Notes under the pieces: model-generated
Database searches by the model: none
Seen by the model: the letters and a program-made list of their open reading frames with translations, nothing else
What the model was told of the DNA's origin: nothing
In this document: positions 1 to 64,000 of the stretch, piece by piece
Position numbering within the stretch: position 1 is the first letter of the stretch
Layout of the letters: each line of letters begins with the position of its first letter
Made by a program: the position numbers and the translations under genes
Source: a virus
Direction: 5' to 3' (one strand)
Virus record (IMG/VR): IMGVR_UViG_3300046787_000316
Location: 62,001 to 126,000 of that record
Length of the DNA stretch: 64,000 nt

Positions 1-1135
1 AATTTCTATCAATTACTTGTTGAATACAAGCCCAACCTACGTTTGAGTTCTCAATTACTAAAAGTGCGTTATTATATTCAGTTGCCAATGCCGTTAAGAA
101 ATTTCCAAAATCTTTAGTATCGATTTTACCTTTATATTCGGCAACTTGCGATGAATCCTCAATATCAATTACTTGGGCAGTGGAATAATCGGCTCCATCT
201 CCCCTCGCAACGTCTGCGGATATCATATATTGTCTATTGTAGTTAGGATGTTCCCATACCCATAGATTGCCATCGAATCCTCTTTTTTCAACCGGGTCCA
301 TTACATAGGTATCTTTATACCAAGTTAGTAATGCCGGGTCCATTACGGTATCTCCCGAACCAATAAAGTCACAATCACATTCCTGCGCTGCTCCTTTAAC
401 TCCTAAGATACGAGTTTGTTCATCTCTCCATTTTTGGTCACGTTCAGGGTGAACAGTCCAGTGTAAATTAATACAATTGAATCCGTTTTGACCGGCTTCA
501 CCTGCTACCCAAGTTTTATGAAAGAAGTTACCCACACCATTTGGTGTAGAAAGAATAATTGCCGAACCCCCAGTTGATAATGTAGATTGTGCTGATAACC
601 AAATCTCATCAATATCTCTAATAAATGCTGCCTCATCCACTACCAACAATGATAATGCTTCCGAACGTCCTGCATCCGGAGATGATGCGATTGCTTTTAC
701 TTGAGAACCATTTTTTAATTTAAGTGATAATTTGTTATCTTCTGCCGCTGCTGTACCACCATCTCTTAACCATACGGGTAAGAAATCGTGCATAACTCTA
801 ACCTTTTCTACGAGGTTTTTAGCTACGGTTACTTTGGTTGCAATAACCAATGCGTTAAAATCTTCGTTGAAAATCATTTTCCAAAGAATAAATCCCGCCG
901 ATAAGGTTGATAAACCTAATTGTCGAGATTTAAGAATGATATTAAATCGATTGTTTTTGAAGTCCGTTAAACAATCTTCCTGGAAAGGATAAAGGTGAAA
1001 GGGGATTTTCCCTCTCACCGGATGTTGAATAACACAATACTTTTTCATAAAGTAAATGGGGTCTAATGCACATTTACGATACTCTTCAGCGATTATTTCT
1101 TTTAGACTTTTCGTTGGTTTCCCTTGAACTGCCAT
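1..1135 (-). CDS. Terminase large subunit (T4 gp17-like), C-terminus beyond window
   Basis: DNA-packaging motor ATPase/nuclease that pumps and cuts concatemeric DNA at the portal. The 378 codons visible read from an ATG at the right end and are open to the window edge. An ATPase domain is seen with a deviant Walker A (KSRQLGLST, about residue 68), the RQxGxST form typical of gp17-type terminases, and a Walker B LLVVDEAAF near residue 165. A later ADVARGDGADYS segment matches the first acidic position of the RNase H-like nuclease domain. The end of the nuclease domain is missing only because the window stops. It starts 1 nt after the stop of the gene before it, so it belongs to the same late operon. 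The assignment is firm. Confidence 0.95.
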   Translation of the reverse strand, partial: MAVQGKPTKSLKEIIAEEYRKCALDPIYFMKKYCVIQHPVRGKIPFHLYPFQEDCLTDFKNNRFNIILKSRQLGLSTLSAGFILWKMIFNEDFNALVIATKVTVAKNLVEKVRVMHDFLPVWLRDGGTAAAEDNKLSLKLKNGSQVKAIASSPDAGRSEALSLLVVDEAAFIRDIDEIWLSAQSTLSTGGSAIILSTPNGVGNFFHKTWVAGEAGQNGFNCINLHWTVHPERDQKWRDEQTRILGVKGAAQECDCDFIGSGDTVMDPALLTWYKDTYVMDPVEKRGFDGNLWVWEHPNYNRQYMISADVARGDGADYSTAQVIDIEDSSQVAEYKGKIDTKDFGNFLTALATEYNNALLVIENSNVGWACIQQVIDRN

Positions 1136-1136
1136 A

Positions 1137-1778
1137 TTATTTTTTTAGTTTAATCTTCCAATATACACCAGCTCCAATGAATGGTGTAAGTGAACCATTA
1201 GTACCATCGGTTACTTTGTTGGTAACACCAGCTCCTAATTGATAAAGTTTTTCACCCTTAGTTTTGATTATAATACCAGCTCCCATACTTGAGATTACAT
1301 CGGTTTTATTAAATCCACCATTGAATCCCCAATATACTTGAGTTTTAGGTAATTCTTTTACAATTGTAGTTTCTTTAATAGTTCTTTGTTTAACACTTGC
1401 ATTAAAAGTTCTAAATGCTATTTTATTTTGTGTAATAGTATCAGTTACGGCTACAGTTCCTAATGAATCTGGCAATACCAATACATCCTTATAAACATTT
1501 TTAGAATAATAGTTCTGTAAGATAGCGGTTGTATCTACTATTGTAGGGATAACAACTTCTTTAATTGTTTCGTGGTAAATATCTTCACCTTTTTTCGTTA
1601 CCACTTTGGTTTTGATTACATCAATGGTATCTACCGTGTGTTTGATAACTTCGTATTTTTTACCATCAATTCTGATAGTTCTTCCTGGCATATTTCCAAA
1701 TGGATTGAAAAATTCCATTAATACAATTACAATTAATACTGCAATTGCAATATTTTTTAAATTCAAATACTTTTTCAT
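1137..1778 (-). CDS. Membrane-anchored hypothetical protein
   Basis: No family recognised. One N-terminal hydrophobic helix (about residues 10-23) after a KKYLNLKN start suggests a signal anchor with the rest outside the cytoplasm. The body is Thr/Val/Ile-rich and beta-prone, with repeated short charged strands, and the C-terminus has alternating small and hydrophobic residues (GAGVYWKIKLKK) resembling a small beta-barrel or beta-sandwich end. It lies between an unknown Cys-containing protein and the terminase with almost no spacing. A role in the cell envelope at lysis, for instance spanin-like, would fit the topology but is only a guess. Confidence 0.7.
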   Translation of the reverse strand: MKKYLNLKNIAIAVLIVIVLMEFFNPFGNMPGRTIRIDGKKYEVIKHTVDTIDVIKTKVVTKKGEDIYHETIKEVVIPTIVDTTAILQNYYSKNVYKDVLVLPDSLGTVAVTDTITQNKIAFRTFNASVKQRTIKETTIVKELPKTQVYWGFNGGFNKTDVISSMGAGIIIKTKGEKLYQLGAGVTNKVTDGTNGSLTPFIGAGVYWKIKLKK

Positions 1779-1781
1779 AAT

Positions 1782-2450
1782 TTAATTTTTTATAAGTTCT
1801 GGATGATTTAATTCACGTAACTTATTTTCTAATGCCAACTTACGTTCTAACAATGCTTCGATTGCATCATAAGCTCCATCAATATCACTTTGGATATCTG
1901 CTTTTACTTTATCAATATCAATATCCCATTGCCAGTTTTGAGTAGTCCCATCTTCATTTAAAATTTGGATTTGCTGACTCACTCCTTTTAATGCTTCTTC
2001 GTATTCATCTTTAACATCTCTAATGTATGCTAATTTATTCAAAGATATTTTATAATCTTCGTAGTAAGGCCAAGTCCCATCGGCTCTTAATTGGGTTTCC
2101 TCTTTTGCTAAGCAAGTGGCACATAATCCAGTCTTAGCTATCAATTTTTTATCAGCAGTACTATACTGAATTGTTTTACACTCTTCCGCTGAACAATTTG
2201 TTATTTTTTGTAAAAATTGTCTAACCTCATCGAATTTAGTAGTGTTAATTTTGAAACCATCTTTTTGTTCCCACTCCTTTCCTTCTTTATCAGTCCAAAT
2301 TTCACCTACTTCTCGTTTCTTTTCGGCTTCAACTTCGTATCCATGTACTCTTTGAGTATTATCCTCTCTACCAAATACAGTATCTATAATTAGTTTACGA
2401 GATGCGTGCATCCCCTTTGATTTTTCTTCGAAACTTGTTCTTTTTGCCAT
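1782..2450 (-). CDS. Hypothetical protein with Cys4 putative zinc site
   Basis: Function unknown. About 222 residues, charged and mostly helical, with four cysteines in the pattern C-x4-C-x18-C-x2-C around residues 86-113 (NCSAEEC ... CATC), which looks like a zinc-binding knuckle. The C-terminal third (ALLERKLALENKLREL) is a likely coiled coil. Its place two genes before the large terminase could suggest a packaging or small-terminase-like role, but no small-terminase signature is visible, so this is not claimed. The gap before it is very AT-rich and shows no clear promoter. Confidence 0.7.
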   Translation of the reverse strand: MAKRTSFEEKSKGMHASRKLIIDTVFGREDNTQRVHGYEVEAEKKREVGEIWTDKEGKEWEQKDGFKINTTKFDEVRQFLQKITNCSAEECKTIQYSTADKKLIAKTGLCATCLAKEETQLRADGTWPYYEDYKISLNKLAYIRDVKDEYEEALKGVSQQIQILNEDGTTQNWQWDIDIDKVKADIQSDIDGAYDAIEALLERKLALENKLRELNHPELIKN

Positions 2451-2496
2451 ATTATTTTATTTTATAACCTTTGTATATATGTATATATATTATTTT

Positions 2497-5400
2497 TTAT
2501 TCGTAAAAGATACCTAAAATTTGATTCAATGGTGCAAATGTGCCTGTTAATTTATAAGTGTTACCTTTGTAAACAAATACAATTCCCTCATTAGGAACTA
2601 TCTTATCAATTCCACCAATAGATTGTAATCTTGCTAATTCCTTTTTCAATTTATCAATTTGAGCAGGATTTCCAGCCGTTCTAACTTGCGCTGAAACTGA
2701 TTTTAATTTATCTTTCATTGAACGTACTGCCGTATCTGGGTTTGCTGTTAAAACTGAACCCATAAATGATAACACATCGGCTCCAACTCCTAAAAATATT
2801 TCCTCAAATGGTCTAATATTATCTTTTTGTTGTTTTGCTACGTTTACTTTATCATTATCAACCGCCCATTTTTGCAATGTAGGGTCTGATATTGTATTTA
2901 AACGGAAAGATTTATCATAGAATCCCCATCTTCTAATAAGAGCATCCTTTGTAAGTTTATCAACTTTTATTGGTGCTTTCTTATCAATGAAATTACCCCA
3001 CCACGCGGTATGGTATGCATCAACCCCATCACTATCTTTTAATCCAAATTCAGATTGTAATTTAGAAAGTCTTGAAAGGTATTGAGATTGTTTACTATCC
3101 AATACTTCGTTTTTAGGAAGTTCAGTTACCGGTGGCCCTTGAATTGTATATTTCGATTGAACGTGTCCATTGGTTTGTTTAATCATTCCAGCCAATATAG
3201 TTGCCGCACTTTGGTCAGCCCCAATTGCTACACCTTTTTCATCATAACAAGTTGTATTGTGGAATACTAATAATGGTTGTCCGTAAGGAATTACATTAAC
3301 AGATGTAGGCCATATTACTTCCAAATTCATAAAACATTGTCCTTCTTTGAATATTTTATCTTTTTGTGCTTTTGATAATCCACTAATAGCGGCAGTTAAA
3401 TCTTTCATAGCGTAGTTGTACGCATCTGTTAAACCACCTCTACCACCAAACTTAGCCGCAACATCCTCTATACCCATCGCATTTGCTCCTGCGTTTGCCA
3501 AATGTCCTTTATTACGAGCTGCAATTAATCTTCCGTTTTTCCAACTGATTGCCAATGCCTGTCCATCGGTTTTTTCTCTTGTCAATTCCAATTTACCAGT
3601 CAATGCTCCTTTTATGATATTTTTTAAATCACCAAAAGTTAAATCCATATCATCAAATGGATGCGACATGTGTCCGTATGCCCCACCTTCCAATAGTAAT
3701 CCTTCATTAACCATTTTAGGAGCTGATGATTTAAAATCACCCTTTCTCATTATGGTTTTTGCGATTACTTTATTTGCCGATTTAACAAATGGAATATTAA
3801 TATCACTTCTACTATCGGTAACAACAATCTCCTTATATTTGTTTATGAAATCAGTAAATTCCTTTTTATGTTTTGCTAATCTTTTAAAAAATCCAGTCAA
3901 TTCGGCATCTGATATTTCTTTGCCATTTCTCGGGTCATTTACTCTATCGAAAAAATGTTTAGTAAATTCAATATCTTCGGGTGACATTTGAGAATCGGCA
4001 TACTTTTCAATTTGATTCAAATTCGATTGAGCCATTTCAGCCAAACCCAATGCATCCGTATAATCGGTTACCTCTTCATAATCACTATATCGTAATTCTT
4101 TTGCAATTTTATCCCAAGATGAATTTGGATTCTTAGTAACAACAGCTGCTATCTTTTTTCTTGTAAAAGAACTAGCTCTATCATACATTTTTTTAATTGC
4201 TTTGTAATGCCAATCTTCGTTATGCACTTCGTTTGTGTTATTTTTTTCTTCTGCTCTTGGAATTCTGAATGTAGTTGCCTTTTTGCCATTAATCGTTGGC
4301 ATTCCGTGGTCATCTACACCAATATCTTTTACTGTAACTTTTTTGTTTTTAAACTTTCCCATCAATAAAGTATCACCTTTATCAACATCTAAGTTAATAT
4401 CTTCATTATAAATTTGTTTGTTAATTCTACCATATTCCCTCATTAGAATTCCTGCTACCGCATGGGCTTTGTTCTCAATATCAGAGCCATCTGCTCCATC
4501 TTTTTCAGAATCAGTAACTAACCCCATTTCATCTTGCTTTCTATGTACCATCTCATGTGCAATAGTTCTCAAAATATCAGCAGTCAATCTACCTTCGGTT
4601 GCAACATATATCTCTTTAGTTTCAGGACTATACCCACCTAATGATGTTTTAACTTCTGCAAATTCTCTTCCACCAACTAATGTTACTTTAGGAGTTTCTG
4701 CTAATTTCAAACGTTTAGTGGCATATTCTACAAAGTGCTGAATTGAATTTTGCTTAGTATCTGAAAGATTTTCATTAATACCTTGCATCAATTGCTGTGC
4801 ATCTTGTTGTGGTTTTTGTTTTTTATACGATTCAATGGATTCCAACATCTGTTCATCAGTCATTTGATATGTTTCCATTTTTTTCAATGCCGATTTAATA
4901 ACATTTGCTGATATTGTTTGGTAATCTTCCATACCATTGATTCCTTCTAATAATCCACCGGTTGCTGTTGATAAACCTGCGCCAACTCCAGCGGCAGAAC
5001 CGGCTCCCAATCCCATTGCTTCCAATGTAGCATGTTTACCAATATCTTTTAATAAGTGTAATCCAAATCCACCTACCCCATGAGTAAACGCACCAGCTGC
5101 ACCATGTAATGCGGCACCACCAGCGGAAGCAACCGCTTGTCCACCCATAATTGCCTTAGCCGCTGCTACTCCTGCGCCACCTAATGCCATTGAGCCCAAT
5201 AAAAGTCCAGTAGTTGTAGCGGCAGTTTTCATAGCCCCTATTTGTTTTTTACGAGTTTCATCGGAATATTCCCATTCACCCGTTTCTTTGTTTTTGGTTG
5301 AACCTATTTTTTGCCCATTTGCCAATGCTTTAACCGCATCAGCTGTTCCACCCCAAGCTTCTTTTTGGTGATGTGCCCAATGAATCACTCCCTTACCAAA

Positions 5401-6669
5401 TGCCTTGGTTGCATTTTTAATATTATTCCAAGCCCCTTTTCTTTCAGAAGATTGTGGGTTATTTGTAGAGTCTAAAGTTTTCTTATCATCATCCGATAAT
5501 TCACTCTTAGCTTTATCTAATTTTTGTTTAATTTCGGCATCCTTCTCATTACCTTTAGGCATTTCTGCTTTAGATTTTAATTCAGAACCACTTAGTTTTT
5601 GTGGATTTGGTAATTCAGGTTCGGATGGAGTTTCCCCATTACCTTTATCTGCTTTACCTTGAGCCGTTTGGTCTTTCTTAACGGGTTGACCGGGTGCAGC
5701 TGGCTTAGCCGCTTGAGTAGCTGCTTTACCTTTTTGTGCATTTGGTTCGTTAGCAGGCGCATCATCCGGTCCTACCATTTTTTTAGCCTGAATATGAGCA
5801 GGATGTTCTTTTGCTAAACGTAATGCTCCTCTAACTGTAATCTTTTTCTTCTTACCATCGGATGCCGTATAATCAAATTCCTTATCCATTATAGGATTAC
5901 CACCATCAGCTTCTGTAAAATAATTTTTAACGAATTGTTCAAATATATCTTCAGCGATAGCTCTATCCATTATCTCTCCAATCGGGTCGTATGGTGCTTT
6001 ATTTCCATCAAATGCCTTTTTCTCATCATCTGGATGTTCCGTTTCATGTCGTGTTGGATGTGGCTCAGGTCTTAACGCAGAAGATGGTTCTGTATTTATA
6101 GATTCATTTAATTTACCTGTTATCATATTGAATATATCTTTATCAAATTTTGGATATGCTTTTAAAAATCCTTTCTTTTTTGCTTCATCATCCCCATTAC
6201 CTAACCAACTACGAACATCAGTTCCGCTAATTGCGTTGGTTTCAGCGGGCACTGGATACACATAACCTATTTCACCATACCCATATCCCGTCTTACCATT
6301 ATATGGTTTAAAATACTTCCCAGCCAATCTATCAGCATCTTTTTGTCCAACGGCTGCAATGTATGCCGTAGTTTTATCATCAAATTTACTTAAAATTTCT
6401 TTTGGAGCGTATGGGTTACTAACATTTACTATTTTGTTTGAAGGTATCCCAAACATCTTAGTCATAATTTTTACCTTTTCATTGAAATTGAATGGTGATT
6501 TATCATTATTTGTTACATTTGATGTACCAATATACACATTGTTAGCACCAAATTTTGATGCCAATTTTTGGTATGTTTTATAATGCCCTTGATGGAAGGG
6601 TTGAAATCGACCAGCATATACTACTATGGTCTTTTTAACTTGCGGTTTGTCTGCTTCTTTCAAATTCAT
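2497..6669 (-). CDS. Giant fusion: nucleotidylyltransferase + HExxH metalloprotease-like + nucleotidyl-ligase-like domain
   Basis: A 1390-residue multidomain protein. Residues 13-185 are an NMNAT/cytidylyltransferase-type domain with the HIGH-class motif GRFQPFHQGH (20-29) and ISGTDVR (147-153). Residues 300-420 are Ala/Pro/Lys-rich linker. Residues 478-575 are a Gly/Ala-rich hydrophobic stretch that could insert in or cross membranes. An AHEMVHRKQDE zinc-protease motif sits at 704-714. The C-terminal 400 residues resemble an ATP-dependent DNA/RNA ligase: KTDG (K1033) as the adenylation lysine, FMNLEVIW near 1113-1120, EGIVFVYKG (1361-1369) and YKLTG (1372-1376) as motifs IV and V. Domain calls come from motifs. 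How the parts act together is unknown; the hydrophobic segment and late-type leader suggest a virion or ejected protein. Confidence 0.8.
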   Translation of the reverse strand: MNLKEADKPQVKKTIVVYAGRFQPFHQGHYKTYQKLASKFGANNVYIGTSNVTNNDKSPFNFNEKVKIMTKMFGIPSNKIVNVSNPYAPKEILSKFDDKTTAYIAAVGQKDADRLAGKYFKPYNGKTGYGYGEIGYVYPVPAETNAISGTDVRSWLGNGDDEAKKKGFLKAYPKFDKDIFNMITGKLNESINTEPSSALRPEPHPTRHETEHPDDEKKAFDGNKAPYDPIGEIMDRAIAEDIFEQFVKNYFTEADGGNPIMDKEFDYTASDGKKKKITVRGALRLAKEHPAHIQAKKMVGPDDAPANEPNAQKGKAATQAAKPAAPGQPVKKDQTAQGKADKGNGETPSEPELPNPQKLSGSELKSKAEMPKGNEKDAEIKQKLDKAKSELSDDDKKTLDSTNNPQSSERKGAWNNIKNATKAFGKGVIHWAHHQKEAWGGTADAVKALANGQKIGSTKNKETGEWEYSDETRKKQIGAMKTAATTTGLLLGSMALGGAGVAAAKAIMGGQAVASAGGAALHGAAGAFTHGVGGFGLHLLKDIGKHATLEAMGLGAGSAAGVGAGLSTATGGLLEGINGMEDYQTISANVIKSALKKMETYQMTDEQMLESIESYKKQKPQQDAQQLMQGINENLSDTKQNSIQHFVEYATKRLKLAETPKVTLVGGREFAEVKTSLGGYSPETKEIYVATEGRLTADILRTIAHEMVHRKQDEMGLVTDSEKDGADGSDIENKAHAVAGILMREYGRINKQIYNEDINLDVDKGDTLLMGKFKNKKVTVKDIGVDDHGMPTINGKKATTFRIPRAEEKNNTNEVHNEDWHYKAIKKMYDRASSFTRKKIAAVVTKNPNSSWDKIAKELRYSDYEEVTDYTDALGLAEMAQSNLNQIEKYADSQMSPEDIEFTKHFFDRVNDPRNGKEISDAELTGFFKRLAKHKKEFTDFINKYKEIVVTDSRSDINIPFVKSANKVIAKTIMRKGDFKSSAPKMVNEGLLLEGGAYGHMSHPFDDMDLTFGDLKNIIKGALTGKLELTREKTDGQALAISWKNGRLIAARNKGHLANAGANAMGIEDVAAKFGGRGGLTDAYNYAMKDLTAAISGLSKAQKDKIFKEGQCFMNLEVIWPTSVNVIPYGQPLLVFHNTTCYDEKGVAIGADQSAATILAGMIKQTNGHVQSKYTIQGPPVTELPKNEVLDSKQSQYLSRLSKLQSEFGLKDSDGVDAYHTAWWGNFIDKKAPIKVDKLTKDALIRRWGFYDKSFRLNTISDPTLQKWAVDNDKVNVAKQQKDNIRPFEEIFLGVGADVLSFMGSVLTANPDTAVRSMKDKLKSVSAQVRTAGNPAQIDKLKKELARLQSIGGIDKIVPNEGIVFVYKGNTYKLTGTFAPLNQILGIFYE

Positions 6670-6673
6670 ACAT

Positions 6674-6681
6674 ATAAATAT
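6674..6681 (-). promoter_or_regulatory. ATATTTAT late-leader motif
   Basis: On the minus strand the leader reads GATATTTATAT a few bases before the ATG of the 1390-residue fusion gene. The same 11 bases occur before the structural gene starting at 37926, and the ATATTTAT core precedes five other late genes. It may be a late promoter element or a translation-initiation leader. Confidence 0.4.
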
Positions 6682-6683
6682 CT

Positions 6684-7679
6684 CTATAATAGACTTTGGT
6701 AAATATTTTTTTGAAAACTATACTTCTTTCCTATTATTTTTTCTAAATTGACTATAAAATGGGGTTCTAATTTATTTAATTTATAGTATATCATATTTTT
6801 GAATACGTTTAAATTTCTACCACCAAGTAAATGTAGGTATCCTTCAAAATTATAATCTATTAGCTCCTTCATTTCTTTTGGAGCTGCTGTTTCTAAATTA
6901 TCTGTATAAAAACGATATTCTCTATCTCTAACTATTATCTTTGTAAATCCATTAGTTTCCCAAAAATCTATCATATTCTCATTTGAACAAAATAAAACTT
7001 CTAAATCCAAATTCACATTACGTTTCAGTAAAGAACCAACAATTAAAACCTGTTCCATTACTGCGCCAGGGGTTGTTGAGTTTGGAAATGATTTTACTAT
7101 TTTTTTATTTTCTTTTATAAATTCAAATATTTCGCTATAACCATCCGATAATGCTTTCCAATCATTACCACCAACCACATTACAATTATATGCCAATAAT
7201 GGTCTTGATTCTTTTATAAAATCATAATCATAATTTTCATTTAAAAATGAAAAAAAGTTTAAATAGGTACGTTGCCAGTTAATAACATCATCCATTGGAC
7301 TTTGCTCATTGATACGTTCTTTAAATCCAAATAAAAATGGAGAATTGAATCGTTCAAAATCAAAATCTTCAAAAAAGATAGTATCATAATCTATCTGAAT
7401 GAATGGTTCGGTTTGTATTGAGTTTGTATAGATTTTACTAATAGCAAAAAATGTATTATCATCAATAAACTCTTTGAGTTCATTTTCAATGTTTTCGTAA
7501 AAATCCAATTCAATAGAATATTTCTTCAATAATTCTATAAATTCAGTAGTTGAGTATATACCAACCGTATATCCCAATTTTCTAAGAATTGTTGATGAAT
7601 ATTTAATACAAATTGCATCAAAAAATGTATATTCCGAATCAATACCCTTTAACGGAATATATGAATAAAATATTTTCAT
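6684..7679 (-). CDS. Putative glycosyltransferase (DUF6734-like)
   Basis: About 331 residues with the outline of a GT-A-type glycosyltransferase seen in Bacteroidetes surface-glycan loci. The N-terminus (MKIFYSYIPLKG) is followed by a helix-rich section in which a person-like 'lines up the pieces' pattern, KLGYTVGIYST, resembles DUF6734 proteins. A DxD-type metal/sugar-nucleotide site is visible as QIDYDTIFF near residues 95-103, and NVVGGND near 165 suits an acceptor loop. It is the last gene of the glycan island before the giant fusion gene. Donor and acceptor are not readable. Family assignment is from memory of the motif pattern and moderately sure. Confidence 0.6.
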   Translation of the reverse strand: MKIFYSYIPLKGIDSEYTFFDAICIKYSSTILRKLGYTVGIYSTTEFIELLKKYSIELDFYENIENELKEFIDDNTFFAISKIYTNSIQTEPFIQIDYDTIFFEDFDFERFNSPFLFGFKERINEQSPMDDVINWQRTYLNFFSFLNENYDYDFIKESRPLLAYNCNVVGGNDWKALSDGYSEIFEFIKENKKIVKSFPNSTTPGAVMEQVLIVGSLLKRNVNLDLEVLFCSNENMIDFWETNGFTKIIVRDREYRFYTDNLETAAPKEMKELIDYNFEGYLHLLGGRNLNVFKNMIYYKLNKLEPHFIVNLEKIIGKKYSFQKNIYQSLL

Positions 7680-7798
7680 TAAAAGTTTTTATATACGAAC
7701 GGGTCTCTTTTTTTAAGTTCCTCTAATTTCTTTTTAATTCGTTTTTTCATTTTATAGGCATCATACCATTTTATGAAAAGTTTAATTGGATTTATCAT
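7679..7798 (-). CDS. 39-residue basic microprotein
   Basis: A tiny gene that fits exactly between two larger ones. Its ATG overlaps the TGA of the preceding glycosyltransferase (ATGA) and its TAA overlaps the ATG of the next gene by one base (TAATG). The product begins MINPIKLFIKWYDAYK and is strongly basic, with an amphipathic Lys-rich helix and the tail KKRDPFVYKNF. Short proteins with a similar LEELKKRDPFVY-like ending occur, as I recall, in other marine and T4-like phages. The double stop/start coupling is the main evidence that it is translated. Function unknown. Confidence 0.65.
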   Translation of the reverse strand: MINPIKLFIKWYDAYKMKKRIKKKLEELKKRDPFVYKNF

Positions 7799-9234
7799 AA
7801 TATTGATTTTGTTAATTTTGGTATTAGATTATCTTTATCTGTTAATTTTAAAAAATGATAATGGTCTAATGATATTTTTTTACTACCAATATCGTACATC
7901 AATGCTTTGTTGTGTAAAATATTTGGTAACATCTTAGTAACCATTTGTTTTAATTCATCTATACTATAACTATTTAATCTGGTAATTTCATCGAAAATCA
8001 TTTGCAATCTCTTAGTTGGATTTGGCTCTGAATCATATCTCTCATCTATTAATGGATGAAACGTTTTAAATCCAAACTCATTTTTTAAGAATTTTAAAGA
8101 ATTAGCCGGTCCAATTAGTATAAATGGATGCCCATGTACAATTGGTTTCCATATTTTCTCCGAAAGATATCCACTTTCCTCATAAAATAATGTTTCCGAT
8201 ACTATTGATATCAATGAATTCAAATATAGTTCTTTATTTTCAAATCCATACCCCCACACATTTCCAATATCGGCATAATCTACTATCTTTGGCGAAGTAG
8301 ATTGAATATATTTTATAAATTCGGTATATTCGTTCTTTTCCAATTTCATAGATAAATCAGCAAGAGCAGGTGGTGTCATCAATTCATAATCATAACTAAC
8401 TAAGTTATCTTCTAACATATTCTGCTTCCATAGATAATATAATACTTCCAATCTATGTACTCTAATACGTCTATTTAAGTTATTAAATTTATATTTCTTA
8501 TTACTAAAGTCCGATACCTCATCTTCTAATAGAAAATTGTAAGATGTTTGCTTATGGTCATCTTTCCAAAAATGATAATCATCTTTATTCAATTTTTTAA
8601 AATATTCCTCTGCCTTTGAATTCAATGACCAACAGAAATGAATCAACTTTGGCATATTATCACCAAATATTGGCTTCATCATACTTTCTAAATTGAAATC
8701 GTTGTGGCAAATGATTATCTTATTAAATGGAATGTTTAAATCCAATAAACATTTATATAATTTGATTAGTTGGTATTTACTTATATTACCATCTATAACG
8801 TAATTTATAGTAAGAGTTCCACCCCAATCTCTAATTTCTTCCAAAGTTTTCGATGGAATTAATTTACTGAATGGTATATTGTTAGAAAATCTGTCTAAAC
8901 CTAAGAAGTTTGCAATATCCCCATAAGGTTCTATTAGATAATACCATTCGTAATAATTACCACGTTCTCTATCACGTATTACACTATGTACAGAACGAGT
9001 TTCTATTCCAAAATACCCAGGGTTTCCCATTTCATCATTTAATTGAACATTGAATCTTGCATTGAATACCGGCCATACCGATTTTAATTTATCAGTAAAG
9101 AAGTGTTCGGATGAATCAAAATGCCAATCAGTTTGATATGCGAATTCTAAAAATTTAGGATTAAGACAATTGGGAACTTCGTTATATGGAAATAACACAT
9201 CGTATGCAACTATTATCTTTTCAGTATTATTCAT
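7795..9234 (-). CDS. Putative glycosyltransferase, fucosyltransferase-like family, copy 1
   Basis: About 479 residues. The C-terminal half has the pattern of a GT-B enzyme related to GT10-type transferases: a NLNRRIRVHRLE segment near 250-265, then SETLFYEES, then SEKIWKPI followed by HPFILIGP and GFKTFHP. The SEK..KP motif is the usual sugar-nucleotide-binding signature in that group. A second gene in the island (15142-16461) shares SEK.(F/W).PI..(H/Q)PFI, GFKTF.P and the trailing R(F/L) helix, so the two are paralogs. Its start overlaps the methyltransferase gene by 8 nt. Donor sugar unknown. Confidence 0.65.
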   Translation of the reverse strand: MNNTEKIIVAYDVLFPYNEVPNCLNPKFLEFAYQTDWHFDSSEHFFTDKLKSVWPVFNARFNVQLNDEMGNPGYFGIETRSVHSVIRDRERGNYYEWYYLIEPYGDIANFLGLDRFSNNIPFSKLIPSKTLEEIRDWGGTLTINYVIDGNISKYQLIKLYKCLLDLNIPFNKIIICHNDFNLESMMKPIFGDNMPKLIHFCWSLNSKAEEYFKKLNKDDYHFWKDDHKQTSYNFLLEDEVSDFSNKKYKFNNLNRRIRVHRLEVLYYLWKQNMLEDNLVSYDYELMTPPALADLSMKLEKNEYTEFIKYIQSTSPKIVDYADIGNVWGYGFENKELYLNSLISIVSETLFYEESGYLSEKIWKPIVHGHPFILIGPANSLKFLKNEFGFKTFHPLIDERYDSEPNPTKRLQMIFDEITRLNSYSIDELKQMVTKMLPNILHNKALMYDIGSKKISLDHYHFLKLTDKDNLIPKLTKSIL

Positions 9235-9853
9235 TTATTGTAATCTTCAATGCGTAGAATTTAGAATCTCTAATCCATCCAAATCGGTCACACGCTATGA
9301 GTTCTATATTGTATTCATCACCTGCTACATTCTTTACATCATCGGGAGTAATTCCACCTAAGTTTCCTATGAGAATTATAACTCCATCTTTTTTCAAATA
9401 CTTACTTGCATTTTCAAAGAATTCTTGGTGTAAATACATATCCTCATCCAAAGACATCAATTCTTCTTGTATACTTGGATATCCACCAACCCTTGGAGAA
9501 GCGTAATGTGGTGGATTTATTATAATCGTATCAAATTTCATATTGGGCAAATTACTAAACCCATCGGATTGAATAAATTGCGTATTAGTCAATTCATTAT
9601 GTGATATTGTTTTTTCAATAAATGATGCGTTTTGACCATTTATATCAACCAAAACCAATTCATCAGCCATTCCTTTAAAATTGAGATAAAATCCCATAAA
9701 TCCTGGACCGGAACACATTTCTAATATAGTACCCTTTTTAATTGATTCAGCAACAACTTCATGTTTCAATGAATTTATACCAAAAGTAGTTCCACCGCCA
9801 TCGAATTCTATATCATAAAAAATCTTCTTACCTTCTATTGTAAATTGCTTCAT
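9227..9853 (-). CDS. Class I SAM-dependent methyltransferase (NPPH motif)
   Basis: About 208 residues with a Rossmann-like methyltransferase core. Motif I is LEMCSGPGF (44-52), the acidic strand end is LVLVD (66-70), and motif IV is NPPHY (113-117). NPPY-type motif IV is typical of enzymes that methylate exocyclic or amide nitrogen (N6-adenine, RsmC- or PrmC-type), although some act on small molecules. Context inside a sugar-modification operon favours a glycan or sugar-nucleotide substrate, but the motif alone would equally fit nucleic acid or protein. Its stop overlaps the next glycosyltransferase start. Confidence 0.75.
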   Translation of the reverse strand: MKQFTIEGKKIFYDIEFDGGGTTFGINSLKHEVVAESIKKGTILEMCSGPGFMGFYLNFKGMADELVLVDINGQNASFIEKTISHNELTNTQFIQSDGFSNLPNMKFDTIIINPPHYASPRVGGYPSIQEELMSLDEDMYLHQEFFENASKYLKKDGVIILIGNLGGITPDDVKNVAGDEYNIELIACDRFGWIRDSKFYALKITINE

Positions 9854-9856
9854 ATC

Positions 9857-10396
9857 TTAAACGTAATATAATTCAGGGTATTCAACTATGCAATGGATAC
9901 CACCATTACTATATGCGTTTGAATAAATTGTTTCAATATCTTTCCACTCCTTCAAATCATAAAATTCAATATTCTTACACAATGATTTGAATTCATTAAA
10001 ATAATTTCCTTTATGTTGATGGCCGGGGTCAAGCGGAGTATCCGAACCTTTTCCCAATCTGATTATAATATTTACCGTATTACCAGTCATCAATTCATAT
10101 TTATCCAAATGATTTACCAACTGATTTGTTGCTGATATTAGGAAATCCCATCGTGGGTAAAATGTAATAACTGTCTTGCCAGTCATAGCCATTCCCAAAC
10201 TCATTCCCATTTGAGTTTCCTCCATAACAGGTACCTCAATCATCTTCTCCTTTGGGACTTCTCCCAAAGTTGTACTCATTGGATTACCAGCGTAGATAAT
10301 TTGCTGTCCAATAAAAATTGTATCATCTTTACTAGCCAAATTAGTCATAGCATTGGTTAATGCATCCTTATATGGTGAATATTGTGGTGTACTCAT
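9857..10396 (-). CDS. Thiamine-diphosphate enzyme, pyrimidine-binding half (E1-beta/transketolase C-type)
   Basis: A stand-alone 179-residue Pyr domain. The segment IEVPVMEETQMGMSLGMAMTG (split here as IEVPVMEE plus TQMGMSLGMA, 53-70) matches the region that carries the glutamate activating the aminopyrimidine ring; E59 is the best candidate. The ITFYPRWDFLISATNQL segment follows as in E1-beta proteins. The usual E1-beta C-terminal transketolase domain is absent. The matching PP-domain gene lies about 6 kb earlier in the same operon. Together they could form a heteromeric enzyme for C-C bond making or 2-oxoacid decarboxylation in sugar biosynthesis. Overlaps the next gene start region by one base. 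Confidence 0.75.
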   Translation of the reverse strand: MSTPQYSPYKDALTNAMTNLASKDDTIFIGQQIIYAGNPMSTTLGEVPKEKMIEVPVMEETQMGMSLGMAMTGKTVITFYPRWDFLISATNQLVNHLDKYELMTGNTVNIIIRLGKGSDTPLDPGHQHKGNYFNEFKSLCKNIEFYDLKEWKDIETIYSNAYSNGGIHCIVEYPELYYV

Positions 10397-11388
10397 TATG
10401 GTCTTGAGTTTGGATTATATAAATGTTTATTAGCCTTATACCACTCTATGGTTTCTTTAAGAGCTTCTTTTAAATTTCTTTTTGGTTTCCAACCTAAATC
10501 ATTAATCTTTTTGGATGATAGTAATCTGATAGGAATCATTGGTGCTTTATTGTTCACATATTCGATTGGATTCGTATTACCATCCAATTCCTTAATCGTA
10601 TTCAACGTTTCGTTTACTGTGAATCCTTCTCCGTAACAAACATTAAAGATATCGTATGTATCACAATTTTCTGCTACGAAAATAAAACCATCTGCCATAT
10701 CTTCAACATGTAGTAAATCTCTCACTTCTGTTCCATCTCCCCAAACAGGTATTGGATTTAACCCATCGGCTACTTTACGAATATTCGCAGGTGTAACGTG
10801 GCACTTTTCAAAATCAAACTTATCATTTGGTCCAAATGCGTTTGAAGGTCTAACAATCAAACATTGCATTGGTTCGTGAATCTGATTAGAAAAGAAATCA
10901 CATAACATCTCACCATATCTCTTCATACCACCAACTGCTTTATAAACCGGCAACAATGGAGTTGCATGAACGTTAATATCTTCAACACAAAATTCAGTTC
11001 CCATATCTGGGTATGTTGTATTTGATGATATAAATAAAAATTTACGAACTTTGTTTTTCCAACTTTGTTCCATTAAATTAGTATTCATCTCTACGTTTGG
11101 AGTAACGTGTAATAATGGATTAAATTTGGTATCCAATGCGTTTGAAGTGTTTGCTGCGCAATGGAATACTACATCCACATCTTTTGTAATTTTTTCACAA
11201 AACTCTGCATTTTGTAAATTTCCTACAATGTGTTCTACATTTTCAGTTCCTTCAAAATCGTTTCTTAAACCTCTACTAAATGAAGTTGAACGTAGATTTG
11301 TATATCCTTTTTGATGTAACAATCTTAAAAGATGTGAACCAATGAATCCACTTGCTCCCGTAACTAAAATCTTATCTGTCTTTTTCAT
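10396..11388 (-). CDS. NAD-dependent epimerase/dehydratase (extended SDR), atypical catalytic motif
   Basis: About 330 residues. The N-terminal dinucleotide motif GASGFIGS (11-18), the FISSN strand (119-123) and RPSNAFGPND (about 182-191) place it in the nucleotide-sugar epimerase/dehydratase family near GDP-fucose synthase and UDP-glucose epimerase types. The usual YxxxK motif is altered: if K156 in GGMKRYGE is the catalytic lysine, the residue four before it is V152 and not Tyr. A Tyr is present three positions further back (Y149). It is the first gene after a host-type promoter inside the glycan island and overlaps the Pyr-domain gene by one base. Confidence 0.85.
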   Translation of the reverse strand: MKKTDKILVTGASGFIGSHLLRLLHQKGYTNLRSTSFSRGLRNDFEGTENVEHIVGNLQNAEFCEKITKDVDVVFHCAANTSNALDTKFNPLLHVTPNVEMNTNLMEQSWKNKVRKFLFISSNTTYPDMGTEFCVEDINVHATPLLPVYKAVGGMKRYGEMLCDFFSNQIHEPMQCLIVRPSNAFGPNDKFDFEKCHVTPANIRKVADGLNPIPVWGDGTEVRDLLHVEDMADGFIFVAENCDTYDIFNVCYGEGFTVNETLNTIKELDGNTNPIEYVNNKAPMIPIRLLSSKKINDLGWKPKRNLKEALKETIEWYKANKHLYNPNSRP

Positions 11389-11408
11389 ATTTAATTATTT
11401 GTAATCAA

Positions 11409-11440
11409 TAAAGATACAACATTTTTTTGTAATTAACAAA
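11409..11440 (-). promoter_or_regulatory. Host-type promoter (TTTG-N20-TATCTTTA)
   Basis: Minus-strand TTTG at 11440-11437 and TATCTTTA at 11416-11409 with 20 nt between them, ending 20 nt before the epimerase ATG. This is the Bacteroidetes housekeeping promoter pattern, with the last G of TAnnTTTG replaced by A. The TTTG lies in the stop region of the 2OG oxygenase gene. Confidence 0.6.
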
Positions 11441-12077
11441 AATTTATGTAACAAAATCTATTATAATTTTTAACTTTTTCAACTGCGTGAAATGGATTGT
11501 GTTTTGTAAAATCTAATATAGCAACATTTCCAAAAATAGGTTTAACTATATTTGTATGTTCTATTATTAACTCACCACCATTACCCTCAATATAATTGTG
11601 GGTTAGATATATTAATATAACACAATTTGGCTTGTTTTCAGAATACGATGCATCTTGATGATTAATTAAGTAGCAGCCATCGTTATACATAGTTAGTTGT
11701 GATGAACCTTTGAATTCCGAATCGTAGAATGTTTTAAATATAGTTTCAGCCAATTTAGCCGATTCATTTATATATTTAGGATAATCGAAGTACCAAATTT
11801 GGTCAACTGAATTATCCACACCATTGGTATAATTTTCTAATATATCATTCTTAATGATTTCCAACTCATCAAATGGTGCATCTAATATAGATGATTTGTA
11901 TGGCGATTTCTTATTCAATTCTATAATAGAATTTCTCAAATTACGAAAAGATGAAGGTTTCAATGTTTCAATTGGAAACAATTTTTCTAATTTAAGAAAT
12001 AAATCGTTATTTAATTCACTTAAATGAAATGAAACGTATCCTTTATTGAATAATTCGTTTTTTAAAACAGATTCCAT
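11433..12077 (-). CDS. 2-oxoglutarate/Fe(II) oxygenase
   Basis: About 214 residues with the prolyl-4-hydroxylase-like double-stranded beta-helix signature. The iron triad is H140-x-D142 (INHQDAS) and H197 (NPFHAVE), and R207 (YNRFCY) is the 2-oxoglutarate anchor. Such phage enzymes hydroxylate proteins, nucleic acids or small molecules; here the sugar-modification context suggests a glycan precursor or a peptide acceptor. It overlaps the preceding SGNH gene by 16 nt. The family is secure and the substrate is unknown. Confidence 0.85.
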   Translation of the reverse strand: MESVLKNELFNKGYVSFHLSELNNDLFLKLEKLFPIETLKPSSFRNLRNSIIELNKKSPYKSSILDAPFDELEIIKNDILENYTNGVDNSVDQIWYFDYPKYINESAKLAETIFKTFYDSEFKGSSQLTMYNDGCYLINHQDASYSENKPNCVILIYLTHNYIEGNGGELIIEHTNIVKPIFGNVAILDFTKHNPFHAVEKVKNYNRFCYINFC

Positions 12078-13147
12078 TGTGATATTATATTTTTTGTGAA
12101 TATTTTATACATTCTAGCCGATACGTGTCCCAATGGACACCCATCATTATATAGTTCAATCAATTTATCTTCGGTATATTCCCCATCTACTCTTTGCTCC
12201 ATAAATAATGAATTATTGTAGTTGGTATCTCTATTGGAATCATTTATATCATAATTACGAATTGCCCATTCAATTACTCCACCAAATTTATGAATACCCT
12301 CTTCTTCATAAAACCAAAACGTATTCCAATCTACCATATTATAGTAATATTCCAAATATGGATTTTTAAAATAGCTCATAGAGTCATTATAGGTGTTTGG
12401 TATGTATTTGTTTTTTATAATTTCATACATTTCGTTATGCGGCGAATTCTCTGGCTTAAACATTGGGAATCCTCCACCATTTATACAATTTAAAACGTAT
12501 GTATCTGAAAAGTTATTAGATATGTTGAACATCTTATATTTTATACCATTTGATTTAAAATACATTTGTAACATAATGATTGTTTCTAAAAATACAAGCA
12601 ATCTCTCTTCATACGAATGATAGTGTCCTAAGTTTAAATAAGCAAATTCTCTCATAGGATTTTTAACATGCTCCATTCCGAATCCACCTGATAGGAAATA
12701 GTATCCGTTTTCACCAATACTATTTTTTTCTTCTACGAAATCATTAATATGCGCATAATCATCATCCCACCTCTTACCATGCTGTGGTAGTTTTAGTTTT
12801 GGATTTTCATTTATCTTTGATGGTGACACAAAATAACTATTTCTATAAAAAGATGACCATTGTACTATAACCGAAATATCAGATGTATCAATTCCTTCTT
12901 TTTTTAATTTTTCGATTTTGTAAATTATATTTCTAGCTATTACTTGATTATCGTTTGTAACATTTCCCAAATTTATAACTTTCAATTCAGGGTTTGCTTC
13001 TTGAATTTGATGTGCGTAATAATTAAATTCATTCGAATGAGAATGCCTTGCCATATCATCTTCTTCCATAAAATTATCAGCGGTTACATCGATATTAATT
13101 CGACCTGCTCGTGTGAATGAGCAACCATTTGTAATTAAATATTTCAT
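12062..13147 (-). CDS. SGNH/GDSL-like hydrolase, copy A
   Basis: About 361 residues. The N-terminus KYLITNGCSFT has the block I serine in the GCS form, GNVTNDN is the Gly/Asn block, and VIVQWSS the following strand. The C-terminal NDGCPLGHVSARM places a His where the catalytic D..H pair is expected. This family removes or transfers acyl groups, often O-acetyl, on glycans. It is adjacent to and clearly related to the next-upstream gene: both share GCSFT, TNDN, QWS and a G-H-x-S end. ATGA overlap with that neighbour implies coupling. Cytoplasmic, as no signal peptide is seen. Confidence 0.75.
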   Translation of the reverse strand: MKYLITNGCSFTRAGRINIDVTADNFMEEDDMARHSHSNEFNYYAHQIQEANPELKVINLGNVTNDNQVIARNIIYKIEKLKKEGIDTSDISVIVQWSSFYRNSYFVSPSKINENPKLKLPQHGKRWDDDYAHINDFVEEKNSIGENGYYFLSGGFGMEHVKNPMREFAYLNLGHYHSYEERLLVFLETIIMLQMYFKSNGIKYKMFNISNNFSDTYVLNCINGGGFPMFKPENSPHNEMYEIIKNKYIPNTYNDSMSYFKNPYLEYYYNMVDWNTFWFYEEEGIHKFGGVIEWAIRNYDINDSNRDTNYNNSLFMEQRVDGEYTEDKLIELYNDGCPLGHVSARMYKIFTKNIISQWNLF

Positions 13148-14154
13148 AAGAATTTTGGTTTTAAAATATCAAAATAAAACTTTCTCCACATTAACGTAGA
13201 TGGGTGTCCATACGATTTATCATTGAAGTAATTCTTAATATCCGTATCTGACATAAATTCCATTTCAAAATAGATATTTTTACTTAAATTTAAACCACTA
13301 TCATCTACAATGTTCTCATCCCAATTACCCAAAGTCCATTCCAATGCTCCCCCACATTTGTGATATCCATCTATCTGATAATACCAAAAATCATTTTCAA
13401 AATCTATTAAATCTATTAAATAATTAATATATGGGTTATCCATAAACATACCGGCTTCCCAATTTTCTCCAACCAATTTATATTTAAGTAAGTTTGGTCC
13501 AAAATCTATAACCGGCTCTTGTGTTCTGTTATTTAAGTTATCGTATGTAGAAAATGAATTGGATGTGATATTATTATTCATTTGAAAATATTTGTATTTT
13601 ATTCCCAAACTTTTACAGAATGATGACATCATAATTATATTCTTCAACCAAGATATTATACGTTCTTCGTTTGAGTATTGATGTGCAAAATAATTAAACG
13701 TTATATCATTTAGTTTATCCAAATTATCGGTGCGATTGTATCCACCAGTTAGATATTTGAAACCATGTTCATACGGATATCGTTTTTCTGAAATGAAATC
13801 ATTGGTATGTATCCTATTAGTCATCTCACTACGGCTTACCATATATTTTGGTATATAGAATGAATTTCTACTCAATGCAGACCACTGTATTATAACTTCA
13901 ATATCAGTTGGGTTAATACCATCTTTCATTAATTTACTAATGGCATACATAACACTTTCAACAATTGTACTATTATCATTTGTAGGGCAACCATAGTTAT
14001 GAACTTTATAGTTATCCGATTCGTAATATTGTATCCACTCTACCCAAGTCCAACTTTCCATATTTTTATCAAACAATGGATACTCCGTTGGCATGTCGAT
14101 ATTTGGTTTTACTAAATTAGTAAAAGAACATCCAGATGTTACGAGGTGTTTCAT
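13144..14154 (-). CDS. SGNH/GDSL-like hydrolase, copy B
   Basis: About 336 residues, paralog of the adjacent copy. HLVTSGCSFTN gives the nucleophile block, GCPTNDN the oxyanion-hole block, VIIQWSALSRNSFY the next strand (copy A has QWSSFYRNSYF), and KSYGHPSTLMW the C-terminal histidine block. The pair probably arose by tandem duplication. Both are long for the family because of an insert between the strand after block III and the C-terminal His. Likely glycan acyl esterases or acyltransferases. The start codon abuts the epimerase stop. Confidence 0.75.
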   Translation of the reverse strand: MKHLVTSGCSFTNLVKPNIDMPTEYPLFDKNMESWTWVEWIQYYESDNYKVHNYGCPTNDNSTIVESVMYAISKLMKDGINPTDIEVIIQWSALSRNSFYIPKYMVSRSEMTNRIHTNDFISEKRYPYEHGFKYLTGGYNRTDNLDKLNDITFNYFAHQYSNEERIISWLKNIIMMSSFCKSLGIKYKYFQMNNNITSNSFSTYDNLNNRTQEPVIDFGPNLLKYKLVGENWEAGMFMDNPYINYLIDLIDFENDFWYYQIDGYHKCGGALEWTLGNWDENIVDDSGLNLSKNIYFEMEFMSDTDIKNYFNDKSYGHPSTLMWRKFYFDILKPKFL

Positions 14155-15152
14155 TACAATTTACTTTTATATGCTAATATTGATTTTGTAAGTCCTTCTT
14201 TCAAAGTAGTTTGTGGCAAAATACCATATTTGGTTTGTTTTTTAGAACCTAAACATCTAATGGCATCTCCATTTGTTTTAGTTTCATCCCACACTATATT
14301 TTTCTCTATCCCACTTATTTCTTTATATGCTTCAACGATAGTTTCAATTGTTTCTTTAATTGTAACTGCTTCGCCACATCCAAAATTGATTATGTCCTTA
14401 ACTTCCTTTTTAACAACATCGATAGTCGCTTGAGCTACATCATCTCCAAATACAAAATCTCTTTTAGAAGAACCATTTCCCCAACAAATCATATCATCTC
14501 CTTCTACATTAAATAACTTCCATATATTAGAACTAATTACAGTAGCATCTTGAGCAAAATTATCATTTGTGCCATAGATGTTAGATGGGCGTATTACAGT
14601 CCAATTATCCCATCCGTATTGAATCCTAAGCGAATCTAACGTAAGTTCTCCCATACGTTTTGTCCAACCTGGATGCCAATCTAATCGAGATGGAGTTGAT
14701 GCCCAAGTTTCTTCTTGTGACCAAATATCTTCTTCGTGCATTACATCGGCTGGCGAATATACACCAACTGATGAAAGATATACAAACCAATCAACTTTTG
14801 CATCAAATGATGCTTTAATCATATTGGTATTAAACATCAACATTGGGAATAAATAATCAGCAGGTTGCGTTGATGAACGAGCGGGTGAACCTTTTACTCC
14901 AGCAATATGTAATACTATATCAATCTTCTCATTTTCGAATAATTGTTCACAATGTGAAAGATATGTTAAATCTGTTTGAACTAATATCAATCTATCTAAA
15001 CCATATTTAGATTGTAGTTCTCTCAATGATTCGCCGATTTTTAAATCAACTGCCATTACATTAGAACCTTCTTCTAAACACTTTTCAATTGTTGGTAATC
15101 CAACCAACCCATTTGCTCCCGTTACTAAAACGTTTTTGCCTTTAAATTCCAT
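14154..15152 (-). CDS. NAD-dependent epimerase/dehydratase, second atypical SDR
   Basis: About 332 residues. TGANGLVGL (11-19) is the NAD-binding loop, VYLSSVGVYSP (124-134) carries the catalytic Ser/Thr strand, and IRPSNIYGTND matches the substrate loop of nucleotide-sugar epimerases. The Tyr-x-x-x-Lys motif appears as HPGWTKRMGE: K165 is present but the residue four before it is P161. This second departure from YxxxK matches the one in the SDR at 10396-11388 and suggests both use another acid/base or have another reaction. Overlaps the preceding glycosyltransferase gene by 11 nt. Confidence 0.85.
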   Translation of the reverse strand: MEFKGKNVLVTGANGLVGLPTIEKCLEEGSNVMAVDLKIGESLRELQSKYGLDRLILVQTDLTYLSHCEQLFENEKIDIVLHIAGVKGSPARSSTQPADYLFPMLMFNTNMIKASFDAKVDWFVYLSSVGVYSPADVMHEEDIWSQEETWASTPSRLDWHPGWTKRMGELTLDSLRIQYGWDNWTVIRPSNIYGTNDNFAQDATVISSNIWKLFNVEGDDMICWGNGSSKRDFVFGDDVAQATIDVVKKEVKDIINFGCGEAVTIKETIETIVEAYKEISGIEKNIVWDETKTNGDAIRCLGSKKQTKYGILPQTTLKEGLTKSILAYKSKL

Positions 15153-16461
15153 AATTTTTTATTTTTTGTAAACTATTTTCAAATACATCATACTTTGTAA
15201 AACTTAATAGATGATTCCTATTATATATACATATATTTTTCAATTCTAATAGTAGTTGATTTAGTTCAGTTATATCGAATTGAGATATACGAAGTATTTC
15301 ATCGCATACCATTTTAAATCGTTTTTGAGAATTAGTTTCATTATCATATTCCTCATTTATATAAGGTGAGAATGTTTTAAATCCTAATTCTTGCATTATT
15401 TTTAAATGTCCATTTGAAGAAAATACAATGAAAGGTTGTAAATTAATAATTGGATGAAATGTTTTTTCCGAAAGGAATACTCTGTTATTTGTAAATGTAG
15501 TTTCAGTTACAATGTTAATAGCAGATTCCATATACAATGGCTTATAGTATATTTCGGAAGTTCTGAATTCAGATATGTTAATACGTTTATCCAAAAATTG
15601 AGTATCCAACTCCATTGGTATTTTATTAAAAAAAATGGAATCATACTCCATATATGACTGCGCATCTACTTTCGAAAGCACCTCATTTAATTCATCTACA
15701 TTTTTAGGATTGTGGCATACTAAGAAACTAAAATTACCAATATCCCATAGATTATTTTTTTCTAAAAATAAACCCAATGCATATCGATGTGGTCTATCAA
15801 CGTGTCTATTCATTGAAATAAAGTGTTTTTGTTTTTTAGTATCAAATACACTATGGTCTACTATTTCGGTAGTAAATTCAACTTGATTAGATTTATATGT
15901 TTTATTTCTTAATAATAGTTTTAAAGATTGTGCAGTATTTGCCAAAAAGAAATGGTCTGATATATAATTTATATTAGAATTTGTTGGAATATTGTTTGCG
16001 CTTGTTAATATAAAGAAATTAGATGGATTTATGTTGTTATCTCTACAAAATGTTTCTATTTGATTATTAAAAACAACATCGTATAAAGGTTCACCAAACC
16101 AATTAAATATTACCTTTAGTTGATTCGATTTTAACCTATCCAACACATTATCGGATATATTATTTATAAATTCATTATTGTAATATGGAACAGGTGTGTA
16201 TGATTCGCATATATAATACAATACATCATCTGATATATCGGTGGTTTGTAAATTATGTTTAAATACATACCCAGTTGATAATGTGCCAGAAAATTTATTA
16301 GTTCTACGTTCTCTTAAAAAAGAATCCCAATTGTAATCTATTGAGCATAACGTATTGTATTCATCTAATTCAATTTTGGAAAGGTTGTTTGGAAGTATTC
16401 TACCAAATTTATCTACATTTTCAAAGTAGAATTTAAAAGGCAATCCATTTACCTGTTCCAT
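15142..16461 (-). CDS. Putative glycosyltransferase, fucosyltransferase-like family, copy 2
   Basis: About 439 residues, paralogous to the gene at 7795-9234. FISMNRHVDRPHRYALG near 230 is the counterpart of NLNRRIRVHR there. FLSEKTFHPI, QPFIVFSS and ELGFKTFSP repeat the C-terminal sugar-nucleotide signature. No signal peptide or membrane span is visible. Its start lies 28 nt inside the end of the PP-domain gene, so the two are translationally linked. Likely transfers a deoxysugar or hexose made by the neighbouring epimerases, which is inference only. Confidence 0.65.
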   Translation of the reverse strand: MEQVNGLPFKFYFENVDKFGRILPNNLSKIELDEYNTLCSIDYNWDSFLRERRTNKFSGTLSTGYVFKHNLQTTDISDDVLYYICESYTPVPYYNNEFINNISDNVLDRLKSNQLKVIFNWFGEPLYDVVFNNQIETFCRDNNINPSNFFILTSANNIPTNSNINYISDHFFLANTAQSLKLLLRNKTYKSNQVEFTTEIVDHSVFDTKKQKHFISMNRHVDRPHRYALGLFLEKNNLWDIGNFSFLVCHNPKNVDELNEVLSKVDAQSYMEYDSIFFNKIPMELDTQFLDKRINISEFRTSEIYYKPLYMESAINIVTETTFTNNRVFLSEKTFHPIINLQPFIVFSSNGHLKIMQELGFKTFSPYINEEYDNETNSQKRFKMVCDEILRISQFDITELNQLLLELKNICIYNRNHLLSFTKYDVFENSLQKIKNYGI

Positions 16462-17062
16462 AATGTGGGAATTTTGATTTATAGTTGTAATATATTACAT
16501 CCGATGGTATTTCTCTTTTTGTATTCCAAGTTGCTTCCGTTGGTGTATAAGTTGAAACATTATTATCTTCTACTACGAAATATAAAGGTAAGTCAAAGTT
16601 TTTAGCATACTTATGTACTTCATAAAATATACCACTTTCAAAACTCATATCACCTACAAAACACCAAACTTTTTCATCACTACCACTATCTTTTAAAGAT
16701 TTGGCAACACCCAATGCAATTGAAAGAGTTCCACCAACAATTGCCGATGAATATAATTTTTCATCCGAATTGCATAATGTGATTGATTTTCCTTTAAGGA
16801 TTTCATCTTCAATCCAAATTGGACAAACACCTTTAAGTAATGCATGATAATGCGAACGCCAAGTTGAAAACACCCAATCGGTTGATTTTATTCTTTTGAA
16901 TATTTCAATCAATTGCTCTTCATTTCCTTCCGATAAATGAATGGGGCCCCTAATCTTTGCATCTTCCCAATGCTTCACAATCATTTCTTCAAAATTGATT
17001 AAATCTTCCGAAGTGTATTCCACATCATTTACAATTGGATACTTATCGATATTCTGTATCAT
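16433..17062 (-). CDS. Thiamine-diphosphate enzyme, PP-binding half (E1-alpha-like)
   Basis: About 209 residues that align with the core of 2-oxoacid dehydrogenase E1-alpha. IHLSEGNEEQ (41-50) matches the G.EA..vG start, STWRSHYHALLKG (66-78) the yR.Hg..l..G segment, and VGDMSFESGIFYEV (136-149) with EDNN (165-168) the ThDP/Mg motif GDG-x(26)-NN, here with Met in place of the third Gly. It is much shorter than a full E1-alpha (about 330-400). The partner Pyr half is encoded about 6 kb later. The reaction is not readable. In a sugar operon a two-carbon transfer or decarboxylative addition is plausible. Confidence 0.75.
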   Translation of the reverse strand: MIQNIDKYPIVNDVEYTSEDLINFEEMIVKHWEDAKIRGPIHLSEGNEEQLIEIFKRIKSTDWVFSTWRSHYHALLKGVCPIWIEDEILKGKSITLCNSDEKLYSSAIVGGTLSIALGVAKSLKDSGSDEKVWCFVGDMSFESGIFYEVHKYAKNFDLPLYFVVEDNNVSTYTPTEATWNTKREIPSDVIYYNYKSKFPHYGTGKWIAF

Positions 17063-17811
17063 ATTAGTTTTATTTCAGTTAACTTATTATATATTCGCTG
17101 TGCTACTTCCTTATGCCCTTCGATGGATAAATGTGGGTCTGGCACTGGACAATTTGGTATATCCATTATTCTCATTTCATTATTACTAGCCCATGCTCCC
17201 AAATTATCACCATCAAATTTTATAAAATTATTTGCTTCATTAAATTGAGTTGGATTACCATCATACGAAAGCCATAATGTATCTATACCTTTTGATTTTA
17301 ACCATAAATCATACATCTCAATATCTCTAATTAAATTATTCACAACATCGGTTTCATTGTAAATATATGATAAGTAATTAGTATAGTACTCATGTAATGG
17401 TTTGTATGCGTAGTTTCCTAAAAATGGTGGTTCTGAAAATTCAGTTCTATTTAATTTTATAAACTCATTTGTAAAATCATAATAAACGTGCTGTCTAGTA
17501 AACATTGTCAACTGTCCTATCATTAAAACACGTTGAGTTGGTTTTGGATTTGAAAAGTATTTATAAATTTTTCTAAAAATCAAATCATTAGATGACATCG
17601 ATTCGGCAGTATTTATAAACTTACATCCGAATAAATTAGCCAAATATACTATGTAATTATTATCTTTTTTAAATTTTATAGTATCAGGATGCATGAACCC
17701 AATACTATCATCATTTATATTATTTATAAATTTATAAACGTTTGGATTATCCAGTCCACCACCTTCGGTAAAACTACAACCAAATCCTACTATTAAATCG
17801 TATTGCTTCAT
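17059..17811 (-). CDS. SGNH/GDSL-like hydrolase, third island copy
   Basis: About 250 residues, close to the usual SGNH length. DLIVGFGCSFTEGGG carries the nucleophile in the GCS form, VLMIGQLTMFTR the strand after the Gly/Asn region, and CPVPDPHLSIEGHKEVAQ the canonical D..H block (D and H two apart in DPH). It differs from the two long copies by lacking their insert and having a full DxxH-type end. Probably a cytoplasmic esterase or acyltransferase acting on a sugar intermediate. It has ATGA overlaps with both neighbours. Confidence 0.8.
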   Translation of the reverse strand: MKQYDLIVGFGCSFTEGGGLDNPNVYKFINNINDDSIGFMHPDTIKFKKDNNYIVYLANLFGCKFINTAESMSSNDLIFRKIYKYFSNPKPTQRVLMIGQLTMFTRQHVYYDFTNEFIKLNRTEFSEPPFLGNYAYKPLHEYYTNYLSYIYNETDVVNNLIRDIEMYDLWLKSKGIDTLWLSYDGNPTQFNEANNFIKFDGDNLGAWASNNEMRIMDIPNCPVPDPHLSIEGHKEVAQRIYNKLTEIKLI

Positions 17812-18353
17812 CTATCTCTTTTTTGTAATATGGGATTGGTGGTAGGCCATTCCATTTGATATTCCGGGTCGTTCCATTTAATTACACCTTGCTCATTTGC
17901 ATCTATATATTCTCCATTGTAAAATAAATTGTAATGAAACATACAATCGGTAAGTGCATAGTGACCATTTGCAAACCCAGGAGGAACTAATACCTGTTGC
18001 CTGTTACGTTCGGATATGATAAATGATTCCCAATCCCCAAAGGTAGGCGAACCTTCTCTTACATCCAAAACAATGAGGTATATTTCCCCAACAACGGCTT
18101 GGACTAACTTCCAAGTTTTAGTATCATAGTGTAATCCTCGTAATACGTTTTTGTAGGAACGAGAGAATCTACCGTGAATACTAATTTCTGATTTATCATA
18201 GTGAATATGATTCATTACTGGATGTTCCTCACTATGAAATGTAGTAAATATTTCACCCCTATATTCTCTGTAAATAGATGGGGTAAAAATAGGTACTTCG
18301 TACTCAAATATTTTTGATGGAGTTTCTATAAACTCATTCCATTTATTACTCAT
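17808..18353 (-). CDS. rmlC: dTDP-4-dehydrorhamnose 3,5-epimerase-like (RmlC)
   Basis: About 181 residues, full length for the RmlC cupin. The signature is clear: VLRGLHYD with the catalytic histidine, AVVGEIYLIVLDVREGSPTFGDWE, VPPGFANGHYAL, the tyrosine region FHYNLFYNGEY, and WNDPEYQMEWP near the end. It inverts C3/C5 of a 4-keto-6-deoxy sugar nucleotide, a late step in making rhamnose-type or related sugars. No RmlA or RmlB is visible in the window, so the 4-keto precursor would come from the host or from one of the SDRs. Assignment is strong; the exact nucleotide is not known. Confidence 0.92.
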   Translation of the reverse strand: MSNKWNEFIETPSKIFEYEVPIFTPSIYREYRGEIFTTFHSEEHPVMNHIHYDKSEISIHGRFSRSYKNVLRGLHYDTKTWKLVQAVVGEIYLIVLDVREGSPTFGDWESFIISERNRQQVLVPPGFANGHYALTDCMFHYNLFYNGEYIDANEQGVIKWNDPEYQMEWPTTNPILQKRDR

Positions 18354-18354
18354 A

Positions 18355-19326
18355 CTATGTATTTTTTGCGTATCCTAATGGGAATCCGTTTCTAAACTCT
18401 GCTCCCATCTTAGGAACAATCATTTGGTAGGCTTGAATTAATTCAGTTATACCCTTATCCAAATTCCAATGTGCTCTCCATCCAGTCGCTTCTATTTTAG
18501 CGTTCGATACAATGTAATCTCTTTTATCAGGGTCCTCATAAAAGTCGTTGTATGATACCGCAAAATCCTTTACATGAGATTGTATCTTTTCTAATAACTC
18601 TTGCTTTGATAAATTGGCAGAACTTAATCCTACGTTAAATACTTCACCTTTGTAAGTATCATATCTATCTAACATAAACATAAACACATTTGCTACATCC
18701 CTAATATGAATAAAGTTTCGTTTGAAATTCTTTTCAAATACAACAATGTATTTATCGGTAATTGCTTTGTAAACAAAATCGTTTACTAATAAGTCGGTTC
18801 TCATTCTTGGCGATACACCAAACACAGTTGCTAATCGGAATATAATAGCATCTGTTTCTTTTAATAATAAATTTTCAGCTTCGCACTTTGTTTTACCATA
18901 AACTGAAATAGGGTTTAGTGGTGATTCTTCCGTACATTCCGTTTGTCCTTCGCCTATTCCATATCCACTATTAGTATTTGGATATAATATTTTTTTACCA
19001 GTCCCCTTTGTGAATCTAACAATATTTTCAATTTGTGTATAATTTACATCCAATGCCAACTGCGGGTCGGCATCGCAAGCAGGGAATCCTACAATAGCTG
19101 CTAATGGAATAATAGCATCCGCTTCATTACAACACTTTTCCAATAATGTCGTATTACGGACATCTCCATAAATGAATTTGAATTTAGTTGTAAATGTATA
19201 TTGTAATAACGATGTTTGATTGAATAATAATTTATCCAAAACAGTCACATGGTGTCCTTCATCTAATAACCTACCAACTATAACCGAGCCTAAGTATCCA
19301 GCTCCTCCTGTTATCAATACTTTCAT
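18355..19326 (-). CDS. NAD-dependent nucleotide-sugar epimerase/dehydratase (canonical SDR)
   Basis: About 323 residues with a standard extended-SDR fold: ITGGAGYLGS at the N-terminus, a DVRN segment for the cofactor adenine, an ILYPNTNSGYG serine/threonine strand, VYGKTK giving the intact YxxxK motif, and RLATVFG followed by an HIRDVA loop. It is the only one of the island's three SDRs with the textbook catalytic motif. Placed right after RmlC in order of coding and separated by 1 nt. Works with RmlC to make a deoxy- or epimerised sugar nucleotide, by inference. Confidence 0.9.
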   Translation of the reverse strand: MKVLITGGAGYLGSVIVGRLLDEGHHVTVLDKLLFNQTSLLQYTFTTKFKFIYGDVRNTTLLEKCCNEADAIIPLAAIVGFPACDADPQLALDVNYTQIENIVRFTKGTGKKILYPNTNSGYGIGEGQTECTEESPLNPISVYGKTKCEAENLLLKETDAIIFRLATVFGVSPRMRTDLLVNDFVYKAITDKYIVVFEKNFKRNFIHIRDVANVFMFMLDRYDTYKGEVFNVGLSSANLSKQELLEKIQSHVKDFAVSYNDFYEDPDKRDYIVSNAKIEATGWRAHWNLDKGITELIQAYQMIVPKMGAEFRNGFPLGYAKNT

Positions 19327-19327
19327 A

Positions 19328-20062
19328 TTATAATTTTTCTAAATCTTTACAAAATTTCATTAAGTGGTTGTTGTTACCTGTCATGTCCCAAAACTTATAA
19401 TCAGTTTCGTTTTCAAAATTAAAACAACATAATAATCCTAACTCACTTTTATCAACTAATTGAAATCCATGTTTATTTTTAGTTACAAGATTTGGTAAGT
19501 TTTTTCTGAAATCATTAACAACCGAGCCATCTAATTTTTTATTAGAAACTATAAAGAAATCACTATAACATTCTTGCGACCAACTAAAATCTCCCTTAGT
19601 ATCAGCTGAACCTATAAAGTATGGTGCGTTAACATAATCTCTTAACTTACCACCCAATGTTTCGGAATATACTAATTCATCATCAATCCATAATTCATAA
19701 GTAAACGTATCCCCATCCCAATTTAATGTAAATAAATGTGGTTCTGCCCAAAATTCTTCATCTTTATAGAACAAAATCTTATCGGCATATTTTTCTACCT
19801 CATCTTCCACATACCAAAAATTCAACATTAACATATCGGGTTTTCTATAAACGATTCCCGTATGTAATCCTCTTCTCATAAAGATTCCAGCCATATCATC
19901 TATTTTGGAATCATCTTCTCCTCGTTTCCAAGTTCCACTAATAGTCCAACTTGATTCATTCATTACATAAAAAGCAGATGTATCAATAATCCCATAGGCG
20001 TTATGTGGCCACCAAGGCAAATCTGCTAATATCAATGGTTCTTTGTGTTTTATTTTGTACAT
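19328..20062 (-). CDS. LamG/concanavalin-like domain protein
   Basis: About 244 residues of beta-sandwich character without a catalytic domain. SWTISGTWKRG, HLFTLNWDGDTFTYELWIDDELVY and YFIGSADTKGDF are typical LamG strands, with FNFENETDYKFWDMTGNNNHL as the closing segment. Related LamG modules are built into two glycosyltransferases next door. A single carbohydrate-recognition module in the cytoplasm is odd; it could present an acceptor glycan or act as a subunit for the radical SAM enzyme, whose gene it overlaps by one base. Function inferred only from fold. Confidence 0.6.
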   Translation of the reverse strand: MYKIKHKEPLILADLPWWPHNAYGIIDTSAFYVMNESSWTISGTWKRGEDDSKIDDMAGIFMRRGLHTGIVYRKPDMLMLNFWYVEDEVEKYADKILFYKDEEFWAEPHLFTLNWDGDTFTYELWIDDELVYSETLGGKLRDYVNAPYFIGSADTKGDFSWSQECYSDFFIVSNKKLDGSVVNDFRKNLPNLVTKNKHGFQLVDKSELGLLCCFNFENETDYKFWDMTGNNNHLMKFCKDLEKL

Positions 20063-21462
20063 TATAACTGTATTTCTTTTGTGAAATTATAAAATTCTTC
20101 TAATTCTGGGAATGTTTTACAAAAATCCGTTCCTCTTCTTTTGTCGTGTTCACTAAAGAATTTGTGGAAATTATATCTAGCTTTATGCAACTCCCCATTA
20201 TCAATTGGAGATATCGACCAATCGTATGTTCTTTTCAATTTTTGTATTTCTAAATCGGAATACCCAACGTATCCTTTTGAATAATATGGAATCCCATAAT
20301 AAAATGCTAATTGAGCTTGGTCAAATATATTTTGCTTAAATTGATGTGGTAGGATTTGTACCGTTTGATGACGAGGATGTCTTAGATATGATGTATCTAA
20401 TAATACAGGCGATAACCAATATCTATCATCTCCAGCATACTCTCTCTTCAAATCATACACTCCTTTAATTAATTTATCAAAACTGAATACTGATAACATA
20501 TTGTATGTTACCATAAATGTAATAGTGATTCTCGGAACTTCTCTTAAAATTCTATTTACATTATTCCAAAAACGATTAAACTCTAATCCGTTACGGATAT
20601 ATTCAGCTTGCTCTCCCCAACCATCACACGAAGTAAATAACACAAATCCCTTTACTTTATCTTCTTCTGTAATTCTTTTTAATTTTTCGATTAATTTAGT
20701 TATAAGCTCATCGCTAACTCCTAAATTGGAATTGATTGAGAAATCTAAATTTTTATTAGGATTTGGTTCATCAATTATATAATCCAAAACTTTCCAAGTA
20801 TCCTTTGATAACAATGGCTCTCCACCAGTTATTCTAAAAGTATGCAAATCTCTATACAAATCCGGCCACCATTTCCAAAATGCTTCTACATAAGGATTAT
20901 GTTCTCTATGTGGAATTGGCATCTTTTGTTCAGCTGCAAGATGTTTTAAATCATTGAAATTATCAGTTGTATTATACCCACCATGTTGCTGAATCTCTTC
21001 CATCCATTTAGATGAAAAAGTAGGTGAACAATATGAACAAGCAAAATTACAAATGTTTGAGAATGCAACCTCTACATATCTTGGATTAAAATCATCTCTC
21101 CAATTTGAATTTTTAATGGTTTCGAAATCAGGCCAAGACCAATCTTCGGATGATTTGAAAATTCTATCCGAATATAAATCCGAATTATCCTCAACTCCCC
21201 AACAATAATCACATTCCGTTGGCCTCGCACCGGACATCATTTCTTTTCTTTTCTGCTTCTTAAATAAAGTATTATGAAGTGCAGATGGGTTTCTAGCAAT
21301 CTCTGCTTCGGATACTTTGTGAGTATTAGGGTGGTGACAACTATGATTGTGACCGGTGTGTAAGTGAGTTGTAACTTGCGTCCATTTCGCTAAACACATT
21401 CCTTTACCAATGCCATCTAATGAATTTTTTACTTCTTCGTAAAGTGGTTTTTTATACGCCAT
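20062..21462 (-). CDS. Radical SAM enzyme with N-terminal extra cysteines (twitch-type)
   Basis: About 466 residues. The SAM cluster motif is C138-x3-C142-x2-C145 (SNICNFACSYCSP), followed by ITGGEPLL, the GGE strand that binds the SAM amino group. The N-terminal 130 residues hold further cysteines (C23, C42 and a C84-x2-C87 pair in ECDYC) that could bind an auxiliary cluster, as in 'twitch' domain radical SAM proteins. Such enzymes occur in phage and surface-polysaccharide loci, but their substrates are mostly unknown. Coupled by overlap to the LamG gene and 2 nt from the GT7 pair, so it probably acts on a sugar in the same pathway. Confidence 0.85.
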   Translation of the reverse strand: MAYKKPLYEEVKNSLDGIGKGMCLAKWTQVTTHLHTGHNHSCHHPNTHKVSEAEIARNPSALHNTLFKKQKRKEMMSGARPTECDYCWGVEDNSDLYSDRIFKSSEDWSWPDFETIKNSNWRDDFNPRYVEVAFSNICNFACSYCSPTFSSKWMEEIQQHGGYNTTDNFNDLKHLAAEQKMPIPHREHNPYVEAFWKWWPDLYRDLHTFRITGGEPLLSKDTWKVLDYIIDEPNPNKNLDFSINSNLGVSDELITKLIEKLKRITEEDKVKGFVLFTSCDGWGEQAEYIRNGLEFNRFWNNVNRILREVPRITITFMVTYNMLSVFSFDKLIKGVYDLKREYAGDDRYWLSPVLLDTSYLRHPRHQTVQILPHQFKQNIFDQAQLAFYYGIPYYSKGYVGYSDLEIQKLKRTYDWSISPIDNGELHKARYNFHKFFSEHDKRRGTDFCKTFPELEEFYNFTKEIQL

Positions 21463-21464
21463 AA

Positions 21465-22874
21465 CTATGCTTTAACATTTATAAGTTTGTGTTTATTATA
21501 TATAGTATCGATTGATATTAATTCGTATTTCATTGAGTTAATACCATCCGATTTGTAATCAATTTTACCCTGCTGCATTTGTAATATATATCGTCTTTCA
21601 TTTCTTGCAGTAGTTTCTCCCTTTGCCCATTTATCAATTCCCCCAACATTAATTAATCCTTCGGTTTGATGTGGTAAGCATCTGAATTTACCATCCCTTC
21701 TATATGGTAAGACTGTATTTGGTACTGAAATAGTTTGATTTATAATTTCTACATTATCCATTTCCAATTCATCCATTGGTTGGGAGAAATCCAAATCAAA
21801 TACTAAATTATCAGTAGGCTGTATTTTATGTAAGTTTTGTATTTCATCTGCTGATAAACATCTATCCCACATTTTTATTTCGGAAATATAACCTTTGAAA
21901 AATTCTTCATTTGGTGATTTAGAATATCCAATTTGAAATTTATCCATCCCATAACGTTTCAATGGTTCATTATAAATTAATGGCGAATATGTACCAGTCC
22001 CCAATCTTGCATCACTTTCTTTACCATTTAGATAAAAATGAATTTGTTTTAATTCGGAATCAACTGCCATTGTCACCCAACTCCATTGATTTTCATAACG
22101 TTTAATCCATTGATATAAATGAGTCTTAACTCTATCCCATAACATAGCAGTATAAGCTCTACTATTATTAAATGATATTCCCCAATCGTATCCAGGTTTT
22201 CTGAATATTGGGTACTCTATAAATTGTCTTTCGGAATCTCCAATTAACCATATAGGAACTTTTTCAATTTGTTGGTCAGCTTTTACTAAAATAGAAACGG
22301 TATGTGATTGTGAAATACAATCTTTCATTTCTCTGCTAGGCCTGTATAATGCTTTGGAATTCAATCCATTAAAGTATCCAACTAATTTATCTTTATCAAA
22401 ATCCAATTGATTTCGTTGTGCATACCCTTCCATCACACATCTCCAAAATAAATCATCATCCTCCATTCCCCAATCCCAATAATCATTTGAATATCCATTA
22501 GTACGTTCTACTTGTTCTTTGGAAAATACAACTGCTCCACCAAAATACTCCTCATATTTTAATTGGTAATCCGATTGTGAAATTCTAACGGCAATGTGTT
22601 GTGGGTTATCAGTTGGAAATGAATAATCGCAACTATCATCTTCCGGCACCATATCAATATCATGCCAAACGATGTAATCACATCCATCATCAAATGCATG
22701 TTTAGCTGCAATGTTTTTCATTAAACCTCTATTAAAAAGTTTATCATCACATTGATGTGCTAAATAAATGGTATGTTCAATTCCTTTTGAATCTAAAAAA
22801 GCAGATACAATTGGAATGAATTGATTCATGTGTTCTTCTCGGTTTCTATATGGTACACATACTCCTAATTTCAT
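21465..22874 (-). CDS. GT7 beta-1,4-galactosyltransferase-like enzyme with nested LamG domain, copy 1
   Basis: About 469 residues. Residues 3-150 follow animal beta-1,4-galactosyltransferase: VPYRNREEH, FNRGLMKNIA, HDIDMVP (metal Asp), YFGGAVVFS, NGYSNDYWDWGMEDDDL. A LamG-like sandwich fills about 165-370 (IWLIGDSE, WVTMAVDSELKQIHFYLNG, KMWDRCLSADEI). The GT7 tail then resumes: PYRRDGKFRCLPH (H402 at the metal-His position) and SDGINSMKYEL (442-452), which in the animal enzyme directly continue the catalytic domain. So the LamG looks inserted within the fold and not added at the end. Cytoplasmic, no signal or membrane anchor. ATGA-coupled to its paralog. Confidence 0.85.
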   Translation of the reverse strand: MKLGVCVPYRNREEHMNQFIPIVSAFLDSKGIEHTIYLAHQCDDKLFNRGLMKNIAAKHAFDDGCDYIVWHDIDMVPEDDSCDYSFPTDNPQHIAVRISQSDYQLKYEEYFGGAVVFSKEQVERTNGYSNDYWDWGMEDDDLFWRCVMEGYAQRNQLDFDKDKLVGYFNGLNSKALYRPSREMKDCISQSHTVSILVKADQQIEKVPIWLIGDSERQFIEYPIFRKPGYDWGISFNNSRAYTAMLWDRVKTHLYQWIKRYENQWSWVTMAVDSELKQIHFYLNGKESDARLGTGTYSPLIYNEPLKRYGMDKFQIGYSKSPNEEFFKGYISEIKMWDRCLSADEIQNLHKIQPTDNLVFDLDFSQPMDELEMDNVEIINQTISVPNTVLPYRRDGKFRCLPHQTEGLINVGGIDKWAKGETTARNERRYILQMQQGKIDYKSDGINSMKYELISIDTIYNKHKLINVKA

Positions 22875-24301
22875 TATATACCTACGTTTATAGTTCTTAT
22901 ATTACCATTGGTTTCAACACCATAGGTATGATATTTTAAAGTACTCAATCCATCGTTTTCCAATAATGAATGATTACCATTTACTTCATTTACAAATCTT
23001 AACTGATTCCATCTAGTCGATTGGTCTTTCCAAGCATTTCCTACGAATCCATTCTCATCATGCTTCAATGATTTGAATAGTGATTTCCTACGATGTGGAA
23101 TATAGAAATCTTCATAATCATCTACCAATTCTTTTACAATTTCACATTTATATATAATACCATCATTATCATTGCCAGATAAATCAGTTAGTTTATAGTT
23201 TTCAATGTGGTTAGAATCATAATATGTTTTTAAATTATCAGCAGATTCATATTTTCCAAAATTCTCTGTTAATAGTTTAGTATTATTATTAGAAATATCA
23301 TAAATCTCATCAGCTGATAATTGATTATCATAGTATGCGAAATATTCAATAGTTCCTTTAAACCAATTTGGAATAATTTCCCTATCAGGATTACCAACTC
23401 CTAAATAAAAGTATGGTTCTTTTCTATATCTAGCATTATATCTACGAATTGGTTCAGTTTCTCCAACTAACTCACCATCTTGATACATTTTAATTATAGT
23501 AGATGCTGAATCGTATGATAAAGTAATATTGGTTTTATACTTAGGTTTAATATCTGTATTAAGATATATGGGTTTGAATTTACTATCAAATGTACAGAAG
23601 TTGTATCTATCAAATGACGTATATGATATAGCGAAATCGAAGCCAGGTATACTAAACGCAGTAAATTCATCTGATTGTTTGTTATGATTTAAAATTAAAT
23701 TATTAGGTCTGAAACATATCGATATAGTAAAGTCATTATTCAAATCAATAACATTTTTGGATTTAACATAAGCATTATCGCCATTAAATCTTAAAACATT
23801 ATTATTGTAACCTACGTTTTTTAATTCTATTTTATTTAATTCAACTGAATGATACTTACATCTCAACAATAAGTCATCATCTTCATATCCCCATCCCCAG
23901 TACTTATTAGAATAACCATCAATCTGCTCAAAGATATCCATTGGAAATAACGTAACACCGCCAAAGTATGTATCAAATACAACTCGTTCCTTCTCACCTT
24001 CACTTAATTCAAAATTAGTAGATAAATGTAATGGGATATCCGAATAAGAATAATCTACATCAATTGGTAGCATATCAACATCGTGGAATACTACATAATC
24101 ACATCTAAGCTTTTTAGCTTGCTTAAATCCGATATTAAGTAGCATCCCACGATTAAAAAGTTTGGCATCGTCTTGGTGAACTATAATTAATTCAAATCGT
24201 ATATTTTTAGTTCGTAAATAAGTTACAATTGATTGTTTAAATTGTTTCAAATGTAAATCACGACCTCTATACGGCACAACTATGCCAACTTTCCTATCCA
24301 T
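22874..24301 (-). CDS. GT7 beta-1,4-galactosyltransferase-like enzyme with nested LamG domain, copy 2
   Basis: About 475 residues and the same plan as its neighbour. VPYRGRDLHLKQF, LFNRGMLLNIG, FHDVDMLPID, TYFGGVTLFP and DGYSNKYWGWGYEDDDL (128-143) are near-textbook GT7 motifs. LamG occupies about 165-375 (RFNGDNAYV, TNITLSYDSASTIIKMYQDGEL, YFAYYDNQLSADEI). The fold closes with HRRKSLFKSLKH (H414) and NDGLSTLKYHTYGV. The metal-site residue three before the His is Ser here and Cys in copy 1, where vertebrate enzymes have Met. The two copies probably act on different acceptors or donors. Overlaps the small gene before it by 8 nt. Confidence 0.85.
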   Translation of the reverse strand: MDRKVGIVVPYRGRDLHLKQFKQSIVTYLRTKNIRFELIIVHQDDAKLFNRGMLLNIGFKQAKKLRCDYVVFHDVDMLPIDVDYSYSDIPLHLSTNFELSEGEKERVVFDTYFGGVTLFPMDIFEQIDGYSNKYWGWGYEDDDLLLRCKYHSVELNKIELKNVGYNNNVLRFNGDNAYVKSKNVIDLNNDFTISICFRPNNLILNHNKQSDEFTAFSIPGFDFAISYTSFDRYNFCTFDSKFKPIYLNTDIKPKYKTNITLSYDSASTIIKMYQDGELVGETEPIRRYNARYRKEPYFYLGVGNPDREIIPNWFKGTIEYFAYYDNQLSADEIYDISNNNTKLLTENFGKYESADNLKTYYDSNHIENYKLTDLSGNDNDGIIYKCEIVKELVDDYEDFYIPHRRKSLFKSLKHDENGFVGNAWKDQSTRWNQLRFVNEVNGNHSLLENDGLSTLKYHTYGVETNGNIRTINVGI

Positions 24302-24482
24302 TTATGGTAGGGTCTTTTTGTTGAGTAGTTTTATGCCATTCGGCAAGATAGAATTGAATTCGGTTACTCCACTCATCTTTATCAATTTCTTCAAACCAAA
24401 TTGCTAAAGCGTCAACACTATTTGCTATCTTTTCTAATGCTTTTACTTCTCTTTCTTTTAATTTTAATTCGTCTGCTGTCAT
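24294..24482 (-). CDS. Small helical protein
   Basis: A 62-residue charged protein, nearly all helix (DELKLKEREVKALEKIANSVDALAIWF), ending in a Thr/Gln-rich tail. No family recognised. It is the first gene after a host-type promoter and its end overlaps the start of a GT7 gene, so it is well placed as the leader gene of the transferase operon. It may be a partner or oligomerisation peptide, though nothing shows this. Confidence 0.65.
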   Translation of the reverse strand: MTADELKLKEREVKALEKIANSVDALAIWFEEIDKDEWSNRIQFYLAEWHKTTQQKDPTING

Positions 24483-24504
24483 TAGTGTTTAATTATTTAT
24501 ATTA

Positions 24505-24536
24505 CAAAGTTAGTGAATTTTTTTGATAAAACCAAA
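24505..24536 (-). promoter_or_regulatory. Host-type promoter (TTTG-N20-TAACTTTG)
   Basis: Minus-strand TTTG (24536-24533), 20 nt, then TAACTTTG (24512-24505), a full match to TAnnTTTG. The -7 box ends 22 nt before the ATG of the 62-residue gene. It would drive the GT7, radical SAM and RmlC part of the glycan island. Confidence 0.7.
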
Positions 24537-25388
24537 TTAAATTGATATTATTTTTTTAAGTAAATTATCCCATTGAGTGTATCCATTATAATCATCTGAA
24601 ATATTTTCAAAACCATATTCTGAATTATTTACATCTATTTCAAAATTATTACTTCTAATAGCTTGATACATTTTCAAATATTCTGCTGAAAATGCATAGG
24701 GTTTGCGCTCATCTGCCACTGTTTTAATCCTATCAACACAAGTTGAATCCCATTTAAAATGATGAACTTGCACATTATACTTATCAATTGGTGCTATTAA
24801 CGGATGATTCCATCCATGCCATCTCCAAGTTGAATGTCCATTTATTTTTGCATAATGTTGTCCTGCTGTAATTTCAATATTACCTTTCATAATACAAACC
24901 TTATTAGGACATGCTTCACTCATAGGATATCTAAAGAATCCAGCCAACGGAAATTGTTTAAATATATTTTTGTATGGTTCTATAACAGGGAATACACCAT
25001 TCTCACCAATTCTATCGATAAATCCTCCTCTAACTAATTCCCATCCATTAATTTCACAATCTTCAACAATATAACTTAGAGGTTGCGAATAAACATGAAA
25101 TTCATCATCATCTGAAACTACCCACCAATCATTTGGATGCATCAATTTAGTTTCATTATATAATTGGGTAACATATTCCCAATTAAACTTCTCTTTAACT
25201 TCCCTTCTAACTATCTTAGCATTTGGAAAATTAACTAATATGTTTGAGATTTCTGAATAAGTACTAAATCCTTCCCACTCATATACTACGATATAAATTT
25301 CATCAACTATATCCTTGTAATGATTCAGCATGTGCCACAATGTATTTGTACGTGAACCAGTAACCGTAACTAACCTTATCTTTTTCAT
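24537..25388 (-). CDS. Putative glycosyltransferase (GT2/GT92-like, GT-A)
   Basis: About 283 residues. The N-terminal strand LVTVTGSRTNTL with helix HMLNHYKDIVDEIYIVVYE and then WWVVSDDDEFHVY near residue 93-101 give a metal-binding DxD site in the DDDEF form. The C-terminal half has an HHFKW segment typical of proteins that glycosylate a nucleotide-sugar acceptor in surface loci. No membrane segment. Donor unknown. Followed closely by a host-type promoter for the next gene, so it ends one transcription unit of the island. Confidence 0.7.
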   Translation of the reverse strand: MKKIRLVTVTGSRTNTLWHMLNHYKDIVDEIYIVVYEWEGFSTYSEISNILVNFPNAKIVRREVKEKFNWEYVTQLYNETKLMHPNDWWVVSDDDEFHVYSQPLSYIVEDCEINGWELVRGGFIDRIGENGVFPVIEPYKNIFKQFPLAGFFRYPMSEACPNKVCIMKGNIEITAGQHYAKINGHSTWRWHGWNHPLIAPIDKYNVQVHHFKWDSTCVDRIKTVADERKPYAFSAEYLKMYQAIRSNNFEIDVNNSEYGFENISDDYNGYTQWDNLLKKIISI

Positions 25389-25428
25389 TTTATTTTATTT
25401 TTAAGCTTTCTAAGCTTTTTTAGCTGTC

Positions 25429-26190
25429 TTATTTTCTGCTTAGCAGTGTCAAACCTGTCGAGGTAGGTCTTTTTGTGTCAAATATACGAAAATTTTTTAA
25501 ATTTACCAAGTCCCAATCTGGATTATCTTTTAATTCTTTAACAAATTTAGCAGGTCCATCAAATGTAGCAAAATCCTTTTTAGCATTTTCGGTAACAATA
25601 AACGTATCGTGGTATAGTTTATCGGTATCGTGAATTGTAATCAATCCATTTTCAGACATTATAGTAGAATATAATTCAAAATCTTTCTTAACTCCCTCAT
25701 AAGAATGGTCGCCATCTATATGTAGATAGTCAATTTTAATATCTTGTCTAACAAAGTAATCGTAAAACGCTCTCTCCGAAGTTTCTAATATAATTTGAGG
25801 ACTGAAATGTTTTCTAAGAAACGAATCTTCTTCAGTCCAATCGGTGAACCCACCAACTCCATTTGAAGCATCTACTATAATGGTTGTACCAACATCACCC
25901 CACTCATTGGATGGATTTCCTTCGAATATATTTTGAGAATGTAAATCAACTCTGGCTTGAGTCATAATACGTGGAATGAATCCACCACCACTACCAATAC
26001 AAACGCAGATTTTTGAACGAGAAAATTGTATGAATGAATATATTAACATTCCATCTCCTAAGTGTAAATCAGTTGCACCATGAGTCCATCTGTAATTTAT
26101 CGGAGTATGTATTTGATTACCCTCTTCATCGAAGTGATGATTATTAGTAAGGTAATCTTTAACAATATTTAGATTAAGTAACGATTGCAT
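25429..26190 (-). CDS. Class I SAM-dependent methyltransferase (Methyltransf_24-like)
   Basis: About 253 residues. ICVCIGSGGGFIP near 60-72 is motif I, and DYLHIDGDHSYEGVKKDFEL near 150 carries the HIDGDHSYEGV signature of the macrocin-O-methyltransferase/cephalosporin-hydroxylase-like group, with IHDTD after it. These enzymes methylate sugar hydroxyls on glycans or natural products, so O-methylation of a phage-made sugar is the best reading. It sits between glycosyltransferases; the 40-nt gap after it contains an AAGCTT repeat that does not form a terminator on this strand. Confidence 0.8.
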   Translation of the reverse strand: MQSLLNLNIVKDYLTNNHHFDEEGNQIHTPINYRWTHGATDLHLGDGMLIYSFIQFSRSKICVCIGSGGGFIPRIMTQARVDLHSQNIFEGNPSNEWGDVGTTIIVDASNGVGGFTDWTEEDSFLRKHFSPQIILETSERAFYDYFVRQDIKIDYLHIDGDHSYEGVKKDFELYSTIMSENGLITIHDTDKLYHDTFIVTENAKKDFATFDGPAKFVKELKDNPDWDLVNLKNFRIFDTKRPTSTGLTLLSRK

Positions 26191-26193
26191 AAC

Positions 26194-27171
26194 TTATTGT
26201 ATATACATATATATATCGTTAATCCATTTTTGCTTATCTGTAAACTTTTGTAACCCTTTTTTCAATCTATCAAATTGTTTAGCATTTTTTTCAAATCCAT
26301 CTTCAATGATTTTAAGATATTGATAGTGGAATTGTTTTTTATTCATAGCTCTATAACGATACTTAATATCCTTCATCCAATCCGAATTAAGTATTGGTAA
26401 TTTACCATTATCAATCGCATCGAATATAGAATACCCAAATGGTTCTTTGGTATAGCATCCGTGAAATATTTGAAAATCTTTTTGAAAAAACTTATTATGG
26501 AATCTGTAATCAAATTCTATAAATCGATGAACATCCGCATTTATTTTACTACCTTCCAATAAACGTTTGTAATCATATTTGTTACTGAAAACGTATGATG
26601 GTATTCCATCCAAGTAATGTGCATTTTTACGAGTTTCACATCTCGCCGCATATCCAATGTAATTACTTGATATTTCAGCAAATGGTTTATTATACTTCCA
26701 TTCATAATAATTTGGAATTGTTATTGTTTTTGGAAAGTATGTATGAATCGTATCACTCTCATATCCTATCCATATAATATTTTTAGAATTATCCAAAATA
26801 TCTTTTTGCCAATGCCAATCCAATCGTGTCATTAGGTTTTCATACTCATCATTTAATCCTAACATATCAGGAATAAAAGCATGAACAAAAGTTGTATGAG
26901 TTTTATGAAGATACTTTTTAATTATAGGATTTGCTTTGTAAGAATGGTGTAGAAAAACTATCTTATCACACTCATCCAATATCCTATCTACTTCCCCATC
27001 GTTTTGGAAAGTGTAAATTGCATCTTTTTCTGACAATAAAGGTCTACCATCCACTATTATTTTATATGGTTCATCAACTAATGGTAAAACATTCTCCATA
27101 AAGTTATTACACCATATATCAGAACCTCCTACTACATTTTTTCCGTAACCCGTTGTTATGAATACTATCAT
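26194..27171 (-). CDS. Putative GT-B glycosyltransferase
   Basis: About 325 residues with a GT4-like layout. The N-terminus VFITTGYGKNVVGGSDIW is a nucleotide-free Rossmann start with a glycine loop. The C-terminal half shows YIGYAARCETRKNAHYL, FQIFHGCYTKEPFGYSIFDAIDNGKLPILN, where EPFGYS..DAI..GKLPI matches the sugar-nucleotide-binding E(x7)E-like region of GT4 enzymes, with one Glu replaced by Asp. Likely elongates the island's glycan. No membrane anchor. Confidence 0.72.
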   Translation of the reverse strand: MIVFITTGYGKNVVGGSDIWCNNFMENVLPLVDEPYKIIVDGRPLLSEKDAIYTFQNDGEVDRILDECDKIVFLHHSYKANPIIKKYLHKTHTTFVHAFIPDMLGLNDEYENLMTRLDWHWQKDILDNSKNIIWIGYESDTIHTYFPKTITIPNYYEWKYNKPFAEISSNYIGYAARCETRKNAHYLDGIPSYVFSNKYDYKRLLEGSKINADVHRFIEFDYRFHNKFFQKDFQIFHGCYTKEPFGYSIFDAIDNGKLPILNSDWMKDIKYRYRAMNKKQFHYQYLKIIEDGFEKNAKQFDRLKKGLQKFTDKQKWINDIYMYIQ

Positions 27172-27176
27172 ATAAA

Positions 27177-27905
27177 TTAATTATGCTCAAAATATATATT
27201 CATATCTAATTTTGAATCTACATATTCATTTAAAGTCGTATTTGTAGAATTACCATATAAACATTTCGGATGGTATGTTTCTATATATGAATCCAATGTA
27301 GTATCCGTAAAACAATATAAAGTAAATTCTTCTATTAATGTAGTTATATTTTCATCCTTTGCTAAATTTAATAATTGGGTAGATATATTACTATCTGATA
27401 TATAAATAAATCCAGCATTTGGTATCACCAATGTATCCATATAATCCCAACTAAATTTATTTAATAAATTAGATTGTAATTCAACCCAATCATCGGCTCT
27501 ATCATATATTGTTTCGTAATCTGATTTGTTATATGAATATATTGGCGCTAATAAATCTTTACCATCTATTTGATTAAAAAATACATCATCCAAATCCTTC
27601 ACTAAATTACAATCCCAATCTAAAAATAATATTTTAGAATAGGTTTTCATAGAAGTATCTATACCAATCAACTTATGTATGAAGTGGTATTTTGGGTGTG
27701 TAAACTTATAATCTAACGAATTTTTACTCATCAATTTTGTTTCATATCCTAAAGATTTTAAAGCATCTCTATTTTCTACTCCCCACACATATACGATTTC
27801 ATTATATTGTGGTGTAGTTGGTATATTTGAAATATCAAAATTTCCAAAAACAACCCTTACAACCTTGACATCTCTTGTATCTTGAAATGAAATTATTTTA
27901 TCCAT
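27177..27905 (-). CDS. Putative GT-A glycosyltransferase (GT8-like)
   Basis: About 242 residues. SKILFLDWDCNLVKDLDDVFF near residue 88 gives a DxD site in the DWDCN form, as in glycogenin- and GT8-type enzymes, preceded by HFIHKLIGIDTS. The C-terminus is short, with PNAGFIYISDS as the acceptor-side strand. It is the first gene after the tail fibre gene in coding order, and the 6-nt gap implies cotranscription with it. That raises the possibility that it modifies the fibre itself. Confidence 0.65.
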   Translation of the reverse strand: MDKIISFQDTRDVKVVRVVFGNFDISNIPTTPQYNEIVYVWGVENRDALKSLGYETKLMSKNSLDYKFTHPKYHFIHKLIGIDTSMKTYSKILFLDWDCNLVKDLDDVFFNQIDGKDLLAPIYSYNKSDYETIYDRADDWVELQSNLLNKFSWDYMDTLVIPNAGFIYISDSNISTQLLNLAKDENITTLIEEFTLYCFTDTTLDSYIETYHPKCLYGNSTNTTLNEYVDSKLDMNIYFEHN

Positions 27906-27911
27906 ATTATT

Positions 27912-30900
27912 TTATTTTTGTATTTGTTCTTCTAATTCCAATACCCTATCTTCTAATAATTCTACCTTTGATGCCATTTCTCGCATAGCAGCTGTAATCA
28001 ATGCGATAATTGCGTTATATTCCACCGTCAATAGATTTTCATATTCAACCGAACCTTTCACAACTTTAACTAACTCCGGAAAATATTTTTGAATATCTTG
28101 TGCAATAAATCCGTATGAATATCCTTTATCGGTTAAAGGCGCAGTTGCATCATTCCATAAAAATGATTTTGGATTTAATTGAGATAATTTCACCATTGGT
28201 GAATCGATTTCTCTAATATCTGTTTTTAATCTCTCATCGGATGTGGAATTAAATGCAGCCGCTTGAATAGAACCGGCTACCTTTACATCTCCAGTAAACG
28301 TTCCAGCTAATCCTGCCCCTGCTGCGGCTCCAATCGCAGTTAAACCACCGGCCGATGAAATTTGGATACCATTTAATCCTATTTCTAATTTTTGAGATAA
28401 TTGTAATGCATTTATTGTAAAAGTCTGAGCGGGTAATGTATATTGATTTACACTTAAACTCCATGCGGGAACACTACTACTAAATGTATATGCAATTGCC
28501 GCACTTGTAATAGACCAAGATATAGCTGTTCCAACTCTGTATTGATACGATGTATTCAATCCACCAAATGCAGCAGCGGTTACCCCACCACTATATCCAG
28601 TAGAAACTGCCCCTGCCATTGTTCCATTGATATACTCATAATATATCTGTTTAGATTGAGTATCCACAGTTTCCCAGCCGCCATTTATAAATCGTTGTAA
28701 CGAAATTGAAATACTAGCGGTGAATACGAAAGTAGAATATTGATAATTTGGTATAGATGATACATTTGATGAAAATGCCGTTCCAATTCCACTTCTTGAA
28801 TTTGGTTGTCCCACCGAAGAACCCTGATAAGTCACCGATATGGTCAATGCATCTTGTGATATACCAAATTGATTGGAATACCCAACTCCAGATGTACGTG
28901 TACGGCTATGACTACCATAATAATTCCAAGTTGTGCCACCCGTTGAACTTAAAGTCTGGTCAGCTCCTTCTACATTTGTCGATGTTGATGTAGCAATTGA
29001 ACTCTGAACCAAATTATCTTTTGTAATTCGAATTCTTTCGGTAGAACCATCGGTTAATGAAATAATACCCGTATTATATAATATAGTTTGGTTGTTATTT
29101 GATTTTATACTACTACCATCGATTGACCAACCACCAACACTACCTGCCGTTTTAGCAGAACCATTATCTTGATATCCAGCATTGTTAGCTAATGATGTTA
29201 TATTTGCTCCAGGTTGAAGTGCCGCATTAGCATTACTTGCAATTGTAGCAATTGTGCTAGCTCCAATTACGGCATTACCACCAATTGTTAAAGTTGCACC
29301 ATCCCAAGTTATACCTTTTGTAGAACCATCTCCGATTGAAAACTTATAATTTGAACCACTATACCCCAAAAAGAACCCCGTTCCAGTATTATAATCGCTC
29401 TGCCCTCCTCTAATGAAACCACCGCCACTCATAGCTATACCACCACTTGCAATAGTAATAGAAGCTTCTATACCAACTTTAGCTTGATTTTGAGCTGAAT
29501 AGTTTTGGACATTTCCTAATCCAACATCGTTGCCGGTCAAACTGAATCCACTCAATGTAAGAGATGTTGCCGTAATTGCTCCCGTAATATTTGCATTGGT
29601 TGCGGTTAATACTCCGGCGGGTGTTACTCTAAATGGAGCAGATGCAAATGTTGCATTTCCTAAAGAAATTCCATCCGTAGTTGCTTTGAAAATATTATTT
29701 CCACTACCAATTGATATCGTTCCACCACTAATAGTTCCACCACTAATAGTTCCACCACTAATGGTAGCAGTCGATGTTATGTTTCCACTAAAATTTCCCG
29801 CATTAGCATTTATAGTTCCATTAACAGTCAATGAAGTTCCATCAAATATTAATTTATCTTTTAATGAGAAATTACCATTACTATCCAAATACACGCCGGT
29901 GTTTGTATTATTAAATGCCCCCGTTCCAATATAAATTTTACGAATAGATGTTCTTGCATCTAAATTTATAGTTGAAGATGTATTATCTCCGACTGTAAAT
30001 AACTCTTTTATATAACCCTGCTGTCCACCAATGGCAGGTGAATATATTACATTATCCCCAATGAATGAACCACTATATTGTCCGTTTGCTAAATTTTTAA
30101 CTTGTGCAAATGATGATGATAGAATTATTGCATTGGAGGAACTTACGGATGCACTTAAAGATGTAATTGAAGAACTAACCGATGAACTTAGAGATGTAAT
30201 ACTACCACTAACACTACCACTCAACGTTGTAATACTACCACTTGCCGATGAACTATACACAGTCATCGTTCCACTAATAGATGAAGAAACTGCTGCCAAC
30301 TCAGCCGCCGATGCGGATGCGGATGCACTTATAAATGTTAAAGTTCCACCAATATTATTATTACCTCCAGTGAAAAGTGCGCTTTGTGTCACTAATACCG
30401 GAACGTAATTATTGTTTACATCATAGAACTCAAATTTAAAATTATAAGTTTCATTCCCAACCACAGTTGGCATAGATGTTACAAACGAAATCTCCGATGG
30501 AGAGAAAGCAGTATCTTCTGTTAACTTTAATGATAGATTTCCAATATGCCATTCACTTTGTGATTGAGAAAGATATAAACTAGCCGTTGGTTCTGCTAAT
30601 GGTAATGTAAACTGAAATACGCTATCTTTTAAATTCTTAGTCGGTGCAATTCCAGTCAATGTTCCAACCAATACTTCCCCATTGTTAGAACCACTCACAT
30701 ATATTCCCATATTACTTGGATTCGATGCCGAATAAAAAGCATCTACTCCAAACTCATATACACTATTTTCTGATAAATTTAGAGATGATGAATATGTAAA
30801 ATACCCACTACCATTTAATTTAACACCATTATCCACTCTACTTGAAGTCAATTGAGTTGTTAGAGTTGGATATGACCATAGTTTTTCTAAAACTTCCGAA

Positions 30901-31679
30901 GTCATTAACCCTGCTTCACCAACCACACTTCCGGTTAACTCATAAGAAGTTAATAACTCCTTTGATTCAACTAAAATATCTTGAATCATATCATAATCAG
31001 AAATATCACCTTCCGATGTTCTGTAAACTTTAATACGTTTAACATCTCCGGCAAATGTATCCAATTTAGAAAGTGTAACATTAGCAAACGATGAAACTAT
31101 ATTTGATTCTATCTTAGAACCGCTTACAATTGTATATATGGGTGAAAGTGTTTCGGAAATACTAGCCGTAGGTCTTTTATAAAAACGTATTTTGGTTGTA
31201 TTTGGTAATTTTGGATTTACCGTTACTTGCTTTTGCCATTTTACATTATAAGTTCCTTGCCAATTTGATGGAACGGGAATTAATACACCGGCATCATTAT
31301 AATAATCACTTAATTCTCCCAATATAGTAATAGTAGCGGGACCAAATGATGTATCCGGGTAAATATGAACAGCTATCACTTTTGATACCCCCTCATAATA
31401 TTCGGTTACAACCGATTCACCCGCTACCGATGAAGAAACTATACCCTCACCTGGTTCGTAGTATATAGTATTACCTTGCGAATCTTTAATTTCAATTTTA
31501 ATTAAGGTATCGGCTACCAATTGTTCTGAACCTTGAATTAAAAATGCGTTCTTTCCACCCGTAAATGTATCGGATAATTCAGTTATTTTAAAATACTTAC
31601 TAAACGGGTCAGTATCCGTTACAAATGTATTATATTTATCTAAATTTTCAGTAAATAGAGTTTTTTGTGTTACAGCCAT
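27912..31679 (-). CDS. Long tail fibre with C-terminal S74 intramolecular chaperone
   Basis: A 1255-residue fibre, receptor-binding candidate. The N-terminal 400 residues are Ig-like beta strands with attachment to the tail inferred. The middle is Ser-rich (SSSVSSSITSLS) and then Gly/Thr repeats (TISGGTISGG). The C-terminal 110 residues are a peptidase S74 chaperone: STSDERLKTDIREI, YSYGFIAQDIQKYFPELV, then a coiled coil ending LELEEQIQK. S74 chaperones trimerise the fibre and then cut themselves off, so the released fibre would end before SDERLK. Preceded by two possible late-type signals and divergent to the regulator gene. Strong assignment by the S74 end. Confidence 0.92.
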   Translation of the reverse strand: MAVTQKTLFTENLDKYNTFVTDTDPFSKYFKITELSDTFTGGKNAFLIQGSEQLVADTLIKIEIKDSQGNTIYYEPGEGIVSSSVAGESVVTEYYEGVSKVIAVHIYPDTSFGPATITILGELSDYYNDAGVLIPVPSNWQGTYNVKWQKQVTVNPKLPNTTKIRFYKRPTASISETLSPIYTIVSGSKIESNIVSSFANVTLSKLDTFAGDVKRIKVYRTSEGDISDYDMIQDILVESKELLTSYELTGSVVGEAGLMTSEVLEKLWSYPTLTTQLTSSRVDNGVKLNGSGYFTYSSSLNLSENSVYEFGVDAFYSASNPSNMGIYVSGSNNGEVLVGTLTGIAPTKNLKDSVFQFTLPLAEPTASLYLSQSQSEWHIGNLSLKLTEDTAFSPSEISFVTSMPTVVGNETYNFKFEFYDVNNNYVPVLVTQSALFTGGNNNIGGTLTFISASASASAAELAAVSSSISGTMTVYSSSASGSITTLSGSVSGSITSLSSSVSSSITSLSASVSSSNAIILSSSFAQVKNLANGQYSGSFIGDNVIYSPAIGGQQGYIKELFTVGDNTSSTINLDARTSIRKIYIGTGAFNNTNTGVYLDSNGNFSLKDKLIFDGTSLTVNGTINANAGNFSGNITSTATISGGTISGGTISGGTISIGSGNNIFKATTDGISLGNATFASAPFRVTPAGVLTATNANITGAITATSLTLSGFSLTGNDVGLGNVQNYSAQNQAKVGIEASITIASGGIAMSGGGFIRGGQSDYNTGTGFFLGYSGSNYKFSIGDGSTKGITWDGATLTIGGNAVIGASTIATIASNANAALQPGANITSLANNAGYQDNGSAKTAGSVGGWSIDGSSIKSNNNQTILYNTGIISLTDGSTERIRITKDNLVQSSIATSTSTNVEGADQTLSSTGGTTWNYYGSHSRTRTSGVGYSNQFGISQDALTISVTYQGSSVGQPNSRSGIGTAFSSNVSSIPNYQYSTFVFTASISISLQRFINGGWETVDTQSKQIYYEYINGTMAGAVSTGYSGGVTAAAFGGLNTSYQYRVGTAISWSITSAAIAYTFSSSVPAWSLSVNQYTLPAQTFTINALQLSQKLEIGLNGIQISSAGGLTAIGAAAGAGLAGTFTGDVKVAGSIQAAAFNSTSDERLKTDIREIDSPMVKLSQLNPKSFLWNDATAPLTDKGYSYGFIAQDIQKYFPELVKVVKGSVEYENLLTVEYNAIIALITAAMREMASKVELLEDRVLELEEQIQK
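29719..29763 (-). repeat. Three 15-bp tandem repeats in tail fibre
   Basis: Three copies of GTTCCACCACTAATA (plus strand; the last ends in G), encoding the five-residue unit I-S-G-G-T on the minus strand. In-frame unit length means slippage would change fibre length by 5 residues without a frameshift. It lies just after the Ser-rich shaft section. Confidence 0.85.
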
Positions 31680-31694
31680 CGATTATTCTTTTAG

Positions 31695-31702
31695 ATAAAT
31701 AT
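31695..31702 (-). promoter_or_regulatory. ATATTTAT late-leader motif before tail fibre
   Basis: Minus-strand ATATTTATCTAAAAG, 16 nt before the fibre ATG. It matches the ATATTTAT-(3)-AAA pattern of other late genes in this window. Confidence 0.4.
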
Positions 31703-31714
31703 TCTTAAAAAAAT

Positions 31715-31775
31715 AAACTAACCATATTTATATATAGAAAACTAATGAATACTTTATAAAACTAAAGAAAACTAA
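31715..31775. repeat. Helically phased AAACTAA repeats, candidate operator
   Basis: AAACTAA occurs at 31715, 31739, 31759 and 31769. The last three are extended to AAAACTAA and spaced 20 and 10 nt, that is, on one face of the helix. They lie in the gap between the divergent fibre gene and the ribbon-helix-helix gene. Ribbon-helix-helix proteins often bind arrays of short direct repeats, so autoregulation is likely but inferred. Confidence 0.55.
31725..31732 (-). promoter_or_regulatory. T4-type late promoter-like TATAAATA
   Basis: Exact minus-strand TATAAATA, the T4 late -10 consensus, 46 nt before the fibre ATG in the divergent gap. A gp55-like sigma factor is encoded in the same window. In such AT-rich DNA a chance match is possible. 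Confidence 0.4.
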
Positions 31776-31781
31776 ATAGTT

Positions 31782-31961
31782 ATGAAATACGCAATGTTAC
31801 AGATTAAAAAAGAAACCCACGAACTTCTCAAAGGATATTGCGAAGAACATGGGTTTAAAATGGGAAGTTTAGTTGAAAACTTAATTAAGAAACACGTTGG
31901 TGTTCCCAAGCCTCAATCAAATGTGTTGAAGGTTGATAAGGTTAGAAATCAATCTTACTAA
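31782..31961 (+). CDS. Ribbon-helix-helix DNA-binding protein
   Basis: The only plus-strand gene found in the window, 59 residues. MKYAMLQIKKETHELLKGYCEEHGF and KMGSLVENLIKKHVGV (split here) fit the Arc/CopG pattern: a short beta strand (YAMLQIKK), helix A (THELLKGYCEEHG) and helix B (MGSLVENLIKKHV), with a basic C-terminal tail. It is divergent from the tail fibre gene across a 102-nt gap with phased repeats. Its last 20 nt overlap the end of the Mre11-Rad50 gene on the other strand. No Shine-Dalgarno site; the leader is A-rich. A small repressor or anti-late switch is plausible. Confidence 0.7.
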   Translation: MKYAMLQIKKETHELLKGYCEEHGFKMGSLVENLIKKHVGVPKPQSNVLKVDKVRNQSY

Positions 31962-34900
31962 ATCCATTCTCTTTTTTAATTTCAATTAATCCATCTACTA
32001 TATCTCGCATTTGTTCTAAGTGAGAAATCATCCAAATGAAATCAAATTGAGTTTTTAAATACTGCATCATCATAAATAAAGATGATAGGTTATCACTATC
32101 TAATGTTCCAAACCCTTCATCAATTACTAAGAAGTTTGGACGAGGTAAGTTACATACATTAATAAGAGCAACTCTAATTGCCAATCCACTTACGAATTTC
32201 TCCATACCACTACACATTTCTAATGGCCATTCCTGGTCATCATAAACTATTTTGGCGTTAATTGATTTACCATCCACATCCATCACAATTCCAAAATCAA
32301 CAACTTGTCCTAAAATATTATTTACTTCATTTTCGATAACCGGCAATGCTTTGGAAATCAACTCATAAGGAATACCATCTCTCTTCACCGCATCTAAATA
32401 ATAGGTGTATAGGCGGTTCTTTTCCTCTAAATCCTTAACTTCTTCCATCTGTAACTTTATCCTCTCTATAAACGAAGATATGGAAGAAATAGAGCCATTC
32501 ACTCCTGCTATCTCTTTAGTGATTTTTTTAATCTCACTTTCTATTTCACCTTTGGTTTTTTGTAATCCTACGATTATGCTATTGATTTGAGTATTACGTT
32601 TGATTGTTTCCTCATTATCGTGATATTTTTGAATATTAGCTTTAATAGTATCTAATTGATGTTGTAATAACTCCTCCTTAGTATCAAACCCACTCATTTC
32701 AGCAACGGCAGTTTGTAACTTAGAACTAACATTAGTTACATCGGATTTCAATCTATTCCACTCAATCCATTGAGATTCTACATCTTTAAGTTTTTCAATT
32801 TTAGAAATTAAATTACCTAAATTAGATTGCAATTCATCCAATTGAATTAACTGATGGCTAACTATATTTTTAGTTTCTTGTGCATCTTTAACAAATACGT
32901 TATCACAACAAAACTTACAATTAGGGTCATACTCATGCTTTTCTAAATGCGAAAGTTTATCTGTATTAGCATCTAATGAAATCTTTAACTTATCAATCAA
33001 ATGAACTGATTGAGTATGCTCCGTATTTAACGTATTATAACTTTCATACACCAAATCAACCGATTCGCCATTAAATTCTTTAATTTCACCAATTCTTTCA
33101 TTTAACGAAATGATTGTATCCTTATATGATTGAATTTTTTCATTCTTATCTTTTTTCTCCGATAATATGTGTAAGATATCTCTACCAATAGAATTCTGTT
33201 GTTTAGTTAAACTATCTAAATCCAAATTACCATCCATAGGAGTAAGTTCTGCACTCAATCCAACAATACGATTGCTTAAATCGGTTACATCTTCATTTCT
33301 GTTTGCTAATGTTTTTTCTAAATCTTTTAAAACCGATTTATATGATTTCAATTCATTAGCTTTAGTAGCTAATTCCGTTGTGAAATCCGTTTTCTTAAAA
33401 TTCTTAATTAAAACACTCACTTCTTTAATATCATCGGTAGCAGTTTCATATAATTTATCAAAGATATTCAATCCCATAAATTGTGCTAACAAATCCTTAC
33501 GTTCTGATTGAGATTTATCAATGAATAATGCGTTATTACCTTGTAGAGATAATGCCGTTAATACAAAATCTTCATATTTACCAACATATTGTTCTATAAT
33601 AGTGTTCGTATCACGTCTTTCTGTTCCATTTAACGATGTTTTGGTATCGCCATCTTGTCTCCAAAATTGTACATCAACTTTAACATTCTTTCCTTTGTTA
33701 ATTGTTTTGGCAGTTCTCTCAATATGATAATCTAACCCATCGATTTGAAAATGTAAATGACAAGAGAAATCCGTTTTACGATTATTTAAAATATTAGCCG
33801 CTTTATAAGCTCTACTGCTCTTATCGTATAAACAAAAAGATACTGCATCAAATAATGATGATTTACCTGCGGCATTTGGTGCAAATAATCCAACCAATCC
33901 ACCTAATTTGGTAAAATCAATTTTATTATCCTCACCATAACTAAACATATTAGAAAACTCAAAACGTATTGGTTTCCATTGTATGTTACGTTGTACATCA
34001 TCTTGTACTATCCTACTATTAATATCTCTATTAATCATTTCCAATCCTTTCAAATCTTCGGGAACTACAAATGGCATCATTCTCTCAACATACTCATTTA
34101 TAAGTGAGTTTTGATAATTGATATCTGAAATATCTTCGAAGTCCAATTTGTTTAATCGGTTTCCCGTTTTAGATTTAGAAAGAGAATCGGTTCTAATAAT
34201 TGTGAAATCATCTACACCATATCTCATTTTAATTTCAGCCATTACTCGTTTAGTATCAGCCGTATCAGTATTAGATAAACGAACTCTTAAACGAGGTTTC
34301 CTTGGCATATTCGTTACAATTGGAACTTTTCCATTATCGATATCCATAGTATAATATCCATAATCATTATCGATATCAACTGCCTCATAACTCATAGTAT
34401 CCAAATCCCAAACTAAGAAACCATGCTTATCTAAAGATTCGCCAAAGTTTTGCTGAACTAATGAACCAGCATAAACTACCTTACATCCTTTTGGAGAAAT
34501 CATTTCTTGTCTTTTATGAATATCACCCAATAGGGCTAAATCATATCCATCAAACATATCGGTTGTAAAGTGTCGAGATGAAACTACATATCCAATATCT
34601 GTCATCGAATTATCAACCGGGCCGTGAAACAATGCAATCTTTTTGTTTCCAAACATTGTATCTGCTTTAGGCCAATTCTCTTTAGTATCGAATATACTGA
34701 ACACCCCGAAGTCTACACCACCAATCGAATATACTTGAGTATCTCTTAGGTAAGTAAAGTTTGGTAAGTTCAATGCTTCAACGATTGGAGTAAGAACATC
34801 CAATCTATCGGAGTTATTCATATTACAATCGTGATTACCCGTAATAAGGATAGTTTCGCATAATTTCGAGCATTCCGTAAATAACCAACTAATCTCTCTC

Positions 34901-35085
34901 ACTAATTCGGGAGAAAGTTCCAACTTAGCATGGGCAATATCACCTGCTAAATAAATGATTGAATCTTCTACTCCTCTTGAACGGATTTCATCAAACATTT
35001 TTTCAAACACTTGTCTATACTCATTATGTCTTTTGACATTCCGAATATGTACGTCTGCAATGTGGTAAATCTTTTTTAAACTCAT
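31942..35085 (-). CDS. Single-chain Mre11-Rad50 (gp47-gp46) recombination nuclease
   Basis: One uninterrupted 1047-residue reading frame carrying both subunits. Residues 1-340 are an SbcD/Mre11/gp47 metallophosphoesterase: ADVH (10-13), AGDIAH (47-52), GNHD (83-86), LLGDIH (185-190). From 370 it is SbcC/Rad50/gp46: Walker A LFAPNAAGKSS (400-410), long coiled coils, a zinc hook C723-K-F-C726, and Walker B FLVIDEGFGTLD (985-996) with SHLE. In T4 and most bacteria these are two proteins. It would resect DNA ends for recombination-driven replication. Its start overlaps the primase stop (ATGA), a replication operon. The fusion is the odd feature. Confidence 0.95.
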   Translation of the reverse strand: MSLKKIYHIADVHIRNVKRHNEYRQVFEKMFDEIRSRGVEDSIIYLAGDIAHAKLELSPELVREISWLFTECSKLCETILITGNHDCNMNNSDRLDVLTPIVEALNLPNFTYLRDTQVYSIGGVDFGVFSIFDTKENWPKADTMFGNKKIALFHGPVDNSMTDIGYVVSSRHFTTDMFDGYDLALLGDIHKRQEMISPKGCKVVYAGSLVQQNFGESLDKHGFLVWDLDTMSYEAVDIDNDYGYYTMDIDNGKVPIVTNMPRKPRLRVRLSNTDTADTKRVMAEIKMRYGVDDFTIIRTDSLSKSKTGNRLNKLDFEDISDINYQNSLINEYVERMMPFVVPEDLKGLEMINRDINSRIVQDDVQRNIQWKPIRFEFSNMFSYGEDNKIDFTKLGGLVGLFAPNAAGKSSLFDAVSFCLYDKSSRAYKAANILNNRKTDFSCHLHFQIDGLDYHIERTAKTINKGKNVKVDVQFWRQDGDTKTSLNGTERRDTNTIIEQYVGKYEDFVLTALSLQGNNALFIDKSQSERKDLLAQFMGLNIFDKLYETATDDIKEVSVLIKNFKKTDFTTELATKANELKSYKSVLKDLEKTLANRNEDVTDLSNRIVGLSAELTPMDGNLDLDSLTKQQNSIGRDILHILSEKKDKNEKIQSYKDTIISLNERIGEIKEFNGESVDLVYESYNTLNTEHTQSVHLIDKLKISLDANTDKLSHLEKHEYDPNCKFCCDNVFVKDAQETKNIVSHQLIQLDELQSNLGNLISKIEKLKDVESQWIEWNRLKSDVTNVSSKLQTAVAEMSGFDTKEELLQHQLDTIKANIQKYHDNEETIKRNTQINSIIVGLQKTKGEIESEIKKITKEIAGVNGSISSISSFIERIKLQMEEVKDLEEKNRLYTYYLDAVKRDGIPYELISKALPVIENEVNNILGQVVDFGIVMDVDGKSINAKIVYDDQEWPLEMCSGMEKFVSGLAIRVALINVCNLPRPNFLVIDEGFGTLDSDNLSSLFMMMQYLKTQFDFIWMISHLEQMRDIVDGLIEIKKENGFSKIDF

Positions 35086-36023
35086 AAATTTTTAATCTTA
35101 TTTAATAATAACTCTTCTGGAGAAAACGTATTTGCTTTCCCCAACTCTTCGTAAAATTTGGAATACCCCATATCAGCCGCATCTTTATCTTTAAGATACA
35201 TCATAGTTACGTTAATTCCTTGTTTACGAAAGTATTCACCTGCTTTAAGTGCTTCGTTAATTGCATCGTTATCTAATGAAATAACAATATCGGTAACTCC
35301 GCTCATAAAGATTTTTTGTACTAATTCTCTTGAAGGAAACTTTCCTAACAATGGAATAGCATTTCTTTTAATTGTAATAGCATCAAAAACTCCTTCACAA
35401 AGTATAATTGGTTCATTCCAATTGATTTGCGATTCCAAACAAATTACATTTTTACTGATTGGTGGATTCTTATACTTCATCTTTTCTTCCGGGTAATAGG
35501 AACGAGAAACAAAATAGTTTAACGAACCATCCGAAGTGTAGGATGGAATAATAACTCTTCTACTATATAATCCTTCTTTACAATATCCAATATTATACTT
35601 AATGATTTCTTTTTTAGTAATGCCCCTCTCATTTAGATAATGGATAGCATGTCTGTATTCGGGATTAAATCCTTTAGGTTCATCGCTAAGAGAAATAAAT
35701 TCTTTTGGAAGTTGGATAAACACCTTTGTATCGGCATCTTCCGTTAATGGGTTGTAATTTGAATCACCATAGATATCTCTAATGATACCTATCGTTTTTC
35801 TATCTACATCTAATTTCTTTAATAACGATGTTAATTTCTTACCACCACTATTACAAGTCCAACAATGCCATTTTTGAGTTTCGGTATTTACTTGGAGCTT
35901 TTGCTTAGCATGATTGCAGAATGGACAGTAAAAAGCTAACTCATTACCCTTCAAAGAAGAGTAACTACCCAACGCATTAGATAGCGTAGATATTACGATA
36001 TTTTTGTCTGTAATTTTCAACAC
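35082..36023 (-). CDS. DNA primase (T4 gp61/DnaG-like)
   Basis: About 313 residues, near the size of T4 gp61. The N-terminal zinc ribbon has C33-x2-C36 (CPFC) and C54-x2-C57 (CWTC). The TOPRIM core has ILCEGVFDA with E210 and SLDNDA with D251 and D253, the metal-binding acidic residues. It makes RNA primers on the lagging strand and would work with a gp41-type helicase encoded outside the window. It follows a host-type promoter and couples to the Mre11-Rad50 gene. Confidence 0.93.
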   Translation of the reverse strand: MLKITDKNIVISTLSNALGSYSSLKGNELAFYCPFCNHAKQKLQVNTETQKWHCWTCNSGGKKLTSLLKKLDVDRKTIGIIRDIYGDSNYNPLTEDADTKVFIQLPKEFISLSDEPKGFNPEYRHAIHYLNERGITKKEIIKYNIGYCKEGLYSRRVIIPSYTSDGSLNYFVSRSYYPEEKMKYKNPPISKNVICLESQINWNEPIILCEGVFDAITIKRNAIPLLGKFPSRELVQKIFMSGVTDIVISLDNDAINEALKAGEYFRKQGINVTMMYLKDKDAADMGYSKFYEELGKANTFSPEELLLNKIKNL

Positions 36024-36027
36024 AGAA

Positions 36028-36059
36028 CAAATATACGAATTTTATTTGGTTAATCCAAA
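36028..36059 (-). promoter_or_regulatory. Host-type promoter (TTTG-N20-TATATTTG)
   Basis: Minus-strand TTTG (36059-36056), 20 nt, then TATATTTG (36035-36028), exact TAnnTTTG. It sits between the endonuclease I stop and the primase start, so it can drive primase and Mre11-Rad50 early. Confidence 0.7.
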
Positions 36060-36060
36060 T

Positions 36061-36468
36061 TTATTCGAACCAATTTTCGGGAATATGTTTATCTGCGTAT
36101 TTGAAACCATTCTTATCACACCAATCGGCATAAGATGTTTTAGATGCTTTACTGATTTTATTCTTTGAGTTTGAGAATACAAATCGTATATCCAATTCAG
36201 GGTTATGTTCCCTAACTAATAGATGTTTTTTTCTATCTGCCGCAAGAAACCTTCCTTTAGTTTCTACGAAAATACCATTAGGTAACTTAAAGTCAGGATT
36301 ATAAGTATGTTTAGAAGCAGGTATAACATATACCAATTTTTCGGTTTCATACTCCACTTTAATTCCTTTACTTTCGATTTGAGTTGAAATGTTCTCCTCA
36401 AGACCTGACTTAAACCCATATTTTCTGGCAACCCATCCACTTGATTTTTTTGTAACTTTTTTAGCCAT
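36061..36468 (-). CDS. T7 endonuclease I-like Holliday-junction resolvase
   Basis: About 135 residues, very close to phage T7 gp3. SGLEENISTQIESKGI, VYVIPASKHTYNPDF, LPNGIFVETKG, DRKKHLLVREHNPELDIR and FADK/YADK-type end all match. Catalytic residues expected from T7 (E20, D55, E65, K67) are seen as E24, D59, E69 and K71. It cuts branched DNA such as Holliday junctions and replication forks. The start chosen is the internal ATG giving MAKKVTKKSSG, because it lies 4 nt after the stop of the preceding gene. A longer reading adds 19 residues that overlap that gene and have no match in the family. Confidence 0.95.
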   Translation of the reverse strand: MAKKVTKKSSGWVARKYGFKSGLEENISTQIESKGIKVEYETEKLVYVIPASKHTYNPDFKLPNGIFVETKGRFLAADRKKHLLVREHNPELDIRFVFSNSKNKISKASKTSYADWCDKNGFKYADKHIPENWFE

Positions 36469-36472
36469 TAAA

Positions 36473-36679
36473 TTATTTTTTTGTATCTGAATATTTCTTT
36501 TCAGAAATTGAACCACCTCTACCAACTTTGAATTTATCAGCAGTTAAGATTTGGTCATCTGCCTTTTTTAAATCGTTTGTAGTATATGGTGTTTTTGCAT
36601 TATCACCAGCAGTATAGCTGATTTTATCAACACCTAATGATTTTTGTGCTGCTTTGTATAAATCTAAAATCTTTGACAT
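36473..36679 (-). CDS. Small hypothetical protein
   Basis: A 68-residue basic protein with many Lys, Asp and Gly residues and a short helix at the start (KILDLYKAAQKSLG). No family recognised. It is separated from the structural gene before it by a conserved late leader motif and is 4 nt from endonuclease I. It therefore lies at the border of the late structural and replication blocks. It could be a virion or head-tail connector piece, but nothing proves it. Confidence 0.6.
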   Translation of the reverse strand: MSKILDLYKAAQKSLGVDKISYTAGDNAKTPYTTNDLKKADDQILTADKFKVGRGGSISEKKYSDTKK

Positions 36680-36689
36680 AGTTTCTTTT

Positions 36690-36706
36690 GTTTAGTAATA
36701 AATATT
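36690..36706 (-). promoter_or_regulatory. Late-leader motif AATATTTATTACTAAAC
   Basis: A 17-base element (plus: GTTTAGTAATAAATATT) located 10 nt before the ATG of the 68-residue gene. The identical 17 bases occur at 44979-44995 before the 1680-residue tail protein gene. Confidence 0.5.
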
Positions 36707-36708
36707 AA

Positions 36709-37926
36709 TTATGTATCAAAACGTACAATAAAGTTTATAGGAATATCTGGTTCTGATTTAATAGGTTGTGGTAACTTAGCAACTGCTACTAAATCACAAT
36801 TATCATCATATAATCCAATAGTTGTAATAAATGGTGCCAAGAAAGAACCAACCGTATCTATTGAGCCACTTAAATCATAATGTTCGAATCCTGCAAAAAC
36901 ACTTTCACTAACCGATGATGTATATCTATAATCCAATACCTGCCCATCATCCATTATAGATTTTTTACGAATATATTTAGTAGGTTGCTCACTCCAAACA
37001 CGTCTACTAATCCCATCGGAATCAATAAATGTAGAATACTTACCGCCAACTTGTGTTATAGCCGTTGGATTTTGTGATATATTGAATTCATCTTGATTTG
37101 AAATCAAAAGATATTCATGTTCGTATATAGTTTGAGTTGATTTATAGGTCAAATCCCAATCACCTATTAAATGTGTTTCAACTTCCCTATTAATAGTTAC
37201 CAATCCTTGTTGATAAAATACATTACCTAATTTTATACCATTTGCTTCCGCAGGTAAGAATGGGAAGTTATCAACAATCATTTGTTGAGTTTCCATATCA
37301 AACTTATCTATTCGAATAGCAGTATCGCCTCTATACTCTATATCTCTATATGTAAATTCAATTGTTTGATTTTCAATATCCACAAAAAATAAATTATTAT
37401 CAAGTATAATAGTATATTCATTTTCAACGGTATCTTCGAATCTAAAATTTAATGCCGATGCTGATGGTTCGTTTTCAAGATTAATAATCGTTACAAAGAC
37501 TTGGTCGCGTGGGTCGTATAAGTTACCATAACCATCATCAAAGTAAGTACCAAGCGTACTATCATCAACCAATTGTAGTGATGTTTTCTTTATACCCTCT
37601 CCTACATATTTTAAAGGAATTGATATTACTTTAGCAGAACCACTTAAATATCGTTCTTTAGCTTTAGTTTCCGGAATATATAAATTTGTTTTTACTCCTG
37701 AACGTATAAACGGATTATCTTCTTGCCCATTATAGAATTGAGCTCTTAGTTGACCGAATACCGATTTATATGGTACAATTGAGCCATCGTTTAACGTATT
37801 ATTATTGGATATGTTATCATTGGCATATAATATAGAAATATCAGTAGATGCTTCATTGAAAGCCCACTCCTTATACGCCTTAAATGGACGAACGCTAATA
37901 TCCGATTTTGGAATTCTTTTTAACAT
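36709..37926 (-). CDS. Tail/baseplate structural protein, C-terminal paralog 1
   Basis: About 405 residues of beta-rich sequence. The C-terminus FLAPFITTIGLYDDNCDLVAVAKLPQPIKSEPDIPINFIVRFD repeats, in the form ITxxGLYDD..(E/D)L(L/V)AVAK..(K/Q)PI, the end of the next structural protein, so the two share a C-terminal module. Its position in the baseplate block argues for a tail or baseplate role; T4 counterpart not identified. It follows a terminator and a GATATTTATAT leader, so it may be separately transcribed. Confidence 0.7.
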   Translation of the reverse strand: MLKRIPKSDISVRPFKAYKEWAFNEASTDISILYANDNISNNNTLNDGSIVPYKSVFGQLRAQFYNGQEDNPFIRSGVKTNLYIPETKAKERYLSGSAKVISIPLKYVGEGIKKTSLQLVDDSTLGTYFDDGYGNLYDPRDQVFVTIINLENEPSASALNFRFEDTVENEYTIILDNNLFFVDIENQTIEFTYRDIEYRGDTAIRIDKFDMETQQMIVDNFPFLPAEANGIKLGNVFYQQGLVTINREVETHLIGDWDLTYKSTQTIYEHEYLLISNQDEFNISQNPTAITQVGGKYSTFIDSDGISRRVWSEQPTKYIRKKSIMDDGQVLDYRYTSSVSESVFAGFEHYDLSGSIDTVGSFLAPFITTIGLYDDNCDLVAVAKLPQPIKSEPDIPINFIVRFDT

Positions 37927-37933
37927 ATCCTAT

Positions 37934-37941
37934 ATAAATAT
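37934..37941 (-). promoter_or_regulatory. ATATTTAT late-leader motif
   Basis: Minus-strand GATATTTATATAGG, 8 nt before the ATG, sharing 11 bases with the leader of the giant fusion gene. It lies between the terminator hairpin and the 405-residue gene. Confidence 0.4.
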
Positions 37942-37951
37942 CGGTTAAACT

Positions 37952-37974
37952 AAAAACCCACCAATTAGGTGGGT
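37952..37974 (-). terminator. Rho-independent terminator between two structural genes
   Basis: On the minus strand ACCCACC-TAATT-GGTGGGT forms a 7-bp GC-rich hairpin followed directly by TTTTT. It comes after the 416-residue structural gene, 25-47 nt past its stop, and ahead of the 405-residue gene. It would lower expression of distal genes or separate late units. Confidence 0.8.
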
Positions 37975-37998
37975 CTAAAGTTTATTAGTTACTCTCTA

Positions 37999-39249
37999 TT
38001 AAAAATCTAACTTTACTTTTATTGCTACTTCCTTATCGAATGATTTTTCGATTGGTTTAGATACTTTCGCCACTGCTAATAATTCATTTGCATCATCATA
38101 CAAACCTACCGATGTAATATAAACCTTAGGGTCTTTTTCAAATGTAGATTGAACAAATGCACCAACTGAACCAGTTACGAATGTTGGGTTGTTTGAGAAA
38201 TTGAATTCTCTATTGTTTGCTCTTACAAAATAATGTGAAGTTGAAACATTTTCAGTTCTTCTCATTTGTAAATCGGCTCCACCAGCGATTGCTTTAAGTA
38301 ATGCTACCGAACCTGAATTGTAAGAATAAGTTGAACCACTCAATGCGTTGTTATGGTAAACATCTTTTTGAGAACCATTAGCTGCTGCTAATTTAGTATC
38401 AACTGCTGCATATAATGCGTTTGGATTTAATAAGATAACTCCCATATCTGGATAGAATAATCCAAATCCTTGTCCGTTTGATGCGGTTGGAGATGCGATT
38501 GTTCCTTCGTTTGCGCTACCAATATTTAATGCTCCACTAACTACATTGAATACTCTACCACTTGCACCAACTGCTTCGGTTTGACCCGAATCATCGATTA
38601 AAGTAATAGTACCCAATGAACCAGAAAGTGTAAGTTGGAAGTTACCTGGGTCTAATTGTTCTTTATATCTCGCTCTGTTGATGTTGATTGCGTAGAATGA
38701 TGTTAAATCGTGTCCTGCGGCAGTTGAGCCGGTATATACACTAAAATTAGTATCAGCTGCATCTAACAACATATTACGGAATTGAGAATAAACTGCTTTA
38801 GTTTGAACCCCTGAATTATCACTTTGAGTGTAAGTAGGTGCACCATATCCATTTATATCTCCGTATGCCAATGAGAACTGAACTTCAGCTGCATCCGATG
38901 ATGGTGTTAGGTTATACACATCTAAGTAATATTTACCACTCACATCTGCTAATTGCGTAGATGAAGTGAAAAATGAACTTAATGAACCTGTATCACCACT
39001 CCAAATACCCGAAGTTACGATTTCTGTTCTGTTAGTTACTTTATCGATGGCGCCAAATTTCTTATAAATACCATTTGTAACGGTAGTTATATCTGAACTG
39101 ATTTGCTCACCTTGTCCTAAAAATTGGTTTACGATATTCACCAATTCGGTTGTATCGACAGGAGTTCCAGCAGTATTTGCCGCTGAAGCTAAGTATTGTG
39201 ATAAATTACTTGCTAAAAGTGCTCCTCTATTATCTCTTATTAATGCCAT
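37999..39249 (-). CDS. Tail/baseplate structural protein, C-terminal paralog 2
   Basis: About 416 residues. The N-terminus MALIRDNRGALLASNLSQYL and the end VYITSVGLYDDANELLAVAKVSKPIEKSFDKEVAIKVKLDF are typical of a structural protein family common in T4-like phages of AT-rich hosts. The same C-terminal block is present in the 405-residue neighbour, but the N-terminal halves differ. Long stretches of Ser/Thr/Ala/Gly fit an extended beta domain. Function within the baseplate or tail is unproven. It is followed by a terminator. Confidence 0.75.
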   Translation of the reverse strand: MALIRDNRGALLASNLSQYLASAANTAGTPVDTTELVNIVNQFLGQGEQISSDITTVTNGIYKKFGAIDKVTNRTEIVTSGIWSGDTGSLSSFFTSSTQLADVSGKYYLDVYNLTPSSDAAEVQFSLAYGDINGYGAPTYTQSDNSGVQTKAVYSQFRNMLLDAADTNFSVYTGSTAAGHDLTSFYAININRARYKEQLDPGNFQLTLSGSLGTITLIDDSGQTEAVGASGRVFNVVSGALNIGSANEGTIASPTASNGQGFGLFYPDMGVILLNPNALYAAVDTKLAAANGSQKDVYHNNALSGSTYSYNSGSVALLKAIAGGADLQMRRTENVSTSHYFVRANNREFNFSNNPTFVTGSVGAFVQSTFEKDPKVYITSVGLYDDANELLAVAKVSKPIEKSFDKEVAIKVKLDF

Positions 39250-39257
39250 AGTTTAAA

Positions 39258-39881
39258 TTATTGAACGTATGTTACGGTTACCGGAATTGTTTGTGAACCA
39301 CCCGTTTCATTACCATACACAGTTATAGTTGTTCTGATAGATGAAGTTAATGATGGGTTTGGAATAAATTTGAATGTCAATCCTTTTGCAACAGCTGCAG
39401 TTGCAGAAACATCATCACCAATAAATACTGGCACTGTCCCTACATCAGAAGTTACACCTTCTCCAATAATATCTCCTGCGTTTTTATTAGATAATACGAT
39501 TGTATATCCTAAACGTCTGTTTCCGGCTGGAGATGTCGTTGGTGATAAAGATACTTCACCACTATTTTGATTAACTGCTACATTTGGAATACCAAATTCT
39601 ACAACCGGAATACGAGTTGTATTTTTAGGTAATGTTACCAATTTGTATTTCATTACTTGTGTTTCATCAGGCGATGCTTCTAAAACCGGCATATTTTTAA
39701 TAGCCGCATCATAGTAAGCTGACCCCAATGGATGAGCTGGTTCATATAGAGAGTAGTCAATCTCATCATCTGCTAATGCAAATTGAGTAATGTTTAACCC
39801 TTGCCCAGCTGCTAATTTCTCTCTACCCTTTTTAGTAAGAATAGCATCTACTGTTAATTCAGTATTACTTAAATATCCCAT
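39258..39881 (-). CDS. Conserved phage structural protein
   Basis: About 207 residues. The N-terminus YLSNTELTVDAILTKKGREKLAAG, followed by ITQFALADDEIDYSLYEPAHPLGS and NMPVLEASPDE, is a pattern I recognise from other large tailed phages but to which no exact role is attached. The C-terminal half is beta sandwich. It starts after an ATATTTAT-AAAC leader and is 8 nt from the 416-residue gene, so the three belong together. Likely a minor tail or baseplate component. Confidence 0.75.
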   Translation of the reverse strand: MGYLSNTELTVDAILTKKGREKLAAGQGLNITQFALADDEIDYSLYEPAHPLGSAYYDAAIKNMPVLEASPDETQVMKYKLVTLPKNTTRIPVVEFGIPNVAVNQNSGEVSLSPTTSPAGNRRLGYTIVLSNKNAGDIIGEGVTSDVGTVPVFIGDDVSATAAVAKGLTFKFIPNPSLTSSIRTTITVYGNETGGSQTIPVTVTYVQ

Positions 39882-39898
39882 AGTATTGTATTATCTTT

Positions 39899-39912
39899 GT
39901 TTATAAATATAA
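39899..39912 (-). promoter_or_regulatory. Late-leader motif TATATTTATAAAC
   Basis: Minus-strand TATATTTATAAAC continuing AAAG, 17 nt before the ATG of the 207-residue gene. It matches the ATATTTAT core and trailing A-run of the other late leaders. Confidence 0.45.
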
Positions 39913-39928
39913 TTATTTTTAAAATCCG

Positions 39929-42900
39929 TTATTCTACTTCCAAAATTGGTTCAGATGAATCTCTACCTGCTTTGTTTACTTTCAACGTATTAGGGTTTGT
40001 TGTAAACACTTCTACCGGAGATGAGCCATCTAAAGTAGTTGCCGCAGTATTTTTAGAACCCTTAAAGAATGAATTTTCCATTCCTCGTGTCAAATCGGAT
40101 GTATTTCTAAAATGTGTTTTTAAATACCCATTTACAGGTACTACCGAAATAATATTGTTCTTAACAATTGGAGCAACCGAATTAGCGAATGGTTGAATAT
40201 TCAATGTTGTTTCTGTATAAACCGATGATGTTAATACACTACCACCTCTTTCATCACCCAATCCAGTTAACGATGATGTTACTGCGTATTTAACTATTTG
40301 TCTAGTCTTTTGTTCGGTTATCAAATTAACTCTAACTCTCTCCTTTATAACACTACCATCTGTTCCAAAATAAGTTCTAATGGCAGAACCACTTTGTGCA
40401 TAAATACCAAATCCAATATTTTCTAATACCGATTGACCTGCTATTGTATTACTATTTACTAAATCAATTTCACTTAATATAGTAGGTTCGCCTAAGCCGG
40501 AACTAATTGTAGTTTCTTTTTGATAAACATCCGATGATAATATCAAATCATCATTGGCACCAATTAATGAATCATATTGATAATTCATAGCCGTTAAATT
40601 ATTAGATAAATTGGCTTCAACTAATGATTCATACTGATTATTTTCACCAGATATACTATCGGATAAATCGGCGTTTACAATCATTTCATATTGATTGTTT
40701 TCCATTTGTATTACCGTAGTATCCGAAAACTTTATATTAGTTTCTTTCTGATATTCTTCTCCCGTTGGCTTATTCAATTGAACTTTACTTCTTTCTAAGA
40801 AATGCGGCTCAATTAAAAGACCCGTAGTTGCTTTAACTCTAGCTGGCAACATCTTCTTAATATCTTCAAACATTGATTTCTCATAAAGTTTGATTAAGTT
40901 GATGTATGAATAAATATCTCTACCATCAAATCTTTCGAAGTAATAACTTCTCAAATCATCTAATTGTTTGTAATTAGATTTATATGCATCGGATGGGTCA
41001 CCAATATAGTTATCCAAATTAATTCCACCAAATGATTTGGCGATATCAATATTTAATTCTTTTGTTGGTGAGAAAAATAATCCCACTCTATTTGAATCGG
41101 TTGGAGATTGGTCAAACGCTTTCTTAGTAGCTCTACCTTTAGATGATAAATCTGAAATTAATGTTTGCGATTCCATTCTAACTTTATTCGTAGAATATCT
41201 ACCAGCTCCTAAATCGGGTATTTCCAATACAACACTTCTATCAATAGCTTCGAATTGATACGGATAATCTGTTATAGATGTAAATCCAAACGCAGATGCT
41301 GAATATGATGCCGATGGGTTTGTTGATAATATTGTATCTCCACCTACCAAAGAACCACTTTCTAAATCATTTCTATATAAAGATGATGAATAGTGTATAT
41401 TCGCATCCACATTTAACAATGATTGAGAAACTGATAAATTCTTAGGGTATTCAAAATCTAAACGGAAATATAAATCATCGGTAGATGCTGAAACGTGATT
41501 TCCATTAATCATCTCCGGAAATGAAACGTGTTCAAAGAAACGTTCTTTTTCCAATGGGGTTGACCATAAACGGAATTCATCCAAACTACCAACGTATGTT
41601 CCACCAACCTTTAATTCAGTAGGAGTTTCCCAATCCGAATTTGTATTAACTACACTAGCAGTCGTTGTGTTTTGGAATATAGTTCTTTCTTTATTAGCCT
41701 GTCTTACATTTAATTCAAAATTATGATAACTACCACTTACTTCTCTTGATATCTCTACACCAAAGAAATTACCATTGAATATAGGTAATATTGATGATGT
41801 AAAATTACTAGAGCCATAATTGAACTCCAAATATCCAAACGGATTATCAGCATCATTAGATGATGTGTGTAAATTTAAACTAACCGAACTACCATTCAAT
41901 GAAAGTAATGTAGATGATTGTCTACCCAATGGTTTAACAAATACCTCTATTGTATCAGGTCGTCTATTTCGCTCGGTATCTCTCCAATCAGTTGTAATAT
42001 ATGAACCACTAACCATTTTAAGAGCGGTAGTAATGTTATCCATCACTAACTTAGTCTTAGTAGTTTCGGTTACTTCTGGTCCTCCAAATTCTAAAATAGA
42101 AAGATTAGATGATGGGATACCATAGCAACTCAATAGTGCGTAAACTCCTCTTCGAGTTCCTTTATGTTTTAATAAGTAAGGTAAGTTATTTATAATTCTT
42201 CTCCAAACTTCGTATGTTCTTTGTTTGGCTGGGTTTAATTCAGTTTCACCATTTTGATTACCAAATACATAAGACCACAATGCTTTATCTGCTGCCAGAT
42301 TTTGAGCATCCCATCCAAATGATTTAAGTGCATCAAATAATAATTTATCCGAAATACCATCTTTCGATTGGTATCCTAATCCTCTACTCTTTTCAATTGC
42401 TTTGGTATGGAAATAGATATTATCAAAATGTTGACCAATCATTGAAAAGAATAATAGTAAACTGGCATTCTCCTCATTGTTAACAATATATTGTGGTATA
42501 TTGTTTTGAACCCAATTCATATTATTAGAATCATAGATAGTAGCATCCTCTAATATAATGTTATACCAATCGGCAACACTATTATCATTCGATGATACTC
42601 TATTACTTCCGTTATAAGGCCAAGACATTGAAGATGATGTGTATAAGAATTTCTCAAATCCATCAAATCCAGTTATCAATTGATTTTTCTTAGATAATTG
42701 TCTTTCACTCTCTTGTTGCGATACAAGTGATGATGTATAAAATGCTTGCTCCTCACCGGTATAATCGGTAGATGCGCTTAATATTAATTGCTCATAACTT
42801 TCAATTAATTGAACTTTATAAACGAAATTATCCAATCTTTCTTTTGCCGAACTGAAATGTACGAAGTTATTCCACAAATAAGTTGAACCACTCACATATT

Positions 42901-44971
42901 CAATATTCAGTGCATCAGTACTAATCAATGAAGAGCTTAGATATGTATTCACCAATTCGGATGATGATGATATCGATGTTCCTAATATCAAATTATCTAA
43001 CGATTCGTAGTTAGTAGATTGTCCTTTTACAAAATCAACCGGAATTTCAAAATTAGGCCCTTTTAATGGAGGACATGATAAATCATCTTGCTCATTTAAT
43101 ACAACCGTTTCAATCAACGGATTACTCATTAATTTAGTAATCCAAAATGTTGAATTGTTTGATATATTGGCTGGAAGCGGCGAGTATAGTTTTAATATAA
43201 TCGATTCAACTTCATTTGTAACAAATTCATTACCCAATTCATCAATTGATTTATCAGATAATGTCCAATTATCAACTTCCCAAGATGAAATCAATGTTTG
43301 CTCATTGTTTCCAAAGTTAGCAAGATGTGTTAAGTATTTACTTTCCTTATCTGGTTCAATAATACTTAATTTCTCCGAAAACGATTGGAATAATGATGTA
43401 GCAATTATATCTTCATCCAATGATAAGGTTGGTAAAGTTAATTTAGTAATAATTTCGTATTCATTACCAATTAACTCTTCAGCGCCACCTCTATTATAGG
43501 GTTTTAATATCAATGTAACATTATCACTACCACTCCAATTAGGATATGCGTTTCGTAATGTTTTAAGATTAATCTTTAATCCACCATTTGCAGGTTGATT
43601 GGTAGCTAATCCAATATTAGAACCATCTTTTAATTTTAAAAATATATCAACTGATGTTGCTGCGAATGTTGCGTATTTAACATCGTATTCAACATTGAAA
43701 TCAGAAAATGATGGAACATCGATTGTATCAGCACACGTTACTTCGGTAATAGATGGATAATCATTCACCGATGTAAAGGTTACTAATATTTCTTTTCTAG
43801 TACCCGTTCCATATTTGTTCCCAACAGGAACTAATATAATTCGATTTGAACCATATACCTCTTGAAAATCTTTTTGAAAGAATAATGTGAATTGGTTGTT
43901 AGAGGCCGGTATCTCCAAAACTTTCGAAGGAGATACATATACCATTACTTTATCAGCATTATTGGTTTTAAATGGAATCGTAATAGATTTCTCCGTATCC
44001 GATTCTCTTACACTTAATGTATATTGCGTAGAACTTAGCTCAATGGTAGGTTCGGCAAATGTCAATATCTTTTCAGCGTTAACAATGACTATGAAAGTAG
44101 ATGTTAATTGGTTTGCTGGTATTTGAAATGAATATGGTTGCGTCACCAATCTATCAAAGTTGATGTTATTTACATCATCTCCGATTTGAGATTTAACACC
44201 TGAATAAATACCGGTGATACTAATATCGCTTGGCAAATTACCCTGTAATTGTAGATTAACAACCGCATTACTTATAGTTTGTTTTGGTAATATACCAAGT
44301 AAGTTACCATCTGATAATTTTAATGTACCCGATTTAATTATATCACCATTTGAAATGATATCATATTTTAACGAGATGTAATCGTTAATTTCCGATGTTA
44401 AGTTTGAACCAAACCCCAATTCATATTCAATATTTGGGTTAGGTGACTCGTTTATTTGTTCAATATATGATACGGAAGGGGATACGGCTGCCTTTTCAAG
44501 TTTAAAATTCAAAGTAACACCACCAGTTGCATAGTTTAAAGTTCTTGGTTGTTCAGCTATCCACTCACCATTTGAATAGGTGAACTCTTGAATAGATACT
44601 CCCTCACTTCGTATATTGTTAGCATCTAATGGGATAATACTTACATCAAACTTATTTACAACTCTACCAGCCGAAGTAAGTGCAGTGTAGGTTCTCTTTG
44701 AACCAAATTTAGTAGATGGACTATACGTTACAGTCGTAGAAGTTCCGTATGTAACTACTACACCATTATCTGCGAATTCAAGAGCATCATATCCATCTGC
44801 TGTTAAATTTATATGCAATGGATTTGTTTTTACAGCTCTAGTGGGAACGTATGGAATTACTGGAGTAGGTATCGAAACCCCTCCTCCTCCGCCACCGCCT
44901 CCACCAAATGAGATGAATCCCCCATCTATGGATATACTATCCGCTGCATCTCGTAAAAATTCTTGTACCAT
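39929..44971 (-). CDS. Very large tail/baseplate protein with LamG domain
   Basis: A 1680-residue structural protein. The N-terminus has a run of eight glycines (about 24-31), then many Ig-like beta strands to about 530, then a helical section with repeated YTSSxxS/ASTDYTGEE-type segments. A LamG-like sandwich lies at about 1000-1140 (SPLLSLNGS-like strands, SLDEFRLWSTPLEKERF). Residues 1422-1470 contain three copies of a (N)xQYEsLVeANLS unit. It would sit on the tail or baseplate and could bind carbohydrate. T4 gp7/gp10 do not clearly match. Leader contains the conserved late motif. Confidence 0.8.
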   Translation of the reverse strand: MVQEFLRDAADSISIDGGFISFGGGGGGGGGVSIPTPVIPYVPTRAVKTNPLHINLTADGYDALEFADNGVVVTYGTSTTVTYSPSTKFGSKRTYTALTSAGRVVNKFDVSIIPLDANNIRSEGVSIQEFTYSNGEWIAEQPRTLNYATGGVTLNFKLEKAAVSPSVSYIEQINESPNPNIEYELGFGSNLTSEINDYISLKYDIISNGDIIKSGTLKLSDGNLLGILPKQTISNAVVNLQLQGNLPSDISITGIYSGVKSQIGDDVNNINFDRLVTQPYSFQIPANQLTSTFIVIVNAEKILTFAEPTIELSSTQYTLSVRESDTEKSITIPFKTNNADKVMVYVSPSKVLEIPASNNQFTLFFQKDFQEVYGSNRIILVPVGNKYGTGTRKEILVTFTSVNDYPSITEVTCADTIDVPSFSDFNVEYDVKYATFAATSVDIFLKLKDGSNIGLATNQPANGGLKINLKTLRNAYPNWSGSDNVTLILKPYNRGGAEELIGNEYEIITKLTLPTLSLDEDIIATSLFQSFSEKLSIIEPDKESKYLTHLANFGNNEQTLISSWEVDNWTLSDKSIDELGNEFVTNEVESIILKLYSPLPANISNNSTFWITKLMSNPLIETVVLNEQDDLSCPPLKGPNFEIPVDFVKGQSTNYESLDNLILGTSISSSSELVNTYLSSSLISTDALNIEYVSGSTYLWNNFVHFSSAKERLDNFVYKVQLIESYEQLILSASTDYTGEEQAFYTSSLVSQQESERQLSKKNQLITGFDGFEKFLYTSSSMSWPYNGSNRVSSNDNSVADWYNIILEDATIYDSNNMNWVQNNIPQYIVNNEENASLLLFFSMIGQHFDNIYFHTKAIEKSRGLGYQSKDGISDKLLFDALKSFGWDAQNLAADKALWSYVFGNQNGETELNPAKQRTYEVWRRIINNLPYLLKHKGTRRGVYALLSCYGIPSSNLSILEFGGPEVTETTKTKLVMDNITTALKMVSGSYITTDWRDTERNRRPDTIEVFVKPLGRQSSTLLSLNGSSVSLNLHTSSNDADNPFGYLEFNYGSSNFTSSILPIFNGNFFGVEISREVSGSYHNFELNVRQANKERTIFQNTTTASVVNTNSDWETPTELKVGGTYVGSLDEFRLWSTPLEKERFFEHVSFPEMINGNHVSASTDDLYFRLDFEYPKNLSVSQSLLNVDANIHYSSSLYRNDLESGSLVGGDTILSTNPSASYSASAFGFTSITDYPYQFEAIDRSVVLEIPDLGAGRYSTNKVRMESQTLISDLSSKGRATKKAFDQSPTDSNRVGLFFSPTKELNIDIAKSFGGINLDNYIGDPSDAYKSNYKQLDDLRSYYFERFDGRDIYSYINLIKLYEKSMFEDIKKMLPARVKATTGLLIEPHFLERSKVQLNKPTGEEYQKETNIKFSDTTVIQMENNQYEMIVNADLSDSISGENNQYESLVEANLSNNLTAMNYQYDSLIGANDDLILSSDVYQKETTISSGLGEPTILSEIDLVNSNTIAGQSVLENIGFGIYAQSGSAIRTYFGTDGSVIKERVRVNLITEQKTRQIVKYAVTSSLTGLGDERGGSVLTSSVYTETTLNIQPFANSVAPIVKNNIISVVPVNGYLKTHFRNTSDLTRGMENSFFKGSKNTAATTLDGSSPVEVFTTNPNTLKVNKAGRDSSEPILEVE
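40560..40705 (-). repeat. Three imperfect repeats in the 1680-residue tail protein
   Basis: Three tandem copies with the pattern NQYE(M/S)(I/L)V.A(D/N)LS, MNYQYDSLIGANDDL, about 17-18 residues each. Divergence between copies suggests an older internal duplication rather than fresh slippage. Confidence 0.7.
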
Positions 44972-44978
44972 CTATATT

Positions 44979-44995
44979 GTTTAGTAATAAATATT
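44979..44995 (-). promoter_or_regulatory. Late-leader motif AATATTTATTACTAAAC
   Basis: Same 17 bases as before the 68-residue gene at 36690-36706, here 7 nt before the ATG of the 1680-residue protein gene. Confidence 0.5.
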
Positions 44996-45031
44996 TTAAT
45001 ATTATTTTATTGGAATACTTCCAATTTGAAA

Positions 45032-46456
45032 TTACTGAACTTGTAATTCCATATCATTCCTATCGGTGAATCTATCGCCAAAATTACGTTCGTTTACGAT
45101 ACCACCACCACTACTACCACCACCAAACGATGGCGTTATTGAAACGGCTGGTTCATCTACAATTGGAATAGGTGTGAATGTTGGTAAGAATATATTCGAA
45201 AGATTATCTAATCCCATTGCATTTAACCCAATATTGAGATTCACTCCACTAAAATCTACAATTGGTGCAACCGGTATATTGATTGAATCGATTGGTAACT
45301 TAATTGTTATTTCGGGAGCAATTTCAATTGGTGGAAATACTTTTGGAATTGGAATTGGAATTACTGGCGGAGGAGTTACCTTTACCGGCACTTCAATTTT
45401 AGTTACAGTCTTTATAGGAGCCAATTCAGTAGTTCCTTGAACTCTCAAATCAACTTTATCCGGAGCATAAACATTTCGTTTAATATCCACATTAGTTTGA
45501 AATGAATTCAAATTATCTTGTATTTGCTTTCGCAATTCAACTACCGCAAACTCTTTTGGTAAGTTACTATAATCAATAGCTCTACGTTTTAAAGTCTTTA
45601 TATTATATGTAATACAATTATTTAATATATTAGATATATCACCCATTAATGTTGTAAACGAATATTGCTCACAATCTATAAAACGAATTTCAGATGGTTT
45701 ACCAAAATTAGATTGAGAAATATCATAGTATCGGTTGTTTAGCCAATGATTTACACTATCTCTGAAATTATCAAATATTCTCTTATTAAATGTATCCAAA
45801 TCTCGTAAACCAAAATCCTTTCTTATAGTTGCTCTAAAATCGTTTCCAAATTTAGCAACTAAAGCATCATCAATTTTACCCAATGAATCGGATTCGAATT
45901 TATCTAACGCATCTAATATATTTCTTTTATAATATTTGAAATCTTTACTTAAATTATGAATATTTTTAAATTCATAAGTTGTGATTACATTTATACTTTC
46001 ATCTTTCGTTTTCAATGGAATTATACGAACCTCTTCTCTTGAAGGAGATATTTCTTGTATCCAAACTTTAGTTAATTCATTATCTGAACCAACTTTGTTT
46101 CTAACAAAATTTATGTTTAATTTTAAAATACCATTGGTGAATCCCAACTCATTCAATAACTTTTCAGCATCGATGGCCATTTCGGGAAATCCTTGCTTAT
46201 TATTTAAAACATATAAGTAATTTTTAATATCACCTGTTTTAATATATGCGATATTTTTACCACTTTTATGTGGTAGTATATTGTTGTTAATATCATATAC
46301 GGATACCTCCATAACATCATATTTACAATCTCCAAAATCGGTTTCATCTAATTCATTTTTAGACACAATAAACAAATCCTCCGATTGAAGATATTTACCT
46401 TCATTTTGAGTTTTATTATTGATTTCATCAAAATTAGCGTATTTTGTAATACTCAT
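45032..46456 (-). CDS. Structural protein with Pro- and Gly-rich C-terminus
   Basis: About 474 residues. The first 330 residues are mixed alpha/beta without a recognised family (KYANFDEIN start). The C-terminal third is a low-complexity region: TPPPVIPIPIPKVFPP, then repeated PIDSINIPVAPIVDF, then FGGGSSGGGI and a short end NERNFGDRFTDRND. The glycine run mirrors the one at the start of the next gene product, which may hint that the two ends touch in the baseplate. Located between coiled-coil and giant tail proteins, so virion role is inferred. Confidence 0.65.
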   Translation of the reverse strand: MSITKYANFDEINNKTQNEGKYLQSEDLFIVSKNELDETDFGDCKYDVMEVSVYDINNNILPHKSGKNIAYIKTGDIKNYLYVLNNKQGFPEMAIDAEKLLNELGFTNGILKLNINFVRNKVGSDNELTKVWIQEISPSREEVRIIPLKTKDESINVITTYEFKNIHNLSKDFKYYKRNILDALDKFESDSLGKIDDALVAKFGNDFRATIRKDFGLRDLDTFNKRIFDNFRDSVNHWLNNRYYDISQSNFGKPSEIRFIDCEQYSFTTLMGDISNILNNCITYNIKTLKRRAIDYSNLPKEFAVVELRKQIQDNLNSFQTNVDIKRNVYAPDKVDLRVQGTTELAPIKTVTKIEVPVKVTPPPVIPIPIPKVFPPIEIAPEITIKLPIDSINIPVAPIVDFSGVNLNIGLNAMGLDNLSNIFLPTFTPIPIVDEPAVSITPSFGGGSSGGGIVNERNFGDRFTDRNDMELQVQ

Positions 46457-46467
46457 AGTTTATATTA

Positions 46468-47613
46468 TTAATATGAATCTGGATGATACTTACCAAACCC
46501 AGCTTCGTATGTTTTATCTTTAGATGAGCCATCCGAACGAGTTACCGTTACTTTCAATGCACCACCTTTATAATCTTTTGATTTGGTGTTACCACCAAAC
46601 CAACCACCTTTTTTACGAGAATCTAAATCTCCAACTGTATTTTCAGTTAGAGTTAAATTTAATTTTTTGTTTTCTCCAGCAGCCATTGTAAACTGCATTT
46701 CGGGAATAGTATAAAAATCCCTACCACTTTCAGGATTAGTTTTGGTTAACTTAATCGTTATTTGACTTTTATCATTATTGGTTATTTCCAATGCTTTTCC
46801 ATTTTTCCATTGAGAACCACCACCTGATTTGAATCTAGCCCAAATAGCCGGAGCACTAGCATCTTCATTTGCCTCCAACTTAATAATTGCAACTTCATTT
46901 ACAACATCCGCACCAGCTGCTTGAGCTTGTGCCAATGTTCCCGATGTGATTGCAGATTGTTGTTGAACTGCTCCTAATTGAGCTTGCAATCCTTCAATGA
47001 TTGAGTTTAACGAATCAATTTGTTTAATCAATGCTTCAATCTGTGCTTTGAATCCTGAATTTTGAGCTTGTAAAGATGCTCTTAAAATAGATTCATCTAC
47101 CGATTTTTGAACCGCTGATTGAATTTGTGTTGTAAAATCTTGTATAGTTCCGTTCAACGCATCTAACTGATTTAATAACACATCATTTGTCTGCTCTATG
47201 TTTAATCTACTATTAATTTCAGTTTGAACTCTAGCATTCAAATCCGTTACAGTATCATTTAATGATTGAACTTCTTGCGTTAAATCGGTTACTTGTTTTC
47301 GTAAATCCTCATTATCTAATACCTTTTCATCATACAACGGCTTTGGAACTAAATCCAAATTAGGTGTTGGAATGTTTGGTTTTAGCTCTTTAACTTCGAT
47401 ATCGATTGCTTTTACCAATTCAACATCATCGTGTCTATCTTTACTAAGGCTTTTGAATAACAAAGATGAAGCAGGTATCTGTTCATTTACTATTGTAACG
47501 TTGTAATCATTTTTGGCAATAGATTGAGAACCCGATACACTTAATATCGTTTCTAATTTCTCTTTACGAGCCGCTTCTAACTTCTGAGCTATTGCTTCTA
47601 ATGCTGTTGCCAT
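46468..47613 (-). CDS. Coiled-coil fibre/structural protein
   Basis: About 381 residues. Residues 90-245 form long heptad coiled coils (LTQEVQSLNDTVTDLNARV, ALIKQIDSLNSIIEGLQAQLG), likely trimeric or dimeric. The C-terminal 130 residues are a beta domain (WARFKSGGGSQWKNGKAL, FTMAAGENKKLNLTLTEN) ending in GFGKYHPDSY. This shaft-and-head plan suits a short fibre or baseplate whisker. It lies between baseplate genes with 1-11 nt gaps. T4 counterpart not identified. Confidence 0.7.
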   Translation of the reverse strand: MATALEAIAQKLEAARKEKLETILSVSGSQSIAKNDYNVTIVNEQIPASSLLFKSLSKDRHDDVELVKAIDIEVKELKPNIPTPNLDLVPKPLYDEKVLDNEDLRKQVTDLTQEVQSLNDTVTDLNARVQTEINSRLNIEQTNDVLLNQLDALNGTIQDFTTQIQSAVQKSVDESILRASLQAQNSGFKAQIEALIKQIDSLNSIIEGLQAQLGAVQQQSAITSGTLAQAQAAGADVVNEVAIIKLEANEDASAPAIWARFKSGGGSQWKNGKALEITNNDKSQITIKLTKTNPESGRDFYTIPEMQFTMAAGENKKLNLTLTENTVGDLDSRKKGGWFGGNTKSKDYKGGALKVTVTRSDGSSKDKTYEAGFGKYHPDSY

Positions 47614-47614
47614 A

Positions 47615-48688
47615 TTAAACTATTTCAAATATTGATTTATCATCAATTATATAATCAATCCCACTTTGGGATATTTTCATTTTTAATAAATAAGTTCTAT
47701 TAGCTGGTAAGCTACTTAAATTCATAATAAAAAAACTACCATTACTATCACAACTAATTTTAGTGTAATCCCCAAATGGAAATATAACTTCTCCAGTTAT
47801 ATAATCTTCCAATTGGTAATATGATGTAGTGGGTAAATAGCTTGTATTATCGTAATCAAACGTTCCTGAAAACGTTCTCATTGGATATAACTCTCTACCT
47901 TTAACTCTAATTTTTATCTTACTATCTTTTGAATATTTTGATTTTAAATTAGAATATACAACTTTAAAATTCTCATCAGGTATCACACTTAGTGAGCCGG
48001 TTGAAAATGTAGAATCATCCCAAACAATTTCTAATTTAGGTTCATATATTGTATGTGTTTCTTTTGAAAAGAATTTCAACACACCATAATCTAATGAATC
48101 CTCTTCATTAGTTAATCCATGTCTTACAATAAATCCATTATTAGGTAATGAACCACTCATCCATAGATTAACAATTCCAGTCACATCCATTCTAACGTCA
48201 TCCACTTCATAGTTGTATGATTGAGATGCTTCCGACCCCGTATACCAAGTACCACCCTCAGCGTTAGCAGAACCAGTAGTTCCCGCTACAAACGTAGCAG
48301 TTCCTCCTAATGTGTTATCTTGCCAAGTATTAATTCCATCTCTATACTTCCAACTTATACCATCGGTTGTTATATTATCGAATTTAGTACCTGTTCCCAT
48401 ATTCCAACTTTGAGAAACGGCGTTGGCATAGATTGTATATTCCAATGGAATTTCCTCTGAACCCGCTGATTTCAAATTTAGATACGCTTTCCAACTACCT
48501 GTAATCTCTCCACTTACTATGGATGCCGATATTTGATTGGTATTGAACTTTATTAATGCTCTAGCTATATCTTTGGTATCTCCATAATATAGTTTACCTA
48601 CTTCCAACATTTCATCCCTACCAGCGTTTTGGTCGGGTTGTTGTAAGTAAATACTGGCATCGAACGATGATGTGAATAGTTTATGCAT
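47615..48688 (-). CDS. Beta-sandwich structural protein (DNRLRE-like)
   Basis: About 357 residues. IYLQQPDQNAGRDEMLEVGKL and ARALIKFNTNQI at the start, then SQSWNMGTGTKFD and VDVTGIVNLWMSGS-type strands, resemble DNRLRE-type carbohydrate-binding beta sandwiches found in surface proteins and some phage tail proteins. The C-terminal 130 residues are additional beta strands. Directly after the gp6-like gene with a 1-nt overlap, so a baseplate-associated, possibly cell-surface-contacting protein is inferred. Confidence 0.65.
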   Translation of the reverse strand: MHKLFTSSFDASIYLQQPDQNAGRDEMLEVGKLYYGDTKDIARALIKFNTNQISASIVSGEITGSWKAYLNLKSAGSEEIPLEYTIYANAVSQSWNMGTGTKFDNITTDGISWKYRDGINTWQDNTLGGTATFVAGTTGSANAEGGTWYTGSEASQSYNYEVDDVRMDVTGIVNLWMSGSLPNNGFIVRHGLTNEEDSLDYGVLKFFSKETHTIYEPKLEIVWDDSTFSTGSLSVIPDENFKVVYSNLKSKYSKDSKIKIRVKGRELYPMRTFSGTFDYDNTSYLPTTSYYQLEDYITGEVIFPFGDYTKISCDSNGSFFIMNLSSLPANRTYLLKMKISQSGIDYIIDDKSIFEIV

Positions 48689-50733
48689 TATAGTGCTCTT
48701 CCTTTTATGTCTTTATTAGGGTATTTTACTTCGAAAACGCAAGGGTCTAAGGATGGATAAACTATCTTACCTTGAGTTGCTTGTTCTATATTATATCTAT
48801 TAGGAGAATAGTTTTCTCCATTCGTATTTGATTTACATAAATTAGAAATCTTAACAGATGGAACACTCATTACGCCATCCACATTTGCTAATAGTAATTC
48901 TATTTCTGAAATGTTGATTGGTTTATTGAATGTCCAATTATCTGTATTAAAATAATCTTGCAATTCTAATAAACATTTTGTGATAACTTCATTTTTGTTA
49001 TAATTTGAATAACATATAATTTCAAAATCACATCCAATGTTAACAATAAATCCATCGATTATATTAACGGCATCCGTAATCATTCTATACTCACCTAAAT
49101 AAGTTTTAAGGTTTTCCTTTATAGCCGGATTCAAATTTGTTAATTTTTTATCACCATCATAAGCCAATACATACATATTGATTGCGAATGGGTTATTAAC
49201 CTCCGATAGATTTGATTTCTTTTGTGTAAGATATTTTACCAATTCGGTTTGTATTTCCGATTTAGTTTTATCTTTCATCCCATCGACTATACCAACAAAT
49301 TCTGCAATATTATTTGGATTAGCGAGAATCGAAGCAGGTGAATTATTATCAACCTCACCATCGGGAGAAACATATACTTTGGCAACACTACCATATCTTT
49401 CTGGCATACTCAATGCTCTTACAATGTAATCCTGTCTAGTCACTGCTCTGTTTTGAGAACCAAATGTTGCTAATGCGTTTTGTCTGATTTCCTCAATTGA
49501 TTCTACACCTCTACCACCTACCGCTGGTTCTAAGTTTTCAACCGCTACGGATGTCTTATATGTTTCGTAAAGATTTCGTTCAGCTACATCGGCAAATGAT
49601 AATAAATCTTCTTCGAATTCTATTTTTGTTACATTGGTTAAATCGCCCGTATTAACATTTGATTCTACACCACCTCCAACTAAATATTTAACACGCAATG
49701 TTGTTCCATTTGATGGGACAACTCCAAATGTATTTGTTTTTAAGAAATTAGATGGGTCTATCGATGAGTTCAATCTACTAATTGAATGGGCTAATCCTAA
49801 TCCAACATTTTTAGAATTTGGCAATATTACCTCATCCGGTTGGCTTGAATCACCACTACCAAATTGTAAATCAATTGTGTTATCTGAATTTACTTTTACA
49901 CTAAATCTATTTGGAACTTTTTGTATTTCTAAAATATACGGAACTACGGATGATGATGAATATAATTCACTTTTACTTTCAATATTAGCCGTTTCTACAA
50001 AAATACTTTCTTGTGCCAAATATGGAACTTCGTACCACTTCTCACCATCTTGTGATGTTACCGATACAATTTGTATTATATTTGTATCACTTATAGTTTT
50101 AGTTGGATATTCCATATAATCACCAAAATACAAATCAGTTTCTTTTTGAGTAGCTGATATTGCTTTTACTTTTTTGGTAATCAAATATTGAGTAGGAGCA
50201 CCAGTCACACTATCCCTTTCAAACACATCAATTTCTCTATCCGTTGGATTAGAAAAATCAACTGCATCCAATGTTCTAAATGTTATATTTGATTTAGTAG
50301 TCGATGATACTTGCATACCATCTTTTATTCTTAAATAATATTTAGGGTTCGGGTCGTATTTATCACTTCCATTACCACCAATCACCGGCATCAACTGATA
50401 TACAGTCAATGTAGTTACAGCAGGTGATGTTACCTTTGGTTTATATCCCATAGATTGCGCCAATGCTACAACGTTTTTACGTTCGGTAGCATGTGATAAC
50501 ATCGATTCTTTTAATTGAGTATCCTGATAAAATGAAAGAATATCACCAATAGCAGCTGCTTGTTCTACAAACACCATACCTGGCGAAGCCTCATTGAAAT
50601 CCGAATATGTGTTAGGGAAATACGTTTTAGTATAATCAATAAGAGTTTGCTTCAATGTTGCAAAATCTTTACCAACGTAATTTACATTTTTACTTTCGTT
50701 ACCCCAAGTCTTATTTATAGGTTTAAGTCCCAT
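48688..50733 (-). CDS. Baseplate wedge protein (T4 gp6-like, baseplate J family)
   Basis: About 681 residues, close to T4 gp6 (660). INKTWGNESKNVNYVGKDFATLKQTLIDYTKTYFPN (seen in pieces) and SPGMVFVEQAAAIGDILSFYQD at the N-terminus match gp6 and the core of baseplate J proteins; VGGRGVESIEEIRQNALATFGSQNRAVTRQDY is the conserved middle. It forms dimers that ring the baseplate and control sheath contraction. Next to gp25, as in T4-like phages generally. Confidence 0.93.
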   Translation of the reverse strand: MGLKPINKTWGNESKNVNYVGKDFATLKQTLIDYTKTYFPNTYSDFNEASPGMVFVEQAAAIGDILSFYQDTQLKESMLSHATERKNVVALAQSMGYKPKVTSPAVTTLTVYQLMPVIGGNGSDKYDPNPKYYLRIKDGMQVSSTTKSNITFRTLDAVDFSNPTDREIDVFERDSVTGAPTQYLITKKVKAISATQKETDLYFGDYMEYPTKTISDTNIIQIVSVTSQDGEKWYEVPYLAQESIFVETANIESKSELYSSSSVVPYILEIQKVPNRFSVKVNSDNTIDLQFGSGDSSQPDEVILPNSKNVGLGLAHSISRLNSSIDPSNFLKTNTFGVVPSNGTTLRVKYLVGGGVESNVNTGDLTNVTKIEFEEDLLSFADVAERNLYETYKTSVAVENLEPAVGGRGVESIEEIRQNALATFGSQNRAVTRQDYIVRALSMPERYGSVAKVYVSPDGEVDNNSPASILANPNNIAEFVGIVDGMKDKTKSEIQTELVKYLTQKKSNLSEVNNPFAINMYVLAYDGDKKLTNLNPAIKENLKTYLGEYRMITDAVNIIDGFIVNIGCDFEIICYSNYNKNEVITKCLLELQDYFNTDNWTFNKPINISEIELLLANVDGVMSVPSVKISNLCKSNTNGENYSPNRYNIEQATQGKIVYPSLDPCVFEVKYPNKDIKGRAL

Positions 50734-50735
50734 TC

Positions 50736-51173
50736 TTAATTATTTACATTTATTTGAACTGATTCTGATAAATTTGGGTTAGATGTGAGTGCAAACTTAA
50801 TATCCAACGCAATTCTATTATTATCAATATCGTTATCATCGTAATCAAATACAATTTCTGTTACAGTTAAATATGGTAGCCATTTAGATACGGCATCCAA
50901 TATAACCGATTCCACAACTGTTTCAATTGTATCAGCGGGCATCGGTTCGAATAACACTTTCCAAATATCACAACCAAATTCAGGTTGCATCAATCTTTCA
51001 CCTTTTTGGGTTAATATAAGATTTCGTAAATTATGTTTAGCTTGAGTAAGTGTTGTATAATTTACGGCAAAGATACCACCTGCATTAGAAACTTCATTGA
51101 TTCCAATACCTAATATCTTATAATTATTTTCCGTTAAATCGGTTACTTTAACTTTACCAAGCTCTATTGCCAT
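50736..51173 (-). CDS. Baseplate wedge protein (T4 gp25-like)
   Basis: About 145 residues, near T4 gp25 (132). NYTTLTQAKHNLRNLILTQKGERLMQPEFGCDIWKVLFEP contains the EPR-type core of gp25/phage W-like baseplate proteins, here as LTQKGERLMQPEFGCD. It forms the wedge heart with gp6 and gp53 and starts sheath assembly. One-base overlap with the gene before it and 2 nt before the gp6-like gene. Confidence 0.93.
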   Translation of the reverse strand: MAIELGKVKVTDLTENNYKILGIGINEVSNAGGIFAVNYTTLTQAKHNLRNLILTQKGERLMQPEFGCDIWKVLFEPMPADTIETVVESVILDAVSKWLPYLTVTEIVFDYDDNDIDNNRIALDIKFALTSNPNLSESVQINVNN

Positions 51174-51703
51174 TATCTACGTCTTTTACCTTGTTCTTGT
51201 TCTGCAAAAACTTTTGTTAATGCGCTATAATCTCTAGTCAATGCTTTCATTGTTGCATCTTGCAATGCATCTCCGGTTGATTGTATTTGTTGTGGCATTG
51301 ATTGTGGAATATCTAAACTTCTAAAATCCATAGTTTCCCACTCATCATCCACACTCACATTTGGTTGTAACATATCCAATACACTTCCTCCCATAGTACC
51401 ACCTTCTGCCCTTTGTTCAGCTGAAAATGGTTGAGTCATATTTAAAATCTCATTAATCATAGGGTCTTTTGTGAATTCCTTTGTCTGTTGAGGTCTTTGT
51501 TGTTGTGCAATTGGTTGCTTTCTAATTTGTGGTTGCGAAGCTACTTCAGTCATTTCTCTCAATGACGGAGTTGTTGTTTTCTTTTGTGAGTTCAATGTAA
51601 CCGCACCAGATTTGATAAGTTTAGCTAACTCTTCTTTGACTTGTTGCTTAACTTCATTTTTTACCACTTCTTTAATAAGTGTTACTAAAATTTCTGATTT
51701 CAT
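51173..51703 (-). CDS. Hypothetical protein with Gln-rich centre
   Basis: About 176 residues. The N-terminus KSEILVTLIKEVVKNEVKQQVKEELAKLIKSG (seen in pieces) is a long amphipathic helix; residues 55-75 are Gln/Pro-rich (QKPIAQQQRPQQT-type); the C-terminus is basic. No family recognised. It precedes gp25 by coding order and could be a tail-assembly factor or chaperone, but that is inference from place only. Confidence 0.6.
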   Translation of the reverse strand: MKSEILVTLIKEVVKNEVKQQVKEELAKLIKSGAVTLNSQKKTTTPSLREMTEVASQPQIRKQPIAQQQRPQQTKEFTKDPMINEILNMTQPFSAEQRAEGGTMGGSVLDMLQPNVSVDDEWETMDFRSLDIPQSMPQQIQSTGDALQDATMKALTRDYSALTKVFAEQEQGKRRR

Positions 51704-51719
51704 AATAAAAAAATATTCT

Positions 51720-51736
51720 GTTTGTTAATAAATATA
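51720..51736 (-). promoter_or_regulatory. Late-leader motif TATATTTATTAACAAAC
   Basis: Minus-strand TATATTTATTAACAAAC, 16 nt before the ATG of the 176-residue gene. It differs from the 17-base element at 36690 and 44979 in three positions. Confidence 0.45.
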
Positions 51737-51748
51737 AAAAGATTAAAT

Positions 51749-52297
51749 TTAATCTGGAACTTGATAGCCATTCCACTTAACTATACCCGGAGCAGGTGGA
51801 GCAGGTGATGGATATTGTGCAATAACGGTGTAAATACCCGATACAGTCATCAAATGTAATTTTGCCGAATTAATAAATGCGTTTAAAAATTGTTCCGGAT
51901 TATTATTTGGTGGAACTTTTACAGGTGTCCAATTACCCGGACTTAACACCAATCCAGCAGTAGTAACTATATTTTTTATAGAACCTGGTGCAGGTATTTT
52001 TGGTGGTGGGACGGGTGACATCTTACCTCCTAACCAATATATTATGATAGCAGGTCCAACTACCTCTAAAAAAGTCAATACTTTAGCTTTTTGAGTTTGT
52101 TCCAAAAATTGTATAATAGATTCTTGCATTAATATGGGATTACCTTTTATTAATGGTACACCATTCAATGGGTCTTTGCCTGATTTAACAGCCGTATCGT
52201 ATGCTAATGTAAATGCTTTGGCAAAATCACTAATAGTTCTATATGAGTTATTTTGCATCTGCGGTAGCAATGTAGATTTAAAAGTTCCCCAAGACAT
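51749..52297 (-). CDS. Conserved hypothetical tail-region protein
   Basis: About 182 residues. SWGTFKSTLLPQM at the start is followed by helices to about 70, then a hydrophobic segment VLTFLEVVGPAIIIYWLGG (about 73-91) and a Pro-rich linker (PVPPPKIPAPGS). The C-terminus PAPPAPGIVKWNGYQVP is again Pro-rich. It lies 1 nt from the gp5-like spike gene and could be a baseplate hub accessory. No T4 counterpart identified. Confidence 0.65.
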   Translation of the reverse strand: MSWGTFKSTLLPQMQNNSYRTISDFAKAFTLAYDTAVKSGKDPLNGVPLIKGNPILMQESIIQFLEQTQKAKVLTFLEVVGPAIIIYWLGGKMSPVPPPKIPAPGSIKNIVTTAGLVLSPGNWTPVKVPPNNNPEQFLNAFINSAKLHLMTVSGIYTVIAQYPSPAPPAPGIVKWNGYQVPD

Positions 52298-52298
52298 A

Positions 52299-53504
52299 TT
52301 ATTTACTTAAAAAGTTTTTAGCAGATTGTATGGTTTTCAATTTACTCTTAATAGATGCAAATTGAGAAGCGTTGGTCGGTCCCGTTTTTGATGGGCCGGC
52401 CGGTGTTAGATATACCTGTTTTGTGATTGCATCTATTAATTCTTCCATTATTTTAACCAATTCACCACCCAATACCATTTTTTGTACATCTGCTCCAGCT
52501 GCTCCCTCTCCTTTATTTTTTCCTAAATATATCTTACCATTATCGGAATTAAGAAATATTTGATTAGCACCTTTGGAATGCAATGTTACATTTTTATTGG
52601 TATGTAAGTAGATATCTTTTTCAGCATCTACCGAAAAATTACCATCCGTTATAACACCGGTATTACCTTTACCAAATATGATAAATTCACTTGCTTTTGC
52701 TGAAAATACGATTCTATCGGAATTTACGAACAATTGGTCACCCTTTAATTTATCCGAAGCTGGAAAATCTTTGAATCCAATCTTTTCTTTTTTAATGGTT
52801 TCCTTAAATGGTATTTTAACCTTATTAGATGTAATGTATATAGATGAACCATCCTTATTAATATCCTCTTCAATCAATTCTCCAATTGGTTTAGAATCTA
52901 ACTCTGGATTTTGCTTATTACGGATGAAAATAGATGGAGATGATGTCTTACCATCTTCCGTTAAAAAGAACTCACTAAGACGAAGTGTGTTACCAACTCT
53001 ACCACTTATAATGGTATCTCCCTCACTTGGTTTTAAAAACTTTATCTTCTCCTTTACTTCATACTTCTTTTCAGTAGATTTAGTTTGAGTTGGAGTTTGA
53101 TTTGGCGCACCAGCTTTAGCTTCCGCATAATCTTTATTCTTACCATCTCCTTTTGAAGCGGGTATATCCTTCTCTTTGGAAACTTCGGAAGTTTTATAAT
53201 CTTCTCTATAATTTGGATATTGATTAACAGAATATGGTAACCAATACATATTATTACCTATTTCGATAATCAATACCGTTTCACCCAATATAGGATAAGT
53301 AATATTGTTTTTATCAAATGGAAACGCATATCCTTCTTTATCGATAGCTGATTCTCTTTTAAACTCAACTGCCCCTAAAAAACGAATATCATTCGCATCG
53401 AATGATTCATTACCATTGTATTTCTTTACAAAATCCGTATCTTTATTTAATGGTTTATCTGATTTTAGATAAACTTTAGAAACGGATGCTAAGTATGCCT
53501 CCAT
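52299..53504 (-). CDS. Baseplate hub/spike protein (gp5/gpV-like)
   Basis: About 401 residues. An OB-fold-like N-terminal part (VEFKRESAIDKEGYAFPF, GETVLIIEIGNNMYWLP) is followed by a Lys/Glu linker and then a beta-helix-type repeat region where alternating strands such as DQLFVNSDRIVFSAKASEFIIFG, NFSVDAEKDIYLHTNKNVTLHSKGANQIFLNSDNGKIYLG (pieces) give the needle. No lysozyme domain is visible, unlike T4 gp5. The C-terminus is helical. It would be the membrane-puncturing spike. Confidence 0.82.
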   Translation of the reverse strand: MEAYLASVSKVYLKSDKPLNKDTDFVKKYNGNESFDANDIRFLGAVEFKRESAIDKEGYAFPFDKNNITYPILGETVLIIEIGNNMYWLPYSVNQYPNYREDYKTSEVSKEKDIPASKGDGKNKDYAEAKAGAPNQTPTQTKSTEKKYEVKEKIKFLKPSEGDTIISGRVGNTLRLSEFFLTEDGKTSSPSIFIRNKQNPELDSKPIGELIEEDINKDGSSIYITSNKVKIPFKETIKKEKIGFKDFPASDKLKGDQLFVNSDRIVFSAKASEFIIFGKGNTGVITDGNFSVDAEKDIYLHTNKNVTLHSKGANQIFLNSDNGKIYLGKNKGEGAAGADVQKMVLGGELVKIMEELIDAITKQVYLTPAGPSKTGPTNASQFASIKSKLKTIQSAKNFLSK

Positions 53505-53908
53505 TATAGTTTAGTTTTTATATCATCAATTTCAACTTGAATATCTAATAACTTTTCATCTGCTTTTTTCTCAATCTCATCGATTGTTTCTTCCAAATCC
53601 GTTAATAACTGAGCTTTCTCATGCTCACTTAACCAACCATCCTCACCAATTCCCTTAGCTTCTGCGGCTGCTAATCGTTGTGCAATTGTTGCAAGTTTAA
53701 TCAAATGGTCATCATTCTTAATTGATGTATCTATTAAATCTCTAATGATAGGTGCAAGGACTGTTGCCTCACCTACGTTACGAATTAATTTACGAAGCGA
53801 TTCAATCATTTCCGAAATGTTTTTCTTTTTTGATTGCTGATTATCGTAAATATCTTTAAATAATGATGATAAGTTTTTACCATCAAATAACTGAAATTCT
53901 GTTGCCAT
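53504..53908 (-). CDS. Helical hypothetical protein of the tail block
   Basis: About 134 residues, nearly all alpha-helix and acidic. FQLFDGKNLSSLFKDIYDN begins it, and residues 85-134 form a coiled coil (EETIDEIEKKADEKLLDIQVEIDDIKTKL, pieces). No family recognised. One-base overlap with the spike gene suggests a chaperone or hub partner, by inference. Confidence 0.6.
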   Translation of the reverse strand: MATEFQLFDGKNLSSLFKDIYDNQQSKKKNISEMIESLRKLIRNVGEATVLAPIIRDLIDTSIKNDDHLIKLATIAQRLAAAEAKGIGEDGWLSEHEKAQLLTDLEETIDEIEKKADEKLLDIQVEIDDIKTKL

Positions 53909-53909
53909 A

Positions 53910-54686
53910 TTATATTATGTTCTTCTTTACTATATAATTATAAAGTTCTTCACTTATTAGTTTATATCCTTCTTTATTTGGATGTTGAGTTGCCCTCGTC
54001 TTAAATGTTGCGTCTTGATGTTCCCATATATCCAACCGTTTGGTTTTATTTAAAAAATCTCTAAACGTTTCTTTATCAAATCCCCAATATGTTGATTTAT
54101 TTATCGTATGTCTAACATCATCTTTTTTATGCAAATCAATCAGCATAGATTCTATACCATCACACATAACATATTTTATACCATAATAATTAAATAGTTG
54201 TTGTAAAAATGTTATATAGTTCTGATTAACAATGTTGTAATAATTTTGATTAAATAATTCAGCAATAAAGAAGTTCTTATAATTTATAAGAAAATCATTA
54301 TAATCTTCATTATTACTTCTAAATGAATTTACAAATTTCTCTGGAGTTTCTATTAAGTGTTTAACAGACCAACTAACCCACTCACCTTTTGGTAAAAATG
54401 GAACGTAATCCCTCAAAGATGAACTCCACATTATAACAACCAAATCACCTGTTCTAATTCTACCATCTTGTACATCTGTAACAGTCTGATTGAATATCTT
54501 ATTATTGGCATTTCCACTAACACCATTGTTGTGTAATGAAATACCTAATTTATTAGATAATTGAGTTGGCCATGATAATGAGTTTCTAAATAATCTCTTA
54601 TCATCTCTATCGGTTAATGTACTTTCAACTGAAATATCAGCGCCTTCTCCTTCTGTCCAACTACATCCGTATGTGTGTAATATCAT
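53910..54686 (-). CDS. SGNH/GDSL-like hydrolase next to baseplate genes
   Basis: About 258 residues. LHTYGCSWTEGEG has the serine block in the GCS form, GVSGNANNKI the Gly/Asn block, VVIMWSSSLRDY the next strand and TQHPNKEGYKLI the histidine block. It is ATGA-coupled to the carbamoyltransferase. It is the fourth SGNH protein in the window but stands apart from the glycan island, between baseplate and sigma genes. Probably edits acyl groups on a carbohydrate; target unknown. Confidence 0.78.
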   Translation of the reverse strand: MILHTYGCSWTEGEGADISVESTLTDRDDKRLFRNSLSWPTQLSNKLGISLHNNGVSGNANNKIFNQTVTDVQDGRIRTGDLVVIMWSSSLRDYVPFLPKGEWVSWSVKHLIETPEKFVNSFRSNNEDYNDFLINYKNFFIAELFNQNYYNIVNQNYITFLQQLFNYYGIKYVMCDGIESMLIDLHKKDDVRHTINKSTYWGFDKETFRDFLNKTKRLDIWEHQDATFKTRATQHPNKEGYKLISEELYNYIVKKNII

Positions 54687-56377
54687 AACTTACTTATTAA
54701 ATAATTTCCCATAACTAAATAATCCATATCACAATTAAGGAATGTATCAATTGCTGTTTGTGGGTCGTTTACCATTGTTTGTCCTCTCAAATTAAATGAA
54801 GTGTTTAAAAGTATAGGAGTACCGGATACTCTTTTGAATTCTTTTAATAATTGATAGTATAATGGATTAGATTCTCTTTTTACTGTTTGTATTCTAGCAG
54901 AACGGTCAACATGAGTTACGGATGGTATTGATTTATAATCTGTAACTTTCACAACCTGATTCATATAAGGAACATCTTCTTCTGAATTAAAATATTTCTT
55001 ATATTCTCTATGAGTTACCGATGGAGCAAATGGTCTAAACATTTCTCTCTTTTTGACAACTCTATTGATTCTATCTCTAATATCCGATAAATGTGGGTTT
55101 CCCAAAATAGAACGATTCCCCAATGCTCTTGCACCAAATTCTGTTCTACCTTGAAACCATCCTATAATATTACCATCATTAATAAGTTGTGCCGTTTTTT
55201 GTAATAACTCTTTAGTTTTAAGTTTAGTACCTGTCACACTTAAATTTAATTCTATTATTTGAGATAAAGATTCGTTGTCCCATTCTGGACCTAAATATGG
55301 TGAAGTATTATCACCACCTTTTACTTTTTGATGACCCAATATATCATGCCATTGATATAAACAAGCCCCGATTGCAGAACCGGCATCCGATGGAGCAAAT
55401 GGTATCCAAACATTATGAACTCCGCAATGTTTTTTAATTTTACCATTAGCAGTTCCATTATAAGCAGAACCACCACCCAACACTAAATTGGAACTTTTAG
55501 AATGACTCATTGAATTGTTGATAATATAATATAAACAACCTTCATACCATTTTTGCAACGCTGCTGCCAAATCTTTATGATGTTGTTCGATATCACTATC
55601 AGCTTCTCTTGGTTCGAATCCAATTAAATCTACTAAATCCATAGTAAACATATCTTTATTAGAATATTGCCAAGTGAAATATTTCTGATTTATAGAAATC
55701 AATGAATCAGTACCAAATGATGTTATTTTATTGAATATATCATAAAACCTATCGGATTCACCATACGGAGCTAATCCCATTACTTTATATTCACCACTAT
55801 TTGGTTTAAATCCCAAATAAGCAGTAATAGATGAGTAAACTAACCCCAATGAGTTAGGAAATTTTATAGATTTTACTTCATTTATACCATTTATGGTACA
55901 TTCTGCGATTGAAACGCTATCCCACTCACCAACGCCATCAATTGAAATACCAACGGCATCATCAAATGGTGATGTATAAAATGATAACGCTAAATGCGAT
56001 AAATGGTGCTTTGTAGTGGTAATTTCACCATTAAACCCCAATTTATCGTTAATATATCGTTTTAAACTACCTTCTGTTGATTTAAAATCTCGTTTAAACC
56101 TATTCCAAGTTCTAAAGTTGCGAATCCAACGTTTTCCTAATGTTTTACTAACTCTATCGTATTTTAATGCCGGTTCTTCGTACCAACAAATCATATCGAT
56201 ATCATTAATTGTAATGTTTGCGTAATCCAAACACATTTGAATTGCCTGTAACGGAAAAGAGTTGTCATGCTTAATGCCTGACAACTTCTCTTCTTCTATT
56301 GCTACAATTACTTTTCCATCTACTACCAAAGCTGCTGCCGAATCGTGGTAGAATGCTGATAATCCTAATTGAATCAT
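54683..56377 (-). CDS. Carbamoyltransferase (NodU/TobZ/CmcH family)
   Basis: About 564 residues, full length. LGLSAFYHDSAAALVVDG begins the Kae1-like domain, with IEEEKLSGIKHD, TTKHHLSHLALSFY metal histidines (near 120) and GISIDGVGEWDSVS. The C-terminal half has GWFQGRTEFGARALGNRSIL and REMFRPFAPSV, the carbamoyladenylate-forming signature. It moves carbamoyl from carbamoyl phosphate to a hydroxyl, usually of a sugar. In this phage it is coded with an SGNH hydrolase and close to the sulfotransferases, which suits glycan decoration. Confidence 0.95.
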   Translation of the reverse strand: MIQLGLSAFYHDSAAALVVDGKVIVAIEEEKLSGIKHDNSFPLQAIQMCLDYANITINDIDMICWYEEPALKYDRVSKTLGKRWIRNFRTWNRFKRDFKSTEGSLKRYINDKLGFNGEITTTKHHLSHLALSFYTSPFDDAVGISIDGVGEWDSVSIAECTINGINEVKSIKFPNSLGLVYSSITAYLGFKPNSGEYKVMGLAPYGESDRFYDIFNKITSFGTDSLISINQKYFTWQYSNKDMFTMDLVDLIGFEPREADSDIEQHHKDLAAALQKWYEGCLYYIINNSMSHSKSSNLVLGGGSAYNGTANGKIKKHCGVHNVWIPFAPSDAGSAIGACLYQWHDILGHQKVKGGDNTSPYLGPEWDNESLSQIIELNLSVTGTKLKTKELLQKTAQLINDGNIIGWFQGRTEFGARALGNRSILGNPHLSDIRDRINRVVKKREMFRPFAPSVTHREYKKYFNSEEDVPYMNQVVKVTDYKSIPSVTHVDRSARIQTVKRESNPLYYQLLKEFKRVSGTPILLNTSFNLRGQTMVNDPQTAIDTFLNCDMDYLVMGNYLISKL

Positions 56378-56380
56378 AAT

Positions 56381-57097
56381 TTAGATATTTATATCACCCG
56401 TATCCATAAATTGATTATACAATTCCATTTGCTTTTCTCTCATTTTAGTAACAACCTTTGTTATATAATGAGTTGGGTGACCTGTCATTTCTCTTATAAG
56501 TAGATACAAACTCTTTTTATTGAAAGATTCAATATAGTCTGCTCTTCGAAATAACTCTAAGATAGCATCTGCGATTTGCATATCTCTTTTCTTTGGGAAA
56601 TAGTTTTCTAAATGCTCATCCCAATATGCCAACATTCTTTTATTAAAAGTACGATATTCATCGTTAATACTTTCTTCTTTCCAATTATTTTCGGTATCGA
56701 ATGATGGTGGTAACGATGACATTATATCCGTTTCCTTATATCTTTTGTAATTTGCATTGTTTGTAAGGATAAGATAGTTCCTTGCAACGATTGTAAAATA
56801 ACTAAATGCTTTACCTTTACCGGCTTTATACATGTGTATCTTTTCAATCATAAATGCAACAACCTCGCACATTACATCTTGCGGTTCATCATCGAAATAA
56901 CTAAATTTCCATTTGTTATAAACGATTTCCGCTAATTTATCGAATGCCGGCTTGATTCTATCTCTATAAACTCTATCTTTGATACGTTGGTCGTTTGTTG
57001 AGTTATACTCAATGATTGCATCTTCTGTATCTTTTGTGAAATATTGTTTATTTCTTGGCTTTCTAGTTACTTTGGTTGAACTCTTTGTATTTTTCAA
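56381..57097 (-). CDS. Late-transcription sigma factor (T4 gp55-like)
   Basis: About 238 residues, longer than T4 gp55 (185). The core DDEPQDVMCEVVAFMIEKIHMY and GKGKAFSYFTIVARNYLI (about 69-110) matches region 2 of sigma-70-type factors in the gp55 branch, which bind the -10 DNA of late promoters. The C-terminal part (ELFRRADYIESFNKKSLYLLIREMTGH) is helical. It is coded just before the late block and probably reads the ATATTTAT- or TATAAATA-type elements. Its first 35 nt overlap the small membrane protein gene. Confidence 0.88.
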   Translation of the reverse strand: MKNTKSSTKVTRKPRNKQYFTKDTEDAIIEYNSTNDQRIKDRVYRDRIKPAFDKLAEIVYNKWKFSYFDDEPQDVMCEVVAFMIEKIHMYKAGKGKAFSYFTIVARNYLILTNNANYKRYKETDIMSSLPPSFDTENNWKEESINDEYRTFNKRMLAYWDEHLENYFPKKRDMQIADAILELFRRADYIESFNKKSLYLLIREMTGHPTHYITKVVTKMREKQMELYNQFMDTGDINI

Positions 57098-57314
57098 TTG
57101 TTTCTTTTATTTGGTAAAAAATTGAACCTACTTCATCATCCTTCTCAAACATTTCACGAGAATCAATTTCTCTCAATGCCTCCAGTAACGCTTGGTTTCG
57201 TATTGTTTCTTTTTCTATAAATTCTTCATACGTTTCTAATTTTTGTAGAAGATTATACGTTGTGTAGCCTAATCCTATCGATAAAACTACCAATAATAAT
57301 ATAATGTATTCCAT
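57063..57314 (-). CDS. Small membrane protein
   Basis: An 83-residue protein with one transmembrane helix at the start (IILLLVVLSIGLGYTTYNLL, residues 4-23), then a charged helical tail with coiled-coil character (KLETYEEFIEKETIRNQALLEALREI, pieces). No family recognised. It overlaps the sigma gene by 35 nt, an unusual length of overlap that could couple their translation. Confidence 0.6.
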   Translation of the reverse strand: MEYIILLLVVLSIGLGYTTYNLLQKLETYEEFIEKETIRNQALLEALREIDSREMFEKDDEVGSIFYQIKETIEKYKEFNQSN

Positions 57315-57316
57315 AA

Positions 57317-57958
57317 TTAAACTACTTCATATCCTTTTAAAAATAAATCATTAGCTTTCTTATACTTCACTTCAATCAATTCACCGGTTGGAGATTTCAT
57401 AACAACTTTATCATTTCTTCCTGGTAATTCATTTGTAGTACGAGTTGTATTATACACTCTATCTTTGATAGTAATACCATCTAAGTGGTCAATTTCATGC
57501 TGAACTACAACAGTCATCATCGTTTCAACCGATACTTGTCCTTTATCTCCTTCTGGATTAATTTCAAATACCATTTCACCCATATTATCTGATTGAACTA
57601 CAATTTTACAAGCACGAATCGTTCTTAATGGTTTTTCAATAGTCTTTGGAAGAGATAAACATCCTTCGTAAAAAATAAACCCTTCTTTGGAACGGTCTGT
57701 AATAACTGGATTAACTAAGAATAATTCTCTACCATTCTCATCATCTCCAAATTTAATATAACATGCTCTTTTCTTAATTCCTAATTGAGTAGCTGATATA
57801 CCTAAACCCGGATACTTCTTAAACCCTTCCTCTAATTGAGAACGTAACTCATCTGCTTCAGCTGTACTGATTTCAGATTTTGGGACTGGTGTTTTTAGGT
57901 ATTCTACGAATTCAGGCGAAGTTAACCCATTCGAACCTTTTTCTAATATTAATTTCAT
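57317..57958 (-). CDS. def: Peptide deformylase
   Basis: About 213 residues. The three PDF motifs are present: GISATQ (53-58, motif 1, GxGxAAxQ class), EGCLSLP (98-104, metal Cys) and QHEIDHLDG (153-161, HExDH). It removes the formyl group from new proteins. Phage PDFs are known in marine T4-like phages and speed maturation of viral or photosystem proteins. A 30-residue extra loop between motifs 2 and 3 fits the larger phage forms. Preceded by a host-type promoter. Confidence 0.95.
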   Translation of the reverse strand: MKLILEKGSNGLTSPEFVEYLKTPVPKSEISTAEADELRSQLEEGFKKYPGLGISATQLGIKKRACYIKFGDDENGRELFLVNPVITDRSKEGFIFYEGCLSLPKTIEKPLRTIRACKIVVQSDNMGEMVFEINPEGDKGQVSVETMMTVVVQHEIDHLDGITIKDRVYNTTRTTNELPGRNDKVVMKSPTGELIEVKYKKANDLFLKGYEVV

Positions 57959-57981
57959 TGTTTGGTTTTTATAAATTTTAC

Positions 57982-58013
57982 TAAATATATGAAAAATAAT
58001 TCAAATTACCAAA
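57982..58013 (-). promoter_or_regulatory. Host-type promoter (TTTG-N20-TATATTTA)
   Basis: Minus-strand TTTG (58013-58010), 20 nt, TATATTTA (57989-57982), one base off TAnnTTTG, 23 nt before the deformylase ATG. Confidence 0.55.
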
Positions 58014-58024
58014 TAATTACCAAA

Positions 58025-58918
58025 TTATAATTTAATAAATGGTAATATTGCTAATTCTTTTGCTTTTGCCTCAACCATAATATCTACATCTAATCCGTAT
58101 GTATTAGGGATTGAGTTGATGTAATCGGAGTGAGCTTGTGGTTTAAGTTTATCATTACCTTCGTGCAATACTTTACTTTCGGAATAATGAACAACTGGTA
58201 TAATATCTTTTGGCCAAGTTGTAGCTGCCAATTTAAGTGCAGCTTCTTCGGATAAATCGCCTGTACAAAATGTATGATGATGATAATCAAATACAATCGG
58301 TATTTTGATTGCGTCGTGGATATACATTAAATCTCTAACAGAATACATAGATGCTTTATCATCATTCTCAATTGTTAAGCGATTTTGAACCGATTTGGAG
58401 AGTCTTTGGAAGTTTTTGATGAATCTATCCATTGCAGATATTTTATCTCCGTAGACACCATTACAATGGATATTAATCTTATTATACGGAGTTTGTGATA
58501 ACCCCATCATATCAAAAACCTTACCATGTAATTCTAAATCAGCAATTGTAGCCAAAACTACTTTCTCATTAGGAGAAACTAATACATTAAATGGACCTGG
58601 ATGAGATGTAATACGAATATTATGGAGTTTGGCGTAATCGCCTGCTTTCTTTAATTCATCTTTGATTTGAGTATAATCTTTGAGTTGAGTTAAATCTAAG
58701 TTATCACCCCACGGGATAAGAGCAGAAGATAAACGGAAAAATGTAATTCCGTTTAATCTATTCCACTCTAAAATTTTTATAATATCTTTTGCATTGAGTA
58801 ATGCAAGTTCTGAAACATAATCTAAACCTTTCTCATTAAAGGTTTTTTTAACCATAGTTCGGTTAGTGGTAACTTTCTTACCCAATGACATGTTAATACA
58901 AGCGTATCCTAATTTCAT
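58025..58918 (-). CDS. uvdE: UV-damage endonuclease (UvdE/UVDE)
   Basis: About 297 residues. LGYACINMSLG, FFRLSSALIPWG, ITSHPGPFNVL, NKINIHCNGVYGDK, LTIENDDKASMYSV and IVFDYHHHTFC are the UVDE signature in order, a TIM barrel with several metal ligands (H, E, D). It nicks DNA 5' of cyclobutane dimers and 6-4 photoproducts and starts repair without host UvrABC. Its presence suggests a sunlit, surface-water or other exposed habitat. Own host-type promoter. Confidence 0.95.
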   Translation of the reverse strand: MKLGYACINMSLGKKVTTNRTMVKKTFNEKGLDYVSELALLNAKDIIKILEWNRLNGITFFRLSSALIPWGDNLDLTQLKDYTQIKDELKKAGDYAKLHNIRITSHPGPFNVLVSPNEKVVLATIADLELHGKVFDMMGLSQTPYNKINIHCNGVYGDKISAMDRFIKNFQRLSKSVQNRLTIENDDKASMYSVRDLMYIHDAIKIPIVFDYHHHTFCTGDLSEEAALKLAATTWPKDIIPVVHYSESKVLHEGNDKLKPQAHSDYINSIPNTYGLDVDIMVEAKAKELAILPFIKL

Positions 58919-58944
58919 AATTTAAAGTTTAAATTTTATAATAA

Positions 58945-58976
58945 CAAATATAAACAAAAATTATGAGAATGCCAAA
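58945..58976 (-). promoter_or_regulatory. Host-type promoter (TTTG-N20-TATATTTG)
   Basis: Minus-strand TTTG (58976-58973), 20 nt, TATATTTG (58952-58945), exact TAnnTTTG, 26 nt before the UVDE ATG. Confidence 0.7.
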
Positions 58977-58980
58977 TATT

Positions 58981-60102
58981 TTAGTAAGTTTTTACGTTTT
59001 CCTCTTCTGTTCGAAGTCTTGATAAATCTCTAATAGTTCCACCCTTAGTTGCTAACCAATAATTAACTGCTTTTGGATTGTTTATCCACAATTTACGATT
59101 ATTCCAAGGAAATTCGGGATGCATATACTCTTCCCATTGTAAATTTAAAGGAATTTCATCCAATTTCACATTTTCTGAAACATCTTCCGTAATTTCATCA
59201 TCTGTGAAAGTATTTTCCACTAAAATAGGAGTTTCTTCTTCAATTGGTAAATCTTTTCCACTAAAATCTTCATTTTGTAAATTATTTTCCACTAACTCAT
59301 CGCCGTATATCTCATATAATCCCAATTTTTCATCATCTTCCATCATCTTACTCAAAATCTTCCTTCTCTTTTCCGATTGAGGTTCAATTAATCCATTAAA
59401 TGCGATGATTAGAGCTACTGCAAGTGGGTCAAACACAATTACGATGATAAAAATGAAGAATTTTACAACATTTTTCAATTCCACACCAAATGCTTCTGCT
59501 ACAAATCGGAATCCACCAACTTCTTTTTCTAAATCTAAATTGGAAATTTTAATTTGATTGATTTTTTCAGTTTCGGAAGCATTTTCAGCTTGTAAATTAG
59601 AAATTTTATCGTTTAATTTGGAAATTTCTTTATCTCTATTATCAATTGAACGTAATAATCTTCTATTAACCTTACCTCCATCGATAATTTTACCTTGATT
59701 AGCGTTAAATTCCGTAATTTGAGTAGAAAGTTGAGTAATTTGAGCCGTATTTTGGTCAATTTTGGTTTGATGAACCATTACTTCCCTATCTACTTGTTGT
59801 AATTTAAGAGATTGTGCTTGAAAAGCATTTGAAAGATATCCAAAAATACCGGCGGAAGTGATTAACATAAGAATTCCTACTGAAATAGTAAGATACCATT
59901 TATTAAATCCTTCTAATACATCCCACTTTTGCTTCAAATAAGTAGCAGCAACTAACTTAGCAAACTCAAGAGAGCCAGCCATAACCATTACGGATATAGA
60001 TGCTCCTGCAAAAAGAACACCTAAACCCGTTACGGAGAAATATGCGGCACATCCGGCAATAATTAGCGCAGATAAACCGACTAAATATTTAAGCCAATTC
60101 AT
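58981..60102 (-). CDS. Coiled-coil membrane protein (DUF4407-like)
   Basis: About 373 residues. Two to three transmembrane helices in residues 5-100 (YLVGLSALIIAGCAAYFSV, LTISVGILMLITSAGIFGYL), then a coiled coil of about 100 residues (residues 110-190), then a further helix FFIFIIVIVFDPLAVALIIAF. This topology resembles DUF4407-type proteins of bacteria and phages. The C-terminal 130 residues are Glu/Asp-rich and probably cytoplasmic. Function unknown; an inner-membrane scaffold or superinfection role would be guesses. Confidence 0.75.
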   Translation of the reverse strand: MNWLKYLVGLSALIIAGCAAYFSVTGLGVLFAGASISVMVMAGSLEFAKLVAATYLKQKWDVLEGFNKWYLTISVGILMLITSAGIFGYLSNAFQAQSLKLQQVDREVMVHQTKIDQNTAQITQLSTQITEFNANQGKIIDGGKVNRRLLRSIDNRDKEISKLNDKISNLQAENASETEKINQIKISNLDLEKEVGGFRFVAEAFGVELKNVVKFFIFIIVIVFDPLAVALIIAFNGLIEPQSEKRRKILSKMMEDDEKLGLYEIYGDELVENNLQNEDFSGKDLPIEEETPILVENTFTDDEITEDVSENVKLDEIPLNLQWEEYMHPEFPWNNRKLWINNPKAVNYWLATKGGTIRDLSRLRTEEENVKTY

Positions 60103-60103
60103 A

Positions 60104-60283
60104 TTAATCTCTTTCGATACTGATTAACTCACCGATACGTTCAACTACCTTTTTAGTTTCTGCAATAATTTGAACTGTTTCTTGGTTATTCATCTGAATT
60201 GCTCCAGTTGCAATCCCTTCAATGATTCTCAATTTACCATTCAGAACCTCTACTAAACCTTGTACTTTTTCTTTGTATATCAT
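60104..60283 (-). CDS. Small helical protein
   Basis: 59 residues from the ATG giving MIYKEKVQGLVEVLNGKLR, all helix and amphipathic. A longer reading upstream adds 17 residues (MKAKCFYPFFINKIYIV) that run into the terminator stem region and are less likely to be translated. No family recognised. Coupled by 1 nt to the membrane protein gene, so it may be a partner. Confidence 0.6.
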   Translation of the reverse strand: MIYKEKVQGLVEVLNGKLRIIEGIATGAIQMNNQETVQIIAETKKVVERIGELISIERD

Positions 60284-60302
60284 AACAATATATATTTTAT
60301 TA

Positions 60303-60339
60303 ATAAAAAATGGGTAAAAGCACTTTGCCTTCACCCATT
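60303..60339 (-). terminator. Strong rho-independent terminator
   Basis: Minus strand AATGGGTGAAGGC-AAAGT-GCTTTTACCCATT pairs over 13 bp (two G-U) and runs into a T-rich tract. It lies 35 nt after the HD-domain gene stop and ends that transcription unit. Confidence 0.85.
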
Positions 60340-60373
60340 AAAGATACGATTAAAAAATGAATTTTCCTAATTA

Positions 60374-61021
60374 TTAAACTTCATTTTCTTGTGATTCAAT
60401 TACTGTACTCATGTGGTCTGCCCAATGCATTATGTATGGAATTTTGTATTTCATACGTTTTGTAATATCAAATACTTTTAAATATTTAGTATTATCTTCA
60501 TCGTACAATCCATCTGTAAGTTTCATACCAAAGTATTCAGCCTCGGTAACTTCGATACCATATTGCTGCAATAAGAACATAGTTCTATCGGTATGAGTCA
60601 TGTGAGATAATTCTGGGTTAGCTATAAATACTTTACCCTGATTCTTAATATGCCAATCTGATGGATTAGCTATGTAGTAAGGTTTACCTTTAGAACCCAA
60701 CTTACCTAAATCGTGATGTAATGCACAGAATACTAATTCTTCATCTGTAAAATCTACTTGCCCACCTATACTGACAAATAGTTCTTTTACTTTTAATGCA
60801 TTCTTACAAACATTAAAAATATGGTCTATATAACCACCTGTATAACAATTATGATATCCAGCATTTCCACTTGCTGGTGATATTACAAGATTGATTCCTA
60901 ATTCTTGTTCTGAATACATGAACAATAGTTTTTCCAATCTATCACCTGTGAAGTATTTCTTTACTACTCCTAAAAACCTTTGATAATTTTCTGTTAATTC
61001 TTTTTCTGTTTTTTGCTTCAT
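60374..61021 (-). CDS. HD-domain phosphohydrolase
   Basis: About 215 residues. GYHNCYTGGYIDHIFNV (55-71) gives the first metal histidine pair and LHHDLGKLGSKGKPYY (101-116) the HD motif, with a later HMTHTDRTMFLL. This is the nucleotide-phosphohydrolase branch of HD proteins and may act on nucleotides or signal nucleotides. Single gene between a host-type promoter and a terminator, so it is a monocistronic early unit. Confidence 0.82.
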   Translation of the reverse strand: MKQKTEKELTENYQRFLGVVKKYFTGDRLEKLLFMYSEQELGINLVISPASGNAGYHNCYTGGYIDHIFNVCKNALKVKELFVSIGGQVDFTDEELVFCALHHDLGKLGSKGKPYYIANPSDWHIKNQGKVFIANPELSHMTHTDRTMFLLQQYGIEVTEAEYFGMKLTDGLYDEDNTKYLKVFDITKRMKYKIPYIMHWADHMSTVIESQENEV

Positions 61022-61059
61022 TGCTGTCTGTTTAAAGTTTAATAATTAAAATAATACTC

Positions 61060-61091
61060 CAAATATACGAAATTTTTTTGAATTTTCCAAA
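61060..61091 (-). promoter_or_regulatory. Host-type promoter (TTTG-N20-TATATTTG)
   Basis: Minus-strand TTTG (61091-61088), 20 nt, TATATTTG (61067-61060), exact TAnnTTTG, 38 nt before the HD gene ATG. The stretch TTCGTATATTTG is the same as at the primase promoter. Confidence 0.7.
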
Positions 61092-61094
61092 TAT

Positions 61095-61409
61095 TTAGAG
61101 AGTTATTTCTTTTTTAGTTAGAATTTTAAATAAAATCTCAACCTCTTCTTCGGTTTGCAGCTCAGGCAAATCATCATCAAATAATCTCATTGTGTAAATT
61201 GTATTTCCGTTGGAATCTTTTAGGTTATCGGAATCGGAACTAAAAAGAGTTGGTATATCTTCGACATACATCAGTTCTTCTTCATCGACATCTATTAATG
61301 GTATAACGTAATAATGGAAAGAGCCATTACCATCGTTACCCTCTACTTTGTGCGCTTTCCATTTAAGGAAGCTAGCATCTGTTATTGGTGTTTGCGGTAC
61401 TATTATCAT
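61095..61409 (-). CDS. Acidic hypothetical protein
   Basis: A 104-residue acidic protein, beta/alpha mix with YYVIPLIDVDEEELMYVEDIP and a helical end (EEEVEILFKILTKKE). No family recognised. It is first after its own host-type promoter and ends just before the HD-gene promoter, so it is a separate small early unit, the sort of place where host-takeover proteins are found. Confidence 0.65.
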   Translation of the reverse strand: MIIVPQTPITDASFLKWKAHKVEGNDGNGSFHYYVIPLIDVDEEELMYVEDIPTLFSSDSDNLKDSNGNTIYTMRLFDDDLPELQTEEEVEILFKILTKKEITL

Positions 61410-61414
61410 AGTAA

Positions 61415-61446
61415 CAAATATAATGAATTTTTGTTACATTTACAAA
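61415..61446 (-). promoter_or_regulatory. Host-type promoter (TTTG-N20-TATATTTG)
   Basis: Minus-strand TTTG (61446-61443), 20 nt, TATATTTG (61422-61415), exact TAnnTTTG. The -7 box ends only 5 nt before the ATG of the 104-residue gene, so its transcript would be almost leaderless. Confidence 0.65.
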
Positions 61447-61456
61447 TAAAATATTA

Positions 61457-62023
61457 TTAGATTATTGTTTTTTTAGATATATCCATTGCATATTTTTCAC
61501 CCCTTGGAAATGATACATCATCTAAATTATCAATTGAAATGTAATTTTGAAGTAATTTAAACCCATCCCCATAATATAAACTTTCGTAAGTAATTTTGAA
61601 ATAGTTTGGATTATTAATGAAATCATTAGTAATACCATTTGTTACTCTATCGAATTGCTGTATTATTTCCAAATCATCTACTATGGTATTTGAATCATAC
61701 TTCCATGCGTTATTCCACTTACCCGTCAACATAGCATTATTAAATGATAGTAATTGCTCTCGTTTGTTCTCTCTATATAATACGATTATCTTATCCGAAA
61801 TGGATAATAATTTAGAATAGTCTATATCATATTGATATATTTCTTTTACGAATAAATGTTCAGTATCGTATTTCCATTGAGTTGGGCACACGCCATTCTT
61901 AAACCACTTTAAAGTTGAATTAGTAATAGGTTCGTATAATGTTGTGAATTTGGTTTGATTATAAAACCAATTAGCTAAATTAGTAGAGCCGCTTCTTGGT
62001 TCAGCAATCACTGTAATGACCAT
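61457..62023 (-). CDS. Sulfotransferase-like P-loop protein
   Basis: About 188 residues. IAEPRSGSTNLANWF (6-20) is the 5'-phosphosulfate loop, and KIIVLYRENKREQLLSF near 80 the 3'-phosphate-binding R..S region with YRENKREQ in the usual place. It should move sulfate from PAPS to a hydroxyl of a glycan or small molecule. It is shorter than most carbohydrate sulfotransferases (about 250+). A second, partial relative lies at the right edge of the window. Confidence 0.75.
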   Translation of the reverse strand: MVITVIAEPRSGSTNLANWFYNQTKFTTLYEPITNSTLKWFKNGVCPTQWKYDTEHLFVKEIYQYDIDYSKLLSISDKIIVLYRENKREQLLSFNNAMLTGKWNNAWKYDSNTIVDDLEIIQQFDRVTNGITNDFINNPNYFKITYESLYYGDGFKLLQNYISIDNLDDVSFPRGEKYAMDISKKTII

Positions 62024-62027
62024 AATA

Positions 62028-62135
62028 CTATGTGTGCTTAACTTTTATTAAGTTAATTACAGTTTGTATCATTGCTAAACATTTTTCTTTTTGTGTAATT
62101 GTTAGTGGTTTAACCACTTTAACTATATTTCCCAT
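62028..62135 (-). CDS. 35-residue small protein
   Basis: A tiny open frame that begins 7 nt after the stop of the Hint-domain gene and ends 4 nt before the sulfotransferase ATG. It reads MGNIVKVVKPLTITQKEK... and is basic and partly amphipathic. Codon spacing fits the dense operon, but with only 35 codons and no homology known to me, translation is moderately likely. The DNA contains AGTGGTT-T-AACCACT at 62104-62118, a 7-bp inverted repeat. Confidence 0.45.
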   Translation of the reverse strand: MGNIVKVVKPLTITQKEKCLAMIQTVINLIKVKHT

Positions 62136-62142
62136 ATATTAA

Positions 62143-63528
62143 TTATTTTTGATTTGGGCAATAATTGTGAATTACCAAGGTATTTAAAATCTCATTGGAA
62201 TTAGTCCCAGCTATAAATACATCGGATGGTTCTATATCTATCGTTGTTATTGAACCTGTGAAGTATTCATTATCAATAGATGTAATAGTGGATGTAATAT
62301 CCGATGAGTTAAAAATGGTATCGCCTTCTACTAAATCAATTACATTTTTAAACTTCACTACGCCATCAACGTTTACCAATAACATTTTTCCCGTTGGTAA
62401 TAATGAATATCCGACATTATCCCCATTTGTATATGTAATTTTATTCAACCAATCTTCAGTCGGTTTATGTATAATACTAACTACCGATGCGCTGGTATAT
62501 GATATAAGTGATTCAACACTTCCTGTATATTCCCATTCAAATGTCTGCTGTCTATTGAAATCATATCCAAGTGTATCTATTAATAGTGCTTTAACATTAT
62601 CACCAATTTGAATATCAGCCGCAGCTGTTTCGATAAAACTTCCATCTTCCTGCATCACATCAATTTTATAATCGGATGGGATACCTTCATCAGATACTCT
62701 GTTTGGATTTGAAAAAAACATATATCTTGATTTGTTGTTTAATTTCAAATCAGTATATTCGATAATTGTTTCATCCAATGGTATTTGATTAGAATGCAAA
62801 TATCCACCCAAATCTATAATTTCCGAAAGTTGGTTTGTTATGAGATACCACTGCCTAATGTGAGTAGTTATTGAACCACTTTCTATATTAGTTGGAGAAA
62901 ATTTATATTCTTGCAAAAACAAACCAGTATTCAAATTTGACTTAACGGATTCAAGTTCATCCAAAGTATCTACCTTTATAAATTCGGGATACATTGATTT
63001 ATCAAAATCAGGTAATTGTTTTTTAGAAATTAAATTAGGTATTTCGCCATTATCGTTTATAGATGTAAGAGTATCTAAAACTTCACCATTGTAAGTAGTA
63101 AATGTTTTTGGAAGTATGCTTCCCGAACCACCTTCAAATAATAAATTTATTAATTCATTTTTATCTCTACAATATGTATCATCTAATATTGCTTGCGCAT
63201 TATATGCAAACCTTAAATTTAATGTAGAACTATCATCCGTATAAGAAGGTATTGTTACTCCATTAGCTGGGATTATAATTTCATCAAATATAACATTATT
63301 TAATGTACATTTTTCTTTTATAATATCGACAACAAATTTAGATACAAATTGAGATTTATATATAATACGAAGAGTTGAGAACTCATTCGATACTATATAG
63401 TTAAAAAGACCATCGAAATCAAAATAAGAACTCTTAGCATAAGACAGATTAATATCTGTATTCATTTCTAAAAGTAAAATATCTTCATCGGTTGTAATGA
63501 AGTCAACACCTAATAATACACTGTTCAT
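62143..63528 (-). CDS. Unknown protein with Hint/intein-like C-terminal region
   Basis: About 461 residues. The N-terminal half (to about 270) has alternating strands and helices; LLLEMNTDINLSYA and FIKVDTLDELESVKS with LFLQEYKFS somewhat resemble an ATP-grasp fold, but this is weak. The C-terminal 190 residues look like a Hint domain: VMQEDGSFIETAAADIQIGDNVKA, LPTGKMLLVNVDGVVKFKNVIDLVEGDTI, IDIEPSDVFIAGTNSNE and an end VIHNYC (close to the VHN-C of inteins, with one extra Tyr). No upstream catalytic Cys is obvious at the start of that region, so splicing activity is doubtful. Confidence 0.55.
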   Translation of the reverse strand: MNSVLLGVDFITTDEDILLLEMNTDINLSYAKSSYFDFDGLFNYIVSNEFSTLRIIYKSQFVSKFVVDIIKEKCTLNNVIFDEIIIPANGVTIPSYTDDSSTLNLRFAYNAQAILDDTYCRDKNELINLLFEGGSGSILPKTFTTYNGEVLDTLTSINDNGEIPNLISKKQLPDFDKSMYPEFIKVDTLDELESVKSNLNTGLFLQEYKFSPTNIESGSITTHIRQWYLITNQLSEIIDLGGYLHSNQIPLDETIIEYTDLKLNNKSRYMFFSNPNRVSDEGIPSDYKIDVMQEDGSFIETAAADIQIGDNVKALLIDTLGYDFNRQQTFEWEYTGSVESLISYTSASVVSIIHKPTEDWLNKITYTNGDNVGYSLLPTGKMLLVNVDGVVKFKNVIDLVEGDTIFNSSDITSTITSIDNEYFTGSITTIDIEPSDVFIAGTNSNEILNTLVIHNYCPNQK

Positions 63529-63581
63529 AATTGTAAATCTATATAGTATATATATCTCTAAAAAATAAAAATATCAAAGGA

Positions 63582-64000
63582 TTACATCAATACCTTACTA
63601 TCTTTTCTGTATTTTTTGGATGGATTCATATATTCAAATGCATCGTTATAATTCAAACCGCATCCGATACTTTCAAATGTATTTTTTGCTAATTCAAAAT
63701 TTGTAGAGTATAAATCCTCATACCATATCATCGGCAAGTTGGTTATTTTTTGAAAATGAATAATTAAATCAATATATTGATTGACGGTATCCATATATTC
63801 GATATCCATTACCGATGGGTTATGTATATATGTTCCATGCCATACTGTGAATCCATCGTAATATCCATTTCGCTCTATAATTTCTTTACACTTCGATATA
63901 CCATTACACTCACTTTCCCAACTAGCAATTCTATCACGTCTACTTATTAATATAGTTTTATCAAATGTTTTAGAAAATTCCCACAACTCTTCAATACTAT
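63582..64000 (-). CDS. Second sulfotransferase-like protein, N-terminus beyond window
   Basis: The visible 139 codons are the C-terminal part of a protein whose reading frame stays open to the right edge. ILISRRDRIASWES is the 3'-phosphate-binding R..S region of PAPS sulfotransferases, and later LPMIWYEDLYS matches the strand that often follows. The 5' loop would lie beyond the window. It is followed by the Hint-type gene on the other side of a 53-nt AT-rich gap. Substrate unknown; the two sulfotransferases may modify the phage's glycan. Confidence 0.65.
   Translation of the reverse strand, partial: SIEELWEFSKTFDKTILISRRDRIASWESECNGISKCKEIIERNGYYDGFTVWHGTYIHNPSVMDIEYMDTVNQYIDLIIHFQKITNLPMIWYEDLYSTNFELAKNTFESIGCGLNYNDAFEYMNPSKKYRKDSKVLM

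Follow-up and report, generated by a model that had tools for sequence, protein, structure and literature searches.

In polypeptide GalNAc-transferases of family GT27 and in MGAT4A (GT54), a lectin domain is appended at the C-terminal end of the enzyme. In these proteins, the lectin that accompanies the GT-A domain influences activity or glycopeptide specificity (PMC4432651, PMC9296478); GT27 and GT7 belong to one GT-A clade (PMC7185993). Three hypervariable sites of the GT-A core, HV1-HV3, have also been described, located at beta3-alphaC, at beta6-beta7 and in the tail after beta8 (PMC7185993). GT-A enzymes are thought to gain acceptors through loops at three sites or through appended lectins. 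In B4GALT1, Mn2+ at site I is bound by Asp254, Met344 and His347 (PMC7565966). Among phages, the host recognition cluster of T4-like pelagimyophages contains hypervariable islands rich in glycosyltransferases beside the tail fibers, interpreted as altering host surface glycans against co-infection; GT8 is the most represented family, and the terms LamG, laminin and galactosyl are absent from the text of that paper (PMC7029224).

Here we describe two tandem phage proteins, P0001 and P0002, confirmed by profile searches as predicted GT7 enzymes with a LamG/pentraxin-like sandwich lodged within the catalytic domain. They are encoded in a stretch of 64,000 nucleotides (the window), part of a 137-kb virus record with tail-fiber and T4-like baseplate genes. 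This architecture was not described in the open-access literature searched.

Evidence for a split GT7 domain

Both open reading frames at 21465-24301, minus strand, proved to be real and to lie where the first-pass annotation had placed them. Copy B (P0002, 475 aa; 22874..24301, minus) is transcribed first, and the ATG of copy A (P0001, 469 aa; 21465..22874, minus) overlaps its TAA stop. Read from the sequence, the junction is TAATG, with one base common to stop and start, and because of this overlap copies B and A are probably translated together by translational coupling. As the reading frames are open throughout, neither chance nor a frameshift explains the split.

Pfam recognized GT7 and LamG in both proteins: GT7C (E 2.2e-19), GT7N (E 5.3e-18) and Laminin_G_3 (E 8.2e-12) in copy A, and GT7N (E 9.6e-20), GT7C (E 5.4e-17) and Laminin_G_3 (E 1.2e-8) in copy B. 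The GT7N/GT7C scores of 65.4/69.3 bits (P0001) and 71.0/61.6 bits (P0002) passed the curated cut-offs of 27 and 23, as did the Laminin_G_3 scores of 46.0 (P0001) and 35.6 bits (P0002) at a cut-off of 27.6. Significant PDB sequence matches, to B4GALT1 and B4GALT7 with E values down to 2.6e-29 and 7.7e-25, were confined to the N part, and Pfam called GT7C only before LamG. Taken by themselves, these two observations would fit a protein that is no split enzyme at all, made up of a truncated GT7, a LamG and an unrelated C-terminal domain in that order.

We consider such a truncation highly improbable in light of matches to an insert-free GT7 HMM, built from 8 bacterial GT7s without the insert (L168-L175). 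In copy B this profile aligned to an N part at residues 2-157 (23831..24298, minus; profile 12-168) and again within the C part, residues 403-475 (22877..23095, minus), where residues 403-461 matched profile 167-227. Similarly, the N part of copy A at residues 2-153 (22416..22871, minus; also matching B4GALT1 6fwu, E 2.6e-29) covered profile 14-166, and its C part, residues 392-469 (21468..21701, minus), matched profile 168-228 at residues 392-455. Profile coordinates are thus contiguous across the insert in both proteins, so that the C piece fits the insert-free profile at exactly the missing positions. C pieces scored 22.8 bits in P0001 and 20.6 in P0002, versus maxima of 2.9 and 5.2 among 1000 shuffles each. 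Both GT7 pieces were recovered in 318/348 full-length relatives, with a median insert of 244 residues and a median profile step of 0. In the converse search, a C-part profile made from the phage proteins matched the C-terminal end of GT7s that lack the insert, in the SAR11 order and in other bacteria.

Judged by this profile and its contiguous coordinates, the C-terminal C-His/DGL segment appears to complete the GT7 domain. The first-pass annotation had proposed that GT7 resumes after LamG, and the contiguous two-piece match, with C pieces far above shuffles, bears this out; the collinear matches likewise support its placement of LamG after the EDDD helix and ahead of the C-His/DGL segment. 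Its insert of about 200 residues does exist, but measures about 240 residues. The insert spans residues 158-402 in copy B (23096..23830, minus; Laminin_G_3 at 173-333, with pentraxin and PAPP-A fold matches) and residues 154-391 in copy A (21702..22415, minus; Laminin_G_3 at 188-346, LamG profile E 2.1e-74). The GT7 motifs quoted at the outset were all found in the two proteins. The N part of copy B contains FNRG, HDVDMLP, YFGG and GYSNKYWGWGYEDDD, for which copy A has the variants HDIDMVP and GYSNDYWDWGMEDDDL. The C parts contain RRKSLFKSLKH (C-His) and NDGLSTLKYHT in copy B, and RRDGKFRCLPH (C-His) and SDGINSMKYEL in copy A.

Structure models

AlphaFold2 models reached pLDDT 92.5 and pTM 0.88 for P0001 (alignment of 86 relatives) and pLDDT 94.8 and pTM 0.89 for P0002 (80 relatives). 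Foldseek superposed the N parts on B4GALT7/B4GALT1, with best E values of 8.9e-14 and 1.6e-13 (the latter for copy B on B4GALT7 4lw3) and 1.6-3.3 A over about 150-164 N-part columns only; a GT-A fold like that of B4GALT was accordingly recognized for the N part only. After the B4GALT matches, Foldseek listed pentraxins and PAPP-A, both LamG-like folds, for the insert, and no match bridged it. No full-length match was present among the 50 best BFVD viral models (best query TM-score 0.40). After the insert, DSSP of the models gave a strand at C-His, then a helix, then two terminal strands. Together with the profile matches and the high pTM, this order of elements argues that the C part would belong to the GT7 core.

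Active-site residues and copies A, B and C

DxD, the EDxD catalytic acid and C-His are present in GT7 order and conserved in copies A and B, in agreement with the initial view that the catalytic residues are intact. Across 69 non-redundant sequences of copy A, DxD, the Tyr289 and Trp314 equivalents, EDDD and C-His are invariant, except for the middle DxD residue. Copy B retains DxD and C-His in 93/93 sequences and a Tyr at the Tyr289 equivalent in all but one; its catalytic-acid motif reads EDDD in 71 of the 93, EDTD in 12, EDND in 8 and EDTE in 2. Since the DxD, Tyr289, EDxD and C-His equivalents are conserved, P0001 and P0002 are likely active UDP-sugar transferases. A Tyr at the Tyr289 position of B4GALT1 favors Gal over GalNAc, and its equivalent in the phage copies suggests Gal rather than GalNAc.

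At the equivalent of Met344, three residues before the His, P0001 has Cys and P0002 has Ser, as had been pointed out earlier. The weight given to this substitution holds for copy A, where Cys occurs in 69/69 sequences, and not for the Ser of copy B, where the position varies (L, S, K, T or A). The position also varies in insert-free GT7s, being S, V, A, L, M or P; the motif reads VLPH, ALHH, PLPH, LLPH, PMPH, PLDH or SLQH in bacteria, and SLNH, SLSH, SLDH, SLAH, SMPH, ALDH or PLDH in compact viral GT7s, the latter read from correctly split rows only because the automatic N/C split was wrong in about half (including VL330 and VL288, two of the ten that group with the split enzymes). Given this variation in copy B and the insert-free relatives, the putative Cys ligand fixed in copy A seems of interest, and the Ser of P0002 does not appear special.

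Some phages carry a third LamG-split GT7 paralog, class C, upstream of B (e.g. L038:1492-2970, L033:1774-3249). We found 21 such sequences, and three GT7 copies in 33 loci. Class C keeps LamG with an often damaged active site: EDDD is replaced by EDLD, ADLD, HWID or EYMD, and C-His is lost in 9/21. This copy is possibly an inactive partner subunit, and since it retains LamG despite partial loss of its catalytic motifs, LamG may serve some purpose beyond catalysis.

Distribution of split and insert-free GT7s

With the two proteins as queries, scans of IMG/VR yielded 178 and 173 relatives, from which the best 80 of 178 and best 80 of 173 were retained. All complete relatives found with P0001 and P0002, on over 160 contigs, are split. 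The GT7N-LamG-GT7C order was found in 351 complete ORFs, plus 2 with a LamG match in two pieces, and exceptions in viral loci were at contig ends or were fragments. Twelve larger records of 145-336 kb have at least two full-length matches each. No isolated phage matched P0001, P0002 or the SAR11-order GT7 by tblastn.

When 84,980 genomes of bacteria and archaea were scanned for the pattern, only five contigs, all from MAGs, had split copies. Because four of the five carry cassette genes in common with the window, this suggests that the MAG copies are binned phage DNA. In broad samples of 297 Bacteroidota genomes and 297 genomes of the SAR11 order, full-length matches were limited to the MAGs already found. 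Among 399 Pseudomonadota genomes, 126 have PF02709 above cut-off, and the LamG insert was absent in all 29 fetched loci new to that search. Counted by profiles, the layout occurs in hundreds of uncultured water phages, MAG contigs aside. The first-pass annotation had asked whether the same insertion is common in cellular organisms; none of the cellular chromosomes searched carries it. Its term "animal-type" was too strong, as GT7 is common among bacteria: insert-free members of similar identity exist in several bacterial groups, including the SAR11 order, and also in other phages. Pelagibacter was considered as a candidate host but not adopted, as its support amounted to one contig in a Pelagibacterales MAG; MAGs of Flavobacteriales and Gammaproteobacteria contain other cassettes, and the closest isolated relative of the baseplate is a Microcystis phage.

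A 259-aa GT7 of several SAR11-order genomes has no LamG: its EDTD helix runs straight into YRDGFFSPLLH (e.g. L261). The gene has housekeeping genes for neighbors, on contigs of 57-272 kb. Separately, a compact chromosomal SAR11-order GT7 (L247, L249, L250) has NNVD instead of HDVD at DxD. Compact GT7s of 219-235 aa also occur in some phages (L284, L302, L304, L308). Both these compact viral GT7s and the 259-aa protein are empty-site relatives. Rooting the tree with B4GALT1/7 gave long-branch joins, and it was rebuilt without them. In a tree without the compact viral GT7s, the split enzymes lie on one side of a branch (99/98), for which reason a phage GT7 lineage probably acquired LamG a single time, ahead of the divergence of A, B and C; the simplest reading is one insertion and later duplication. 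With the compact viral GT7s included, ten of them group with the split enzymes at 100/99, and the tree supports no single branching order among the compact viral GT7s, A, B and C. LamG loss or repeated insertion may therefore also have occurred, and the larger tree is compatible with either.

Conservation of the LamG insert

The inserts of A and B are related (hhalign E 4e-33). Columns conserved at 90% or more (Neff-weighted) make up 50% of the N part in A and 36% in B, 27% and 18% of the C part, and 18% and 5% of LamG. Covariation among N, LamG and C gave a weak signal at Neff 47 and 78, with N-C pairs not enriched in A and enriched up to 2-fold in B. We identified no ligand-binding site on LamG. 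Its weak sequence conservation, together with the compact viral and cellular GT7s that have the same catalytic residues and no LamG, would be compatible with a tolerated insertion that has no direct catalytic function, in an enzyme that works as a compact GT7. This seems improbable to us: LamG is kept in every complete relative found with P0001 or P0002 despite strong divergence, the degraded class C included, and a useless insert of 240 residues would be expected to be lost sometimes in a phage. Conservation is lowest in LamG, as would be expected of a binding module that evolves quickly while the catalyst carrying it stays constant.

Neighboring genes and possible role of LamG

Most loci share one gene order: methyltransferase, a second probable glycosyltransferase, B, A, and a twitch-domain radical SAM protein. 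In the window, all on the minus strand, these neighbors are a Methyltransf_24 methyltransferase (25429..26190; Pfam E 2e-10, relative in 137/160 loci), the probable second glycosyltransferase (24537..25388; GT2-like Glyco_tranf_2_4, E 0.013, below cut-off; 152/160 loci) and the radical SAM protein (20062..21462; NF033640, E 2e-104; relative in 148/160 loci), which directly follows copy A, in the order B-A-radical SAM, in 134/160 loci. A free-standing LamG protein (19328..20062, minus) next to the cassette matches the insert LamG profile (hmmsearch E 1.4e-13), and the fetched loci contain 104 free-standing LamG ORFs. Two loci (L122:7827-10646, L119:7852-10650) have proteins of 933-940 aa with two tandem LamG domains, which either accompany the cassette's small free-standing LamG or replace it.

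The window also holds three epimerases, a dTDP-sugar isomerase, split TPP enzymes, a carbamoyltransferase and a tail fiber. The transketolase/E1-like TPP halves (16433-17062 and 9857-10396, minus) are separate genes about 6 kb apart among the sugar genes. Elsewhere, 2497-6669 (minus) encodes 1390 aa with an N-terminal cytidylyltransferase/NMN-adenylyltransferase-like domain and a remainder mostly without match, and 39929-44971 (minus) is a 1680-aa ORF adjoining baseplate genes, without Pfam or PHROG match.

This setting bears on what LamG might do. The cassette adjoins a tail-fiber gene and baseplate genes that share its strand; many viral proteins contain LamG/ConA-like domains, among them structural proteins of pelagimyophages (PMC7029224); and the virion of Aureococcus anophagefferens virus contains a beta-1,4-galactosyltransferase together with LamG proteins as separate polypeptides (PMC7507832). 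LamG could then dock or oligomerize, anchoring the enzyme to virion or tail-fiber assembly, where it would glycosylate the structural proteins of the phage itself. We regard this as unlikely, since a terminal fusion would suffice for docking and insertion at the catalytic cleft suggests acceptor handling; the genes also cluster with sugar-nucleotide enzymes typical of surface polysaccharide synthesis.

We hold it moderately probable that P0001 and P0002 are active GT7s with one LamG insertion, in which LamG serves as a built-in glycan-binding module feeding the active site; the nearby sugar-nucleotide genes and the free-standing LamG next door count in favor of such an active split enzyme. As proposed, both would be inverting, metal-dependent glycosyltransferases, with UDP-galactose the most likely donor and with donor binding and inversion most likely as in B4GALT. 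LamG follows the EDxD catalytic helix and precedes the stretch bearing the metal-binding C-His. From this position we infer that it lies near the hinge of the B4GALT1 mobile loop, thus close to the acceptor side, and a part in orienting the acceptor is plausible. Anchored in the enzyme by its two ends next to the donor/acceptor cleft, and for that reason most likely a built-in glycan-binding module, LamG could capture a growing surface or virion glycan and present it to the active site. A and B would add sugars in succession or as a complex, and the target would most likely be a host surface polysaccharide altered during infection. More tentatively, LamG might be an obligate acceptor-gripping module near the mobile C-His segment, with A and B forming a glycan polymerase or capping complex, joined in some phages by the third, degraded copy, through which phages rewrite host surface sugars. 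Overall, the findings point to a widespread phage cassette for complex glycans, and with insert-free relatives at hand the evolution of acceptor specificity becomes directly testable through one module.

Comparison with known systems

The genomic setting resembles the pelagimyophage cluster in that a glycosyltransferase-rich island lies beside tail fibers in a T4-like phage. Relative to B4GALT1/B4GALT7, the phage N part is 31-36% identical over about 150-164 residues, and the DxD, YFGG, WGW.EDDD, C-His and DGLN segments follow in the same order. However, no matched structure has a domain between the EDDD helix and C-His, the phage proteins begin with the catalytic domain and have no membrane anchor, and the Met344 ligand is Cys in copy A or variable in copy B. 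Compact bacterial and viral GT7s share the same core with the C piece straight after the EDxD helix, and lack the LamG insert. In GT27 and MGAT4A the lectin is appended, whereas the phage LamG lies inside the catalytic domain, and the lectin folds differ. As at HV1-HV3, this is a family-specific addition to the GT-A core of the kind that shapes acceptor binding, but located between the xED helix and C-His, outside the three listed sites and close to the third. What sets the phage enzymes apart from these systems is a whole lectin-like domain within the catalytic one, retained in hundreds of phages.
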